Origin: Gordius sp. MW1
Lineage: Eukaryota > Nematomorpha > Gordioida > Gordea > Gordiidae
Reading direction: 5' to 3'
Assembly: GCA_964036665.1 (NCBI GenBank)
Contig: OZ038526.1
Span: forward strand, 13,950,001 to 14,014,000
Length of the DNA: 64,000 nt
The notes below the pieces were generated by a model that was not told the DNA's origin, ran no database searches, and saw nothing but the letters and a program-made list of their open reading frames with translations. A program made the translations under genes and the position numbers. Shown here one piece after another: positions 1 through 64,000 of the stretch; positions within the stretch are counted from its first letter, which is position 1; every line of letters begins with the position of its first letter.

Positions 1-1726
1 CGGAAGTCAATCGAGGATAATAGGATTCTCAAATTGGCTTACTTTTATATATTTTTTCATGCTCTTTCACATAGAATCGAAAAAAATAAATATTTTTACC
101 TCAAAATTTTTCACATATTTTTCTTTGAACCGTATTCATCCGATGAAAGTTGTCGTTTTCAGACGTGGTTTCTATGATCCCAAGTAAAAATTTATCAGAA
201 TCTAAAAACTATTACTTTGAAATCATGATCGCATAGAGCAGTTTTCAAAAATTAAGCAATCACGTTGCGATAACAAACTAATCGCCACAATAAAACGTTG
301 TCTTTTGTCAAAATGATAGTTCTCGCAGCTTAAAACCTCTTTTCGGAAGTCAATCAAGGATAATAGGATTCTCAAATTGGCTTACTTTTATATATTTTTT
401 CATGCTCTTTCACATAGAATCGAAAAAAATAAATATTTTTACCTCAAAATTTTTCACATATTTTTTTTTGAACCGTATTCATCCGATGAAAGTTGTCGTT
501 TTAAGACGTGGTTTCTATGATCCCAAGTAAAAATTTATCAGAATCTAAAAACTATTACTTTGAAATCATGATCGCATAGAGCAGTTTTCAAAAATTAAGC
601 ACTCACGTTGCGATACAACAAACTAATCGCAACAATAAAACATTGTCTTTTGTCAAAATGATAGTTCTCGCAGCTTAAAACCTCTTTTCGGAAGTCAGTC
701 GAGGATAATAGGATTCTCAAATTGGCTTACTTTTATATATTTTTTCATGCTCTTTCACATAGAATCGAAAAAAATAAATATTTTTACCTCAAAATTTTTC
801 ACATATTTTTCTTTGAACCGTATTCATCCGATGAAAGTTGTCGTTTTCAGACGTGGTTTCTATGATCCCAAGTAAAAATTTATCAGAATCTAAAAACTAT
901 TACTTTGAAATCATGATCGCATAGAGCAGTTTTCAAAAATTAAGCACTCACGTTGCGATACAACAAACTAATCGCAACAATAAAACGTTGTCTTTTGTCA
1001 AAATGATAGTTCTCGCAGCTTAAAACCTCTCTTCGGAAGTCAATCGAGTATAATAGGATTCTCAAATTGGCTTACTTTTATATATTTTTTTATGCTCTTT
1101 CACATAGAATCGAAAAAAAATAAATATTTTTACCTCAAAACTTTTCACATATTTTTTTTTACAACCGTATTCATCCGATGAAAGTTGTCGTTTTCAGACG
1201 TGGTTTCTATGATCCCAAGTAAAAATTTACCAGAATTTAAAAACTATTACTTTGAAATCATGATCGCATAGAGCAGTTTTCAAAAATTAAGCACTCACGT
1301 TGCGATACAACAAACTAATTGCAACAATAAAACGTTGTCTTTTGTCAAAATGATAGTTCTCGCAGCTTAAAACCTCTTTTCGGAAGTCAATCGAGGATAA
1401 TAGGATTCTCAAATTAGCTTACTTTTATATATTTTTTCATGCTCTTTCACATAGAATCGAAAAAAATAAATATTTTACCTCAAAATTTTTCACATATTTT
1501 TCTTTGAACCGTATTCATCCGATGAAAGTTGTCGTTTTCAGACGTGGTTTCTATGATCCCAAGTAAAAATTTATCAGAATCTAAAAACTATTACTTTGAA
1601 ATCATGATCGCATAGAGCATTTTTCAAAAATTAAGCACTCACGTTGCGATACAACAAACTAATCGCAACAATAAAACGTTGTCTTTTGTCAAAATGATAG
1701 TTCTCGCAGCTTAAAACCTCTTTTCG
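1..1726 (-). repeat. Satellite family I array, five tandem copies of 343-347 bp
   Basis: Five head-to-tail copies begin with cggaagtcaatc or a close variant at positions 1, 344, 689, 1034 and 1381, giving periods of 343, 345, 345, 347 and about 344 bp. Copies differ by scattered substitutions and one- or two-base indels, for example a 'taca' versus 'taa' difference near 290 and 615. The array probably continues upstream of the window. The minus strand is given because the reverse complement aligns with family II as read on the plus strand: both have gctctatgcgatc followed by a tga-ttt-aaag segment, then aactttcat, then gaaaaattttgaggt in the same order and spacing. No open frame of note is present. 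Confidence 0.96.
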
Positions 1727-4719
1727 GCACCTCTTATATCGAAACATTTCATGGGGGCGATCTATTGTTTTTGTGAAACAAGCTCTATGCGATCGTGATT
1801 TAAAGTTAATAATTTTTGATGACTGATCAAAATTTTTTTTTTACGGAATTCACCTCTGATATCGAAAACTTTCATGGGGGCGATATGGTTGAACGAATAA
1901 ATTGAAAAAATTTTGAGGTCGAAAAAAATATTATTTTTCATATTCTTTCGAAAGGAATCTGAAAAAATCTTTAAAAGTCAGTAAATATTCTTAGCAATAT
2001 GTCCTTGTTAGAATCTCGATAAGAATTTTTGCACGAGGGGAAGTTTTAGATTGGGAGAAATTAAAATTTTAGAGTTGCGTTTAGATTGTTTCAATATCGC
2101 TTTCTAAGCGTGTCTCTAATTTTTGTGAAACAAGCTCTATGCTATCGTGATTTAAAGTTAATAATTTTTGATGACTGATCAAAAAATTTTTTTTTACGGA
2201 ATTCACCTCTGAAACTTTTATGGGGGCGATATGGTTGAACGAATAAATTGAAAAAATTTTGAGGTCGAAAAAAATATTATTTTTCATATTCTTTCGAAAG
2301 GAATCTGAAAAAATCTTTAAAAGTCAATAAATATTCTTAGCATTATGTCCTTGTTAGAATCTCGATAAGAATTTTTGCACGAGGCGAAGTTTTAGATTGA
2401 GAGAAATTAAGATTTTCGTTTTGCGTTTAGATTGTTTCAATATCGCTTTCTAATCGTGTCTCTAGTTTTTGTGAAACAAGCTCTATACGATCGTGATTTA
2501 AAGTTAATAATTTTTGATGACTGATCAAAATTTTTTTTTACGGAATTCACCTCTGACAAAAACTTTCATGGGGGCAATATGGTTGAACGAATAAATTGAA
2601 AAAATTTTAACGTCGAAAAAAATATTATTTTTCCTATTCTTTCGAAAGGAATCTGAAAAAATCTTTAAAAGTCAGTAAATATTCTTAGCATTATGTCCTT
2701 GTTAGTATCTCGATAAGAATTTTTGCACGAGGGGAAGTTTTAGATTGAGAGAAATTAAAATTTTAGAGTTGCGTTTAGATTGTTTCAATATCGCTTTCTA
2801 AGCGTGTCTCTAATTTTTGTGAAACAAGCTCTATGCTATCCTGATTTAAAGTTAATAATTTTTGATGACTGATCAAAAAAATTTTTTTTACGGAATTCAC
2901 CTCTGATATCGAAAACTTTCATGGGGGCGATATGGTTGAACGAATAAATTGAAAAAATTTTGAGGTCGAAAAAAATATTATTTTTCATATTCTTTCGAAA
3001 GGAATCTGAAAAAATCTTTAAAAGTCAGTAAATATTCTTAGCATTATGTCCTTGTTAGAATCTCGATAAGAATTTTTGCACAAGGGGAAGTTTTAGATAG
3101 AGGGAAATTACGATTTTCGAGTTGCGTTTAGATTGTTTCAATATCGCTTTCTAAGCGTGTCTCTAATTTTTGTGAAACAAGCTCTATGCGATCGTGACTT
3201 AAAGTTAATAATTTTTGGACTGATCAAATTTTTTTTTTAAACAAAATTCACCTCTTATATCGAAACCTTTCATGGGGGCGATATGGTTGAACGAATAAAT
3301 TGAAAAAATTTTGAGGTCGAAAAAAATAATATTTTTCATATTCTTTCGAAAGGAATTTGAAATCTTTAAAAGTCAGTAAATATTCTTAGCATTATGTCCT
3401 TGTTAGAATCTCGATAATAATTTTTGCACGAGGGGAAGTTTTAGATTGAGAGAAATTAAAATTTTAGAGTTGCGTTTAGATTGTTTCAATATCGCTTTCT
3501 AAGCGTGTCTCTAATTTTTGTGAAACAAGCTCTATGCGATCGTGATTTAAAGTTAATAATTTTTGATGACTGATCAAAATTTTTTTTTTTACAAAATTCA
3601 CCTCTTATATCGAAACCTTTCATGGGGGGGCGATCTATTGTTTTTGTAAAACAAGCTCTATGCGATCGTGATTTAAAGTTAATAATTTTTGATGACTGAT
3701 CAAAATTTTTTTTTAACGGAATTCACCTCTGATATCGAAACTTTCATGGGGGCGATATGGTTGAACGAATAAATTGAAAAAATTTTGAGGTCGAAAAAAA
3801 TATTATTTTTCATATTGTTTCGAAAGGAATCTGAAAAAATCTTTAAAAGTCAGTAAATATTCTTAGCATTATGTCCTTGTTAGAATCTCGATAAGAATTT
3901 TTGCACGAGGGGAAGTTTTAGATTGAGGGAAATTACGATTTTCGAGTTGCGTTTAGATTGTTTCAATATCGCTTTCTAAGCGTGTCTCTAATTTATGTGA
4001 AACAAGCTCTATGCTATCGTGATATAAAGTTAATAATTTTTAATGACTGATCAAAAAAATTTTTTTACGGAATTCACCTCTGATATCGAAAACTTTCATG
4101 GGGGCGATATGGTTGAACGAATAAATTGAAAAAATTTTGAGGTCGAAAAAAATATTATTTTTCATATTCTTTCGAAAGGAATCTGAAAAAATCTTTAAAA
4201 GTCAGTAAATATTCTTAGCATTAAGTCCTTGTTAGAATCTCGATAAGAATTTTTGCACGAGGGGAAGTTTTAGATTGAGAGAAATTAAAATTTTAGAGTT
4301 GCGTTTAGATTGTTTCAATATCGCTTTCTAAGCGTGTCTCTAATTTTTGTGAAACAAGCTCTATGCTATCGTGATTTAAAGTTAATAATTTTTGATGACT
4401 GATCAAAAAAATTTTTTGTACGGAATTCACCTCTGATATCGAAAACTTTCATGGGGGCGATATGGTTGAACGAATAAATTGAAAAAATTTTTAGGTCGAA
4501 AAAAATATTAATTTTCAAATTCTTTCGAAAGGAATCTAAAAAAATCTTTAAAAGTCAATAAATATTCTTAGCGTTATGTCCTTGTTAGAATCTCGATAAG
4601 AATTTTTGCACGAGGCGAAGTTTTAGATTGAGAGAAATTAAGATTTTCGTGTTGCGTTTAGATTGTTTCAATATCGCTTTCTAAGCGTGTCTAGTTTTTG
4701 TGAAACAAGCTCTATGCGA

Positions 4720-7700
4720 TTGTGATTTAAAGTTAATAATTTTTGATGACTGATCAAAAAATTTTTTTTTACGGAATTCACCTCTGATATCGAAAACTTT
4801 CATGGGGGCGATATGGTTGAACGAATAAATTGAAAAAATTTTGAGGTCGAAAAAAATATTATTTTTCATATTCTTTCGAAAGGAATCTGAAAAAATCTTT
4901 AAAAGTCAGTAAATATTCTTAGCATTATGTCCTTGTTAGAATCTCGATAAGAATTTTTGCACGAGGGGAAGTTTTAGATTGAGAGAATTTAAAATTTTAG
5001 AGTTGCGTTTAGATTGTTTCAATATCGCTTTCTAAGCGGGTCTCTAATTTTTGTGAAACAAGCTCTATGCTATCGTGATTTAAAGTTAATAATTTTTGAT
5101 GACTGATCAAAAAAAATTTTTTTACGGAATTCACCTTTGATATCAAAAACTTTCATGGGGGCGATATGGTTGAACGAATAAATTGAAAAAATTTTGAGGT
5201 CGAAAAAAATATTATTTTTCATATTCTTTTGAAAGGAATCTGAAAAAATCTTTAAAAGTCAGTAAATATTCTTAGCATTAAGTCCTTGTTAGAATCTCGA
5301 TAAGAATTTTTGCACGAGGGGAAGTTTTAGATTGAGAGAAATTAAAATTTTAGAGTTGCGTTTAGATTGTTTCAATATCGCTTTCTAAGCGTGTCTCTAA
5401 TTTTTGTGCAACAAGCTCTATGCTATCGTAATTTAAAGTTAATAATTTTTAATGACTGATCAAAAAAAAATTTTTAACGGAATTCACCTCTGATAGCGAA
5501 AACTTTCATGGGGGCGATATGGTTGAACGAATAAATTGAAAAAATTTTGAGGTCGAAAAAAATATTATTTTTCATATTCTTTCGAAAGGAATCTGAAAAA
5601 ATCTTTAACAGTCAGTAAATATTCTTAGCATTATGTCCTTGTTAGAATCTCGATAAGAATTTTTGCACGAGGGGAAGTTTTACATTGAGGGAAATTACGA
5701 TTTTCGAGTTGCGTTTAGATTGTTTCAATATCGCTTTCTAAGCGTGTCTCTAATTTTTGTGAAACAAGCTCTATGCGATCGTGATTTAAAGTTAATAATT
5801 TTTGATGACTGATCAAAATTTTTTTTTTACAAAATTCACCTCTTATATCGAAACCTTTCATGGGGGCGATATGGTTGAACGAATAAATTGAAAAAATTTT
5901 GAGGTCGAAAAAAATATTATTTTTCATATTCTTTCGAAAGGAATCTAAAAAAATCTTTAAAAGTCAGTAAATATTCTTAGCATTAAGTCCTTGTTAGAAT
6001 CTCGATAAGAATTTTTGCACGAGGGGAAGTTTTAGATTGAGAGAAATTAAAATTTTAGAGTTGCGTTTAGATTGTTTCAATATCGCTTTCTAAGCGTGTC
6101 TCTAATTTTTGTGAAACAAGCTCTATGCTATCGTGATTTAAAGTTAATAATTTTTGATGACTGATCATAAAAATTTTTTGTACGGAATTCACCTCTGATA
6201 TCGAAAACTTTCATGGGGGCGATATGGTTGAACGAATAAATTGAAAAAATTTTTAGGTCGAAAAAAATATTAATTTTCAAATTCTTTCGAAAGGAATCTA
6301 AAAAAATCTTTAAAAGTCAATAAATATTCTTAGCGTTATGTCCTTGTTAGAATCTCGATAAGAATTTTTGCACGAGGCGAAGTTTTAGATTGAGAGAAAT
6401 TAAGATTTTCGTGTTGCGTTTAGATTGTTTCAATATCGCTTTCTAAGCGTGTCTAGTTTTTGTGAAACAAGCTCTATGCGATTGTGATTTAAAGTTAATA
6501 ATTTTTGATGACTGATCAAAAAAATTTTTTTTACGGAATTCACCTCTGATATCGAAAACTTTCATGGGGGCGATATGGTTGAACGAATAAATTGAAAAAA
6601 TTTTGAGGTCGAAAAAAATATTATTTTTCATATTCTTGCGAAAGGAATCTGAAAAAATCTTTAAAAGTCAGTAAATATTCTTAGCATTATGTCCTTGTTA
6701 GAATCTCGATAAGAATTTTTGCACGAGGGGAAGTTTTAGATTGAGAGAAATTAAAATTTTAGAGTTGCGTTTAGATTGTTTCAATATCGCTTTCTAAGCG
6801 GGTCTCTAATTTTTGTGAAACAAGCTCTATGCTATCGTGATTTAAAGTTAATAATTTTTGATGACTGATCAAAAAATTTTTTTTTACGGAATTCACCTGT
6901 GATATCGAAAACTTTCATGGGGGCGATATGGTTGAACGAATAAATTGAAAAAATTTTGAGGTCGAAAAAAATATTATTTTTCATATTCTTTTGAAAGGAA
7001 TCTGAAAAAATCTTTAAAAGTCAGTAAATATTCTTAGCATTAAGTCCTTGTTAGAATCTCGATAAGAATTTTTGCACGAGGGGAAGTTTTAGATTGAGAG
7101 AAATTAAAATTTTAGAGTTGCGTTTAGATTGTTTCAATATCGCTTTCTAAGCGTGTCTCTAATTTTTGTGAAACAAGCTCTATGCTATCGTGATTTAAAG
7201 TTAATAATTTTTAATGACTGATCAAAAAAATTTTTTTTACGGAATTCACCTCTGATATCGAAAACTTTCATGGGGGCGATATGGTTGAACGAATAAATTG
7301 AAAAAATTTTGAGGTCGAAAAAAATATTATTTTTCATATTCTTGCGAAAGGAATCTGAAAAAATCTTTAAAAGTCAGTAAATATTCTTAGCATTATGTCC
7401 TTGTTAGAATCTCGATAAGAATTTTTGCACGAGGGGAAGTTTTAGATTGAGAGAAATTAAAATTTTAGAGTTGCGTTTAGATTGTTTCAATATCGCTTTC
7501 TAAGCGGGTCTCTAATTTTTGTGAAACAAGCTCTATGCTATCGTGATTTAAAGTTAATAATTTTTGATGACTGATCAAAAAAAAATTTTTAACGGAATTC
7601 ACCTCTGATAGCGAAAACTTTCATGGGGGCGATATGGTTGAACGAATAAATTGAAAAAATTTTGAGGTCGAAAAAAATATTATTTTTCATATTCTTTCGA

Positions 7701-10700
7701 AAGGAATCTGAAAAAATCTTTAACAGTCAGTAAATATTCTTAGCATTATGTCCTTGTTAGAATCTCGATAAGAATTTTTGCACGAGGGGAAGTTTTACAT
7801 TGAGGGAAATTACGATTTTCGAGTTGCGTTTAGATTGTTTCAATATCGCTTTCTAAGCGTGTCTCTAATTTTTGTGAAACAAGCTCTATGCGATCGTGAT
7901 TTAAAGTTAATAATTTTTGATGACTGATCAAAATTTTTTTTTTACAAAATTCACCTCTTATATCGAAACCTTTCATGGGGGCGATATGGTTGAACGAATA
8001 AATTGAAAAAATTTTGAGGTCGAAAAAAATATTATTTTTCATATTCTTTCGAAAGGAATCTAAAAAAATCTTTAAAAGTCAGTAAATATTCTTAGCATTA
8101 AGTCCTTGTTAGAATCTCGATAAGAATTTTTGCACGAGGGGAAGTTTTAGATTGAGAGAAATTAAAATTTTAGAGTTGCGTTTAGATTGTTTCAATATCG
8201 CTTTCTAAGCGTGTCTCTAATTTTTGTGAAACAAGCTCTATGCTATCGTGATTTAAAGTTAATAATTTTTGATGACTGATCATAAAAATTTTTTGTACGG
8301 AATTCACCTCTGATATCGAAAACTTTCATGGGGGCGATATGGTTGAACGAATAAATTGAAAAAATTTTTAGGTCGAAAAAAATATTAATTTTCAAATTCT
8401 TTCGAAAGGAATCTAAAAAAATCTTTAAAAGTCAATAAATATTCTTAGCGTTATGTCCTTGTTAGAATCTCGATAAGAATTTTTGCACGAGGCGAAGTTT
8501 TAGATTGAGAGAAATTAAGATTTTCGAGTTGCGTTTAGATTGTTTCAATATCGCTTTCTAAGCGTGTCTCTAATTTTTGTGAAACAAGCTCTATGCGATC
8601 GTGATTTAAAGTTAATAATTTTTGATGACTGATCAAAATTTTTTTTTTACAAAATTCACCTCTTATATCGAAACCTTTCATGGGGGCGATATGGTTGAAC
8701 GAATAAATTGAAAAAATTTTGAGGTCGAAAAAAATATTATTTTTCATATTCTTTCGAAAGGAATCTAAAAAAATCTTTAAAAGTCAGTAAATATTCTTAG
8801 CATTAAGTCCTTGTTAGAATCTCGATAAGAATTTTTGCACGAGGGGAAGTTTTAGATTGAGAGAAATTAAAATTTTAGAGTTGCGTTTAGATTGTTTCAA
8901 TATCGCTTTCTAAGCGTGTCTCTAATTTTTGTGAAACAAGCTCTATGCTATCGTGATTTAAAGTTAATAATTTTTGATGACTGATCATAAAAATTTTTTG
9001 TACGGAATTCACCTCTGATATCGAAAACTTTCATGGGGGCGATATGGTTGAACGAATAAATTGAAAAAATTTTTAGGTCGAAAAAAATATTAATTTTCAA
9101 ATTCTTTCGAAAGGAATCTAAAAAAATCTTTAAAAGTCAATAAATATTCTTAGCGTTATGTCCTTGTTAGAATCTCGATAAGAATTTTTGCACGAGGCGA
9201 AGTTTTAGATTGAGAGAAATTAAGATTTTCGTGTTGCGTTTAGATTGTTTCAATATCGCTTTCTAAGCGTGTCTAGTTTTTGTGAAACAAGCTCTATGCG
9301 ATTGTGATTTAAAGTTAATAATTTTTGATGACTGATCAAAAAAATTTTTTTTACGGAATTCACCTCTGATATCGAAAACTTTCATGGGGGCGATATGGTT
9401 GAACGAATAAATTGAAAAAATTTTGAGGTCGAAAAAAATATTATTTTTCATATTCTTGCGAAAGGAATCTGAAAAAATCTTTAAAAGTCAGTAAATATTC
9501 TTAGCATTATGTCCTTGTTAGAATCTCGATAAGAATTTTTGCACGAGGGGAAGTTTTAGATTGAGAGAAATTAAAATTTTAGAGTTGCGTTTAGATTGTT
9601 TCAATATCGCTTTCTAAGCGGGTCTCTAATTTTTGTGAAACAAGCTCTATGCTATCGTGATTTAAAGTTAATAATTTTTGATGACTGATCAAAAAATTTT
9701 TTTTTACGGAATTCACCTGTGATATCGAAAACTTTCATGGGGGCGATATGGTTGAACGAATAAATTGAAAAAATTTTGAGGTCGAAAAAAATATTATTTT
9801 TCATATTCTTTTGAAAGGAATCTGAAAAAATCTTTAAAAGTCAGTAAATATTCTTAGCATTAAGTCCTTGTTAGAATCTCGATAAGAATTTTTGCACGAG
9901 GGGAAGTTTTAGATTGAGAGAAATTAAAATTTTAGAGTTGCGTTTAGATTGTTTCAATATCGCTTTCTAAGCGTGTCTCTAATTTTTGTGAAACAAGCTC
10001 TATGCTATCGTGATTTAAAGTTAATAATTTTTAATGACTGATCAAAAAAAAGTTTTTTACGGAATTCACCTCTGATATCGAAAACTTTCATGGGGGCGAT
10101 ATGGTTGAACGAATAAATTGAAAAAATTTTGAGGTCGAAAAAAATATTATTTTTCATATTCTTTCGAAAGGAATCTGAAAAAATCTTTAACAGTCAGTAA
10201 ATATTCTTAGCATTATGTCCTTGTTAGAATCTCGATAAGAATTTTTGCACGAGGGGAAGTTTTACATTGAGGGAAATTACGATTTTCGAGTTGCGTTTAG
10301 ATTGTTTCAATATCGCTTTCTAAGCGTGTCTCTAATTTTTGTGAAACAAGCTCTATGCTATCGTGATTTAAAGTTAATAATTTTTAATGACTGATCAAAA
10401 AAAAGTTTTTTACGGAATTCACCTCTGATATCGAAAACTTTCATGGGGGCGATATGGTTGAACGAATAAATTGAAAAAATTTTGAGGTCGAAAAAAATAT
10501 TAATTTTCATATTCTTTCGAAAGGAATCTAAAAAAATCTTTAAAAGTCAATAAATATTCTTAGCGTTAAGTCCTTGTTAGAATCTCGATAAGAATTTTTG
10601 CACGAGGGGAAGTTTTAGATTGAGAGAAATTAAGATTTTCGTGTTGCGTTTAGATTGTTTCAATATCGCTTTCTAAGCGTGTCTCTAGTTTTTGTGAAAC

Positions 10701-10890
10701 AGCTCTATGCGATTGTGATTTAAAGTTAATAATTTTTGATGACTGATCAAAAAAATTTTTTTTACGGAATTCACCTCTGATATCGAAAACCTTCATGGAT
10801 ATGGTTAAACGAATAAATTGAAAAAATTTTGAGGTCGAAAAAAATATTATTTTTCATATTCTTTCGAAAGGAATCTGAAAAAATCTTTAA
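4720..10890 (+). repeat. Higher-order block, left copy (about 6.17 kb)
   Basis: This part of the array is copied on the other side of the 3.3 kb insert at about 14714-18064. Positions about 4720-7210 match about 14714-17204 at an offset of 9,994, and about 8520-10890 match 15694-18064 at an offset of 7,174. The difference between the offsets is 2,820 bp, eight monomers. Diagnostic shared variants include the rare gagagaattt near 4985 and 14979, tttgatatcaaaaac near 5139 and 15133, and the short aaccttcatggatatgg form near 10788 and 17962. Edges are estimated from where diagnostic variants stop matching. Confidence 0.85.
5700..8519 (+). repeat. 2,820 bp eight-monomer unit, duplicated in block a
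   Basis: The stretch about 5700-7230 recurs at about 8520-10050 with an offset of 2,820 bp (eight monomers of 352.5 bp). Shared variants include acaaaattcacctc at 5829 and 8649, the gatcataaaaatttttt form near 6165 and 8985, and the gtgtctagtttttg deletion near 6449 and 9269. The matching block to the right of the 3.3 kb insert has only one such unit. Part of the set (acaaaattc monomer plus the gatcataaaaa monomer) appears a third time near 7830-8400, so the unit is itself internally repetitive. Confidence 0.85.
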
Positions 10891-11086
10891 AAGTCAATAA
10901 ATATTCTTAGCATTATGTCCTTGTTAGAATCTCGATAAGAATTTTTGCACAAGGGGAAGTTTTAGATTGGGAGAAATTAAAATTTTAGAGTTGCGTTTAG
11001 ATAGTTTCAATATCGCTTTCTAAGCGTGTCTCTAATTTTTGTGAAACAAGCTCTATGCGATCGTGATTTAAAGTTAATAATTTTAA

Positions 11087-11106
11087 TTGCTATGCAATTT
11101 ATGGGC
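11087..11106 (+). repeat. Left 20 bp inverted repeat of the insert
   Basis: The sequence ttgctatgcaatttatgggc is the exact reverse complement of 14242-14261. It begins two or three bases inside the left edge of the insert. Its first 15 bases (ttgctatgcaattta) also occur in each unit of the minisatellite at 11346-11580, so the terminal repeat and the minisatellite are related. Confidence 0.85.
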
Positions 11107-11116
11107 TCGTTTTTTG

Positions 11117-11150
11117 GTGTCCGTCGTCCGTCCGTCGTCCGTCGTCCGTT
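11117..11150 (+). repeat. GTCCGTC simple repeat
   Basis: An irregular run of gtc-cgt units (gtccgtcgtccgtccgtcgt and onward) lies directly inside the left inverted repeat. It is much more GC-rich than its surroundings. Confidence 0.85.
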
Positions 11151-11187
11151 ACCCTCCCTATCTATTTGCATTGGGTATATTAATCGC

Positions 11188-11312
11188 TTTTTTAAATTAA
11201 TGCATGAGAAAGAGTTGCCCCACCCCTCATCTCTATCTCCCTCGCTGTGTTATTTTTTAAATTAATGCATAAGAGGTGCCCCACCCCTCATCTCTATCTC
11301 CCTCGGTGTGTT
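11188..11312 (+). repeat. Two tandem copies of a 65 bp unit
   Basis: The unit runs from ttttttaaattaatgcat through gccccacccctcatctc to a gtgttat end. The copies start at 11188 and 11253. The second lacks a few bases in the gagaaagagttgcc segment (aagaggtgcc instead), and the copies differ at ctcgctgtg versus ctcggtgtg. Confidence 0.9.
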
Positions 11313-11345
11313 ATAATATAAGATTTGTTAAATTATCTATTATAT

Positions 11346-11580
11346 AATAAACATAAATAAAATGTTTACTTTTAATTGCTATGCAATTTAACTAGTTTTA
11401 TAATAAACATAAATAAAAGTTGTTTACTTTTAATTGCTATGCAATTTAACTAGTTTTTGTTATATAATAAACATAGATAAAAGTTGTTTACTTTTAATGC
11501 TATGCAATTTAACTAGTTATATAATAAACATAAATAAAAGTTGTTTACTTTTTAATTGCTATGCAATTTAACTAGTTTTG
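11346..11580 (+). repeat. 56-64 bp minisatellite, four copies
   Basis: Units begin with aataaacataaataaa at 11346, 11402, 11466 and 11523 and end with gctatgcaatttaactag. Periods are 56, 64 and 57 bp. A fifth copy lies at about 11809-11867 inside the next repeat array. Confidence 0.93.
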
Positions 11581-12600
11581 GGGTTAGAATCCCGGAGTTT
11601 TTTTGACTCTTATGATTGTTCTTGTTACTATCAATGATAATAAGAATTTTTGGCCGTCCGCTGGCTGCTGACCAATGAAAAAAATGACCATTGGCCAAAA
11701 TGTGAATCGAAATTATTTTTTTCGTTTTTTTTGACTATTATGATTGTTCCTGTTTCTACCATTGCTATTATGACTTTTTGGCCGTCCGCTGGCTGCTGAC
11801 CAATGTTATATAATAAACATAAATAAAAGTTGTTTACTTTTAATTGCTATGCAATTTAACTAGTTTTTGGGTTAGAATCCCGGAGTTTTTTTTGACTCTT
11901 ATGATTGTTCTTGTTACTATCATTGATAATAAGACTTTTTGGCCGTCCGTTGGCTGCTGACCAATGAAAAAAATGACCATTGGCCAAAATGTGAATCCGA
12001 GTTTATTTTTTCGTTTTTTTTGACTATTATGATTGTTCCTGTTACTACCATTGCTATTATGACTTTTTGGCCGTCCGCTGGCTCCTGACCGATGGAAAAA
12101 ATGACCATTGGCCAAAATGTGAATCGAGATTATTTTTTTCGTTTTTTTTTGACTATTATGATTGTTCCCGTTCCTACCATTGCTATTATGACTTTTTGGC
12201 CGTCCGCTGGCTGCTGACCAATGGAATAAAATGACCATTGGCCAAAATGTGATTCGAAAACTTTTTTTTTCGTTTTTTTTTTGACTATTATGAATTTATA
12301 TCCACTTTTACCGTGTCCTGGCTGCTGACCAATGGAAAAAAATGACCATTGGCCAAATTGTGAATCGAAATTTTTTTCCCGTTTTTTTTTGACTCTTATG
12401 ATTGTTCCTGTTAATACCATTGATAATATGACTTTTAGGCCGTCCGCTGGCTGCTGACCAATGGAAAAAAATGACCATTGGCTAAAGTGAGCATCAAACA
12501 TTTTTTATCCGTTTTTTTGGCTATCATTGACTTATAGAGTATCTGTTGGTACTGACCAATGAAAAAAAATGACCATTGGCCAAATTTTATATATAACCTA
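11581..12600 (+). repeat. 120-130 bp tandem repeat with a CCAAT/ATTGG hairpin
   Basis: Repeated landmarks are gactcttatgattgttc or gactattatgattgttc, ggccgtccgctggctgctga, and ccaatg-(a-rich)-ccattggcc. The ggccgtccg landmark recurs near 11653, 11781, 11942, 12069, 12199 and 12440, with a diverged cgtgtcctggctgctg version near 12314. Each unit can fold a 6-7 bp CCAATG/CATTGG stem over an A-rich loop. A 288 bp segment (minisatellite copy plus two units) is itself duplicated: ggttagaatcc recurs at 11582 and 11870. Minus-strand open frames crossing this array are by-products of the periodicity. Confidence 0.9.
11809..11867 (+). repeat. Fifth copy of the 56-64 bp minisatellite
   Basis: The aataaacataaataaa ... 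caatttaactag unit interrupts a 128 bp repeat directly after gaccaatg at about 11804. It is followed by the same gggttagaatcccgg that follows the main minisatellite, consistent with a 288 bp tandem duplication, not with an independent insertion. Confidence 0.88.
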
Positions 12601-13160
12601 AAAATTTATTATAGATGGTCTAACAGACAGCCAACTATGTAATATATATTTTTAACCTTATAAATGCATATATATTTTTTTATTGGGTTAATATATTTCA
12701 TTTAATTAGATTGTGATTTCATAGAAAACCTAAAAAGTAATATTTAAAAAAATATAGGTATTAGATTCTAATTTACGATAAAATATATTGATAGAAACTA
12801 ACACAAAATTCGAAACCTCCTTCAAAGGTATAATCATAGCCCGTTATTTCTAATTAAATTCAATCTACTATTAAACTATTAAAACACGAATTGTACTTTA
12901 TTAGATGGCGCGCATAAGTTTATATAATTAGTAAAATTTTTCTACGTGTCATAGATATTACACCGCACGTGTGGCAGGGAAATGTCCGATATTTTTAAAA
13001 TGAAAAGGTATTTTAGGAATCTGAAAAGGTTATTTTACCCCTGGCCGCCCTGGGCACCTACGGGTAAAGTTTCGAGCGAATCGGACGGGTAGTTTAAGAA
13101 TTTAGCCCTTTTTTAAAACTAAAAAAAACCTTTTTCTTTAATTTTTTTAAATTAAATTAA
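12601..13160. other. AT-rich unique stretch in the insert, no gene seen
   Basis: Non-repetitive within this window. It contains a GC-richer island at about 13035-13110 (tggccgccctgggcacctac and following) and two cacgtg-type words near 12942 and 12967. All frames are short, and no RNA gene was recognised. Confidence 0.6.
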
Positions 13161-13590
13161 TATTATGTTCTTGTTAATACCATTTATAATATGACTTTTT
13201 GACCGTCCGCAGGCTACTGACCAATGAAAAAAATGACCATTGGCCAAATAAATCGAAATTTTTAATTTTTCGTTTTTTAATTGGTTAACATTGATATTTA
13301 CCCTATGCCCTCCCCTACAAAAGCCTATGCCTCTATTTTTAATGTGGGTCGAATCCCGTTTTTTTTAATTAAATGGAAAATTTGTATAATGTTCTTGTTA
13401 ATACCATTGATAATATGACTTTTTGGCCGTCTGGTGGCTGCTGACCAATGGAAAAAATGATCACTGGCCAAGTGTGAATCGATTTTTTTTTCTTTTTTTT
13501 TACTCTTATGTATTTATATCGACTTTTAACGTGTCCTGGCTTCTGACCATAGGAAAAAAATGACCATTGGCCAAAATGTGAATCCAAACA
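13161..13590 (+). repeat. Diverged copies of the 120-130 bp repeat
   Basis: Three degenerate copies carry ggccgtcc-like and ccaatg...ccattggcc landmarks near 13202, 13425 and 13535. The spacing is irregular. A separate segment at 13340-13360 contains gggtcgaatcccg before a T run. Confidence 0.8.
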
Positions 13591-14241
13591 TCTTCTATTG
13601 CTGTTATAATTTTGTTCTGATATATTTAATTAAAAATTGTTCGAATTCAACAAAAAATTTCTCCCAACAATTCTGCAAAATCTTAACATTGTGATGTTTT
13701 ATAATATAATGTTTGTTACACGCCTAATTTTAAATACTTTTGAATTTTGGCACATATACCCGTTTTTAAACTTAGTGATTTACCCCATTTATTAATTTAC
13801 TGCATTTCACTATACTCTTATCTTAACTCTTTCATATGTTTTAAGTATTTTTTTTTAATTAAATTAATATATTGTTCTTGTTAATACCATTGATTATATG
13901 ACTTTTGGGCCGTCCGCTGACTACTGACCAATGAAAAAAATAACGGTGTATTTTTTTGTATGAAAAAATTATTATACTCTAAATTACTAGTTTATTTGTT
14001 AATTCTTGGTATGAAAGGAATTTTAATTAGTCAAGTAAGAGACACAAATAGTCACAAATCACGAATTTAAATAGAAGTAAGTTGTCTCCTCACAACCTGG
14101 GTAGACGTTCTTCCTAAGTTTTTTAAGGGAGATAAATTGTCTGAAATTAAATATTAGCTATATTCTAACAAAGGTATAACAAATTTGTTATAAAAATATT
14201 TATGATTAAATTATTATTCTTGAAAACAATACACCTTTCTC
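13591..14241. other. AT-rich stretch with one more diverged repeat copy
   Basis: Mostly unique AT-rich DNA with no credible frame. One degenerate copy of the 120-130 bp repeat lies at about 13870-13940 (ggccgtccgctgactactga then ccaatgaaaaaaataa), lacking its right half. The remainder up to the right inverted repeat shows no feature I can name. Confidence 0.6.
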
Positions 14242-14261
14242 GCCCATAAATTGCATAGCAA
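14242..14261 (-). repeat. Right 20 bp inverted repeat of the insert
   Basis: The sequence gcccataaattgcatagcaa is the exact reverse complement of 11087-11106. About 120 bp separate it from the point where the satellite resumes, so it is not at the physical right edge unless a second insertion lies between. Confidence 0.85.
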
Positions 14262-14295
14262 ATATGATACATTTATACGGAGTATAGATGAGTCG

Positions 14296-14361
14296 TCCCC
14301 CCCTTCCCTTCCCCTCCTCCCCTTCCCCTTCCCTTCTCCCCCTTCCCTTCTCCCCCTTCCC
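14296..14361 (+). repeat. 66 nt pure C/T tract
   Basis: An uninterrupted run of pyrimidines built from ccctt, cctcc and ctccccc blocks. There is no purine from 14296 to 14361. It is one of the most GC-rich stretches in the window and has the mirror-like composition that can adopt triplex DNA. Confidence 0.95.
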
Positions 14362-14365
14362 ACGA

Positions 14366-14378
14366 GGGCCGAAGGCCC
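14366..14378 (+). other. GC hairpin at the right edge of the insert
   Basis: The sequence gggccgaaggccc forms a perfect 5 bp stem with a GAA loop, four or five bases before the satellite resumes. A hairpin next to a 3' end is typical of Helitrons, but the CTRR terminus expected after it is absent (gagta is seen). Confidence 0.6.
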
Positions 14379-14713
14379 GAGTATTTGATGACTGATCAAA
14401 ATTTTTTTTTTTACAAAATTCACCTCTTATATCGAAACCTTTCATGGGGGCGATATATTTGAACGAATAAATTGGAAAAATTTGGGGTCGAAAAAAATAT
14501 TATTTTTCATATTCTTTCGAAAGGAATCTGAAAAAATCTTTAAAAGTCAGTAAATATTCTTAGCATTATGTCCTTGTTAGAATCTCGATAAGAATTTTTG
14601 CACGAGGGGAAGTTTTAGATTGGGAGAAATTAAAATTTTAGAGTTGCGCTTAGATTGTTTCAATATCGCTTTCTAAGCGTGTCTCTAATTTTTGTGAAAC
14701 AAGCTCTATGCTA

Positions 14714-17700
14714 TTGTGATTTAAAGTTAATAATTTTTGATGACTGATCAAAAAAATTTTTTTTACGGAATTCACCTCTGATATCGAAAACTTTCATGGG
14801 GGCGATATGGTTGAACGAATAAATTGAAAAAATTTTGAGGTCGAAAAAAATATTATTTTTCATATTCTTTCGAAAGGAATCTGAAAAAATCTTTAAAAGT
14901 CAGTAAATATTCTTAGCATTATGTCCTTGTTAGAATCTCGATAAGAATTTTTGCACGAGGGGAAGTTTTAGATTGAGAGAATTTAAAATTTTAGAGTTGC
15001 GTTTAGATTGTTTCAATATCGCTTTCTAAGCGGGTCTCTAATTTTTGTGAAACAAGCTCTATGCTATCGTGATTTAAAGTTAATAATTTTTGATGACTGA
15101 TCAAAAAAAATTTTTTTACGGAATTCACCTTTGATATCAAAAACTTTCATGGGGGCGATATGGTTGAACGAATAAATTGAAAAAATTTTGAGGTCGAAAA
15201 AAATATTATTTTTCATATTCTTTTGAAAGGAATCTGAAAAAATCTTTAAAAGTCAGTAAATATTCTTAGCATTAAGTCCTTGTTAGAATCTCGATAAGAA
15301 TTTTTGCACGAGGGGAAGTTTTAGATTGAGAGAAATTAAAATTTTAGAGTTGCGTTTAGATTGTTTCAATATCGCTTTCTAAGCGTGTCTCTAATTTTTG
15401 TGCAACAAGCTCTATGCTATCGTAATTTAAAGTTAATAATTTTTAATGACTGATCAAAAAAAAATTTTTAACGGAATTCACCTCTGATAGCGAAAACTTT
15501 CATGGGGGCGATATGGTTGAACGAATAAATTGAAAAAATTTTGAGGTCGAAAAAAATATTATTTTTCATATTCTTTCGAAAGGAATCTGAAAAAATCTTT
15601 AACAGTCAGTAAATATTCTTAGCATTATGTCCTTGTTAGAATCTCGATAAGAATTTTTGCACGAGGGGAAGTTTTACATTGAGGGAAATTACGATTTTCG
15701 AGTTGCGTTTAGATTGTTTCAATATCGCTTTCTAAGCGTGTCTCTAATTTTTGTGAAACAAGCTCTATGCGATCGTGATTTAAAGTTAATAATTTTTGAT
15801 GACTGATCAAAATTTTTTTTTTACAAAATTCACCTCTTATATCGAAACCTTTCATGGGGGCGATATGGTTGAACGAATAAATTGAAAAAATTTTGAGGTC
15901 GAAAAAAATATTATTTTTCATATTCTTTCGAAAGGAATCTAAAAAAATCTTTAAAAGTCAGTAAATATTCTTAGCATTAAGTCCTTGTTAGAATCTCGAT
16001 AAGAATTTTTGCACGAGGGGAAGTTTTAGATTGAGAGAAATTAAAATTTTAGAGTTGCGTTTAGATTGTTTCAATATCGCTTTCTAAGCGTGTCTCTAAT
16101 TTTTGTGAAACAAGCTCTATGCTATCGTGATTTAAAGTTAATAATTTTTGATGACTGATCATAAAAATTTTTTGTACGGAATTCACCTCTGATATCGAAA
16201 ACTTTCATGGGGGCGATATGGTTGAACGAATAAATTGAAAAAATTTTTAGGTCGAAAAAAATATTAATTTTCAAATTCTTTCGAAAGGAATCTAAAAAAA
16301 TCTTTAAAAGTCAATAAATATTCTTAGCGTTATGTCCTTGTTAGAATCTCGATAAGAATTTTTGCACGAGGCGAAGTTTTAGATTGAGAGAAATTAAGAT
16401 TTTCGTGTTGCGTTTAGATTGTTTCAATATCGCTTTCTAAGCGTGTCTAGTTTTTGTGAAACAAGCTCTATGCGATTGTGATTTAAAGTTAATAATTTTT
16501 GATGACTGATCAAAAAGATTTTTTTTACGGAATTCACCTCTGATATCGAAAACTTTCATGGGGGCGATATGGTTGAACGAATAAATTGAAAAAATTTTGA
16601 GGTCGAAAAAAATATTATTTTTCATATTCTTGCGAAAGGAATCTGAAAAAATCTTTAAAAGTCAGTAAATATTCTTAGCATTATGTCCTTGTTAGAATCT
16701 CGATAAGAATTTTTGCACGAGGGGAAGTTTTAGATTGAGAGAAATTAAAATTTTAGAGTTGCGTTTAGATTGTTTCAATATCGCTTTCTAAGCGGGTCTC
16801 TAATTTTTGTGAAACAAGCTCTATGCTATCGTGATTTAAAGTTAATAATTTTTGATGACTGATCAAAAAATTTTTTTTTACGGAATTCACCTGTGATATC
16901 GAAAACTTTCATGGGGGCGATATGGTTGAACGAATAAATTGAAAAAATTTTGAGGTCGAAAAAAATATTATTTTTCATATTCTTTTGAAAGGAATCTGAA
17001 AAAATCTTTAAAAGTCAGTAAATATTCTTAGCATTAAGTCCTTGTTAGAATCTCGATAAGAATTTTTGCACGAGGGGAAGTTTTAGATTGAGAGAAATTA
17101 AAATTTTAGAGTTGCGTTTAGATTGTTTCAATATCGCTTTCTAAGCGTGTCTCTAATTTTTGTGAAACAAGCTCTATGCTATCGTGATTTAAAGTTAATA
17201 ATTTTTAATGACTGATCAAAAAAAAGTTTTTTACGGAATTCACCTCTGATATCGAAAACTTTCATGGGGGCGATATGGTTGAACGAATAAATTGAAAAAA
17301 TTTTGAGGTCGAAAAAAATATTATTTTTCATATTCTTTCGAAAGGAATCTGAAAAAATCTTTAACAGTCAGTAAATATTCTTAGCATTATGTCCTTGTTA
17401 GAATCTCGATAAGAATTTTTGCACGAGGGGAAGTTTTACATTGAGGGAAATTACGATTTTCGAGTTGCGTTTAGATTGTTTCAATATCGCTTTCTAAGCG
17501 TGTCTCTAATTTTTGTGAAACAAGCTCTATGCTATCGTGATTTAAAGTTAATAATTTTTAATGACTGATCAAAAAAAAGTTTTTTACGGAATTCACCTCT
17601 GATATCGAAAACTTTCATGGGGGCGATATGGTTGAACGAATAAATTGAAAAAATTTTGAGGTCGAAAAAAATATTAATTTTCATATTCTTTCGAAAGGAA

Positions 17701-18064
17701 TCTAAAAAAATCTTTAAAAGTCAATAAATATTCTTAGCGTTAAGTCCTTGTTAGAATCTCGATAAGAATTTTTGCACGAGGGGAAGTTTTAGATTGAGAG
17801 AAATTAAGATTTTCGTGTTGCGTTTAGATTGTTTCAATATCGCTTTCTAAGCGTGTCTCTAGTTTTTGTGAAACAGCTCTATGCGATTGTGATTTAAAGT
17901 TAATAATTTTTGATGACTGATCAAAAAAATTTTTTTTACGGAATTCACCTCTGATATCGAAAACCTTCATGGATATGGTTAAACGAATAAATTGAAAAAA
18001 TTTTGAGGTCGAAAAAAATATTATTTTTCATATTCTTTCGAAAGGAATCTGAAAAAATCTTTAA
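14714..18064 (+). repeat. Higher-order block, right copy (about 3.35 kb)
   Basis: This is the counterpart of about 4720-10890, with one 2,820 bp eight-monomer unit fewer. Its first half matches at offset 9,994 and its second half at 7,174. Individual differences include aaaaagatttttttt near 16514 versus aaaaaaatttttttt near 9338. Confidence 0.85.
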
Positions 18065-19734
18065 AAGTCAGTAAATATTCTTAGCATTATGTCCTTGTTA
18101 GAATCTCGATAAGAATTTTTGCACGAGGGGAAGTTTTAGATTGGGAGAAATTAAAATTTTAGAGTTGCGCTTAGATTGTTTCAATATCGCTTTCTAAGCG
18201 TGTCTCTAATTTTTGTGAAACAAGCTCTATGCTATTGTGATTTAAAGTTAATAATTTTTGATGACTGATCAAAAAAATTTTTTTTACGGAATTCACCTCT
18301 GATATCGAAAACTTTCATGGGGGCGATATGGTTGAACGAATAAATTGAAAAAATTTTGAGGTCGAAAAAAATATTATTTTTCATATTCTTTCGAAAGGAA
18401 TCTGAAAAAATCTTTAAAAGTCAGTAAATATTCTTAGCATTATGTCCTTGTTAGAATCTCGATAAGAATTTTTGCACGAGGGGAAGTTTTAGATTGAGGG
18501 AAATTACGATTTTCGAGTTGCGTTTAGATTGTTTCAATATCGCTTTCTAAGCGTGTCTCTAATTTTTGTGAAACAAGCTCTATGCGATCGTGACTTAAAG
18601 TTAATAATTTTTGATGACTGATCAAAATTTTTTTTTTTACAAAATTCACCTTTTATATCGAAACCTTTCATGGGGGCCATATGGTTGAACGAATAAATTA
18701 CAAAAATTTGGGGTCGAAAAAAATATTATTTTTCATATTCTTTCGAAAGGAATCTGAAAAAATCTTTAAAAGTCAGTAAATATTCTTAGCAATATGTCCT
18801 TGTTAGAATCTCGATAAGAATTTTTGCACGAGGGGAAGTTTTAGATTGGGAGAAATTAAAATTTTAGAGTTGCGCTTAGATTGTTTCAATATCGCTTTCT
18901 AAGCGTGTCTCTAATTTTTGTGAAACAAGCTCTATGCTATCGTGATTTAAAGTTAATAATTTTTGATGACTGATAAATTTTTTTTACGGAATTCACCTCT
19001 GATATCGAAAACTTTCATGGGGGCGATATGGTTGAACGAATAAATTGAAAAAATTTTGAGGTCGAAAAAAATATTATTTTTCATATTCTTTCGAAAGGAA
19101 TCTGAAAAAATCTTTAAAAGTCAGTAAATATTCTTAGCATTATGTCCTTGTTAGAATCTCGATAAGAATTTTTGCACGAGGGGAAGTTTTAGATTGAGGG
19201 AAATTACGATTTTCGAGTTGCGTTTAGATTGTTTCAATATCGCTTTCTAAGCGTATCTCTAATTTTTGTGAAACAAGCTCTATGCGATCGTGACTTAAAG
19301 TTAATAATTTTTGATGACTGATCAAAAATTTTTTTTTACAAAATTCACCTCTTATATCGAAACCTTTCATGGGGGCGATATGGTTGAACGAATAAATTGA
19401 AAAAATTTTGAGGTCGAAAAAAATATTATTTTTCATATTCTTTCGAAAGGAATCTGAAAAAATCTTTAAAAGTCAGTAAATATTCTTAGCATTATGTCCT
19501 TGTTAGAATCTCGATAATAATTTTTGCACGAGGGGAAGTTTTAGATTGAGAGAAATTAAAATTTTAGAGTTGCGTTTAGATTGTTTCAATATCGCTTTCT
19601 AAGCGTGTCTCTATTTTTTGTGAAACAAGCTCTATGCGATCGTGATTTAAAGTTAATAATTTTTGATGACTGATCAAATTTTTTTTTTTTACAAAATTCA
19701 CCTCTTATATCGAAACCTTTCATGGGGGCGATCT

Positions 19735-20938
19735 ATTGTTTTTGTGAAACAAGCTCTATGCGATCGTGATTTAAAGTTAATAATTTTTGATGACTGATCA
19801 AAATTATTTTTTAACGGAATTCACCTCTGATATCGAAACTTTCATGAGGGCGATATGGTTGAACGAATAAATTGAAAAAATTTTGAGGTCGAAAAAAATA
19901 TTATTTTTCATATTCTTTCGAAAGAAATCTGAAAAAATCTTTAAAAGTCAGTAAATATTCTTAGCAATATGTCCTTATTAGAATCTCGATAAGAATTTTT
20001 GCACGAGGGGAAGTTTTAGATTGGGAGAAATTAAAATTTTAGAGTTGCGTTTAGATTGTTTCAATATCGCTTTCTAAGCGTGTCTCTAGTTTTTGTGAAA
20101 CAAGCTCTATGCTATCGTGATTTAAAGTTAATAATTTTTGATGACTGATCAAAATTTTTTTTTTTACAAAATTCACCTCTTATATCGAAACCTTTCATGG
20201 GGGCGGGGCGATCTATTGTTTTTGTGAAACAAGCTCTATGCGATCGTGATTTAAAGTTAATAATTTTTGATGACTGATCAAAAATTTTTTTTTTACAAAA
20301 TTCACCTCTTATATCGAAACCTTTCATGGGGGCGATCTATTGTTTTTGTGAAACAAGCTCTATGCGATCGTGATTTAAAGTTAATAATTTTTGATGACTG
20401 ATCAAAATTTTTTTTTAACGGAATTCACCTCTGATATCGAAACTTTCATGGGGGCGATATGGTTGAACGAATAAATTGAAAAAATTTTGAGGTCGAAAAA
20501 AATATTATTTTTCATATTCTTTCGAAAGAAATCTGAAAAAATCTTTAAAAGTCAGTAAATATTCTTAGCAATATGTCCTTGTTAGAATCTCGATAAGAAT
20601 TTTTGCACGAGGGGAAGTTTTAGATTGGGAGAAATTAAAATTTTAGAGTTGCGTTTAGATTGTTTCAATATCGCTTTCTAAGCGTGTCTCTAATTTTTGT
20701 GAAACAAGCTCTATGCTATCGTGATTTAAAGTTAATAATTTTTGATGACTGATCAAAATTTTTTTTTTTACAAAATTCACCTCTTATATCGAAACCTTTC
20801 ATGGGGGCGATCTATTGTTTTTGTGAAACAAGCTCTATGCGATCGTGATTTAAAGTTAATAATTTTTGATGACTGATCAAAATTTTTTTTTTACGGAATT
20901 CACCTCTGATATCGAAAATTTTCATGGGGGCGATATGG
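19735..20938 (+). repeat. About 604 bp compound unit, two copies
   Basis: Each unit combines a full-length monomer with short 124-129 bp forms. The rare gaaagaaatctg variant recurs at 19920 and 20524 and the gcaatatgtcctt variant at 19964 and 20568, both at an offset of 604. The first unit ends in two consecutive short forms; one has a 5 bp duplication (gggggcggggcgatc) near 20200, making it 129 bp. Confidence 0.8.
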
Positions 20939-23900
20939 TTGAACGAATATATTGAAAAAATTTTGAGGTCGAAAAAAATATTATTTTTCATATTCTTTCG
21001 AAAGGAATCTGAAAAAATCTTTAAAAGTCAGTAAATATTCTTATCATTATGTCCTTGTTAGAATCTCGATAAGAATTTTTGCACGAGGGGAAGTTTTAGA
21101 TTGAGAGAAATTAAAATTTTAGAGTTGCGTTTAGATTGTTTCAATATCGCTTTCTAAGCGGGTCTCTAATTTTTGTGAAACAAGCTCTATGCTATCGTGA
21201 TTTAAAGTTAATAATTTTTGATGACTGATCAAAAAAAATTTTTTTACGGAATTCACCTCTGATATCGAAAACTTTCATGGGGGCGATATGGTTGAACGAA
21301 TAAATTGAAAAAATTTTGAGGTCGAAAAAAATATTATTTTTCATATTCTTTTGAAAGGAATTTGAAAAAATCTTTAAAAGTCAGTAAATATTCTTAGCAT
21401 TAAGTCCTTGTTAGAATCTCGATAAGAATTTTTGCACGAGGGGAAGTTTTAGATTGAGAGAAATTAAAATTTTAAAGTTGCGTTTAGATTGTTTCAATAT
21501 CGCTTTCTAAGCGTGTCTCTAATTTTTGTGAAACAAGCTCTATGCTATCGTGATTTAAAGTTAATAATTTTTAGATCAAAAAAAATTTTTTTACGGAATT
21601 CACCTCTGATATCGAAAACTTTCATGGGGGCGATATGGTTGAACGAATAAATTGAAAAAATTTTGAGGTCGAAAAAAATATTATTTTTCATATTCTTTCG
21701 AAAGGAATCTGAAAAAATCTTTAAAAGTCAGTAAATATTCTTAGCATTACGTCCTTGTTAGAATCTCGATAAGAATTTTTGCACGAGGGGAAGTTTTAGA
21801 TTGAGGGAAATTACGATTTTCGAGTTGCGTTTAGATTGTTTCAATATCGCTTTCTATGAAACAAGCTCTATGCGATCGTGATTTAAAGTTAATAATTTTT
21901 GATGACTGATCAAAAAAACTTTTTTTACGGAATTCACCTCTGATATCGAAAACTTTCATGGGGGCGATATGGTTGAACGAATAAATTGAAAAAACTTTGA
22001 GGTCGAAAAAAATATTATTTTTCATATTCTTTCGAAAGGAATCTGATAAAATCTTTAAAAGTCAGTAAATATTCTTAGCATTATGTCCTTGTTAGAATCT
22101 CGATAAGAATTTTTGCACGAGGGGAAGTTTTACATTGAGGGAAATTACGATTTTCGAGTTGCGTTTAGATTGTTTCAATATCGCTTTCTAAGCGTGTCTC
22201 TAATTTTTGTGAAACAAGCTCTATGCGATCGTGATTTAAAGTTAATAATTTTTGATGACTGATCAAATTTTTTTTTTTTACAAAATTCACCTCTTATATC
22301 GAAACCTTTCATGGGGGCGATATGGTTGAACGAATAAATTGAAAAAATTTTGAGGTCGAAAAAAATATTATTTTTCATATTCTTTCGAAAGGAATCTGAA
22401 AAAATCTTTAAAAGTCAGTAAATATTCTTAGCATTATGTCCTTGTTAGAATCTCGATAAGAATTTTTGCACGAGGGGAAGTTTTAGATTGAGGGAAATTA
22501 AGATTTTCGAGTTGCGTTTAGATTGTTTCAATATCGCTTTCTAAGCGTGTCTCTAGTTTTTGTGAAACAAGCTTTATGCGATCGTGATTTAAAGTTAATA
22601 ATTTTTGATGACTGATCAAAATTTTTTTTTTTACAAAATTCACCTCTTATATCGAAACCTTTCATGGGGGCGATATGGTTGAACGAATAAATTGAAAAAA
22701 CTTTGAGGTCGAAAAAAATATTATTTTTCATATTCTTTCGAAAGGAATCTGAAAAAATCTTTAAAAGTCAGTAAATATTCTTAGCATTATGTCCTTGTTA
22801 GAATCTCGATAAGAATTTTTACACAAGGGGAAGTTTTAGATTGAGAGATAAAATTTTAGAGTTGCGTTTAGATTGTTTCAATATCGCTTTCTAAGCGTGT
22901 CTCTAGTTTTTGTGAAACAAGCTCTTTGCGATCGTGATTTAAAGATAATAATTTTTGATGACTGATCAAAATTTTTTTTTTTTACAAAATTCACCTCTTA
23001 TATCGAAACCTTTCATGGGGGCGATATGGTTGAACGAATAAATTGAAAAAATTTTGAGGTCGAAAAAAATATTATTTTTCAAATTCTTTCGAAAGGAATC
23101 TAAAAAAATCTTTAAAAGTCAATAAATATTCTTAGCATTATGTCCTTGTTAGAATCTCGATAAGAATTTTTGTACGAGGCGAAGTTTTAGATTGAGAGAA
23201 ATTAAGATTTTCGTGTTGCGTTTAGATTGTTTCAATATCGCTTTCTAAGCGTGTCTCTAGTTTTTGTGAAACAAGCTCTATGCGATCGTGATTTAAAGTT
23301 AATAATTATTGATGACTGATCAAAAAATTTTTTTTTACGGAATTCACCTCTGATATCGAAAACTTTCATGGGGGCGATATTGTTGAACGAATAAATTGAA
23401 AAAATTTTGAGGTCGAAAAAAATATTATTTTTCATATTCTTTCGAAAGGAATCTGAAAAAATCTTTAAAAGTCAGTAAATATTCTTAGCATTATGTCCTT
23501 GTTAGAATCTCGATAAGAATTTTTACACATGGGGAAGTTTTAGATTGAGAGATAAAATTTTAGAGTTGCGTTTAGATTGTTTCAATATCGCTTTCTAAGC
23601 GTGTCTCTTGTTTTTGTCAAACAAGCTTTATGCGATCGTGATTTAAAGTTAATAATTTTTGATGACTGATCAAACAATTTTTTTTTACAAAATTCACCTC
23701 TAATATCGAAACCTTTCATGGGGGCGATATGGTTGAACGAATAAATTGAAAAAACTTTGAGGTCGAAAAAAATATTATTTTTCATATTCTTTCGAAAGGA
23801 ATTTGAAAAAATCTTTAAAAGTCAGTAAATATTCTTAGCATTATGTCCTTGTTAGAATCTCGATAAGAATTTTTACACATGGGGAAGTTTTAGATTGAGA

Positions 23901-24625
23901 GATAAAATTTTAGAGTTGCGTTTAGATTGTTTCAATATCGCTTTCTAAGCGTGTCTCTAATTTTTGTGAAACAAGCTCTATGCGATCGTGATTTTACAAA
24001 ATTAACCTCTTATATCGAAACCTTTCATGGGGGCGATATGGTTGAACGAATAAATTGAAAAAATTTTGAGGTCGAAAAAAATATTATTTTTCAAATTCTT
24101 TCGAAATGAATCTAAAAAAATCTTTAAAAGTCAATAAATATTCTTAGCATTATGTCCTTGTTAGAATCTCGATAAGAATTTTTGCACGAGGCGAAGTTTT
24201 AGATTGAGAGAAATTAAGATTTTCGTGTTGCGTTTAGATTGTTTCAATATCGCTTTCTAAGAGTGTCTCTAGTGTGAAACAAGCTCTATGCGATCGTGAT
24301 TTAAAGTTAATAATTTTTGATGACTGATCAAAAAAATTTTTTTACGGAATTCACCTCTGATATCGAAAACTTTCACGGGGGCGATATGGTTGAACGAATA
24401 AATTGAAAAAATTTTGAGGTCGAAAAAAATATTATTTTTCACATTCTTTCGAAAGGAATCTGAAAAAATCTTTAAAAGTCAGTAAATATTCTTAGCATTA
24501 TGTCCTTGTTAGAATCTCGATAAGAATTTTTGCACGAGGGGAAGTTTTAGATTGAGAGAAATTAAAATTTTAGAGTTGCGTTTAGATTGTTTCAATATCG
24601 CTTTCTAAGCGTGTCTCTAATTTTT

Positions 24626-24749
24626 GTAAAACAAGCTCTATGCGATCGTGATTTAAAGTTAATAATTTTTGATGACTGATCAAAATTTTTTTTTTTACAA
24701 AATTCACCTCTTATATCGAAACCTTTCATGGGGGCGATCTATTGTTTTT
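24626..24749 (+). repeat. Representative 124 bp short-form monomer
   Basis: The monomer runs from the gtgaaacaag landmark (here gtaaaacaag) to cgatctattgtttttgtg, and lacks about 229 bp of the full 353 bp unit. The deletion joins tttcatgggggcgat to ctattg. The same junction recurs near 1768, 3634, 19730, 20211, 20337, 20814, 25908, 28128, 28598, 29418, 30578, 32462 and 34455, at the equivalent places in unit B (36616-46333), and near 48890, 53868, 55736, 56916 and 60166. Confidence 0.9.
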
Positions 24750-25249
24750 GTGAAACAAGCTCTATGCGATCGTGATTTAAAGTTAATAATTTTTGATGAC
24801 TGATCAAAATTTTTTTTTTACGGAATTCACCTCTGATATCGAAAACTTTCATGGGGGCGATATGGTTGAACGAATAAATTGAAAAAATTTTGAGGTCGAA
24901 AAAAATATTATTTTTCATATTCTTTCGAAAGGAATCTGAAAAAATCTTTAAAAGTCAGTAAATATTCTTAGCAATATGTCCTTGTTAGAATCTCGATAAG
25001 AATTTTTGCACGAGGGGAAGTTTTAGATTGGGAGAAATTAAAATTTTAGAGTTGCGTTTAGATTGTTTCAATATCGCTTTCTAAGCGTGTCTCTAATTTT
25101 TGTGAAACAAGCTCTATGCTATCGTGATTTAAAGTTAATAATTTTTGATGACTGATCAAAAAAATTTTTTTTACGGATTCACCTCTGATATCGAAAACTT
25201 TCATGGGGGCGATATGGTTGAACGAATAAATTGAAAAACTTTAAGGTCG

Positions 25250-27010
25250 AAAAAAATATTATTTTTCATATTCTTTCGAAAGGAATCTGAAAAAATCTTT
25301 AAAAGTCAGTAAATATTCTTAGCATTATGTCCTTGTTAGAATCTCGATAAGAATTTTTACACAAGGGGAAGTTTTAGATTGAGAGATAAAATTTTAGAGT
25401 TGCGTTTAGATTGTTTTAATATCGCTTTCTAAGCGTGTCTCTAGTTTTTGTGAAACAAGCTTTATGCGATCGTGATTTAAAGTTAATAATTTTTGATGAC
25501 TGATCAAATTTTTTTTTTTACAAAATTCACCTCTTATATCGAAACCTTTCATGGAGCGATATGGTTGAACGAATAAATTGAAAAAACTTTGAGGTCGAAA
25601 AAAATATTATTTTTCATATTCTTTCGAAAGGAATCTGAAAAAATCTTTAAAAGTCAGTAAATATTCTTAGCATTATGTCCTTGTTAGAATCTCAATAAGA
25701 ATTTTTACACAAGGGGAGGTTTTAGATTGAGAGATAAAATTTTAGAGTTGCGTTTAGATTGTTTCAATATCGCTTTCTAAGCGTGTCTCTAGTTTTTGTG
25801 AAACAAGCTCTATGCGATCGTGATTTAAAGATAATAATTTTTGATGACTGATCAAAATTTTTTTTTTTACAAAATTCACCTCTTATATCGAAACCTTTCA
25901 TGGGGGCGATCTATTGCTTTTGTGAAACAAGCTCTATGCGATCGTGATTTAAAGTTAATAATTTTTGATGACTGATCAAATTTTTTTTTTACGGAATTCA
26001 CCTCTGATATCGAAAACTTTCATGGGGGCGATATGGTTGAACGAATAAATTGAAAAAACTTTGAGGTCGAAAAAAATATTATTTTTCATATTCTTTCGAA
26101 AGGAATCTGAAAAAATCTTTAAAAGTCAGTAAATATTCTTAGCATTATGTCCTTGTTAGAATCTCGATAAGGATTTTTACACGAGGCGAAGTTTTAGATT
26201 GAGAGAAATTAAAATTTTCGTGTTGCGTTTAGATTGTTTCAATATCGCTTTCTAAGCGTGTCTCTAATTTTTGTGAAACAAGCTCTATGCTATCGTGATT
26301 TAAAGTTAATAATTTTTGATGACTGATCAAAAAAATTTTTTTTACGGAATTCACCTCTGATATCGAAAACTTTCATGGGGGCGATATGGTTGAACGAATA
26401 AATTGAAAAAATTTTGAGGTCGAAAAAAGTATTATTTTTCATATTCTTTCGAAAGGAATCTGAAAAAATCTTTAAAAGTCAGTAAATATTCTTAGCATTA
26501 TGTCCTTGTTAGAATCTCGATAAGAATTTTTGCACGAGGGGAAGTTTTAGATTGAGGGAAATTACGATTTTCGAGTTGCGTTTAGATTGTTTCAATATCG
26601 CTTTCTATGAAACAAGCTCTATGCGATCGTGATTTAAAGTTAATAATTTTTGATGACTGATCAAAAAAACTTTTTTTACGGAATTCACCTCTGATATCGA
26701 AAACTTTCATGGGGGCGATATGGTTGAACGAATAAATTGAAAAAACTTTGAGGTCGAAAAAAATATTATTTTTCATATTCTTTCGAAAGGAATCTGATAA
26801 AATCTTTAAAAGTCAGTAAATATTCTTAGCATTATGTCCTTGTTAGAATCTCGATAAGAATTTTTGCACGAGGGGAAGTTTTACATTGAGGGAAATTACT
26901 ATTTTCGAGTTGCGTTTAGATTGTTTCAATATCGCTTTCTAAGCGTGTCTCTAATTTTTGTGAAACAAGCTCTATGCGATCGTGATTTAAAGTTAATAAT
27001 TTTTGATGAC
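25250..27010 (+). repeat. 1.76 kb block repeated 3,509 bp downstream (first copy)
   Basis: Matches about 28759-30519. Markers at this offset include attgttttaatatcgc (25412 and 28921), the shortened tttcatggagcgatatgg (about 25548 and 29057) and the tttctatgaaacaagctc deletion form (about 26603 and 30112). There are several substitutions, so it is older than the 11.9 kb duplication. It is copied again inside unit B. Confidence 0.82.
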
Positions 27011-28758
27011 TGATCAAATTTTTTTTTTTTACAAAATTCACCTCTTATATCGAAACCTTTCATGGGGGCGATATGGTTGAACGAATAAATTGAAAAAATT
27101 TTGAGGTCGAAAAAAATATTATTTTTCATATTCTTTCGAAAGGAATCTGAAAAAATCTTTAAAAGTCAGTAAATATTCTTAGCATTATGTCCTTGTTAGA
27201 ATCTCGATAAGAATTTTTACACAAGGGGAAGTTTTAGATTGAGAGATAAAATTTTAGAGTTGCGTTTAGATTGTTTCAATATCGCTTTCTAAGCGTGTCT
27301 CTAGTTTTTGTGAAACAAGCTCTATGCGATCGTGATTTAAAGATAATAATTTTTGATGACTGATCAAAATTTTTTTTTTTTACAAAATTCACCTCTTATA
27401 TCGAAACCTTTCATGGGGGCGATATGGTTGAACGAATAAATTGAAAAAATTTTGAGGTCAAAAAAAATATTATTTTTCAAATTCTTTCGAAAGGAATCTA
27501 AAAAAATCTTTAAAAGTCAATAAATATTCTTAGCATTATGTCCTTGTTAGAATCTCGATAAGAATTTTTGTACGAGGCGAAGTTTTAGATTGAGAGAAAT
27601 TAAGATTTTCGTGTTGCGTTTAGATTGTTTCAATATCGCTTTCTAGGCGTGTCTCTAGTTTTTGTGAAACAAGCTCTATGCGATCGTGATTTAAAGTTAA
27701 TAATTATTGATGACTGATCAAAAAAATTTTTTTTACGGAATTCACCTCTGATATCGAAAACTTTCATGGGGGCGATATGGTTGAACGAATAAATTGAAAA
27801 AATTTTGAGGTCGAAAAAAATATTATTTTTCATATTCTTTCGAAAGGAATCTGAAAAAATCTTTAAAAGTCAGTAAATATTCTTAGCATTATGTCCTTGT
27901 TAGAATCTCGATAAGTATTTTTGCACGAGGGGAAGTTTTAGATTGAGAGAAATTAAAATTTTAGAGTTGCGTTTAGATTGTTTCAATATCGCTTTCTAAG
28001 CGTGTCTCTAATTTTTGTGAAACAAGCTCTATGCGATCGTGATTTAAAGTTAATAATTTTTGATGACTGATCAAAAAATTTTTTTATACAAAATTCACCT
28101 CTTATATCGAAACCTTTCATGGGGGCGATCTATTGTTTTTGTGAAACAAGCTCTATGCGATCGTGATTTAAAGTTAATTTGATGACTGATCAAAAAATTT
28201 TTTTTTACGGAATTCACCTCTGATATCGAAAACTTTCATGGGGGCGATATGGTTGAACGAATAAATTGAAAAAATTTTGAGGTCGAAAAAAATAATTTTT
28301 CATATTCTTTCGAAAGGAATCTGAAAAAATCTTTAAAAGTCAGTAAATATTCTTAGCATTATGTCCTTTTTAGAATCTCGATAAGAATTTTTGCACGAGG
28401 GGAAGTTTTAGATTGAGAGAAATTAAAATTTTAGAGTTGCGTTTAGATTGTTTCAATATCGCTTTCTAAGCGTGTCTCTAATTTTTGTGAAACAAGCTCT
28501 ATGCGATCGTGATTTAAAGATAATAATTTTTGATGACTGATCAAAATTTTTTTTTTTACAAAATTCACCTCTTATATCGAAACCTTTCATGGGGGCGATC
28601 TATTGCTTTTGTGAAACAAGCTCTATGCGATCGTGATTTAAAGTTAATAATTTTTGATGACTGATCAATTTTTTTTTTTACGGAATTCACCTCTGATATC
28701 GAAAACTTTCATGGGGGCGATATGGTTGAACGAATAAATTGAAAAAACTTTGAGGTCG

Positions 28759-30519
28759 AAAAAAATATTATTTTTCATATTCTTTCGAAAGGAATCTGAA
28801 AAAATCTTTAAAAGTCAGTAAATATTCTTAGCATTATGTCCTTGTTAGAATCTCGATAAGAATTTTTACACAAGGGGAAGTTTTAGATTGAGAGATAAAA
28901 TTTTATAGTTGCGTTTAGATTGTTTTAATATCGCTTTCTAAGCGTGTCTCTAGTTTTTGTGAAACAAGCTTTATGCGATCGTGATTTAAAGTTAATAATT
29001 TTTGATGACTGATCAAATTTTTTTTTTTACAAAATTCACCTCTTATATCGAAACCTTTCATGGAGCGATATGGTTGAACGAATAAATTGAAAAAACTTTG
29101 AGGTCGAAAAAAATATTATTTTTCATATTTTTTCGAAAGGAATCTGAAAAAATCTTTAAAAGTCAGTAAATATTCTTAGCATTATGTCCTTGTTAGAATC
29201 TCGATAAGAATTTTTACAAAAGGGGAAGTTTTAGATTGAGAGATAAAATTTTAGAGTTGCGTTTAGATTGTTTCAATATCGCTTTCTAAGCGTGTCTCTA
29301 GTTTTTGTGAAACAAGCTCTATGCGATCGTGATTTAAAGATAATAATTTTTGATGACTGATCAAAATTTTTTTTTTTACAAAATTCACCTCTTATATCGA
29401 AACCTTTCATGGGGGCGATCTATTGCTTTTGTGAAACAAGCTCTATGCGATCGTGATTTAAAGTTAATAATTTTTGATGACTGATCAAATTTTTTTTTTA
29501 CGGAATTCACCTCTGATATCGAAAACTTTCATAAGGGCGATATGGTTGAACGAATAAATTGAAAAAACTTTGAGGTCGAAAAAAATATTATTTTTCATAT
29601 TCTTTCGAAAGGAATCTGAAAAAATCTTTAAAAGTCAGTAAATATTCTTAGCATTATGTCCTTGTTAGAATCTCGATAAGAATTTTTACACGAGGCGAAG
29701 TTTTAGATTGAGAGAAATTAAGATTTTCGTGTTGCGTTTAGATTGTTTCAATATCGCTTTCTAAGCGTGTCTCTAATTTTTGTGAAACAAGCTCTATGCT
29801 ATCGTGATTTAAAGTTAATAATTTTTGATGACTGATCAAAAAATTTTTTTTTACGGAATTCACCTCTGATATCGAAAACTTTCATGGGGGCGATATGGTT
29901 GAACGAATAAATTGAAAAAATTTTGAGGTCGAAAAAAATATTATTTTTCATATTCTTTCGAAAGGAATCTGAAAAAATCTTTAAAAGTCAGTAAATATTC
30001 TTAGCATTATGTCCTTGTTAGAATCTCGATAAGAATTTTTGCACGAGGGGAAGTTTTAGATTGAGGGAAATTACGATTTTCGAGTTGCGTTTAGATTGTT
30101 TCAATATCGCTTTCTATGAAACAAGCTCTATGCGATCGTGATTTAAAGTTAATAATTTTTGATGACTGATCAAAAAAACTTTTTTTACGGAATTCACCTC
30201 TGATATCGAAAACTTTCATGGGGGCGATATGGTTGAACGAATAAATTGAAAAAACTTTGAGGTCGAAAAAAATATTATTTTTCATATTCTTTCGAAAGGA
30301 ATCTGATAAAATCTTTAAAAGTCAGTAAATATTCTTAGCATTATGTCCTTGTTAGAATCTCGATAAGAATTTTTGCACGAGGGGAAGTTTTACATTGAGG
30401 GAAATTACGATTTTCGAGTTGCGTTTAGATTGTTTCAATATCGCTTTCTAAGCGTGTCTCTAATTTGTGTGAAACAAGCTCTATGCGATCGTGATTTAAA
30501 GTTAATAATTTTTGATGAC
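28759..30519 (+). repeat. 1.76 kb block, second copy
   Basis: Second member of the 3,509 bp-offset pair. It differs by, among others, tcataagggcg near 29531 where the first copy has tcatgggggcg, and ctaatttgtgtg near 30463 where the first has ctaatttttgtg. Confidence 0.82.
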
Positions 30520-31610
30520 TGATCAAATTTTTTTTTTTACAAAATTCACCTCTTATATCGAAACCTTTCATGGGGGCGATCTATTGCTTTTGTGAAACAA
30601 GCTCTATGCGATCGTGATTTAAAGTTAATAATTTTTGATGACTGATCAAATTTTTTTTTTACGGAATTCACCTCTGATATCGAAAACTTTCATGGGGGCG
30701 ATATGGTTGAACGAATAAATTGAAAAAACTTTGAGGTCGAAAAAAATATTATTTTTCATATTCTTTCGAAAGGAATCTGAAAAAATCTTTAAAAGTCAGT
30801 AAATATTCTTAGCATTATGTCCTTGTTAGAATCTCGATAAGAATTTTTGCACGAGGGGAAGTTTTACATTGAGGGAAATTTAGATTTTCGAGTTACGTTT
30901 AGATTGTTTCAATATCGCTTTCTAAGCGTGTCTCTAATTTTTGTGAAACAAGCTCTATGCGATCGTGATTTAAAGTTAATAATTTTTGATGACTGATCAA
31001 ATTTTTTTTTTTTTACAAAATTCACCTCTTATATCGAAACCTTTCATGGGGGCGATATGGTTGAACGAATAAATTGAAAAAATTTTGAGGTCGAAAAAAA
31101 TATTATTTTTCATATTCTTTCGAAAGGAATCTGAAAAAATCTTTAAAAGTCAGTAAATTAGCATTAAGTCCTTGTTAGAATCTCGATAAGAATTTTTGCA
31201 CGAGGGGAAGTTTTAGATTGAGAGAAATTAAAATTTTAGAGTTGCGTTTAGATTGTTTCAATATCGCTTTCTAAGCGTGTCTCTAATTTTTGTGAAACAA
31301 GCTCTATGCTATCGTGATTTAAAGTTAATAATTTTTGATGACTGATCAAAAAAAATTTTTTTACGGAATTCACCTCTGATATCGAAAACTTTCATGGGGG
31401 CGATATGGTTGAACGAATAAATTGAAAAAATTTTGAGGTCGAAAAAAATATTATTTTTCATATTCTTTCGAAAGGAATCTGAAAAAATCTTTAAAAGTCA
31501 GTAAATATTCTTAGCATTATGTCCTTGTTAGAATCTCGATAATAATTTTTGCACGAGGGGAAGTTTTACATTGAGGGAAATTACGATTTTCGAGTTGCGT
31601 TTAGATTGTT

Positions 31611-31963
31611 TCAATATCGCTTTCTAAGCGTGTCTCTAGTTTTAGTGAAACAAGCTCTATGCGATCGTGATTTAAAGTTAATAATTTTTGATGACTGATC
31701 AAAATTTTTTTTTTTACAAAATTCACCTCTTATATCGAAACCTTTCATGGGGGCGATATGGTTGAACGAATAAATTAAAAAAACTTTGAGGTCGAAAAAA
31801 ATATTATTTTTCATATTCTTTCGAAAGGAATCTGAAAAAATCTTTAAAAGTCAATAAATATTCTTAGCATTATGTCCTTGTTAGAATCTCGATAAGAATT
31901 TTTGCACGAGGCGAAGTTTTAGATTGAGAGAAATTAAGATTTTCGTGTTGCGTTTAGATTGTT
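31611..31963 (+). repeat. Representative full-length family II monomer, 353 bp
   Basis: This is one monomer of the array, given as a reference; the next starts at the same phase at 31964. From its start: tttagattg-type segment, tctaagcgtgtctctag, gtgaaacaagctctatgcga, gatttaaagttaataa, tgatgactgatc, A4T11 tract, acaaaattcacctc, tttcatgggggcgatatgg, gaggtcgaaaaaaatatt, ctttcgaaaggaatctg, tctttaaaagtc, gtccttgttagaatctcg and gcacgaggcgaag. A minus-strand 67-codon frame crosses the first 204 bp but depends on the length of the A/T tract. Confidence 0.92.
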
Positions 31964-33581
31964 TCAATATCGCTTTCTAAGCGTGTCTCTAGTTTTTGTG
32001 AAACAAGCTCTATGCGATCGTGATTTAAAGTAAATAATTTTTGATGACTGATCAAAAAATTTTTTTTTACGGAATTCACCTCTGATATCGAAAACTTTCA
32101 CGGGGGCGATATGGTTGAACGAATAAATTGAAAAAATTTTGAGGTCGAAAAAAATATTATTTTTCATATTCTTTCGAAAGGAATCTGAAAAAATCTTTAA
32201 AAGTCAGTAAATATTCTTAGCATTATGTCCTTGTTAGAATCTCGATAAGAATTTTTGCACGAGGGGAAGTTTTAGATTGAGAGAAATTAAAATTTTAGAG
32301 TTGCGTTTAGATTGTTTCAATATCGCTTTCTAAGCGTGTCTCTAATTTTTGTGAAACAAGCTCTATGCGATCGTGATTTAAAGATAATAATTTTTGATGA
32401 CTGATCAAAATTTTTTTTTTTACAAAATTCACCTCTTATATCGAAACCTTTCATGGGGGCGATCTATTGCTTTTGTGAAACAAGCTCTATGCGATCGTGA
32501 TTTAAAGTTAATAATTTTTGATGACTGATCAAATTTTTTTTTTACGGAATTCACCTCTGATATCGAAAACTTTCATAAGGGCGATATGGTTGAACGAATA
32601 AATTGAAAAAACTTTGAGGTCGAAAAAAATATTATTTTTCATATTCTTTCGAAAGGAATCTGAAAAAATCTTTAAAAGTCAGTAAATATTCTTAGCATTA
32701 AGTCATTGTTAGAATCTCGATAAGAATTTTTGCACGAGGTGAAGTTTTAGATTGAGAGAAATTAAAATTTTAGAGTTGCGTTTAGATTGTTTCAATATCG
32801 CTTTCTAAGCGTGTCTCTAATTTTTGTGAAACAAGCTCTATGCTATCGTGATTTAAAGTTAATAATTTTTGATGACTGATCAAAAATTTTTTTTTTACAA
32901 AATTCACCTCTTATATCGAAACCTTTCATGGGGGCGATATGGTTGAACGAATAAATTAAAAAAACTTTGAGGTCGAAAAAAATATTATTTTTCATATTCT
33001 TTCGAAAGGAATCTGAAAAAATCTTTAAAAGTCAATAAATATTCTTAGCATTATGTCCTTGTTAGAATCTCGATAAGAATTTTTGCACGAGGCGAAGTTT
33101 TAGATTGAGAGAAATTAAGATTTTCGTGTTGCGTTTAGATTGTTTCAATATCGCTTTCTAAGCGTGTCTCTAGTTTTTGTGAAACAAGCTCTATGCGATC
33201 GTGATTTAAAGTAAATAATTTTTGATGACTGATCAAAAAATTTTTTTTTACGGAATTCACCTCTGATATCGGAAACTTTCACGGGGGCGATATGGTTGAA
33301 CGAATAAATTGAAAAAATTTTGAGGTCGAAAAAAATATTATTTTTCATATTCTTTCGAAAGGAATCTGAAAAAATCTTTAAAAGTCAGTAAATATTCTTA
33401 GCATTATGTCCTTGTTAGAATCTCGATAAGAATTTTTGCACGAGGGGAAGTTTTAGATTGAGAGAAATTAAAATTTTAGAGTTGCGTTTAGATTGTTTCA
33501 ATATCGCTTTCTAAGCGTGTCTCTAATTTTTGTGAAACAAGCTCTATGCGATCGTGATTTAAAGTTAATAATTTTTGATGA

Positions 33582-34400
33582 ATAATAATAAAATCCGGGA
33601 CCGGGTTAAGCCCGGCCTCGGATTCCCCCGGTTACGGATCTATTGACCTTTCGCCGGAGGCATTTATTCACGCGTAAAAACATACCAATGTAGAATACAA
33701 TATATAGCGAAAAAACATACATCGCGTGAATCTATTATAATAGTGTAATGACATTGCATAAACTGAAGTAATTGGAAAACGAATTTTTAGTAAGTGGACT
33801 AAAATAAAAAGACGAGTGCAATAGCGCAGGAGGGCGTTAGAGGGGAAAAAAGGCCGAATAATGTCCGGTGAGCAAAGACGCGTATATATAGTATTTGCGT
33901 GAGGGTTTCTGTTTACGGTTCTAAGTCTATAATCTCGTCCGGAAAATCGTTTTCCCAGAAATTGATATCGAAGGTCTCCTCCGAGGGAAACCCATTTTCT
34001 AGGATGAAGTCCAGGTCAGGGTTTTCCTCGCTTGGTTGTGAGTTTGGTTCTATCCATTGTCGGGATGGCCCATCTGCTGGGTTTTTGTCGGTGGGGATCC
34101 ATGCTAAGTTAAAGTGAATATTGAGCAAGTGTTTGAGGCCATACGTGCGCACGAAGGTTGCGATGGCTTCCTCGATGGTTGGCGAGTTTGAACCCCCTTT
34201 CTTGAGTACGTAGTACGCTGTAGCCGAGTCGGTTACCAATTTGGGGTGATTGTTGCCTGCCAGGTACGATCGGACGTACCCGTATAGGACCGCCACTGTT
34301 TCCGCTAAGGTGATGTGATGGGGTTCCCTCCATTTCCAACCGAACGCGGCGGCCGCATTGGTGAACGTATTGGAGTGCGAGCCGTTTTCGTCTATCAAAC
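33582..34400 (-). mobile_element. Retroelement fragment inserted in satellite (copy A)
   Basis: The satellite is interrupted after aatttttgatga and resumes at about aatttttttttt near 34401, with at most a few satellite bases missing. On the minus strand the insert holds an RNase H-like coding remnant, then about 330 bp of non-coding sequence ending in a GC-rich hairpin and a TTA-rich tail (ttttattattatt). Base composition is clearly less AT-rich than the satellite. No terminal repeats or target-site duplication are visible. An internal 9 bp inverted repeat, attcacgcg/cgcgtgaat, lies at 33666-33674 and 33723-33731. Confidence 0.75.
33592..33624. other. GC-rich imperfect hairpin at the insert end (copy A)
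   Basis: Outer arms aatccg and cggatt, inner arms ccggg and cccgg, loop ttaag. The three bases between the arms pair only partly (one G-C, one G-T, one mismatch). It sits about 10 bp from the satellite boundary. On the minus strand it is near the 3' end of the element and may be a terminal structure. An identical copy is at 45470-45502. Confidence 0.75.
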
Positions 34401-34404
34401 CAAT
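33913..34404 (-). pseudogene. RNase H-like domain fragment of a retroelement (copy A)
   Basis: The frame continues into the satellite up to 34446, where its first 14 codons, including the only in-frame start, are satellite-derived; the element-derived part starts at about residue 15 of that 177-codon reading. RNase H-like signatures are E49 in LAETVAVLYGYV, D73 in LVTDSATAYYVLKKG and D125 in WIPTDKNPADGPSR. The segment TFTNAAAAFGW (N30) sits where the first catalytic aspartate of a TDAS/TDAA-type motif is expected, so this residue may be changed to Asn. A 40-50 residue acidic tail leads to the stop. Reverse transcriptase, integrase and recombinase domains are absent. The NPADGPSR form resembles RNase H of LTR or DIRS-like elements, not that of LINEs; the family is not resolved. 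Confidence 0.7.
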
Positions 34405-37400
34405 TTTTTTTTTACAAAATTCACCTCCTATATCGAAATCTTTCATGGGGGCGATCTATTGCTTTTGTGAAACAAGCTCTATGCGATCGTGATTTAAAGT
34501 TAATAATTTTTGATGACTGATCAAATTTTTTTTTTACGGAATTCACCTCTGATATCGAAAACTTTCATGGGGGCGGTATGGTTGAACGAATAAATTGAAA
34601 AAAATTTGAGGTCGAAAAAAATATTCTGAAAAAATCTTTAAAAGTCAGTAAATATTCTTAGCAATATGTCCTTGTTAGAATCTCGATAAGAATTTTTGCA
34701 CGAGGGGAAGTTTTAGAATGGGAGAAATTAAAATTTTAGAGTTGCGTTTAGATTGTTTCAATATCGCTTTCTAAGCGTGTCTCTAATTTTTGTGAAACAA
34801 GCTCTATGCGATCGTGATTTAAAGTTAATAATTTTTGATGACTGATCAAAAAATTTTTTTTTACAAAATTCACCTCTTATATCGAAACCTTTCATGGGGG
34901 CGATATGGTTGAACGAATAAATTGAAAAAATTTTGAGGTCGAAAAAAATATTATTTTTCATATTCTTTCGAAAGGAATCTGAAAAAATCTTTAAAAGTCA
35001 GTAAATATTCTTAGCATTATGTCCTTGTTAGAATCTCGATAAGAATTTTTGCACGAGGGGAAGTTTTAGATTGAGAGAAATTAAAATTTTAGAGTTGCGT
35101 TTAGATTGTTTCAATATCGCTTTCTAAGCGTGTCTCTTGTTTTTGTCAAACAAGCTTTATGCGATCGTGATTTAAAGTTAATAATTTTTGATGACTGATC
35201 AAAAAATTTTTTTTTACGGAATTCACCTCTGATATCGAAAACTTTCATGGGGGCGATATTGTTGAACGAATAAATTGAAAAAATTTTGAGGTCGAAAAAA
35301 ATATTATTTTTCATATTCTTTCGAAAGGAATCTGAAAAAATCTTTAAAAGTCAGTAAATATTCTTAGCATTATGTCCTTGTTAGAATCTCGATAAGAATT
35401 TTTACACATGGGGAAGTTTTAGATTGAGAGATAAAATTTTAGAGTTGCGTTTAGATTGTTTCAATATCGCTTTCTAAGCGTGTCTCTTGTTTTTGTCAAA
35501 CAAGCTTTATGCGATCGTGATTTAAAGTTAATAATTTTTGATGACTGATCAAACAATTTTTTTTTACAAAATTCACCTCTAATATCGAAACCTTTCATGG
35601 GGGCGATATGGTTGAACGAATAAATTGAAAAAACTTTGAGGTCGAAAAAAATATTATTTTTCATATTCTTTCGAAAGGAATTTGAAAAAATCTTTAAAAG
35701 TCAGTAAATATTCTTAGCATTATGTCCTTGTTAGAATCTCGATAAGAATTTTTACACATGGGGAAGTTTTAGATTGAGAGATAAAATTTTAGAGTTGCGT
35801 TTAGATTGTTTCAATATCGCTTTCTAAGCGTGTCTCTAATTTTTGTGAAACAAGCTCTATGCGATCGTGATTTTACAAAATTAACCTCTTATATCGAAAC
35901 CTTTCATGGGGGCGATATGGTTGAACGAATAAATTGAAAAAATTTTGAGGTCGAAAAAAATATTATTTTTCAAATTCTTTCGAAATGAATCTAAAAAAAT
36001 CTTTAAAAGTCAATAAATATTCTTAGCATTATGTCCTTGTTAGAATCTCGATAAGAATTTTTGCACGAGGCGAAGTTTTAGATTGAGAGAAATTAAGATT
36101 TTCGTGTTGCGTTTAGATTGTTTCAATATCGCTTTCTAAGAGTGTCTCTAGTGTGAAACAAGCTCTATGCGATCGTGATTTAAAGTTAATAATTTTTGAT
36201 GACTGATCAAAAAAATTTTTTTACGGAATTCACCTCTGATATCGAAAACTTTCACGGGGGCGATATGGTTGAACGAATAAATTGAAAAAATTTTGAGGTC
36301 GAAAAAAATATTATTTTTCACATTCTTTCGAAAGGAATCTGAAAAAATCTTTAAAAGTCAGTAAATATTCTTAGCATTATGTCCTTGTTAGAATCTCGAT
36401 AAGAATTTTTGCACGAGGGGAAGTTTTAGATTGAGAGAAATTAAAATTTTAGAGTTGCGTTTAGATTGTTTCAATATCGCTTTCTAAGCGTGTCTCTAAT
36501 TTTTGTAAAACAAGCTCTATGCGATCGTGATTTAAAGTTAATAATTTTTGATGACTGATCAAAATTTTTTTTTTTACAAAATTCACCTCTTATATCGAAA
36601 CCTTTCATGGGGGCGATCTATTGTTTTTGTGAAACAAGCTCTATGCGATCGTGATTTAAAGTTAATAATTTTTGATGACTGATCAAAATTTTTTTTTTAC
36701 GGAATTCACCTCTGATATCGAAAACTTTCATGGGGGCGATATGGTTGAACGAATAAATTGAAAAAATTTTGAGGTCGAAAAAAATATTATTTTTCATATT
36801 CTTTCGAAAGGAATCTGAAAAAATCTTTAAAAGTCAGTAAATATTCTTAGCAATATGTCCTTGTTAGAATCTCGATAAGAATTTTTGCACGAGGGGAAGT
36901 TTTAGATTGGGAGAAATTAAAATTTTAGAGTTGCGTTTAAATTGTTTCAATATCGCTTTCTAAGCGTGTCTCTAATTTTTGTGAAACAAGCTCTATGCTA
37001 TCGTGATTTAAAGTTAATAATTTTTGATGACTGATCAAAAAAATTTTTTTTACGGATTCACCTCTGATATCGAAAACTTTCATGGGGGCGATATGGTTGA
37101 ACGAATAAATTGAAAAACTTTAAGGTCGAAAAAAATATTATTTTTCATATTCTTTCGAAAGGAATCTGAAAAAATCTTTAAAAGTCAGTAAATATTCTTA
37201 GCATTATGTCCTTGTTAGAATCTCGATAAGAATTTTTACACAAGGGGAAGTTTTAGATTGAGAGATAAAATTTTAGAGTTGCGTTTAGATTGTTTTAATA
37301 TCGCTTTCTAAGCGTGTCTCTAGTTTTTGTGAAACAAGCTTTATGCGATCGTGATTTAAAGTTAATAATTTTTGATGACTGATCAAATTTTTTTTTTTAC

Positions 37401-40400
37401 AAAATTCACCTCTTATATCGAAACCTTTCATGGAGCGATATGGTTGAACGAATAAATTGAAAAAACTTTGAGGTCGAAAAAAATATTATTTTTCATATTC
37501 TTTCGAAAGGAATCTGAAAAAATCTTTAAAAGTCAGTAAATATTCTTAGCATTATGTCCTTGTTAGAATCTCAATAAGAATTTTTACACAAGGGGAGGTT
37601 TTAGATTGAGAGATAAAATTTTAGAGTTGCGTTTAGATTGTTTCAATATCGCTTTCTAAGCGTGTCTCTAGTTTTTGTGAAACAAGCTCTATGCGATCGT
37701 GATTTAAAGATAATAATTTTTGATGACTGATCAAAATTTTTTTTTTTACAAAATTCACCTCTTATATCGAAACCTTTCATGGGGGCGATCTATTGCTTTT
37801 GTGAAACAAGCTCTATGCGATCGTGATTTAAAGTTAATAATTTTTGATGACTGATCAAATTTTTTTTTTACGGAATTCACCTCTGATATCGAAAACTTTC
37901 ATGGGGGCGATATGGTTGAACGAATAAATTGAAAAAACTTTGAGGTCGAAAAAAATATTATTTTTCATATTCTTTCGAAAGGAATCTGAAAAAATCTTTA
38001 AAAGTCAGTAAATATTCTTAGCATTATGTCCTTGTTAGAATCTCGATAAGGATTTTTACACGAGGCGAAGTTTTAGATTGAGAGAAATTAAAATTTTCGT
38101 GTTGCGTTTAGATTGTTTCAATATCGCTTTCTAAGCGTGTCTCTAATTTTTGTGAAACAAGCTCTATGCTATCGTGATTTAAAGTTAATAATTTTTGATG
38201 ACTGATCAAAAAAATTTTTTTTACGGAATTCACCTCTGATATCGAAAACTTTCATGGGGGCGATATGGTTGAACGAATAAATTGAAAAAATTTTGAGGTC
38301 GAAAAAAGTATTATTTTTCATATTCTTTCGAAAGGAATCTGAAAAAATCTTTAAAAGTCAGTAAATATTCTTAGCATTATGTCCTTGTTAGAATCTCGAT
38401 AAGAATTTTTGCACGAGGGGAAGTTTTAGATTGAGGGAAATTACGATTTTCGAGTTGCGTTTAGATTGTTTCAATATCGCTTTCTATGAAACAAGCTCTA
38501 TGCGATCGTGATTTAAAGTTAATAATTTTTGATGACTGATCAAAAAAACTTTTTTTACGGAATTCACCTCTGATATCGAAAACTTTCATGGGGGCGATAT
38601 GGTTGAACGAATAAATTGAAAAAACTTTGAGGTCGAAAAAAATATTATTTTTCATATTCTTTCGAAAGGAATCTGATAAAATCTTTAAAAGTCAGTAAAT
38701 ATTCTTAGCATTATGTCCTTGTTAGAATCTCGATAAGAATTTTTGCACGAGGGGAAGTTTTACATTGAGGGAAATTACTATTTTCGAGTTGCGTTTAGAT
38801 TGTTTCAATATCGCTTTCTAAGCGTGTCTCTAATTTTTGTGAAACAAGCTCTATGCGATCGTGATTTAAAGTTAATAATTTTTGATGACTGATCAAATTT
38901 TTTTTTTTTACAAAATTCACCTCTTATATCGAAACCTTTCATGGGGGCGATATGGTTGAACGAATAAATTGAAAAAATTTTGAGGTCGAAAAAAATATTA
39001 TTTTTCATATTCTTTCGAAAGGAATCTGAAAAAATCTTTAAAAGTCAGTAAATATTCTTAGCATTATGTCCTTGTTAGAATCTCGATAAGAATTTTTACA
39101 CAAGGGGAAGTTTTAGATTGAGAGATAAAATTTTAGAGTTGCGTTTAGATTGTTTCAATATCGCTTTCTAAGCGTGTCTCTAGTTTTTGTGAAACAAGCT
39201 CTATGCGATCGTGATTTAAAGATAATAATTTTTGATGACTGATCAAAATTTTTTTTTTTTACAAAATTCACCTCTTATATCGAAACCTTTCATGGGGGCG
39301 ATATGGTTGAACGAATAAATTGAAAAAATTTTGAGGTCAAAAAAAATATTATTTTTCAAATTCTTTCGAAAGGAATCTAAAAAAATCTTTAAAAGTCAAT
39401 AAATATTCTTAGCATTATGTCCTTGTTAGAATCTCGATAAGAATTTTTGTACGAGGCGAAGTTTTAGATTGAGAGAAATTAAGATTTTCGTGTTGCGTTT
39501 AGATTGTTTCAATATCGCTTTCTAGGCGTGTCTCTAGTTTTTGTGAAACAAGCTCTATGCGATCGTGATTTAAAGTTAATAATTATTGATGACTGATCAA
39601 AAAAATTTTTTTTACGGAATTCACCTCTGATATCGAAAACTTTCATGGGGGCGATATGGTTGAACGAATAAATTGAAAAAATTTTGAGGTCGAAAAAAAT
39701 ATTATTTTTCATATTCTTTCGAAAGGAATCTGAAAAAATCTTTAAAAGTCAGTAAATATTCTTAGCATTATGTCCTTGTTAGAATCTCGATAAGTATTTT
39801 TGCACGAGGGGAAGTTTTAGATTGAGAGAAATTAAAATTTTAGAGTTGCGTTTAGATTGTTTCAATATCGCTTTCTAAGCGTGTCTCTAATTTTTGTGAA
39901 ACAAGCTCTATGCGATCGTGATTTAAAGTTAATAATTTTTGATGACTGATCAAAAAATTTTTTTATACAAAATTCACCTCTTATATCGAAACCTTTCATG
40001 GGGGCGATCTATTGTTTTTGTGAAACAAGCTCTATGCGATCGTGATTTAAAGTTAATTTGATGACTGATCAAAAAATTTTTTTTTACGGAATTCACCTCT
40101 GATATCGAAAACTTTCATGGGGGCGATATGGTTGAACGAATAAATTGAAAAAATTTTGAGGTCGAAAAAAATAATTTTTCATATTCTTTCGAAAGGAATC
40201 TGAAAAAATCTTTAAAAGTCAGTAAATATTCTTAGCATTATGTCCTTTTTAGAATCTCGATAAGAATTTTTGCACGAGGGGAAGTTTTAGATTGAGAGAA
40301 ATTAAAATTTTAGAGTTGCGTTTAGATTGTTTCAATATCGCTTTCTAAGCGTGTCTCTAATTTTTGTGAAACAAGCTCTATGCGATCGTGATTTAAAGAT

Positions 40401-43400
40401 AATAATTTTTGATGACTGATCAAAATTTTTTTTTTTACAAAATTCACCTCTTATATCGAAACCTTTCATGGGGGCGATCTATTGCTTTTGTGAAACAAGC
40501 TCTATGCGATCGTGATTTAAAGTTAATAATTTTTGATGACTGATCAATTTTTTTTTTTACGGAATTCACCTCTGATATCGAAAACTTTCATGGGGGCGAT
40601 ATGGTTGAACGAATAAATTGAAAAAACTTTGAGGTCGAAAAAAATATTATTTTTCATATTCTTTCGAAAGGAATCTGAAAAAATCTTTAAAAGTCAGTAA
40701 ATATTCTTAGCATTATGTCCTTGTTAGAATCTCGATAAGAATTTTTACACAAGGGGAAGTTTTAGATTGAGAGATAAAATTTTATAGTTGCGTTTAGATT
40801 GTTTTAATATCGCTTTCTAAGCGTGTCTCTAGTTTTTGTGAAACAAGCTTTATGCGATCGTGATTTAAAGTTAATAATTTTTGATGACTGATCAAATTTT
40901 TTTTTTTACAAAATTCACCTCTTATATCGAAACCTTTCATGGAGCGATATGGTTGAACGAATAAATTGAAAAAACTTTGAGGTCGAAAAAAATATTATTT
41001 TTCATATTTTTTCGAAAGGAATCTGAAAAAATCTTTAAAAGTCAGTAAATATTCTTAGCATTATGTCCTTGTTAGAATCTCGATAAGAATTTTTACAAAA
41101 GGGGAAGTTTTAGATTGAGAGAAAAAATTTTAGAGTTGCGTTTAGATTGTTTCAATATCGCTTTCTAAGCGTGTCTCTAGTTTTTGTGAAACAAGCTCTA
41201 TGCGATCGTGATTTAAAGATAATAATTTTTGATGACTGATCAAAATTTTTTTTTTTACAAAATTCACCTCTTATATCGAAACCTTTCATGGGGGCGATCT
41301 ATTGCTTTTGTGAAACAAGCTCTATGCGATCGTGATTTAAAGTTAATAATTTTTGATGACTGATCAAATTTTTTTTTTACGGAATTCACCTCTGATATCG
41401 AAAACTTTCATAAGGGCGATATGGTTGAACGAATAAATTGAAAAAACTTTGAGGTCGAAAAAAATATTATTTTTCATATTCTTTCGAAAGGAATCTGAAA
41501 AAATCTTTAAAAGTCAGTAAATATTCTTAGCATTATGTCCTTGTTAGAATCTCGATAAGAATTTTTACACGAGGCGAAGTTTTAGATTGAGAGAAATTAA
41601 GATTTTCGTGTTGCGTTTAGATTGTTTCAATATCGCTTTCTAAGCGTGTCTCTAATTTTTGTGAAACAAGCTCTATGCTATCGTGATTTAAAGTTAATAA
41701 TTTTTGATGACTGATCAAAAAATTTTTTTTTACGGAATTCACCTCTGATATCGAAAACTTTCATGGGGGCGATATGGTTGAACGAATAAATTGAAAAAAT
41801 TTTGAGGTCGAAAAAAATATTATTTTTCATATTCTTTCGAAAGGAATCTGAAAAAATCTTTAAAAGTCAGTAAATATTCTTAGCATTATGTCCTTGTTAG
41901 AATCTCGATAAGAATTTTTGCACGAGGGGAAGTTTTAGATTGAGGGAAATTACGATTTTCGAGTTGCGTTTAGATTGTTTCAATATCGCTTTCTATGAAA
42001 CAAGCTCTATGCGATCGTGATTTAAAGTTAATAATTTTTGATGACTGATCAAAAAAACTTTTTTTACGGAATTCACCTCTGATATCGAAAACTTTCATGG
42101 GGGCGATATGGTTGAACGAATAAATTGAAAAAACTTTGAGGTCGAAAAAAATATTATTTTTCATATTCTTTCGAAAGGAATCTGATAAAATCTTTAAAAG
42201 TCAGTAAATATTCTTAGCATTATGTCCTTGTTAGAATCTCGATAAGAATTTTTGCACGAGGGGAAGTTTTACATTGAGGGAAATTACGATTTTCGAGTTG
42301 CGTTTAGATTGTTTCAATATCGCTTTCTAAGCGTGTCTCTAATTTGTGTGAAACAAGCTCTATGCGATCGTGATTTAAAGTTAATAATTTTTGATGACTG
42401 ATCAAATTTTTTTTTTTACAAAATTCACCTCTTATATCGAAACCTTTCATGGGGGCGATCTATTGCTTTTGTGAAACAAGCTCTATGCGATCGTGATTTA
42501 AAGTTAATAATTTTTGATGACTGATCAAATTTTTTTTTTACGGAATTCACCTCTGATATCGAAAACTTTCATGGGGGCGATATGGTTGAACGAATAAATT
42601 GAAAAAACTTTGAGGTCGAAAAAAATATTATTTTTCATATTCTTTCGAAAGGAATCTGAAAAAATCTTTAAAAGTCAGTAAATATTCTTAGCATTATGTC
42701 CTTGTTAGAATCTCGATAAGAATTTTTGCACGAGGGGAAGTTTTACATTGAGGGAAATTTAGATTTTCGAGTTACGTTTAGATTGTTTCAATATCGCTTT
42801 CTAAGCGTGTCTCTAATTTTTGTGAAACAAGCTCTATGCGATCGTGATTTAAAGTTAATAATTTTTGATGACTGATCAAATTTTTTTTTTTTTACAAAAT
42901 TCACCTCTTATATCGAAACCTTTCATGGGGGCGATATGGTTGAACGAATAAATTGAAAAAATTTTGAGGTCGAAAAAAATATTATTTTTCATATTCTTTC
43001 GAAAGGAATCTGAAAAAATCTTTAAAAGTCAGTAAATTAGCATTAAGTCCTTGTTAGAATCTCGATAAGAATTTTTGCACGAGGGGAAGTTTTAGATTGA
43101 GAGAAATTAAAATTTTAGAGTTGCGTTTAGATTGTTTCAATATCGCTTTCTAAGCGTGTCTCTAATTTTTGTGAAACAAGCTCTATGCTATCGTGATTTA
43201 AAGTTAATAATTTTTGATGACTGATCAAAAAAGATTTTTTTACGGAATTCACCTCTGATATCGAAAACTTTCATGGGGGCGATATGGTTGAACGAATAAA
43301 TTGAAAAAATTTTGAGGTCGAAAAAAATATTATTTTTCATATTCTTTCGAAAGGAATCTGAAAAAATCTTTAAAAGTCAGTAAATATTCTTAGCATTATG

Positions 43401-45459
43401 TCCTTGTTAGAATCTCGATAATAATTTTTGCACGAGGGGAAGTTTTACATTGAGGGAAATTACGATTTTCGAGTTGCGTTTAGATTGTTTCAATATCGCT
43501 TTCTAAGCGTGTCTCTAGTTTTAGTGAAACAAGCTCTATGCGATCGTGATTTAAAGTTAATAATTTTTGATGACTGATCAAAATTTTTTTTTTTACAAAA
43601 TTCACCTCTTATATCGAAACCTTTCATGGGGGCGATATGGTTGAACGAATAAATTAAAAAAACTTTGAGGTCGAAAAAAATATTATTTTTCATATTCTTT
43701 CGAAAGGAATCTGAAAAAATCTTTAAAAGTCAATAAATATTCTTAGCATTATGTCCTTGTTAGAATCTCGATAAGAATTTTTGCACGAGGCGAAGTTTTA
43801 GATTGAGAGAAATTAAGATTTTCGTGTTGCGTTTAGATTGTTTCAATATCGCTTTCTAAGCGTGTCTCTAGTTTTTGTGAAACAAGCTCTATGCGATCGT
43901 GATTTAAAGTAAATAATTTTTGATGACTGATCAAAAAATTTTTTTTTACGGAATTCACCTCTGATATCGAAAACTTTCACGGGGGCGATATGGTTGAACG
44001 AATAAATTGAAAAAATTTGAGGTCGAAAAAAATATTATTTTTCATATTCTTTCGAAAGGAATCTGAAAAAATCTTTAAAAGTCAGTAAATATTCTTAGCA
44101 TTATGTCCTTGTTAGAATCTCGATAAGAATTTTTGCACGAGGGGAAGTTTTAGATTGAGAGAAATTAAAATTTTAGAGTTGCGTTTAGATTGTTTCAATA
44201 TCGCTTTCTAAGCGTGTCTCTAATTTTTGTGAAACAAGCTCTATGCGATCGTGATTTAAAGATAATAATTTTTGATGACTGATCAAAATTTTTTTTTTTA
44301 CAAAATTCACCTCTTATATCGAAACCTTTCATGGGGGCGATCTATTGCTTTTGTGAAACAAGCTCTATGCGATCGTGATTTAAAGTTAATAATTTTTGAT
44401 GACTGATCAAATTTTTTTTTTACGGAATTCACCTCTGATATCGAAAACTTTCATAAGGGCGATATGGTTGAACGAATAAATTGAAAAAACTTTGAGGTCG
44501 AAAAAAATATTATTTTTCATATTCTTTCGAAAGGAATCTGAAAAAATCTTTAAAAGTCAGTAAATATTCTTAGCATTAAGTCATTGTTAGAATCTCGATA
44601 AGAATTTTTGCACGAGGTGAAGTTTTAGATTGAGAGAAATTAAAATTTTAGAGTTGCGTTTAGATTGTTTCAATATCGCTTTCTAAGCGTGTCTCTAATT
44701 TTTGTGAAACAAGCTCTATGCTATCGTGATTTAAAGTTAATAATTTTTGATGACTGATCAAAATTTTTTTTTTTACAAAATTCACCTCTTATATCGAAAC
44801 CTTTCATGGGGGCGATATGGTTGAACGAATAAATTAAAAAAACTTTGAGGTCGAAAAAAATATTATTTTTCATATTCTTTCGAAAGGAATCTGAAAAAAT
44901 CTTTAAAAGTCAATAAATATTCTTAGCATTATGTCCTTGTTAGAATCTCGATAAGAATTTTTGCACGAGGCGAAGTTTTAGATTGAGAGAAATTAAGATT
45001 TTCGTGTTGCGTTTAGATTGTTTCAATATCGCTTTCTAAGCGTGTCTCTAGTTTTTGTGAAACAAGCTCTATGCGATCGTGATTTAAAGTAAATAATTTT
45101 TGATGACTGATCAAAAAATTTTTTTTTACGGAATTCACCTCTGATATCGGAAACTTTCACGGGGGCGATATGGTTGAACGAATAAATTGAAAAAATTTTG
45201 AGGTCGAAAAAAATATTATTTTTCATATTCTTTCGAAAGGAATCTGAAAAAATCTTTAAAAGTCAGTAAATATTCTTAGCATTATGTCCTTGTTAGAATC
45301 TCGATAAGAATTTTTGCACGAGGGGAAGTTTTAGATTGAGAGAAATTAAAATTTTAGAGTTGCGTTTAGATTGTTTCAATATCGCTTTCTAAGCGTGTCT
45401 CTAATTTTTGTGAAACAAGCTCTATGCGATCGTGATTTAAAGTTAATAATTTTTGATGA
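34401..45459 (+). repeat. Satellite family II array, block c
   Basis: About 31 monomer equivalents, same orientation, between the two RNase H inserts. It starts within a monomer (tttttttacaaaattcacc) followed directly by a short-form junction near 34455. One monomer near 34620 lacks about 36 bp (aaaaatattctgaaaaaatc). Most of the block is unit B of the 11.9 kb duplication. Confidence 0.97.
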
Positions 45460-46278
45460 ATAATAATAAAATCCGGGACCGGGTTAAGCCCGGCCTCGGA
45501 TTCCCCCGGTTACGGATCTATTGACCTTTCGCCGGAGGCATTTATTCACGCGTAAAAACATACCAATGTAGAATACAATATATAGCGAAAAAACATACAT
45601 CGCGTGAATCTATTATAATAGTGTAATGACATTGCATAAACTGAAGTAATTGGAAAACGAATTTTTAGTAAGTGGACTAAAATAAAAAGACGAGTGCAAT
45701 AGCGCAGGAGGGCGTTAGAGGGGAAAAAAGGCCGAATAATGTCCGGTGAGCAAAGACGCGTATATATAGTATTTGCGTGAGGGTTTCTGTTTACGGTTCT
45801 AAGTCTATAATCTCGTCCGGAAAATCGTTTTCCCAGAAATTGATATCGAAGGTCTCCTCCGAGGGAAACCCATTTTCTAGGATGAAGTCCAGGTCAGGGT
45901 TTTCCTCGCTTGGTTGTGAGTTTGGTTCTATCCATTGTCGGGATGGCCCATCTGCTGGGTTTTTGTCGGTGGGGATCCATGCTAAGTTAAAGTGAATATT
46001 GAGCAAGTGTTTGAGGCCATACGTGCGCACGAAGGTTGCGATGGCTTCCTCGATGGTTGGCGAGTTTGAACCCCCTTTCTTGAGTACGTAGTACGCTGTA
46101 GCCGAGTCGGTTACCAATTTGGGGTGATTGTTGCCTGCCAGGTACGATCGGACGTACCCGTATAGGACCGCCACTGTTTCCGCTAAGGTGATGTGATGGG
46201 GTTCCCTCCATTTCCAACCGAACGCGGCGGCCGCATTGGTGAACGTATTGGAGTGCGAGCCGTTTTCGTCTATCAAAC
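45460..46278 (-). mobile_element. Retroelement fragment inserted in satellite (copy B)
   Basis: Identical by eye to 33582-34400 at an offset of 11,878, including both junctions with the satellite. It is therefore a passenger of the 11.9 kb duplication and not a second insertion. The hairpin is at 45470-45502 and the 9 bp inverted repeat at 45544-45552 and 45601-45609. Confidence 0.78.
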
Positions 46279-46282
46279 CAAT
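45791..46282 (-). pseudogene. RNase H-like domain fragment of a retroelement (copy B)
   Basis: The same fragment as at 33913-34404, with no difference seen in the translated frame, including the Asn at the expected first acidic position and the same stop. The frame again extends into satellite to 46324. No start codon or promoter belongs to the element itself. The identity reflects the recent duplication and is not evidence of selection on the protein. Confidence 0.7.
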
Positions 46283-47016
46283 TTTTTTTTTACAAAATTC
46301 ACCTCCTATATCGAAATCTTTCATGGGGGCGATCTATTGCTTTTGTGAAACAAGCTCTATGCGATCGTGATTTAAAGTTAATAATTTTTGATGACTGATC
46401 AAATTTTTTTTTTACGGAATTCACCTCTGATATCGAAAACTTTCATGGGGGCGGTATGGTTGAACGAATAAATTGAAAAAAATTTGAGGTCGAAAAAAAT
46501 ATTCTGAAAAAATCTTTAAAAGTCAGTAAATATTCTTAGCAATATGTCCTTGTTAGAATCTCGATAAGAATTTTTGCACGAGGGGAAGTTTTAGAATGGG
46601 AGAAATTAAAATTTTAGAGTTGCGTTTAGATTGTTTCAATATCGCTTTCTAAGCGTGTCTCTAATTTTTGTGAAACAAGCTCTATGCGATCGTGATTTAA
46701 AGTTAATAATTTTTGATGACTGATCAAAAAATTTTTTTTTACAAAATTCACCTCTTATATCGAAACCTTTCATGGGGGCGATATGGTTGAACGAATAAAT
46801 TGAAAAAATTTTGAGGTCGAAAAAAATATTATTTTTCATATTCTTTCGAAAGGAATCTGAAAAAATCTTTAAAAGTCAGTAAATATTCTTAGCATTATGT
46901 CCTTGTTAGAATCTCGATAAGAATTTTTGCACGAGGGGAAGTTTTAGATTGAGAGAAATTAAAATTTTAGAGTTGCGTTTAGATTGTTTCAATATCGCTT
47001 TCTAAGCGTGTCTCTA

Positions 47017-48750
47017 ATTTTTGTGAAACAAGCTCTATGCTATCGTGATTTAAAGTTAATAATTTTTGATGACTGATGAAAAAAATTTTTTTTACGGAAT
47101 TCACCTCTGATATCGAAAACTTTCATGGGGTCGATATGGTTGAACGAATAAATTGAAAAAATTTTGAGGTCGAAAAAATATTATTTTTCATATTCTTTCG
47201 AAAGGAATCTGAAAAAATCTTTAAAAGTCAGTAAATATTCTTAGCATTAAGTCATTGTTAGAATCTCGATAAGAATTTTTGCACGAGGTGAAGTTTTAGA
47301 TTGAGAGAAATTAAAATTTTAGAGTTGCGTTTAGATTGTTTCAATATCGCTTTCTAAGCGTGTCTCTAATTTTTGTGAAACAAGCTCTATGCTATCGTGA
47401 TTTAAAGTTAATAATTTTTGATGACTGATCAAAATTTTTTTTTTTACAAAATTCACCTCTTATATCGAAACCTTTCATGGGAGCGATATGGTTGAACGAA
47501 TAAATTGAAAAAATTTGGGGTCGAAAAAAATATTATTTTTCATATTCTTTCGAAAGGAATCTGAAAAAATATTTAAAAGTCAGTAAATATTCTTAGCATT
47601 ATGTCCTTGTTAGAATCTCGATAAGAATTTTTGCACGAGGGGAAGTTTTAGATTGAGAGAAATTAAAATTTTAGAGTTGCGTTTAGATTGTTTCAATATC
47701 GCTTTCTAAGCGTGTCTCTAATTTTTGTGAAACAAGCTCTATGCTATCGTGATTTAAAAGTTAATAATTTATGATGACTGATCAAAAAATTTTTTTTACG
47801 GAATTCACCTCTGATATCGAAAACTTTCATGGGGGCGATATGGTTGAACGAATAAATTGAAAAAATTTTGAGGTCGAAAAAATATTATTTTTCATATTCT
47901 TTCGAAAGGAATCTGAAAAAATCTTTAAAAGTCAGTAAATATTCTTAGCATTAAGTCCTTGTTAGAATCTCGATAAGAATTTTTGCAGGAGGTGAAGTTT
48001 TAGATTGAGAGAAATTAAAATTTTAGAGTTGCGTTTAGATTGTTTCAATATCGCTTTCTAAGCGTGTCTCTAATTTTTGTGAAACAAGCTCTATGCTATC
48101 GTGATTTAAAGTTAATAATTTTTGATGACTGATCAAAAAAATTTTTTTTACGGAATTCACCTCTGATATCGAAAACTTTCATGGGGGCGATATGGTTGAA
48201 CGAATAAATTGAAAAAACTTTGAGGTCGAAAAAAATATTATTTTTCATATTCTTTCGAAAGGAATCTGAAAAAATCTTTAAAAGTCAGTAAATATTCTTA
48301 GCATTATGTCCTTGTTAGAATCTCGATAAGAATTTTTACACAAGGGGAAGTTTTAGATTGAGAGATAAAATTTTAGAGTTGCGTTTAGATTGTTTCAATA
48401 TCGCTTTCTAAGCGTGTCTCTAATTTTTGTGAAACAAGCTCTATGCTATCCTGATTTAAAGTTAATAATTTTTGATGACTGATCATTTTTTTTTTTTTTT
48501 ACAAAATTCACCTCTTATATCGAAACCTTTCATGGGGGCGATATGGTTGAACGAATAAATTGAAAAAATTTCGGGTCGAAAAAAATATTATTTTTCATAT
48601 TCTTTCGAAAGGAATCTGAAAAAATATTTAAAAGTCAGTAAATATTCTTAGCATTATGTCCTTGTTAGAATCTCGATAAGAATTTTTGCACGAGGGAAAG
48701 TTTTAGATTGAGAGAAATTAAAATTTTAGAGTTGCGTTTAGATTGTTTCA
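47017..48750 (+). repeat. 1.73 kb block repeated at +4,624 bp (first copy)
   Basis: Matches about 51641-53374. Shared rare variants include gactgatgaaaaaaa (47070 and 51694), tcatggggtcgatatgg (47123 and 51747), taataatttatgatg (47762 and 52386) and aaaatttcgggtcg (about 48565 and 53189). Several single-base differences separate the copies. Confidence 0.85.
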
Positions 48751-49869
48751 ATATCGCTTTCTAAGCGTGTCTCTAATTTTTGTGAAACAAGCTCTATGCG
48801 ATCGTGATTTAAAGTTAATAATTTTTGATGACTGATCAAATTTTTTTTTTTTACAAAATTCACCTCTTATACGAAACCTTTCATGGGGGCGATCTATTGT
48901 TTTTGTGAAACAAGCTCTATGCGATCGTGATTTAAAGTTAATAATTTTTGATGACTGATCAAAAATTTTTTTTTACGGAATTCACCTCTCAAATCGAAAA
49001 CATTCATGGGGGCGATATGGTTGAACGAATAAATTGAAAAAATTTTGAGGTCGGAAAAAATATTATTTTTCATATTCTTTCGAAAGGAATCTGAAAAAAT
49101 CTTTAAAAGTCAGTAAATATTCTTAGCATTATGTCCTTGTTAGAATCTCGATAAGAATTTTTGCACGAGGGGAAGTTTTAGATTGAGAGAAATTAAAATT
49201 TTAGAGTTCCGTTTAGATTGTTTCAATATCGCTTTCTAAGCGTGTCTCTAATTTTTGTGAAACAAGCTCTATGCTATCGTGATTTAAAGTTAATAATTTT
49301 TGATGACTTATCAAAAAAAATTTTTTCACGGAATTCACCTCTGATATCGAAAACTTTCATGGGGGCGATATGGTTGAACGAATAAATTGAAAAAATTTTG
49401 AGGTCGAAAAAAATATTATTTTTCATATTCTTTCGAAAGGAATCTGAAAAAATCTTTAAAAGTCAGTAAATATTCTTAGCATTATGTCCTTGTTAGAATC
49501 TCGATAAGAATTTTTGCACGAGGGGAAGTTTTAGATTGAGGGAAATTACGATTTTCGAGTTGCGTTTAGATTGTTTCAATATCGCTTTCTAAGCGTGTCT
49601 CTAATTTTTGTGTAACAAGCTCTATGCGATCGTGATTTAAAGTTAATAATTTTTGATGACTGATCAAAATTTTTTTTTTTACAAATTCACCTCTTATATC
49701 GAAACCTTTCATGGGGGCGATATGGTTGAACGAATAAATTGAAAAAATTTGGGGTCAAAAAAAAAAATTATTTTTCATATTCTTTCGAAAGGAATCTGAA
49801 AAAATCTTTAAAAGTCAGTAAATATTCTTAGCAATATGTCCTTGTTAGAATCTCGATAAGAATTTGTGC

Positions 49870-51201
49870 ACGAGGGGAAGTTTTAGATTGGGAGAAATTA
49901 AAATTTTAGAGTTGCGTTTAGATTGTTTCAATATCGCTTTCTAAGCGTGTCTCTAATTTTTGTGAAACAAGCTCTATGCTATCGTGATTTAAAGTTAATA
50001 ATTTTTGATGACTGATCAAAAAAATTTTTTTTACGGAATTCACCTCTGATATCGAAAACTTTCATGGGGACGATATGGTTGAACGAATAAATTGAAAAAA
50101 TTTTGAGGTCGAAAAAAATATTATTTTTCATATTCTTTCGAAAGGAATCTGAAAAAATCTTTAAAAGTCACTAAATATTCTTAGCATTATGTCCTTGTTA
50201 AAATCTCGATAAGAATTTTTGCACGAGGGGAAGTTTTAGATTGAGGGAAATTACGATTTTCGAGTTGCGTTTAGATTGTTTCAATATCGCTTTCTAAGCG
50301 TGTATCTAATTTTTGTGAAACAAGCTCTATGCGTCAAAATTGTTTTTTTTACAAAATTCACCTCTTATATCGAAACCTTTTATGGGGGCGATATGGTTGA
50401 TAAATTGAAAAAATTTTGAGGTCGAAAAAAATATTATTTTTCTTATTCTTTCGAAAGGAATCTGAAAAAATCTTTAAAAGTCAATAAATATTCTTAGCAT
50501 TATGTCCTTGTTAGAATCTCGATAAGAATTTTTGCACGAGGGGAAGTTTTAGATTGGGAGAAATTAAAATTTTAGAGTTGCGTTTAGATTGTTTCAATAT
50601 CGCTTTCTAAGCGTGTCTCTAATTTTTGTGAAACAAGCTCTATGCTATCGTGATTTAAAGTTAATAATTTTTGATGACTGATCAAAAAAATTTTTTTTAC
50701 GGAATTCACCTCTGATATCGAAAACTTTCATGGGGACGATATGGTTGAACGAATAAATTGAAAAAATTTTGAGGTCGAAAAAAATATTATTTTTCATATT
50801 CTTTCGAAAGGAATCTGAAAAAATCTTTAAAAGTCAGTAAATATTCTTAGCATTATGTCCTTGTTAGAATCTCGATAAGAATTTTTGCACGAGGGGAAGT
50901 TTTAGATTGAGGGAAATTACGATTTTCGAGTTGCGTTTAGATTGTTTCAATATCGCTTTCTAAGCGTGTATCTAATTTTTGTGAAACAAGCTCTACGCGT
51001 CAAAATTTTTTTTTTACAAAATTCACCTCTTATATCGAAACCTTTTATGGGGGCGATATGGTTGATAAATTGAAAAAATTTTGAGGTCGAAAAAAATATT
51101 ATTTTTCTTATTCTTTCGAAAGGAATCTGAAAAAATCTTTAAAAGTCAATAAATATTCTTAGCATTATGTCCTTGTTAGAATCTCGATAAGAATTTTTGC
51201 A
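49870..51201 (+). repeat. 666 bp dimer unit, two tandem copies
   Basis: Each unit is one full monomer plus one monomer shortened to about 313 bp by a deletion of about 36 bp (ctctatgcg joined to tcaaaatt) and a 5 bp deletion (ggttgataaattg). The marker tcatggggacgatatgg recurs at 50063 and 50729. The copies differ at gctctatgcg versus gctctacgcg and at the poly-T. The same shortened monomer occurs near 57647 and 60902. Confidence 0.85.
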
Positions 51202-51640
51202 GGAGGGGAAGTTTTAGATTGGGAGAAATTAAAATTTTAGAGTTGCGTTTAGATTGTTTCAATATCGCTTTCTAAGCGTGTCTCTAATTTTTGTGAAACA
51301 AGCTCTATGCTATCGTGATTTAAAGTTAATAATTTTTGATGACTGATCAAAAAAAATTTTTTTTACGGAATTCACCTCTGATATCGAAAACTTTCATGGG
51401 GGCGATATGGTTGAACGAATAAATTGAAAAAATTTTGAGGTCGAAAAAAATATTAATTTTCATATTCTTTCGAAAGGAATCTGAAAAAATCTTTAAAAGT
51501 CAGTAAATATTCTTAGCATTATGTCCTTGTTAGAATCTCGATAAGAATTTTTGCACGAGGGGAAGTTTTAGATTGAGGGAAATTACGATTTTCGAGTTGC
51601 GTTTAGATTGTTTCAATATCGCTTTCTAAGCGTGTCTCTA

Positions 51641-53374
51641 ATTTTTGTGAAACAAGCTCTATGCTATCGTGATTTAAAGTTAATAATTTTTGATGACTGA
51701 TGAAAAAAATTTTTTTTACGGAATTCACCTCTGATATCGAAAACTTTCATGGGGTCGATATGGTTGAACGAATAAATTGAAAAAATTTTGAGGTCGAAAA
51801 AATATTATTTTTCATATTCTTTCGAAAGGAATCTGAAAAAATCTTTAAAAGTCAGTAAATATTCTTAGCATTAAGTCATTGTTAGAATCTCGATAAGAAT
51901 TTTTGCACGAGGTGAAGTTTTAGATTGAGAGAAATTAAAATTTTAGAGTTGCGTTTAGATTGTTTTAATATCGCTTTCTAAGCGTGTCTCTAATTTTTGT
52001 GAAACAAGCTCTATGCTATCGTGATTTAAAGTTAATAATTTTTGATGACTGATCAAAATTTTTTTTTTTACAAAATTCACCTCTTATATCGAAACCTTTC
52101 ATGGGAGCGATATGGTTGAACGAATAAATTGAAAAAATTTGGGGTCGAAAAAAATATTATTTTTCATATTCTTTCGAAAGGAATCTGAAAAAATATTTAA
52201 AAGTCAGTAAATATTCTTAGCATTATGTCCTTGTTAGAATCTCGATAAGAATTTTTGCACGAAGGGAAGTTTTAGATTGAGAGAAATTAAAATTTTAGAG
52301 TTGCGTTTAGATTGTTTCAATATCGCTTTCTAAGCGTGTCTCTAATTTTTGTGAAACAAGCTCTATGCTATCGTGATTTAAAAGTTAATAATTTATGATG
52401 ACTGATCAAAAAAATTTTTTTACGGAATTCACCTCTGATATCGAAAACTTTCATGGGGGCGATATGGTTGAACGAATAAATTGAAAAAATTTTGAGGTCG
52501 AAAAATTATTATTTTTCATATTCTTTCGAAAGGAATCTGAAAAAATCTTTAAAAGTCAGTAAATATTCTTAGCATTAAGTCCTTGTTAGAATCTCGATAA
52601 GAATTTTTGCAGGAGGTGAAGTTTTAGATTGAGAGAAATTAAAATTTTAGAGTTGCGTTTAGATTGTTTCAATATCGCTTTCTAAGCGTGTCTCTAATTT
52701 TTGTGAAACAAGCTCTATGCTATCGTGATTTAAAGTTAATAATTTTTGATGACTGATCAAAAAAATTTTTTTTACGGAATTCACCTCTGATATCGAAAAC
52801 TTTCATGGGGGCGATATGGTTGAACGAATAAATTGAAAAAACTTTGAGGTCGAAAAAAATATTATTTTTCATATTCTTTCGAAAGGAATCTGAAAAAATC
52901 TTTAAAAGTCAGTAAATATTCTTAGCATTATGTCCTTGTTAGAATCTCGATAAGAATTTTTACACAAGGGGAAGTTTTAGATTGAGAGATAAAATTTTAG
53001 AGTTGCGTTTAGATTGTTTCAATATCGCTTTCTAAGCGTGTCTCTAATTTTTGTGAAACAAGCTCTATGCTATCGTGATTTAAAGTTAATAATTTTTGAT
53101 GACTGATCATTTTTTTTTTTTTTTACAAAATTCACCTCTTATATCGAAACCTTTCATGGGGGCGATATGGTTGAACGAATAAATTGAAAAAATTTCGGGT
53201 CGAAAAAAATATTATTTTTCATATTCTTTCGAAAGAAATCTGAAAAAATATTTAAAAGTCAGTAAATATTCTTAGCATTATGTCCTTGTTAGAATCTCGA
53301 TAAGAATTTTTGCACGAGGGGAAGTTTTAGATTGAGAGAAATTAAAATTTTAGAGTTGCGTTTAGATTGTTTCA
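51641..53374 (+). repeat. 1.73 kb block, second copy
   Basis: Second member of the +4,624 bp pair. It begins immediately after the region containing the 666 bp dimers. It differs from the first copy in, for example, gcacgaaggg near 52258 and aaaaattatt near 52502. Confidence 0.85.
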
Positions 53375-56049
53375 ATATCGCTTTCTAAGCGTGTCTCTAA
53401 TTTTTGTGAAACAAGCTCTATGCTATCGTGATTTAAAAGTTAATAATTTATGATGACTGATCAAAAAATTTTTTTTACGGAATTCACCTCTGATATCGAA
53501 AACTTTCATGGGGGCGATATGGTTGAACGAATAAATTGAAAAAATTTTGAGGTCGAAAAAATATTATTTTTCATATTCTTTCGAAAGGAATCTGAAAAAA
53601 TCTTTAAAAGTCAGTAAATATTCTTAGCATTATGTCCTTTTTAGAATCTCGATAAGAATTTTTGCACGAGGGGAAGTTTTAGTGAGAGAAATTAAAATTT
53701 TAGAGTTGCGTTTAGATTGTTTCAATATCGCTTTCTAAGCCTGTCTCTAGTTTTTGTGAAACAAGCTTTATGCGATCGTGATTTAAAGTTAATAATTTTT
53801 GATGACTGATCAAATTTTTTTTTTTTACAAAATTCACCTCTTATATCGAAACCTTTCATGGGGGCGATCTATTGTTTTTGTGAAACAAGCTCTATGCGAT
53901 CGTGATTTAAAGTTAATAATTTTTGATGACTGATCAAAATTTTTTTTTTACTGAATTCACCTCTCAAATCGAAAACATTCATGGGGGCGATATGGTTGAA
54001 CGAATAAATTGAAAAAATTTTGAGGTCGAAAAAATATTATTTTTCATATTCTTTCGAAAGGAATCTGAAAAAATATTTAAAAGTCAGTAAATATTCTTAG
54101 CATTATGTCCTTGTTAGAATCTCGATAAGAATTTTTGCACGAGGGGAAGTTTTAGATTGAGAGAAATTAAAATTTTAGAGTTGCGTTTAGATTGTTTCAA
54201 TATCGCTTTCTAAGCGTGTCTCTAATTTTTGTGAAACAAGCTCTATGCTATCGTGATTTAAAAGTTAATAATTTATGATGACTGATCAAAAAAATTTTTT
54301 TACGGAATTCACCTCTGATATCGAAAACTTTCATGGGGGCGATATGGTTGAACGAATAAATTGAAAAAATTTTGAGGTCAAAAAAATATTATTTTTCATA
54401 TTCTTTCGAAAGGAATCTGAAAAAATTTTTAAAAGTCAGTAAATATTCTTAGCATTAAGTCCTTGTTAGAATCTCGATAAGAATTTTTGCACGAGGTGAA
54501 GTTTTAGATTAAGAGAAATTAAAATTTTAGAGTTGCGTTTAGATTGTTTCAATATCGCTTTCTAAGCGTGTCTCTAATTTTTGTGAAACAAGCTCTATGC
54601 TATCGTGATTTAAAGTTAATAATTTTTGATGACTGATCAAAAAAAATTTTTTACGGAATTCACCTCTGATATCGAAAACTTTCATGGGGGCGATATGGTT
54701 GAACGAATAAATTGAAAAAACTTTGAGGTCGAAAAAAATATTATTTTTCATATTCTTTCGAAAGGAATCTGAAAAAATCTTTAAAAGTCAGTAAATATTC
54801 TTAGCATTATGTCCTTGTTAGAATCTCGATAAGAATTTTTGCACGAGGGGAAGTTTTAGATTGAGGGAAATTAAGATTTTCGAGTTGCGTTTAGATTGTT
54901 TCAATATCGCTTTCTAAGCCTGTCTCTAGTTTTTGTGAAACAAGCTTTATGCGATCGTTTTATAAAGTTAATAATTTTTGATGACTGATCAAAATTTTTT
55001 TTTTTACAAAATTCACCTCTTATATCGAAACCTTTCATGGGGGCGATATGGTTGAACGAATAAATTGAAAAAACTTTGAGGTCCAAAAAAATATTATTTT
55101 TCATATTCTTTCGAAAGGAATCTGAAAAAATCTTTAAAAGTCAGTAAATATTCTTAGCATTATGTCCTTGTTAGAATCTCGATAAGAATTTTTGCACGAG
55201 GCGAAGTTTTAGATTGAGAGAAATTAAGATTTTCGTGTTGCGTTTAGATTGTTTCAATATCGCTTTCTAAGCGTGTCTCTAGTTTTTGTGAAACAAGCTC
55301 TATGCGATCGTGATTTAAAGTAAATAATTTTTGATGACTGATCAAAAATTTTTTTTTTATGGAATTCACCTCTGATATCGAAAACTTTCACGGGGGCGAT
55401 ATGGTTGAACGAATAAATTGAAAAAATTTTGAGGTCGAAAAAAATATTATTTTTCATATTCTTTCGAAAGGAATCTGAAAAAATCTTTAAAAGTCAGTAA
55501 ATATTCTTAGCATTATGTCCTTGTTAGAATCTCAATAAGAATTTTTGCACGAGGGGAAGTTTTAGATTGAGAGAAATTAATAGATTGTTTCAATATCGCT
55601 TTCTAAGCGTGTCTCTAATTTTTGTGAAACAAGCTCTATGCGATCATGATTTAAAGTTAATAATTTTTTATGACTGATCAAAATTTTTTTTTTTACAAAA
55701 TTCACCTCTTATATCGAAACCTTTCATGGGGGCGATCTATTGCTTTTGTGAAACAAGCTCTATGCGATCGTGATTTAAAGTTAATAATTTTTGATGACTG
55801 ATCAAATTTTTTTTTACGGAATTCACCTCTGATATCGAAAACTTTCATGGGGGCGATATGGTTGAACGAATAAATTGAAAAAATTTTGAGGTCGAAAAAA
55901 ATATTATTTTTCATATTCTTTCGAAAGGAATCTGAAAAAATCTTTAAAAGTCAGTAAATATTCTTAGCATTATGTCCTTGTTAGAATCTCGATAAGAATT
56001 TTTGCACGAGGGGAAGTTTTAGATTGAGGGAAATTACGATTTTCGAGTT

Positions 56050-59000
56050 GCGTTTAGATTGTTTCAATATCGCTTTCTAAGCGTGTCTCTAATTTTTGTG
56101 AAACAAGCTCTATGCGATCGTGATTTAAAGTTAATAATTTTTGATGACTGATCAAAATTTTTTTTTTTACAAAATTCACCTCTTATATCGAAACCTTTCA
56201 TGGGGGCGATATGGTTGAACGAATAAATTGAAAAAATTTGGGGTCGAAAAAAATATTATTTTTCATATTCTTTCGAAAGGAATCTGAAAAAATCTTTAAA
56301 AGTCAGTAAATATTCTTAGCATTATGTCCTTGTTAGAATCTCGATAAGAATTTTTGCACGAGGCGAAGTTTTAGATTGAGAGAAATTAAGATTTTCGTGT
56401 TGCGTTTAGATTGTTTCAATATCGCTTTCTAAGCGTGTCTCTAGTTTTTGTGAAACAAGCTCTATGCGATCGTGATTTAAAGTAAATAATTTTTGATGAC
56501 TGATCAAAAATTTTTTTTTACGGAATTCACCTCTGATATCGAAAACTTTCACGGGGGCGATATGGTTGAACGAACAAATTGAAAAAATTTTGAGGTCGAA
56601 AAAAATATTATTTTTCATATTCTTTCGAAAGGAATCTGAAAAAATCTTTAAAAGTCAGTAAATATTCTTAGCATTATGTCCTTGATAGAATTTCGATAAG
56701 AATTTTTGCACGAGGGGAAGTTTTAGATTGAGAGAAATTAAAATTTTAGAGTTGCGTTTAGATTGTTTCATTATCGCTTTCTAAGCGTGTCTCTAATTTT
56801 TGTGAAACAAGCTCTATGCGATCGTGATTTAAAGTTAATAATTTTTTATGACTGATCAAATTTTTTTTTTTTACAAAACTCACCTCTTATATCGAAACCT
56901 TTCATGGGGGCGATCTATTGCTTTTGTGAAACAAGCTCTATGCGATCGTGATTTAAAGTTAATAATTTTTGATGACTGATCAAATTTTTTTTTTACGGAA
57001 TTCACCTCTGATATCGAAAACTTTCATGGAGGCGATATGGTTGAACGAATAAATTGAAAAAATTTTGAGGTCGAAAAAAATATTATTTTTCATATTCTTT
57101 CAAAAGGAATCTGAAAAAATCTTTAAAAGTCAGTAAATATTCTTAGCAATATGTCCTTGTTAGAATCTCGATAAGAATTTGTGCACGAGGGGAAGTTTTA
57201 GATTGGGAGAAATTAAAATTTTAGAGTTGCGTTTAGATTGTTTCAATATCGCTTTCTAAGCGTGTCTCTAATTTTTGTGAAACAAGCTCTATGCTATCGT
57301 GATTTAAAGTTAATAATTTTTGATGACTGATCAAAAAATTTTTTTTTACGGAATTCACCTCTGATATCGAAAACTTTCATGGGGACGATATGGTTAAACG
57401 AATAAATTGAAAAAATTTTGAGGTCGAAAAAAATATTATTTTTCATATTCTTTCGAAAGGAATCTGAAAAAATCTTTAAAAGTCAGTAAATATTCTTAGC
57501 ATTATGTCCTTGTTAGAATCTCGATAAGAATTTTTGCACGAGGGGAAGTTTTAGATTGAGGGAAATTACGATTTTCGAGTTGCGTTTAGATTGTTTCAAT
57601 ATCGCTTTCTAAGCGTGTATCTAATTTTTGTGAAACAAGCTCTATGCGTCAAAATTTTTTTTTTTACAAAATTCACCTCTTATATCGAAACCTTTTATGG
57701 GGGCGATATGGTTGATAAATTAAAAAAATTTTGAGGTCGAAAAAAATATTATTTTTCATATTCTTTCGAAAGGAATCTGAAAAAATCTTTAAAAGTCAAT
57801 AAATATTCTTAGCATTATGTCCTTGTTAGAATCTCGATAAGAATTTTTGCACGAGGGGAAGTTTTAGATTGGGAGAAATTAAAATTTTAGAGTTGCGTTT
57901 AGATTGTTTCAATATCGCTTTCTAAGCGTGTCTCTAATTTTTGTGAAACAAGCTCTATGCTATCGTGATTTAAAGTTAATAATTTTTGATGACTGATCAA
58001 AAAAAATTTTTTTTACGGAATTCACCTCTGATATCGAAAACTTTCATGGGGGCGATATGGTTGAACGAATAAATTGAAAAAATTTTGAGGTCGAAAAAAA
58101 TATTATTTTTCATATTCTTTCGAAAGGAATCTGAAAAAATCTTTAAAAGTCAGTAAATATTCTTAGCATTATGTCCTTGTTAGAATCTCGATAAGAATTT
58201 TTGCACGAGGGGAAGTTTTAGATTGAGGGAAATTACGATTTTCGAGTTGCGTTTAGATTGTTTCAATATCGCTTTCTAAGCGTGTCTCTAATTTTTGTGA
58301 AACAAGCTCTATGCGATCGTGATATAAAGTTAATAATTTTTGATGACTGATCAAAGTTTTTTTTTTACAAAATTCACCTCTTATATCGAAACCTTTCATG
58401 GGGGGCGATATGGTTGAACGAATAAATTGAAAAAATTTGGGGTCGAAAAAAATATTATTTTTCATATTCTTTCGAAAGGAATCTGAAAAAATATTTAAAA
58501 GTCAGTAAATATTTTTAGAATTATGTCCTTGTTAGAATCTCGATAAGAATTTGTGCACGAGGGGAAGTTTTAGATTGAGAGAAATTAAAATTTTAGAGTT
58601 GCGTTTAGATTGTTTCAATATCGCTTTCTAAGCGTGTCTCTAATTTTTGTGAAACAAGCTCTATGCTATCGTGATTTAAAAGTCAATAATTTATGATGAC
58701 TGATCAAAAAAAATTTTTTACGGAATTCACCTCTGATATCAAAAACTTTCATGGGGGCGATATGGTTGAACGAATAAATTGAAAAAATTTTGAGGTCGAA
58801 AAAATATTATTTTTCATATTCTTTCGAAAGGAATCTGAAAAAATCTTTAAAAGTCAGTAAATATTCTTAGCATTAAGTCCTTGTTAGAATCTCGATAAGA
58901 ATTTTTGCACGAGGTGAAGTTTTAGATTGAGAGAAATTAAAATTTTAGAGTTGCGTTTAGATTGTTTCAATATCGCTTTCTAAGCGTGTCTCTAATTTTT

Positions 59001-59306
59001 GTGAAACAAGCTCTATGCTATCGTGATTTAAAGTTAATAATTTTTGATGACTGATCAAAAAAATTTTTTTTACGGAATTCACATCTGATATCGAAAACTT
59101 TCATGGGGGCGATATGGTTGAACGAATAAATTGAAAAAATTTTGAGGTTGAAAAAAATATTATTTTTCATATTCTTTCGAAAGGAATCTGAAAAAATCTT
59201 TAAAAGTCAGTAAATATTCTTAGCATTATGTCCTTGTTAGAATCTCGATAAGAATTTTTGCACGAGGGGAAGTTCTAGTTTGAGAGAAATTAAAATTTTA
59301 GAGTTG
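56050..59306 (+). repeat. 3,257 bp tandem unit, first copy
   Basis: Recurs immediately downstream at 59307-62915. Shared rare markers at offset 3,257 are acaaaactcacc (56873 and 60130), ctttcaaaagg (57098 and 60355), ggggacgatatggttaaacg (57381 and 60638) and the ctctatgcgtcaaaatt deletion form. From 58253 the offset becomes 3,609 because the second copy has one extra monomer. Confidence 0.88.
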
Positions 59307-62300
59307 CGTTTAGATTGTTTCAATATCGCTTTCTAAGCGTGTCTCTAATTTTTGTGAAACAAGCTCTATGCGATCGTGATTTAAAGTTAATAATTTTTGA
59401 TGACTGATCAAAATTTTTTTTTTTACAAAATTCACCTCTTATATCGAAACCTTTCATGGGGGCGATATGGTTGAACGAATAAATTGAAAAAATTTGGGGT
59501 CGAAAAAAATATTATTTTTCATATTCTTTCGAAAGGAATCTGAAAAAATATTTAAAAGTCAGTAAATATTCTTAGCATTATGTCCTTGTTAGAATCTCGA
59601 TAAGAATTTTTGCACGAGGGGAAGTTTTAGATTGAGAGAAATTAAAATTTTAGAGTTGCGTTTAGATTGTTTCAATATCGCTTTCTAAGCGTGTCTCTAG
59701 TTTTTGTGAAACAAGCTCTATGCGATCGTGATTTAAAGTAAATAATTTTTGATGACTGATCAAAAATTTTTTTTTTACGGAATTCACCTCTGATATCGAA
59801 AACTTTCACGGGGGCGATATGGTTGAACGAATAAATTGAAAAAATTTTGAGGTCGAAAAAAATATTATTTTTCATATTCTTTCGAAAGGAATCTGAAAAA
59901 ATCTTTAAAAGTCAGTAAATATTCTTAGCATTATGTCCTTGTTAGAATTTCGATAAGAATTTTTGCACGAGGGGAAGTTTTAGATTGAGAGAAATTAAAA
60001 TTTTAGAGTTGCGTTTAGATTGTTTCATTATCGCTTTCTAAGCGTGTCTCTAATTTTTGTGAAATAAGCTCTATGCGATCGTGATTTAAAGTTAATAATT
60101 TTTTATGACTGATCAAATTTTTTTTTTTACAAAACTCACCTCTTATATCGAAAGCTTTCATGGGGGCGATCTATTGCTTTTGTGAAACAAGCTCTATGCG
60201 ATCGTGATTTAAAAGTTAATAATTTTTGATGACTGATGAAATTTTTTTTTTACGGAATTCACCTCTGATATCGAAAACTTTCATGGAGGCGATATGGTTG
60301 AACGAATAAATTGAAAAAATTTTGAGGTCGAAAAAAATATTATTTTTCATATTCTTTCAAAAGGAATCTGAAAAAATCTTTAAAAGTCAGTAAATATTCT
60401 TAGCAATATGTCCTTGTTAGAATCTCGATAAGAATTTGTGCACGAGGGGAAGTTTTAGATTGGGAGAAATTAAAATTTTAGAGTTGCGTTTAGATTGTTT
60501 CAATATCGCTTTCTAAGCGTGTCTCTAATTTTTGTGAAACAAGCTCTATGCTATCGTGATTTAAAGTTAATAATTTTTGATGACTGATCAAAAAATTTTT
60601 TTTTACGGAATTCACCTCTGATATCGAAAACTTTCATGGGGACGATATGGTTAAACGAATAAATTGAAAAAATTTTGAGGTCGAAAAAAATATTATTTTT
60701 CATATTCTTTCGAAAGGAATCTGAAAAAATCTTTAAAAGTCAGTAAATATTCTTAGCATTATGTCCTTGTTAGAATCTCGATAAGAATTTTTGCACGAGG
60801 GGAAGTTTTAGATTGAGGGAAATTACGATTTTCGAGTTGCGTTTAGATTGTTTCAATATCGCTTTCTAAGCGTGTATCTAATTTTTGTGAAACAAGCTCT
60901 ATGCGTCAAAATTTTTTTTTTTACAAAATTCACCTCTTATATCGAAACCTTTTATGGGGGCGATATGGTTGATAAATTAAAAAAATTTTGAGGTCGAAAA
61001 AAATATTATTTTTCATATTCTTTCGAAAGGAATCTGAAAAAATCTTTAAAAGTCAATAAATATTCTTAGCATTATGTCCTTGTTAGAATCTCGATAAGAA
61101 TTTTTGCACGAGGGGAAGTTTTAGATTGGGAGAAATTAAAATTTTAGAGTTGCGTTTAGATTGTTTCAATATCGCTTTCTAAGCGTGTCTCTAATTTTTG
61201 TGAAACAAGCTCTATGCTATCGTGATTTAAAGTTAATAATTTTTGATGACTGATCAAAAAAAATTTTTTTTACGGAATTCACCTCTGATATCGAAAACTT
61301 TCATGGGGGCGATATGGTTGAACGAATAAATTGAAAAAATTTTGAGGTCGAAAAAAATATTATTTTTCATATTCTTTCGAAAGGAATCTGAAAAAATCTT
61401 TAAAAGTCAGTAAATATTCTTAGCATTATGTCCTTGTTAGAATCTCGATAAGAATTTTTGCACGAGGGGAAGTTTTAGATTGAGGGAAATTACGATTTTC
61501 GAGTTGCGTTTAGATTGTTTCAATATCGCTTTCTAAGCGTGTCTCTAATTTTTGTGAAACAAGCTCTATGCTATCGTGATTTAAAGTTAATAATTTTTGA
61601 TGACTGATAAAAATTTTTTTTTTATGGAATTCACCTCTGATATCGAAAACTTTCATGGGGGCGATATGGTTGAACGAATAAATTGAAAAAATTTTGAGGT
61701 CAAAAAAAATATTATTTTTCATATTCTTTCGAAAGGAATCTGAAAAAATCTTTAAAAGTCAGTAAATATTCTTAGCATTATGTCCTTGTTAGAATCTCGA
61801 TAAGAATTTTTGCACGAGGGGAAGTTTTAGATTGAGGGAAATTACGATTTTCGAGTTGCGTTTAGATTGTTTCAATATCGCTTTCTAAGCGTGTCTCTAA
61901 TTTTTGTGAAACAAGCTCTATGCGATCGTGATATAAAGTTAATAATTTTTGATGACTGATCAAAGTTTTTTTTTTACAAAATTCACCTCTTATATCGAAA
62001 CCTTTCATGGGGGGCGATATGGTTGAACGAATAAATTGAAAAAATTTGGGGTCGAAAAAAATATTATTTTTCATATTCTTTCGAAAGGAATCTGAAAAAA
62101 TATTTAAAAGTCAGTAAATATTTTTAGAATTATGTCCTTGTTAGAGTCTCGATAAGAATTTGTGGACGAGGGGAAGTTTTAGATTGAGAGAAATTAAAAT
62201 TTTAGAGTTGCGTTTAGATTGTTTCAATATCGCTTTCTAAGCGTGTCTCTAATTTTTGTGAAACAAGCTCTATGCTATCGTGATTTAAAAGTCAATAATT

Positions 62301-62915
62301 TATGATGACTGATCAAAAAAAATTTTTTACGGAATTTACCTCTGATATCAAAAACTTTCATGGGGGCGATATGGTTGAACGAATAAATTGAAAAAATTTT
62401 GAGGTCGAAAAAATATTATTTTTCATATTCTTTCGAAAGGAATCTGAAAAAATCTTTAAAAGTCAGTAAATATTCTTAGCATTAAGTCCTTGTTAGAATC
62501 TCGATAAGAATTTTTGCACGAGGTGAAGTTTTAGATTGAGAGAAATTAAAATTTTAGAGTTGCGTTTAGATTGTTTCAATATCGCTTTCTAAGCGTGTCT
62601 CTAATTTTTGTGAAACAAGCTCTATGCTATCGTGATTTAAAGTTAATAATTTTTGATGACTGATCAAAAAAATTTTTTTTACGGAATTCACCTCTGATAT
62701 CGAAAACTTTCATGGGGGCGATATGGTTGAACGAATAAATTGAAAAAATTTTGAGGTTGAAAAAAATATTATTTTTCATATTCTTTCGAAAGGAATCTGA
62801 AAAAATCTTTAAAAGTCAGTAAATATTCTTAGCATTATGTCCTTGTTAGAATCTCGATAAGAATTTTTGCACGAGGGGAAGTTCTAGTTTGAGAGAAATT
62901 AAAATTTTAGAGTTG
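59307..62915 (+). repeat. 3,609 bp tandem unit, second copy with one extra monomer
   Basis: Same as 56050-59306 plus one 352 bp monomer at about 61510-61861 (marker tgataaaaatttttttttta followed by tggaattcacc). A third, partial repetition runs from 62916 to about 63290, after which the match ends (ctctaattt where the units have ctctagttt). Confidence 0.88.
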
Positions 62916-64000
62916 CGTTTAGATTGTTTCAATATCGCTTTCTAAGCGTGTCTCTAATTTTTGTGAAACAAGCTCTATGCGATCGTGATTTAAAGTTAAT
63001 AATTTTTGATGACTGATCAAAATTTTTTTTTTTACAAAATTCACCTCTTATATCGAAACCTTTCATGGGGGCGATATGGTTGAACGAATAAATTGAAAAA
63101 ATTTGGGGTCGAAAAAAATATTATTTTTCATATTCTTTCGAAAGGAATCTGAAAAAATATTTAAAAGTCAGTAAATATTCTTAGCATTATGTCCTTGTTA
63201 GAATCTCGATAAGAATTTTTGCACGAGGGGAAGTTTTAGATTGAGAGAAATTAAAATTTTAGAGTTGCGTTTAGATTGTTTCAATATCGCTTTCTAAGCG
63301 TGTCTCTAATTTTTGTGAAACAAGCTCTATGCGATCGTGATTTAAAGTTAATAATTTTTGATGACTGATCAAAATTTTTTTTTTTACAAAATTCACCTCT
63401 TATATCGAAACCTTTCATGGGAGCGATATGGTTGAACGAATAAATTGAAAAAATTTTGAGGTCGAAAAAAATATTATTTTTCATATTCTTTCGAAAGGAA
63501 TCTGAAAAAATATTTAAAAGTCAGTAAATATTCTTAACATTATGTCCTTGTTAGAATCTCGATAAGAATTTTTGCACGAGGGGAAGTTTTAGATTGAGAG
63601 AAATTAAAATTTTAGAGTTGCGTTTAGATTGTTTCAATATCGCTTTCTAAGCGTGTCTCTAATTTTTGTGAAACAAGCTCTATGCGATCGTGATTTAAAG
63701 TTAATAATTTTTGATGACTGATCAAAATTTTTTTTTTTACAAAATTCACCTCTTATATCGAAACCTTTCATGGGAGCGATATGGTTGAACGAATAAATTG
63801 AAAAAATTTTGGGGTCGAAAAAAATATTATTTTTCATATTCTTTCGAAAGGAATCTGAAAAAATATTTAAAAGTCAGTAAATATTCTTAGCATTATGTCC
63901 TTGTTAGAATCTCGATAAGAATTTTTGCACGAGGGGAAGTTTTAGATTGAGAGAAATTAAAATTTTAGAGTTGCGATTAGATTGTTTCAATATCGCTTTC

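Follow-up and report, generated by a model that had tools for sequence, protein, structure and literature searches.

The closest described systems are pairs or sets of related satellites that change orientation around centromeres. In Tribolium madens, according to the parts of PMC13081366 on which we draw, TmSat1 and TmSat2 are a major and a minor satellite derived from one progenitor; intermingled, they occupy putative (peri)centromeric regions several megabases long on every chromosome. A 110-bp element builds their 225 and 704 bp repeats, and both satellites change orientation within arrays, an arrangement described as macro-dyad symmetry (PMC13081366, same parts). These macro-dyads extend from a few kb up to tens of kb (the longest are 75 and 26 kb), and thousands of copies share the same inversion sites and transition zones. 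The same parts of PMC13081366 describe two intermingled satellites with macro-dyads in T. castaneum and T. freemani as well, the major and the minor one there being unrelated in sequence. That source says that macro-dyads are documented in Tribolium only; in the satellite literature searched, the term was otherwise met solely in a paper on Edessa bugs, which cites the T. madens paper by title in its reference list, and other wording may be in use elsewhere. Primate alpha-satellite consists of related subfamilies in near-symmetric layers, with a 3.2 Mb inversion in one orangutan chromosome 20 centromere and one inversion in human centromere 1 (PMC9549924, PMC11062924). According to a figure legend in PMC9549924, no live human centromere other than centromere 1 holds an inversion.

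The window analysed here is the whole stretch of 64,000 nucleotides at C8:13,950,001-14,014,000, in a genome of 211.8 Mb and 12 contigs, of which eight are large (21-37 Mb each, 210.3 Mb in total). We consider it likely that its two satellites, families I and II, are sisters from one ancestral repeat that form (peri)centromeric blocks on eight chromosomes, where they have been homogenised and repeatedly strand-switched, with II mostly at switches of I. The window is laid out as follows.

1..1727, minus strand by homology to family II (the array itself is called plus): family I array, 5 monomers of ~345 bp
1725..1731, no strand: junction of families I and II, CTCTTTTCGG | CACCTCT (sequence read directly)
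1728..11084, plus strand: family II array, with most units 346-354 bp long
11085-14383: first insert in the family II array, 3.3 kb, with its own tandem blocks at 11188-11314, 11343-11579 and 11886-12293
14384..33581, plus strand: family II array, continued; short units of 118-130 bp occur among the full ones
22748..35884, plus strand: tandem duplication within the family II array, matching 34625-47764 at 99.4% over 13,146 columns with a shift of 11,877 (self-comparison)
33582-34402 and 45460-46280: insert present in two copies, with a 177-aa open frame on the minus strand
34403..45459, plus strand: family II array, continued
46281..64000, plus strand: family II array, continued up to the window end

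TRF reports family I at 1-1727 (period 345, 5.0 copies, 97% matches) and family II from 1768 onward (periods 348-353). Both are tandem arrays by this measure and by 10-kb samples that consist of up to 10,000/10,000 bases of family I and 9,986/10,000 of family II. Family I monomers start at 1, 344, 689, 1034 and 1381, and the array continues upstream of the window (C8:13.90-13.91 Mb is 10,000/10,000 bases of family I, plus strand). The initial annotation placed its feature at 1..1860; this range describes family I to about 1727, and the remainder, 1728-1860, is already family II. Direct reading of the junction at 1725..1731 revealed no foreign sequence between I and II, and the first family II piece, at 1728, resembles the tail of a short unit.

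The family I consensus (345 bp) was derived from 5 monomers and that of family II (353 bp) from 135 units of 340-356 bp; these were taken from 178 anchor spacings, with 24 short units (118-130 bp) kept apart and 19 others dropped. A monomer of ~350 bp corresponds to roughly two nucleosome repeats. The 24 short units in the window (e.g., 3519-3645 and 19619-19743) adjoin full units, for which reason TRF also gives 470-477 bp pairs, and they are apparently produced by internal deletion of the 353-bp unit.

Three foreign inserts interrupt the family II array of the window. The first appears to belong to a dispersed element, because the stretch at C3:8,000,001 opens with words nearly identical to those at window position 11585. 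With its GC-rich 3' end and its A/T target, it resembles a non-autonomous Helitron. Both copies of the other insert are carried by the 11.88-kb duplication, a recent event. The 177-aa frame looks like the RNase H terminus of a DIRS-like element; a Pfam search with it returned nothing at E <= 0.001 and two weak matches up to E 10. No RNA families at gathering score and no tRNAs were found within the window. Elsewhere on C8, non-satellite stretches of 0.6-2.9 kb occur in otherwise pure arrays at six loci (L009, L010, L012, L015, L017 and L026) and are probably mobile elements. Non-satellite stretches longer than 500 bp are present in 5/17 ten-kb samples of family I and 1/3 of family II on this contig.

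The initial annotation had read the two families as inverted, diverged relatives with a shared ancestor, to be checked against shuffled sequence. The reverse complement of family I does align to family II, with a local score of 105.0 and collinear round the whole circularised monomer; 1000 dinucleotide shuffles scored 20.7 ± 3.8 (maximum 35.5), and 0/1000 reached 105.0 (z 22). The ordered landmarks named there are present in the order given, and the monomer lengths are close (345 bp versus 353 bp in the consensuses). Among 675 single-monomer pairs (5 of family I by 135 of family II), the minimum for the reverse complement is 81.5 and the mean 97.1, compared with a forward maximum of 29.5. The consensus alignment has 222/342 identical columns, and identity between single monomers averages 62.6-62.8%. 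On the combined evidence of the whole-monomer alignment, the shuffle and genomic controls and the single-monomer identities, sequence comparison confirms the common ancestry of I and II, at ~63-65% identity.

Related satellites below about 80% identity, roughly 50-80% over the monomer, constitute a satellite superfamily. Families I and II have significant whole-monomer homology within this range (222/342 columns, z 22). It had also been expected that default annotation would treat them as unrelated; judged with BLAST programs, this is true of megablast and dc-megablast, which find no match, but blastn does align them (68% over 578 bp of the doubled consensus, E 1e-42).

Among the sampled monomers, I and II form discrete groups: 3796 I-II pairs have a mean identity of 0.627 and a maximum of 0.661, compared with at least 0.850 for I-I and at least 0.839 for II-II among 125 full-length monomers (II from C1, C2, C4, C6 and C8 only), a set filtered at >= 93% of a consensus, which may have hidden intermediate monomers. 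A tree of the monomers has a single I/II split with support 1.0. Columns common to I and II vary less inside each family (circular-shift P 0.003 and 0.005), in the same direction in 8/8 base-by-family strata, the effect being nearly nil for C in II. This fits constraint on parts of the monomer, and uneven mutation could also explain it.

Internal structure of the monomer was considered separately. A half-monomer duplication from a 170-bp ancestor was rejected: direct halves scored 14.5 and 18.5, where the best of 100 shuffles per family reached 27.5 and 21.5, and inverted halves 13.0 and 17.0 (shuffle maxima 20.5 and 24.5). One monomer per family was examined for single-strand folding and neither exceeded expectation (z -0.01 and -0.65); hence we make no monomer-level hairpin argument.

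Beyond the window, satellite was found in 124/145 placed samples, and both families were met on 8/8 large contigs. The 145 places are a sparse, non-random set, most of them near known matches; by batch, satellite was present in 20/20, 20/20, 10/20, 52/60, 10/13 and 12/12, with a sample of 26 satellite bases scored as a miss. An exact family I 27-mer occurs 12,994 times genome-wide (8991 forward and 4003 reverse) and an exact family II 32-mer 1,735 times (250 forward and 1485 reverse). Satellite samples span roughly 1 to 3.6 Mb per large contig, and all eight have a large block, with extents taken from sparse samples and family II on C7 represented by one 90-base sample. Given this size and presence on every large contig, the blocks of I and II together are most likely multi-megabase and (peri)centromeric. 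The block on C4, at 2-4 Mb of 24, counts against a centromeric location. A CENP-B-box-like motif is an optional criterion for a centromeric satellite; neither consensus matches its core pattern on either strand.

Six short sequence words from the satellites had no match in the 5.39 million papers searched; the satellite may be described elsewhere in another form. A 1.37-Mb contig opens (C9:1-800) with tandem words resembling GGACAACGGA, repeated irregularly. TTAGG 20-mers number only 12 in the genome, all in contig interiors (C3, C5 and C6), and TCAGG 20-mers are absent from it; the telomere repeat is either another sequence or absent from the assembly.

The sampled order and strand of the families on each large contig (positions in Mb) are as follows.

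C1, round the II block: I plus, II minus, II plus, I minus, with additional I switches ahead of the block
C2: I plus, I minus, II minus (with a short II plus stretch), II minus, I plus
C3: I minus on either side of II
C4: I minus, II minus, II plus, I plus, with one non-satellite sample at 2.69
C5: I plus, II minus, I minus at 500-kb spacing, then I plus
C6: I plus, II plus, II minus, I minus
C7: II plus, then I minus
C8: I plus 13.0-13.95, II plus (the window), II minus 14.03-14.42, II plus 14.43
C8, onward: I plus 14.44-14.48 (87-90%), I minus 14.5-15.53, I plus 15.55-16.6

Samples of family I come from both strands on 7/8 large contigs (C7 minus only, 4 samples), with 13 polarity switches on seven contigs as sampled. 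Family II is clearly on both strands on 5/8 (C1, C2, C4, C6 and C8), with one good family II sample each on C5 and C7, and C3 plus apart from a 17-bp minus call. As sampled, then, the blocks contain inverted subarrays, with II on both strands on 5/8 contigs and I in opposite orientations across II on 5/7. At this sampling, polarity blocks range from under 1 kb (C2) through tens of kb to over 1 Mb. Within the II minus stretch at 14.03-14.42 Mb on C8, one sample (14.40) is non-satellite. Diverged family I copies (87-90%) were seen at C8:14.44-14.48 Mb (L045, L128 and L129) and C1:11.24 Mb (L029); lying beside II or near a polarity switch, they are perhaps an old layer. No N bases were met across 154 loci. 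The window border and the C2 sites were read through, and most other switch points are spanned by sample spacing only; the map gives assembly polarity, and the switches could partly reflect scaffolding errors.

A family II block lies between oppositely oriented family I on 5/7 chromosomes (C1, C2, C4, C5 and C6), C7 being left unscored because its left side has no family I sample. C3 and C8 have no II at a switch of I, and on C8 family I flips 50-70 kb past the last II sample. Random placement of II along the sampled arrays would give 1.4/7 by length, compared with the 5/7 observed; for 5 or more, P is 0.0015 when scored by length and 0.0023 when scored by interval. The test is post hoc, the pattern having been spotted in the early samples before more were added, and C5 is scored on 500-kb spacing. 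Because of this, the coarse spacing and the likelihood of hidden switches, we treat the enrichment as a lead.

One explanation for this placement, which we regard as possible but the less probable choice, is that II forms the kinetochore (CENP-A) core and I the flanking pericentromere, with the symmetry of I marking the sides of the centromere; such an arrangement might be likened to enlarged Tribolium macro-dyads or to layered primate centromeres. It would accord with the position of II within I, at a polarity switch of I on 5/7 chromosomes, although no II was seen at 8/13 switches of I. It would also accord with chromosome specificity: identity of II is 0.953 between loci of the same chromosome and 0.915 between chromosomes, compared with 0.949 and 0.931 for I, so that II is the more chromosome-specific family. 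Human centromeres have a homogeneous, chromosome-specific core with older layers placed near-symmetrically on its two sides (PMC9549924, in part), but II is not clearly younger than I, as its same-locus identity is 0.955 versus 0.965. The three foreign inserts in the window's II array also argue against a core, since inserts (L1) are rare in live human arrays according to the same parts of PMC9549924; this argument is tempered by the non-satellite stretches in family I samples on C8 (5/17). Nor does either consensus contain a CENP-B-box-like motif. We are slightly more doubtful still that most of these centromeres are strand-symmetric over hundreds of kb to Mb, with opposed arms of I flanking a chromosome-specific core of the sister family II and breakpoints separate for each chromosome. 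If they were, such convergence without common breakpoints would imply that the favoured property of these centromeres is their strand symmetry and not their sequence.

The initial annotation explained the opposed strands in the window by inversion of one array after descent from a shared ancestor. In this explanation, an inverted part of the ancestral array diverged into the other family and the window border reflects that event. We consider it improbable. Families I and II are antiparallel in the window, at 4/5 of the borders placed to within 20 kb and at 7/10 of those placed to within 100 kb, but when all 14 sampled I/II borders are counted, 8 are as in the window (same nominal sign, antiparallel homology) and 6 are opposite. 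None of these proportions differs from an even split (P 0.79, 0.38 and 0.34 for the sets of 14, 5 and 10). The 36-bp window junction has one copy in the genome even with up to 3 mismatches allowed, and both families occur on both strands, although subsequent switching might have overwritten an earlier order. Inversion of one array is therefore not upheld as the event that defined the families, and the simplest account of the opposed strands in the window is a polarity switch like many others, which tells neither the course of the ancestral split nor its orientation. The orientation claim finds partial support: a fixed inversion between the families is not supported, and a weak antiparallel preference may exist. 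Early samples had pointed to one constant orientation of I relative to II, and later ones contradicted it.

Breakpoints were compared at three places. The genome has 4 copies of one family II inversion site from C2 and 2 of another, all of them in a stretch of about 21 kb on that contig. The three breakpoints tested (the window junction and the two C2 sites) are private, and those of C2 are amplified locally only.

A chance resemblance of two AT-rich repeats (A+T ~70% in both; G+C 0.307 and 0.292) is so improbable that it can be set aside, since the reverse-complement score lies at z 22 over dinucleotide shuffles, the forward strand gives a chance-level 24.5 (attained by 80/1000 shuffles), and 0/58 alignments of non-satellite 345-bp genomic pieces (both strands) to II exceed 29.5 (mean 17.7, maximum 29.5).

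The reading that we prefer is thus one of sister satellites. One ancestral tandem repeat would have given rise to families I and II as members of one superfamily, and together these would have built the multi-megabase blocks on all eight large chromosomes. Unequal exchange, gene conversion and segmental duplication, acting inside chromosomes and from one to another, would keep each family homogeneous, with II homogenised more inside single chromosomes. Local inversions or inverted duplications, each with its own breakpoints, would make arrays switch strand repeatedly, and the switches may then have spread through amplification, as on C2. If arrays switch strand locally, an I/II border may be parallel or antiparallel, and that of the window is antiparallel. 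Blocks of II inside I, mostly where I changes polarity, would produce the order I-II-II'-I' over hundreds of kb on several chromosomes. Such dyads may either help the centromere or merely accumulate in long arrays.

Two consequences are practical: a high-identity repeat comparison overlooks satellite relatives, and the relative strand at a single border tells little of the history of the families. If the polarity map holds on reads, this would be a further case of strand-symmetric centromeric satellites, larger than those reported in Tribolium, and strand symmetry would exist without conserved inversion sites among those tested. Selection for dyad symmetry, as opposed to a by-product of inversion in long arrays, then becomes testable.

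Compared with the systems described (in each case as given in the parts of the sources cited above), the pair resembles that of T. madens in being related, intermingled, putatively (peri)centromeric and switching in orientation. It differs in its monomers (345 and 353 bp, versus 225 and 704 bp) and in its blocks, which are often larger, up to over 1 Mb as sampled. The conserved inversion sites and transition zones of T. madens have no counterpart among the three breakpoints tested here, of which the window junction has 1 copy and the C2 sites have 4 and 2, all local. Like T. castaneum and T. freemani there are two intermingled satellites, but I and II are related. With primate alpha-satellite they share related families, near-symmetric layering and megabase inversions; unlike live human centromeres, with their one inversion, family I switches 13 times on seven contigs even at coarse sampling. 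As sister satellites, families I and II belong to a known kind; what is unusual is how they are arranged on the large scale.
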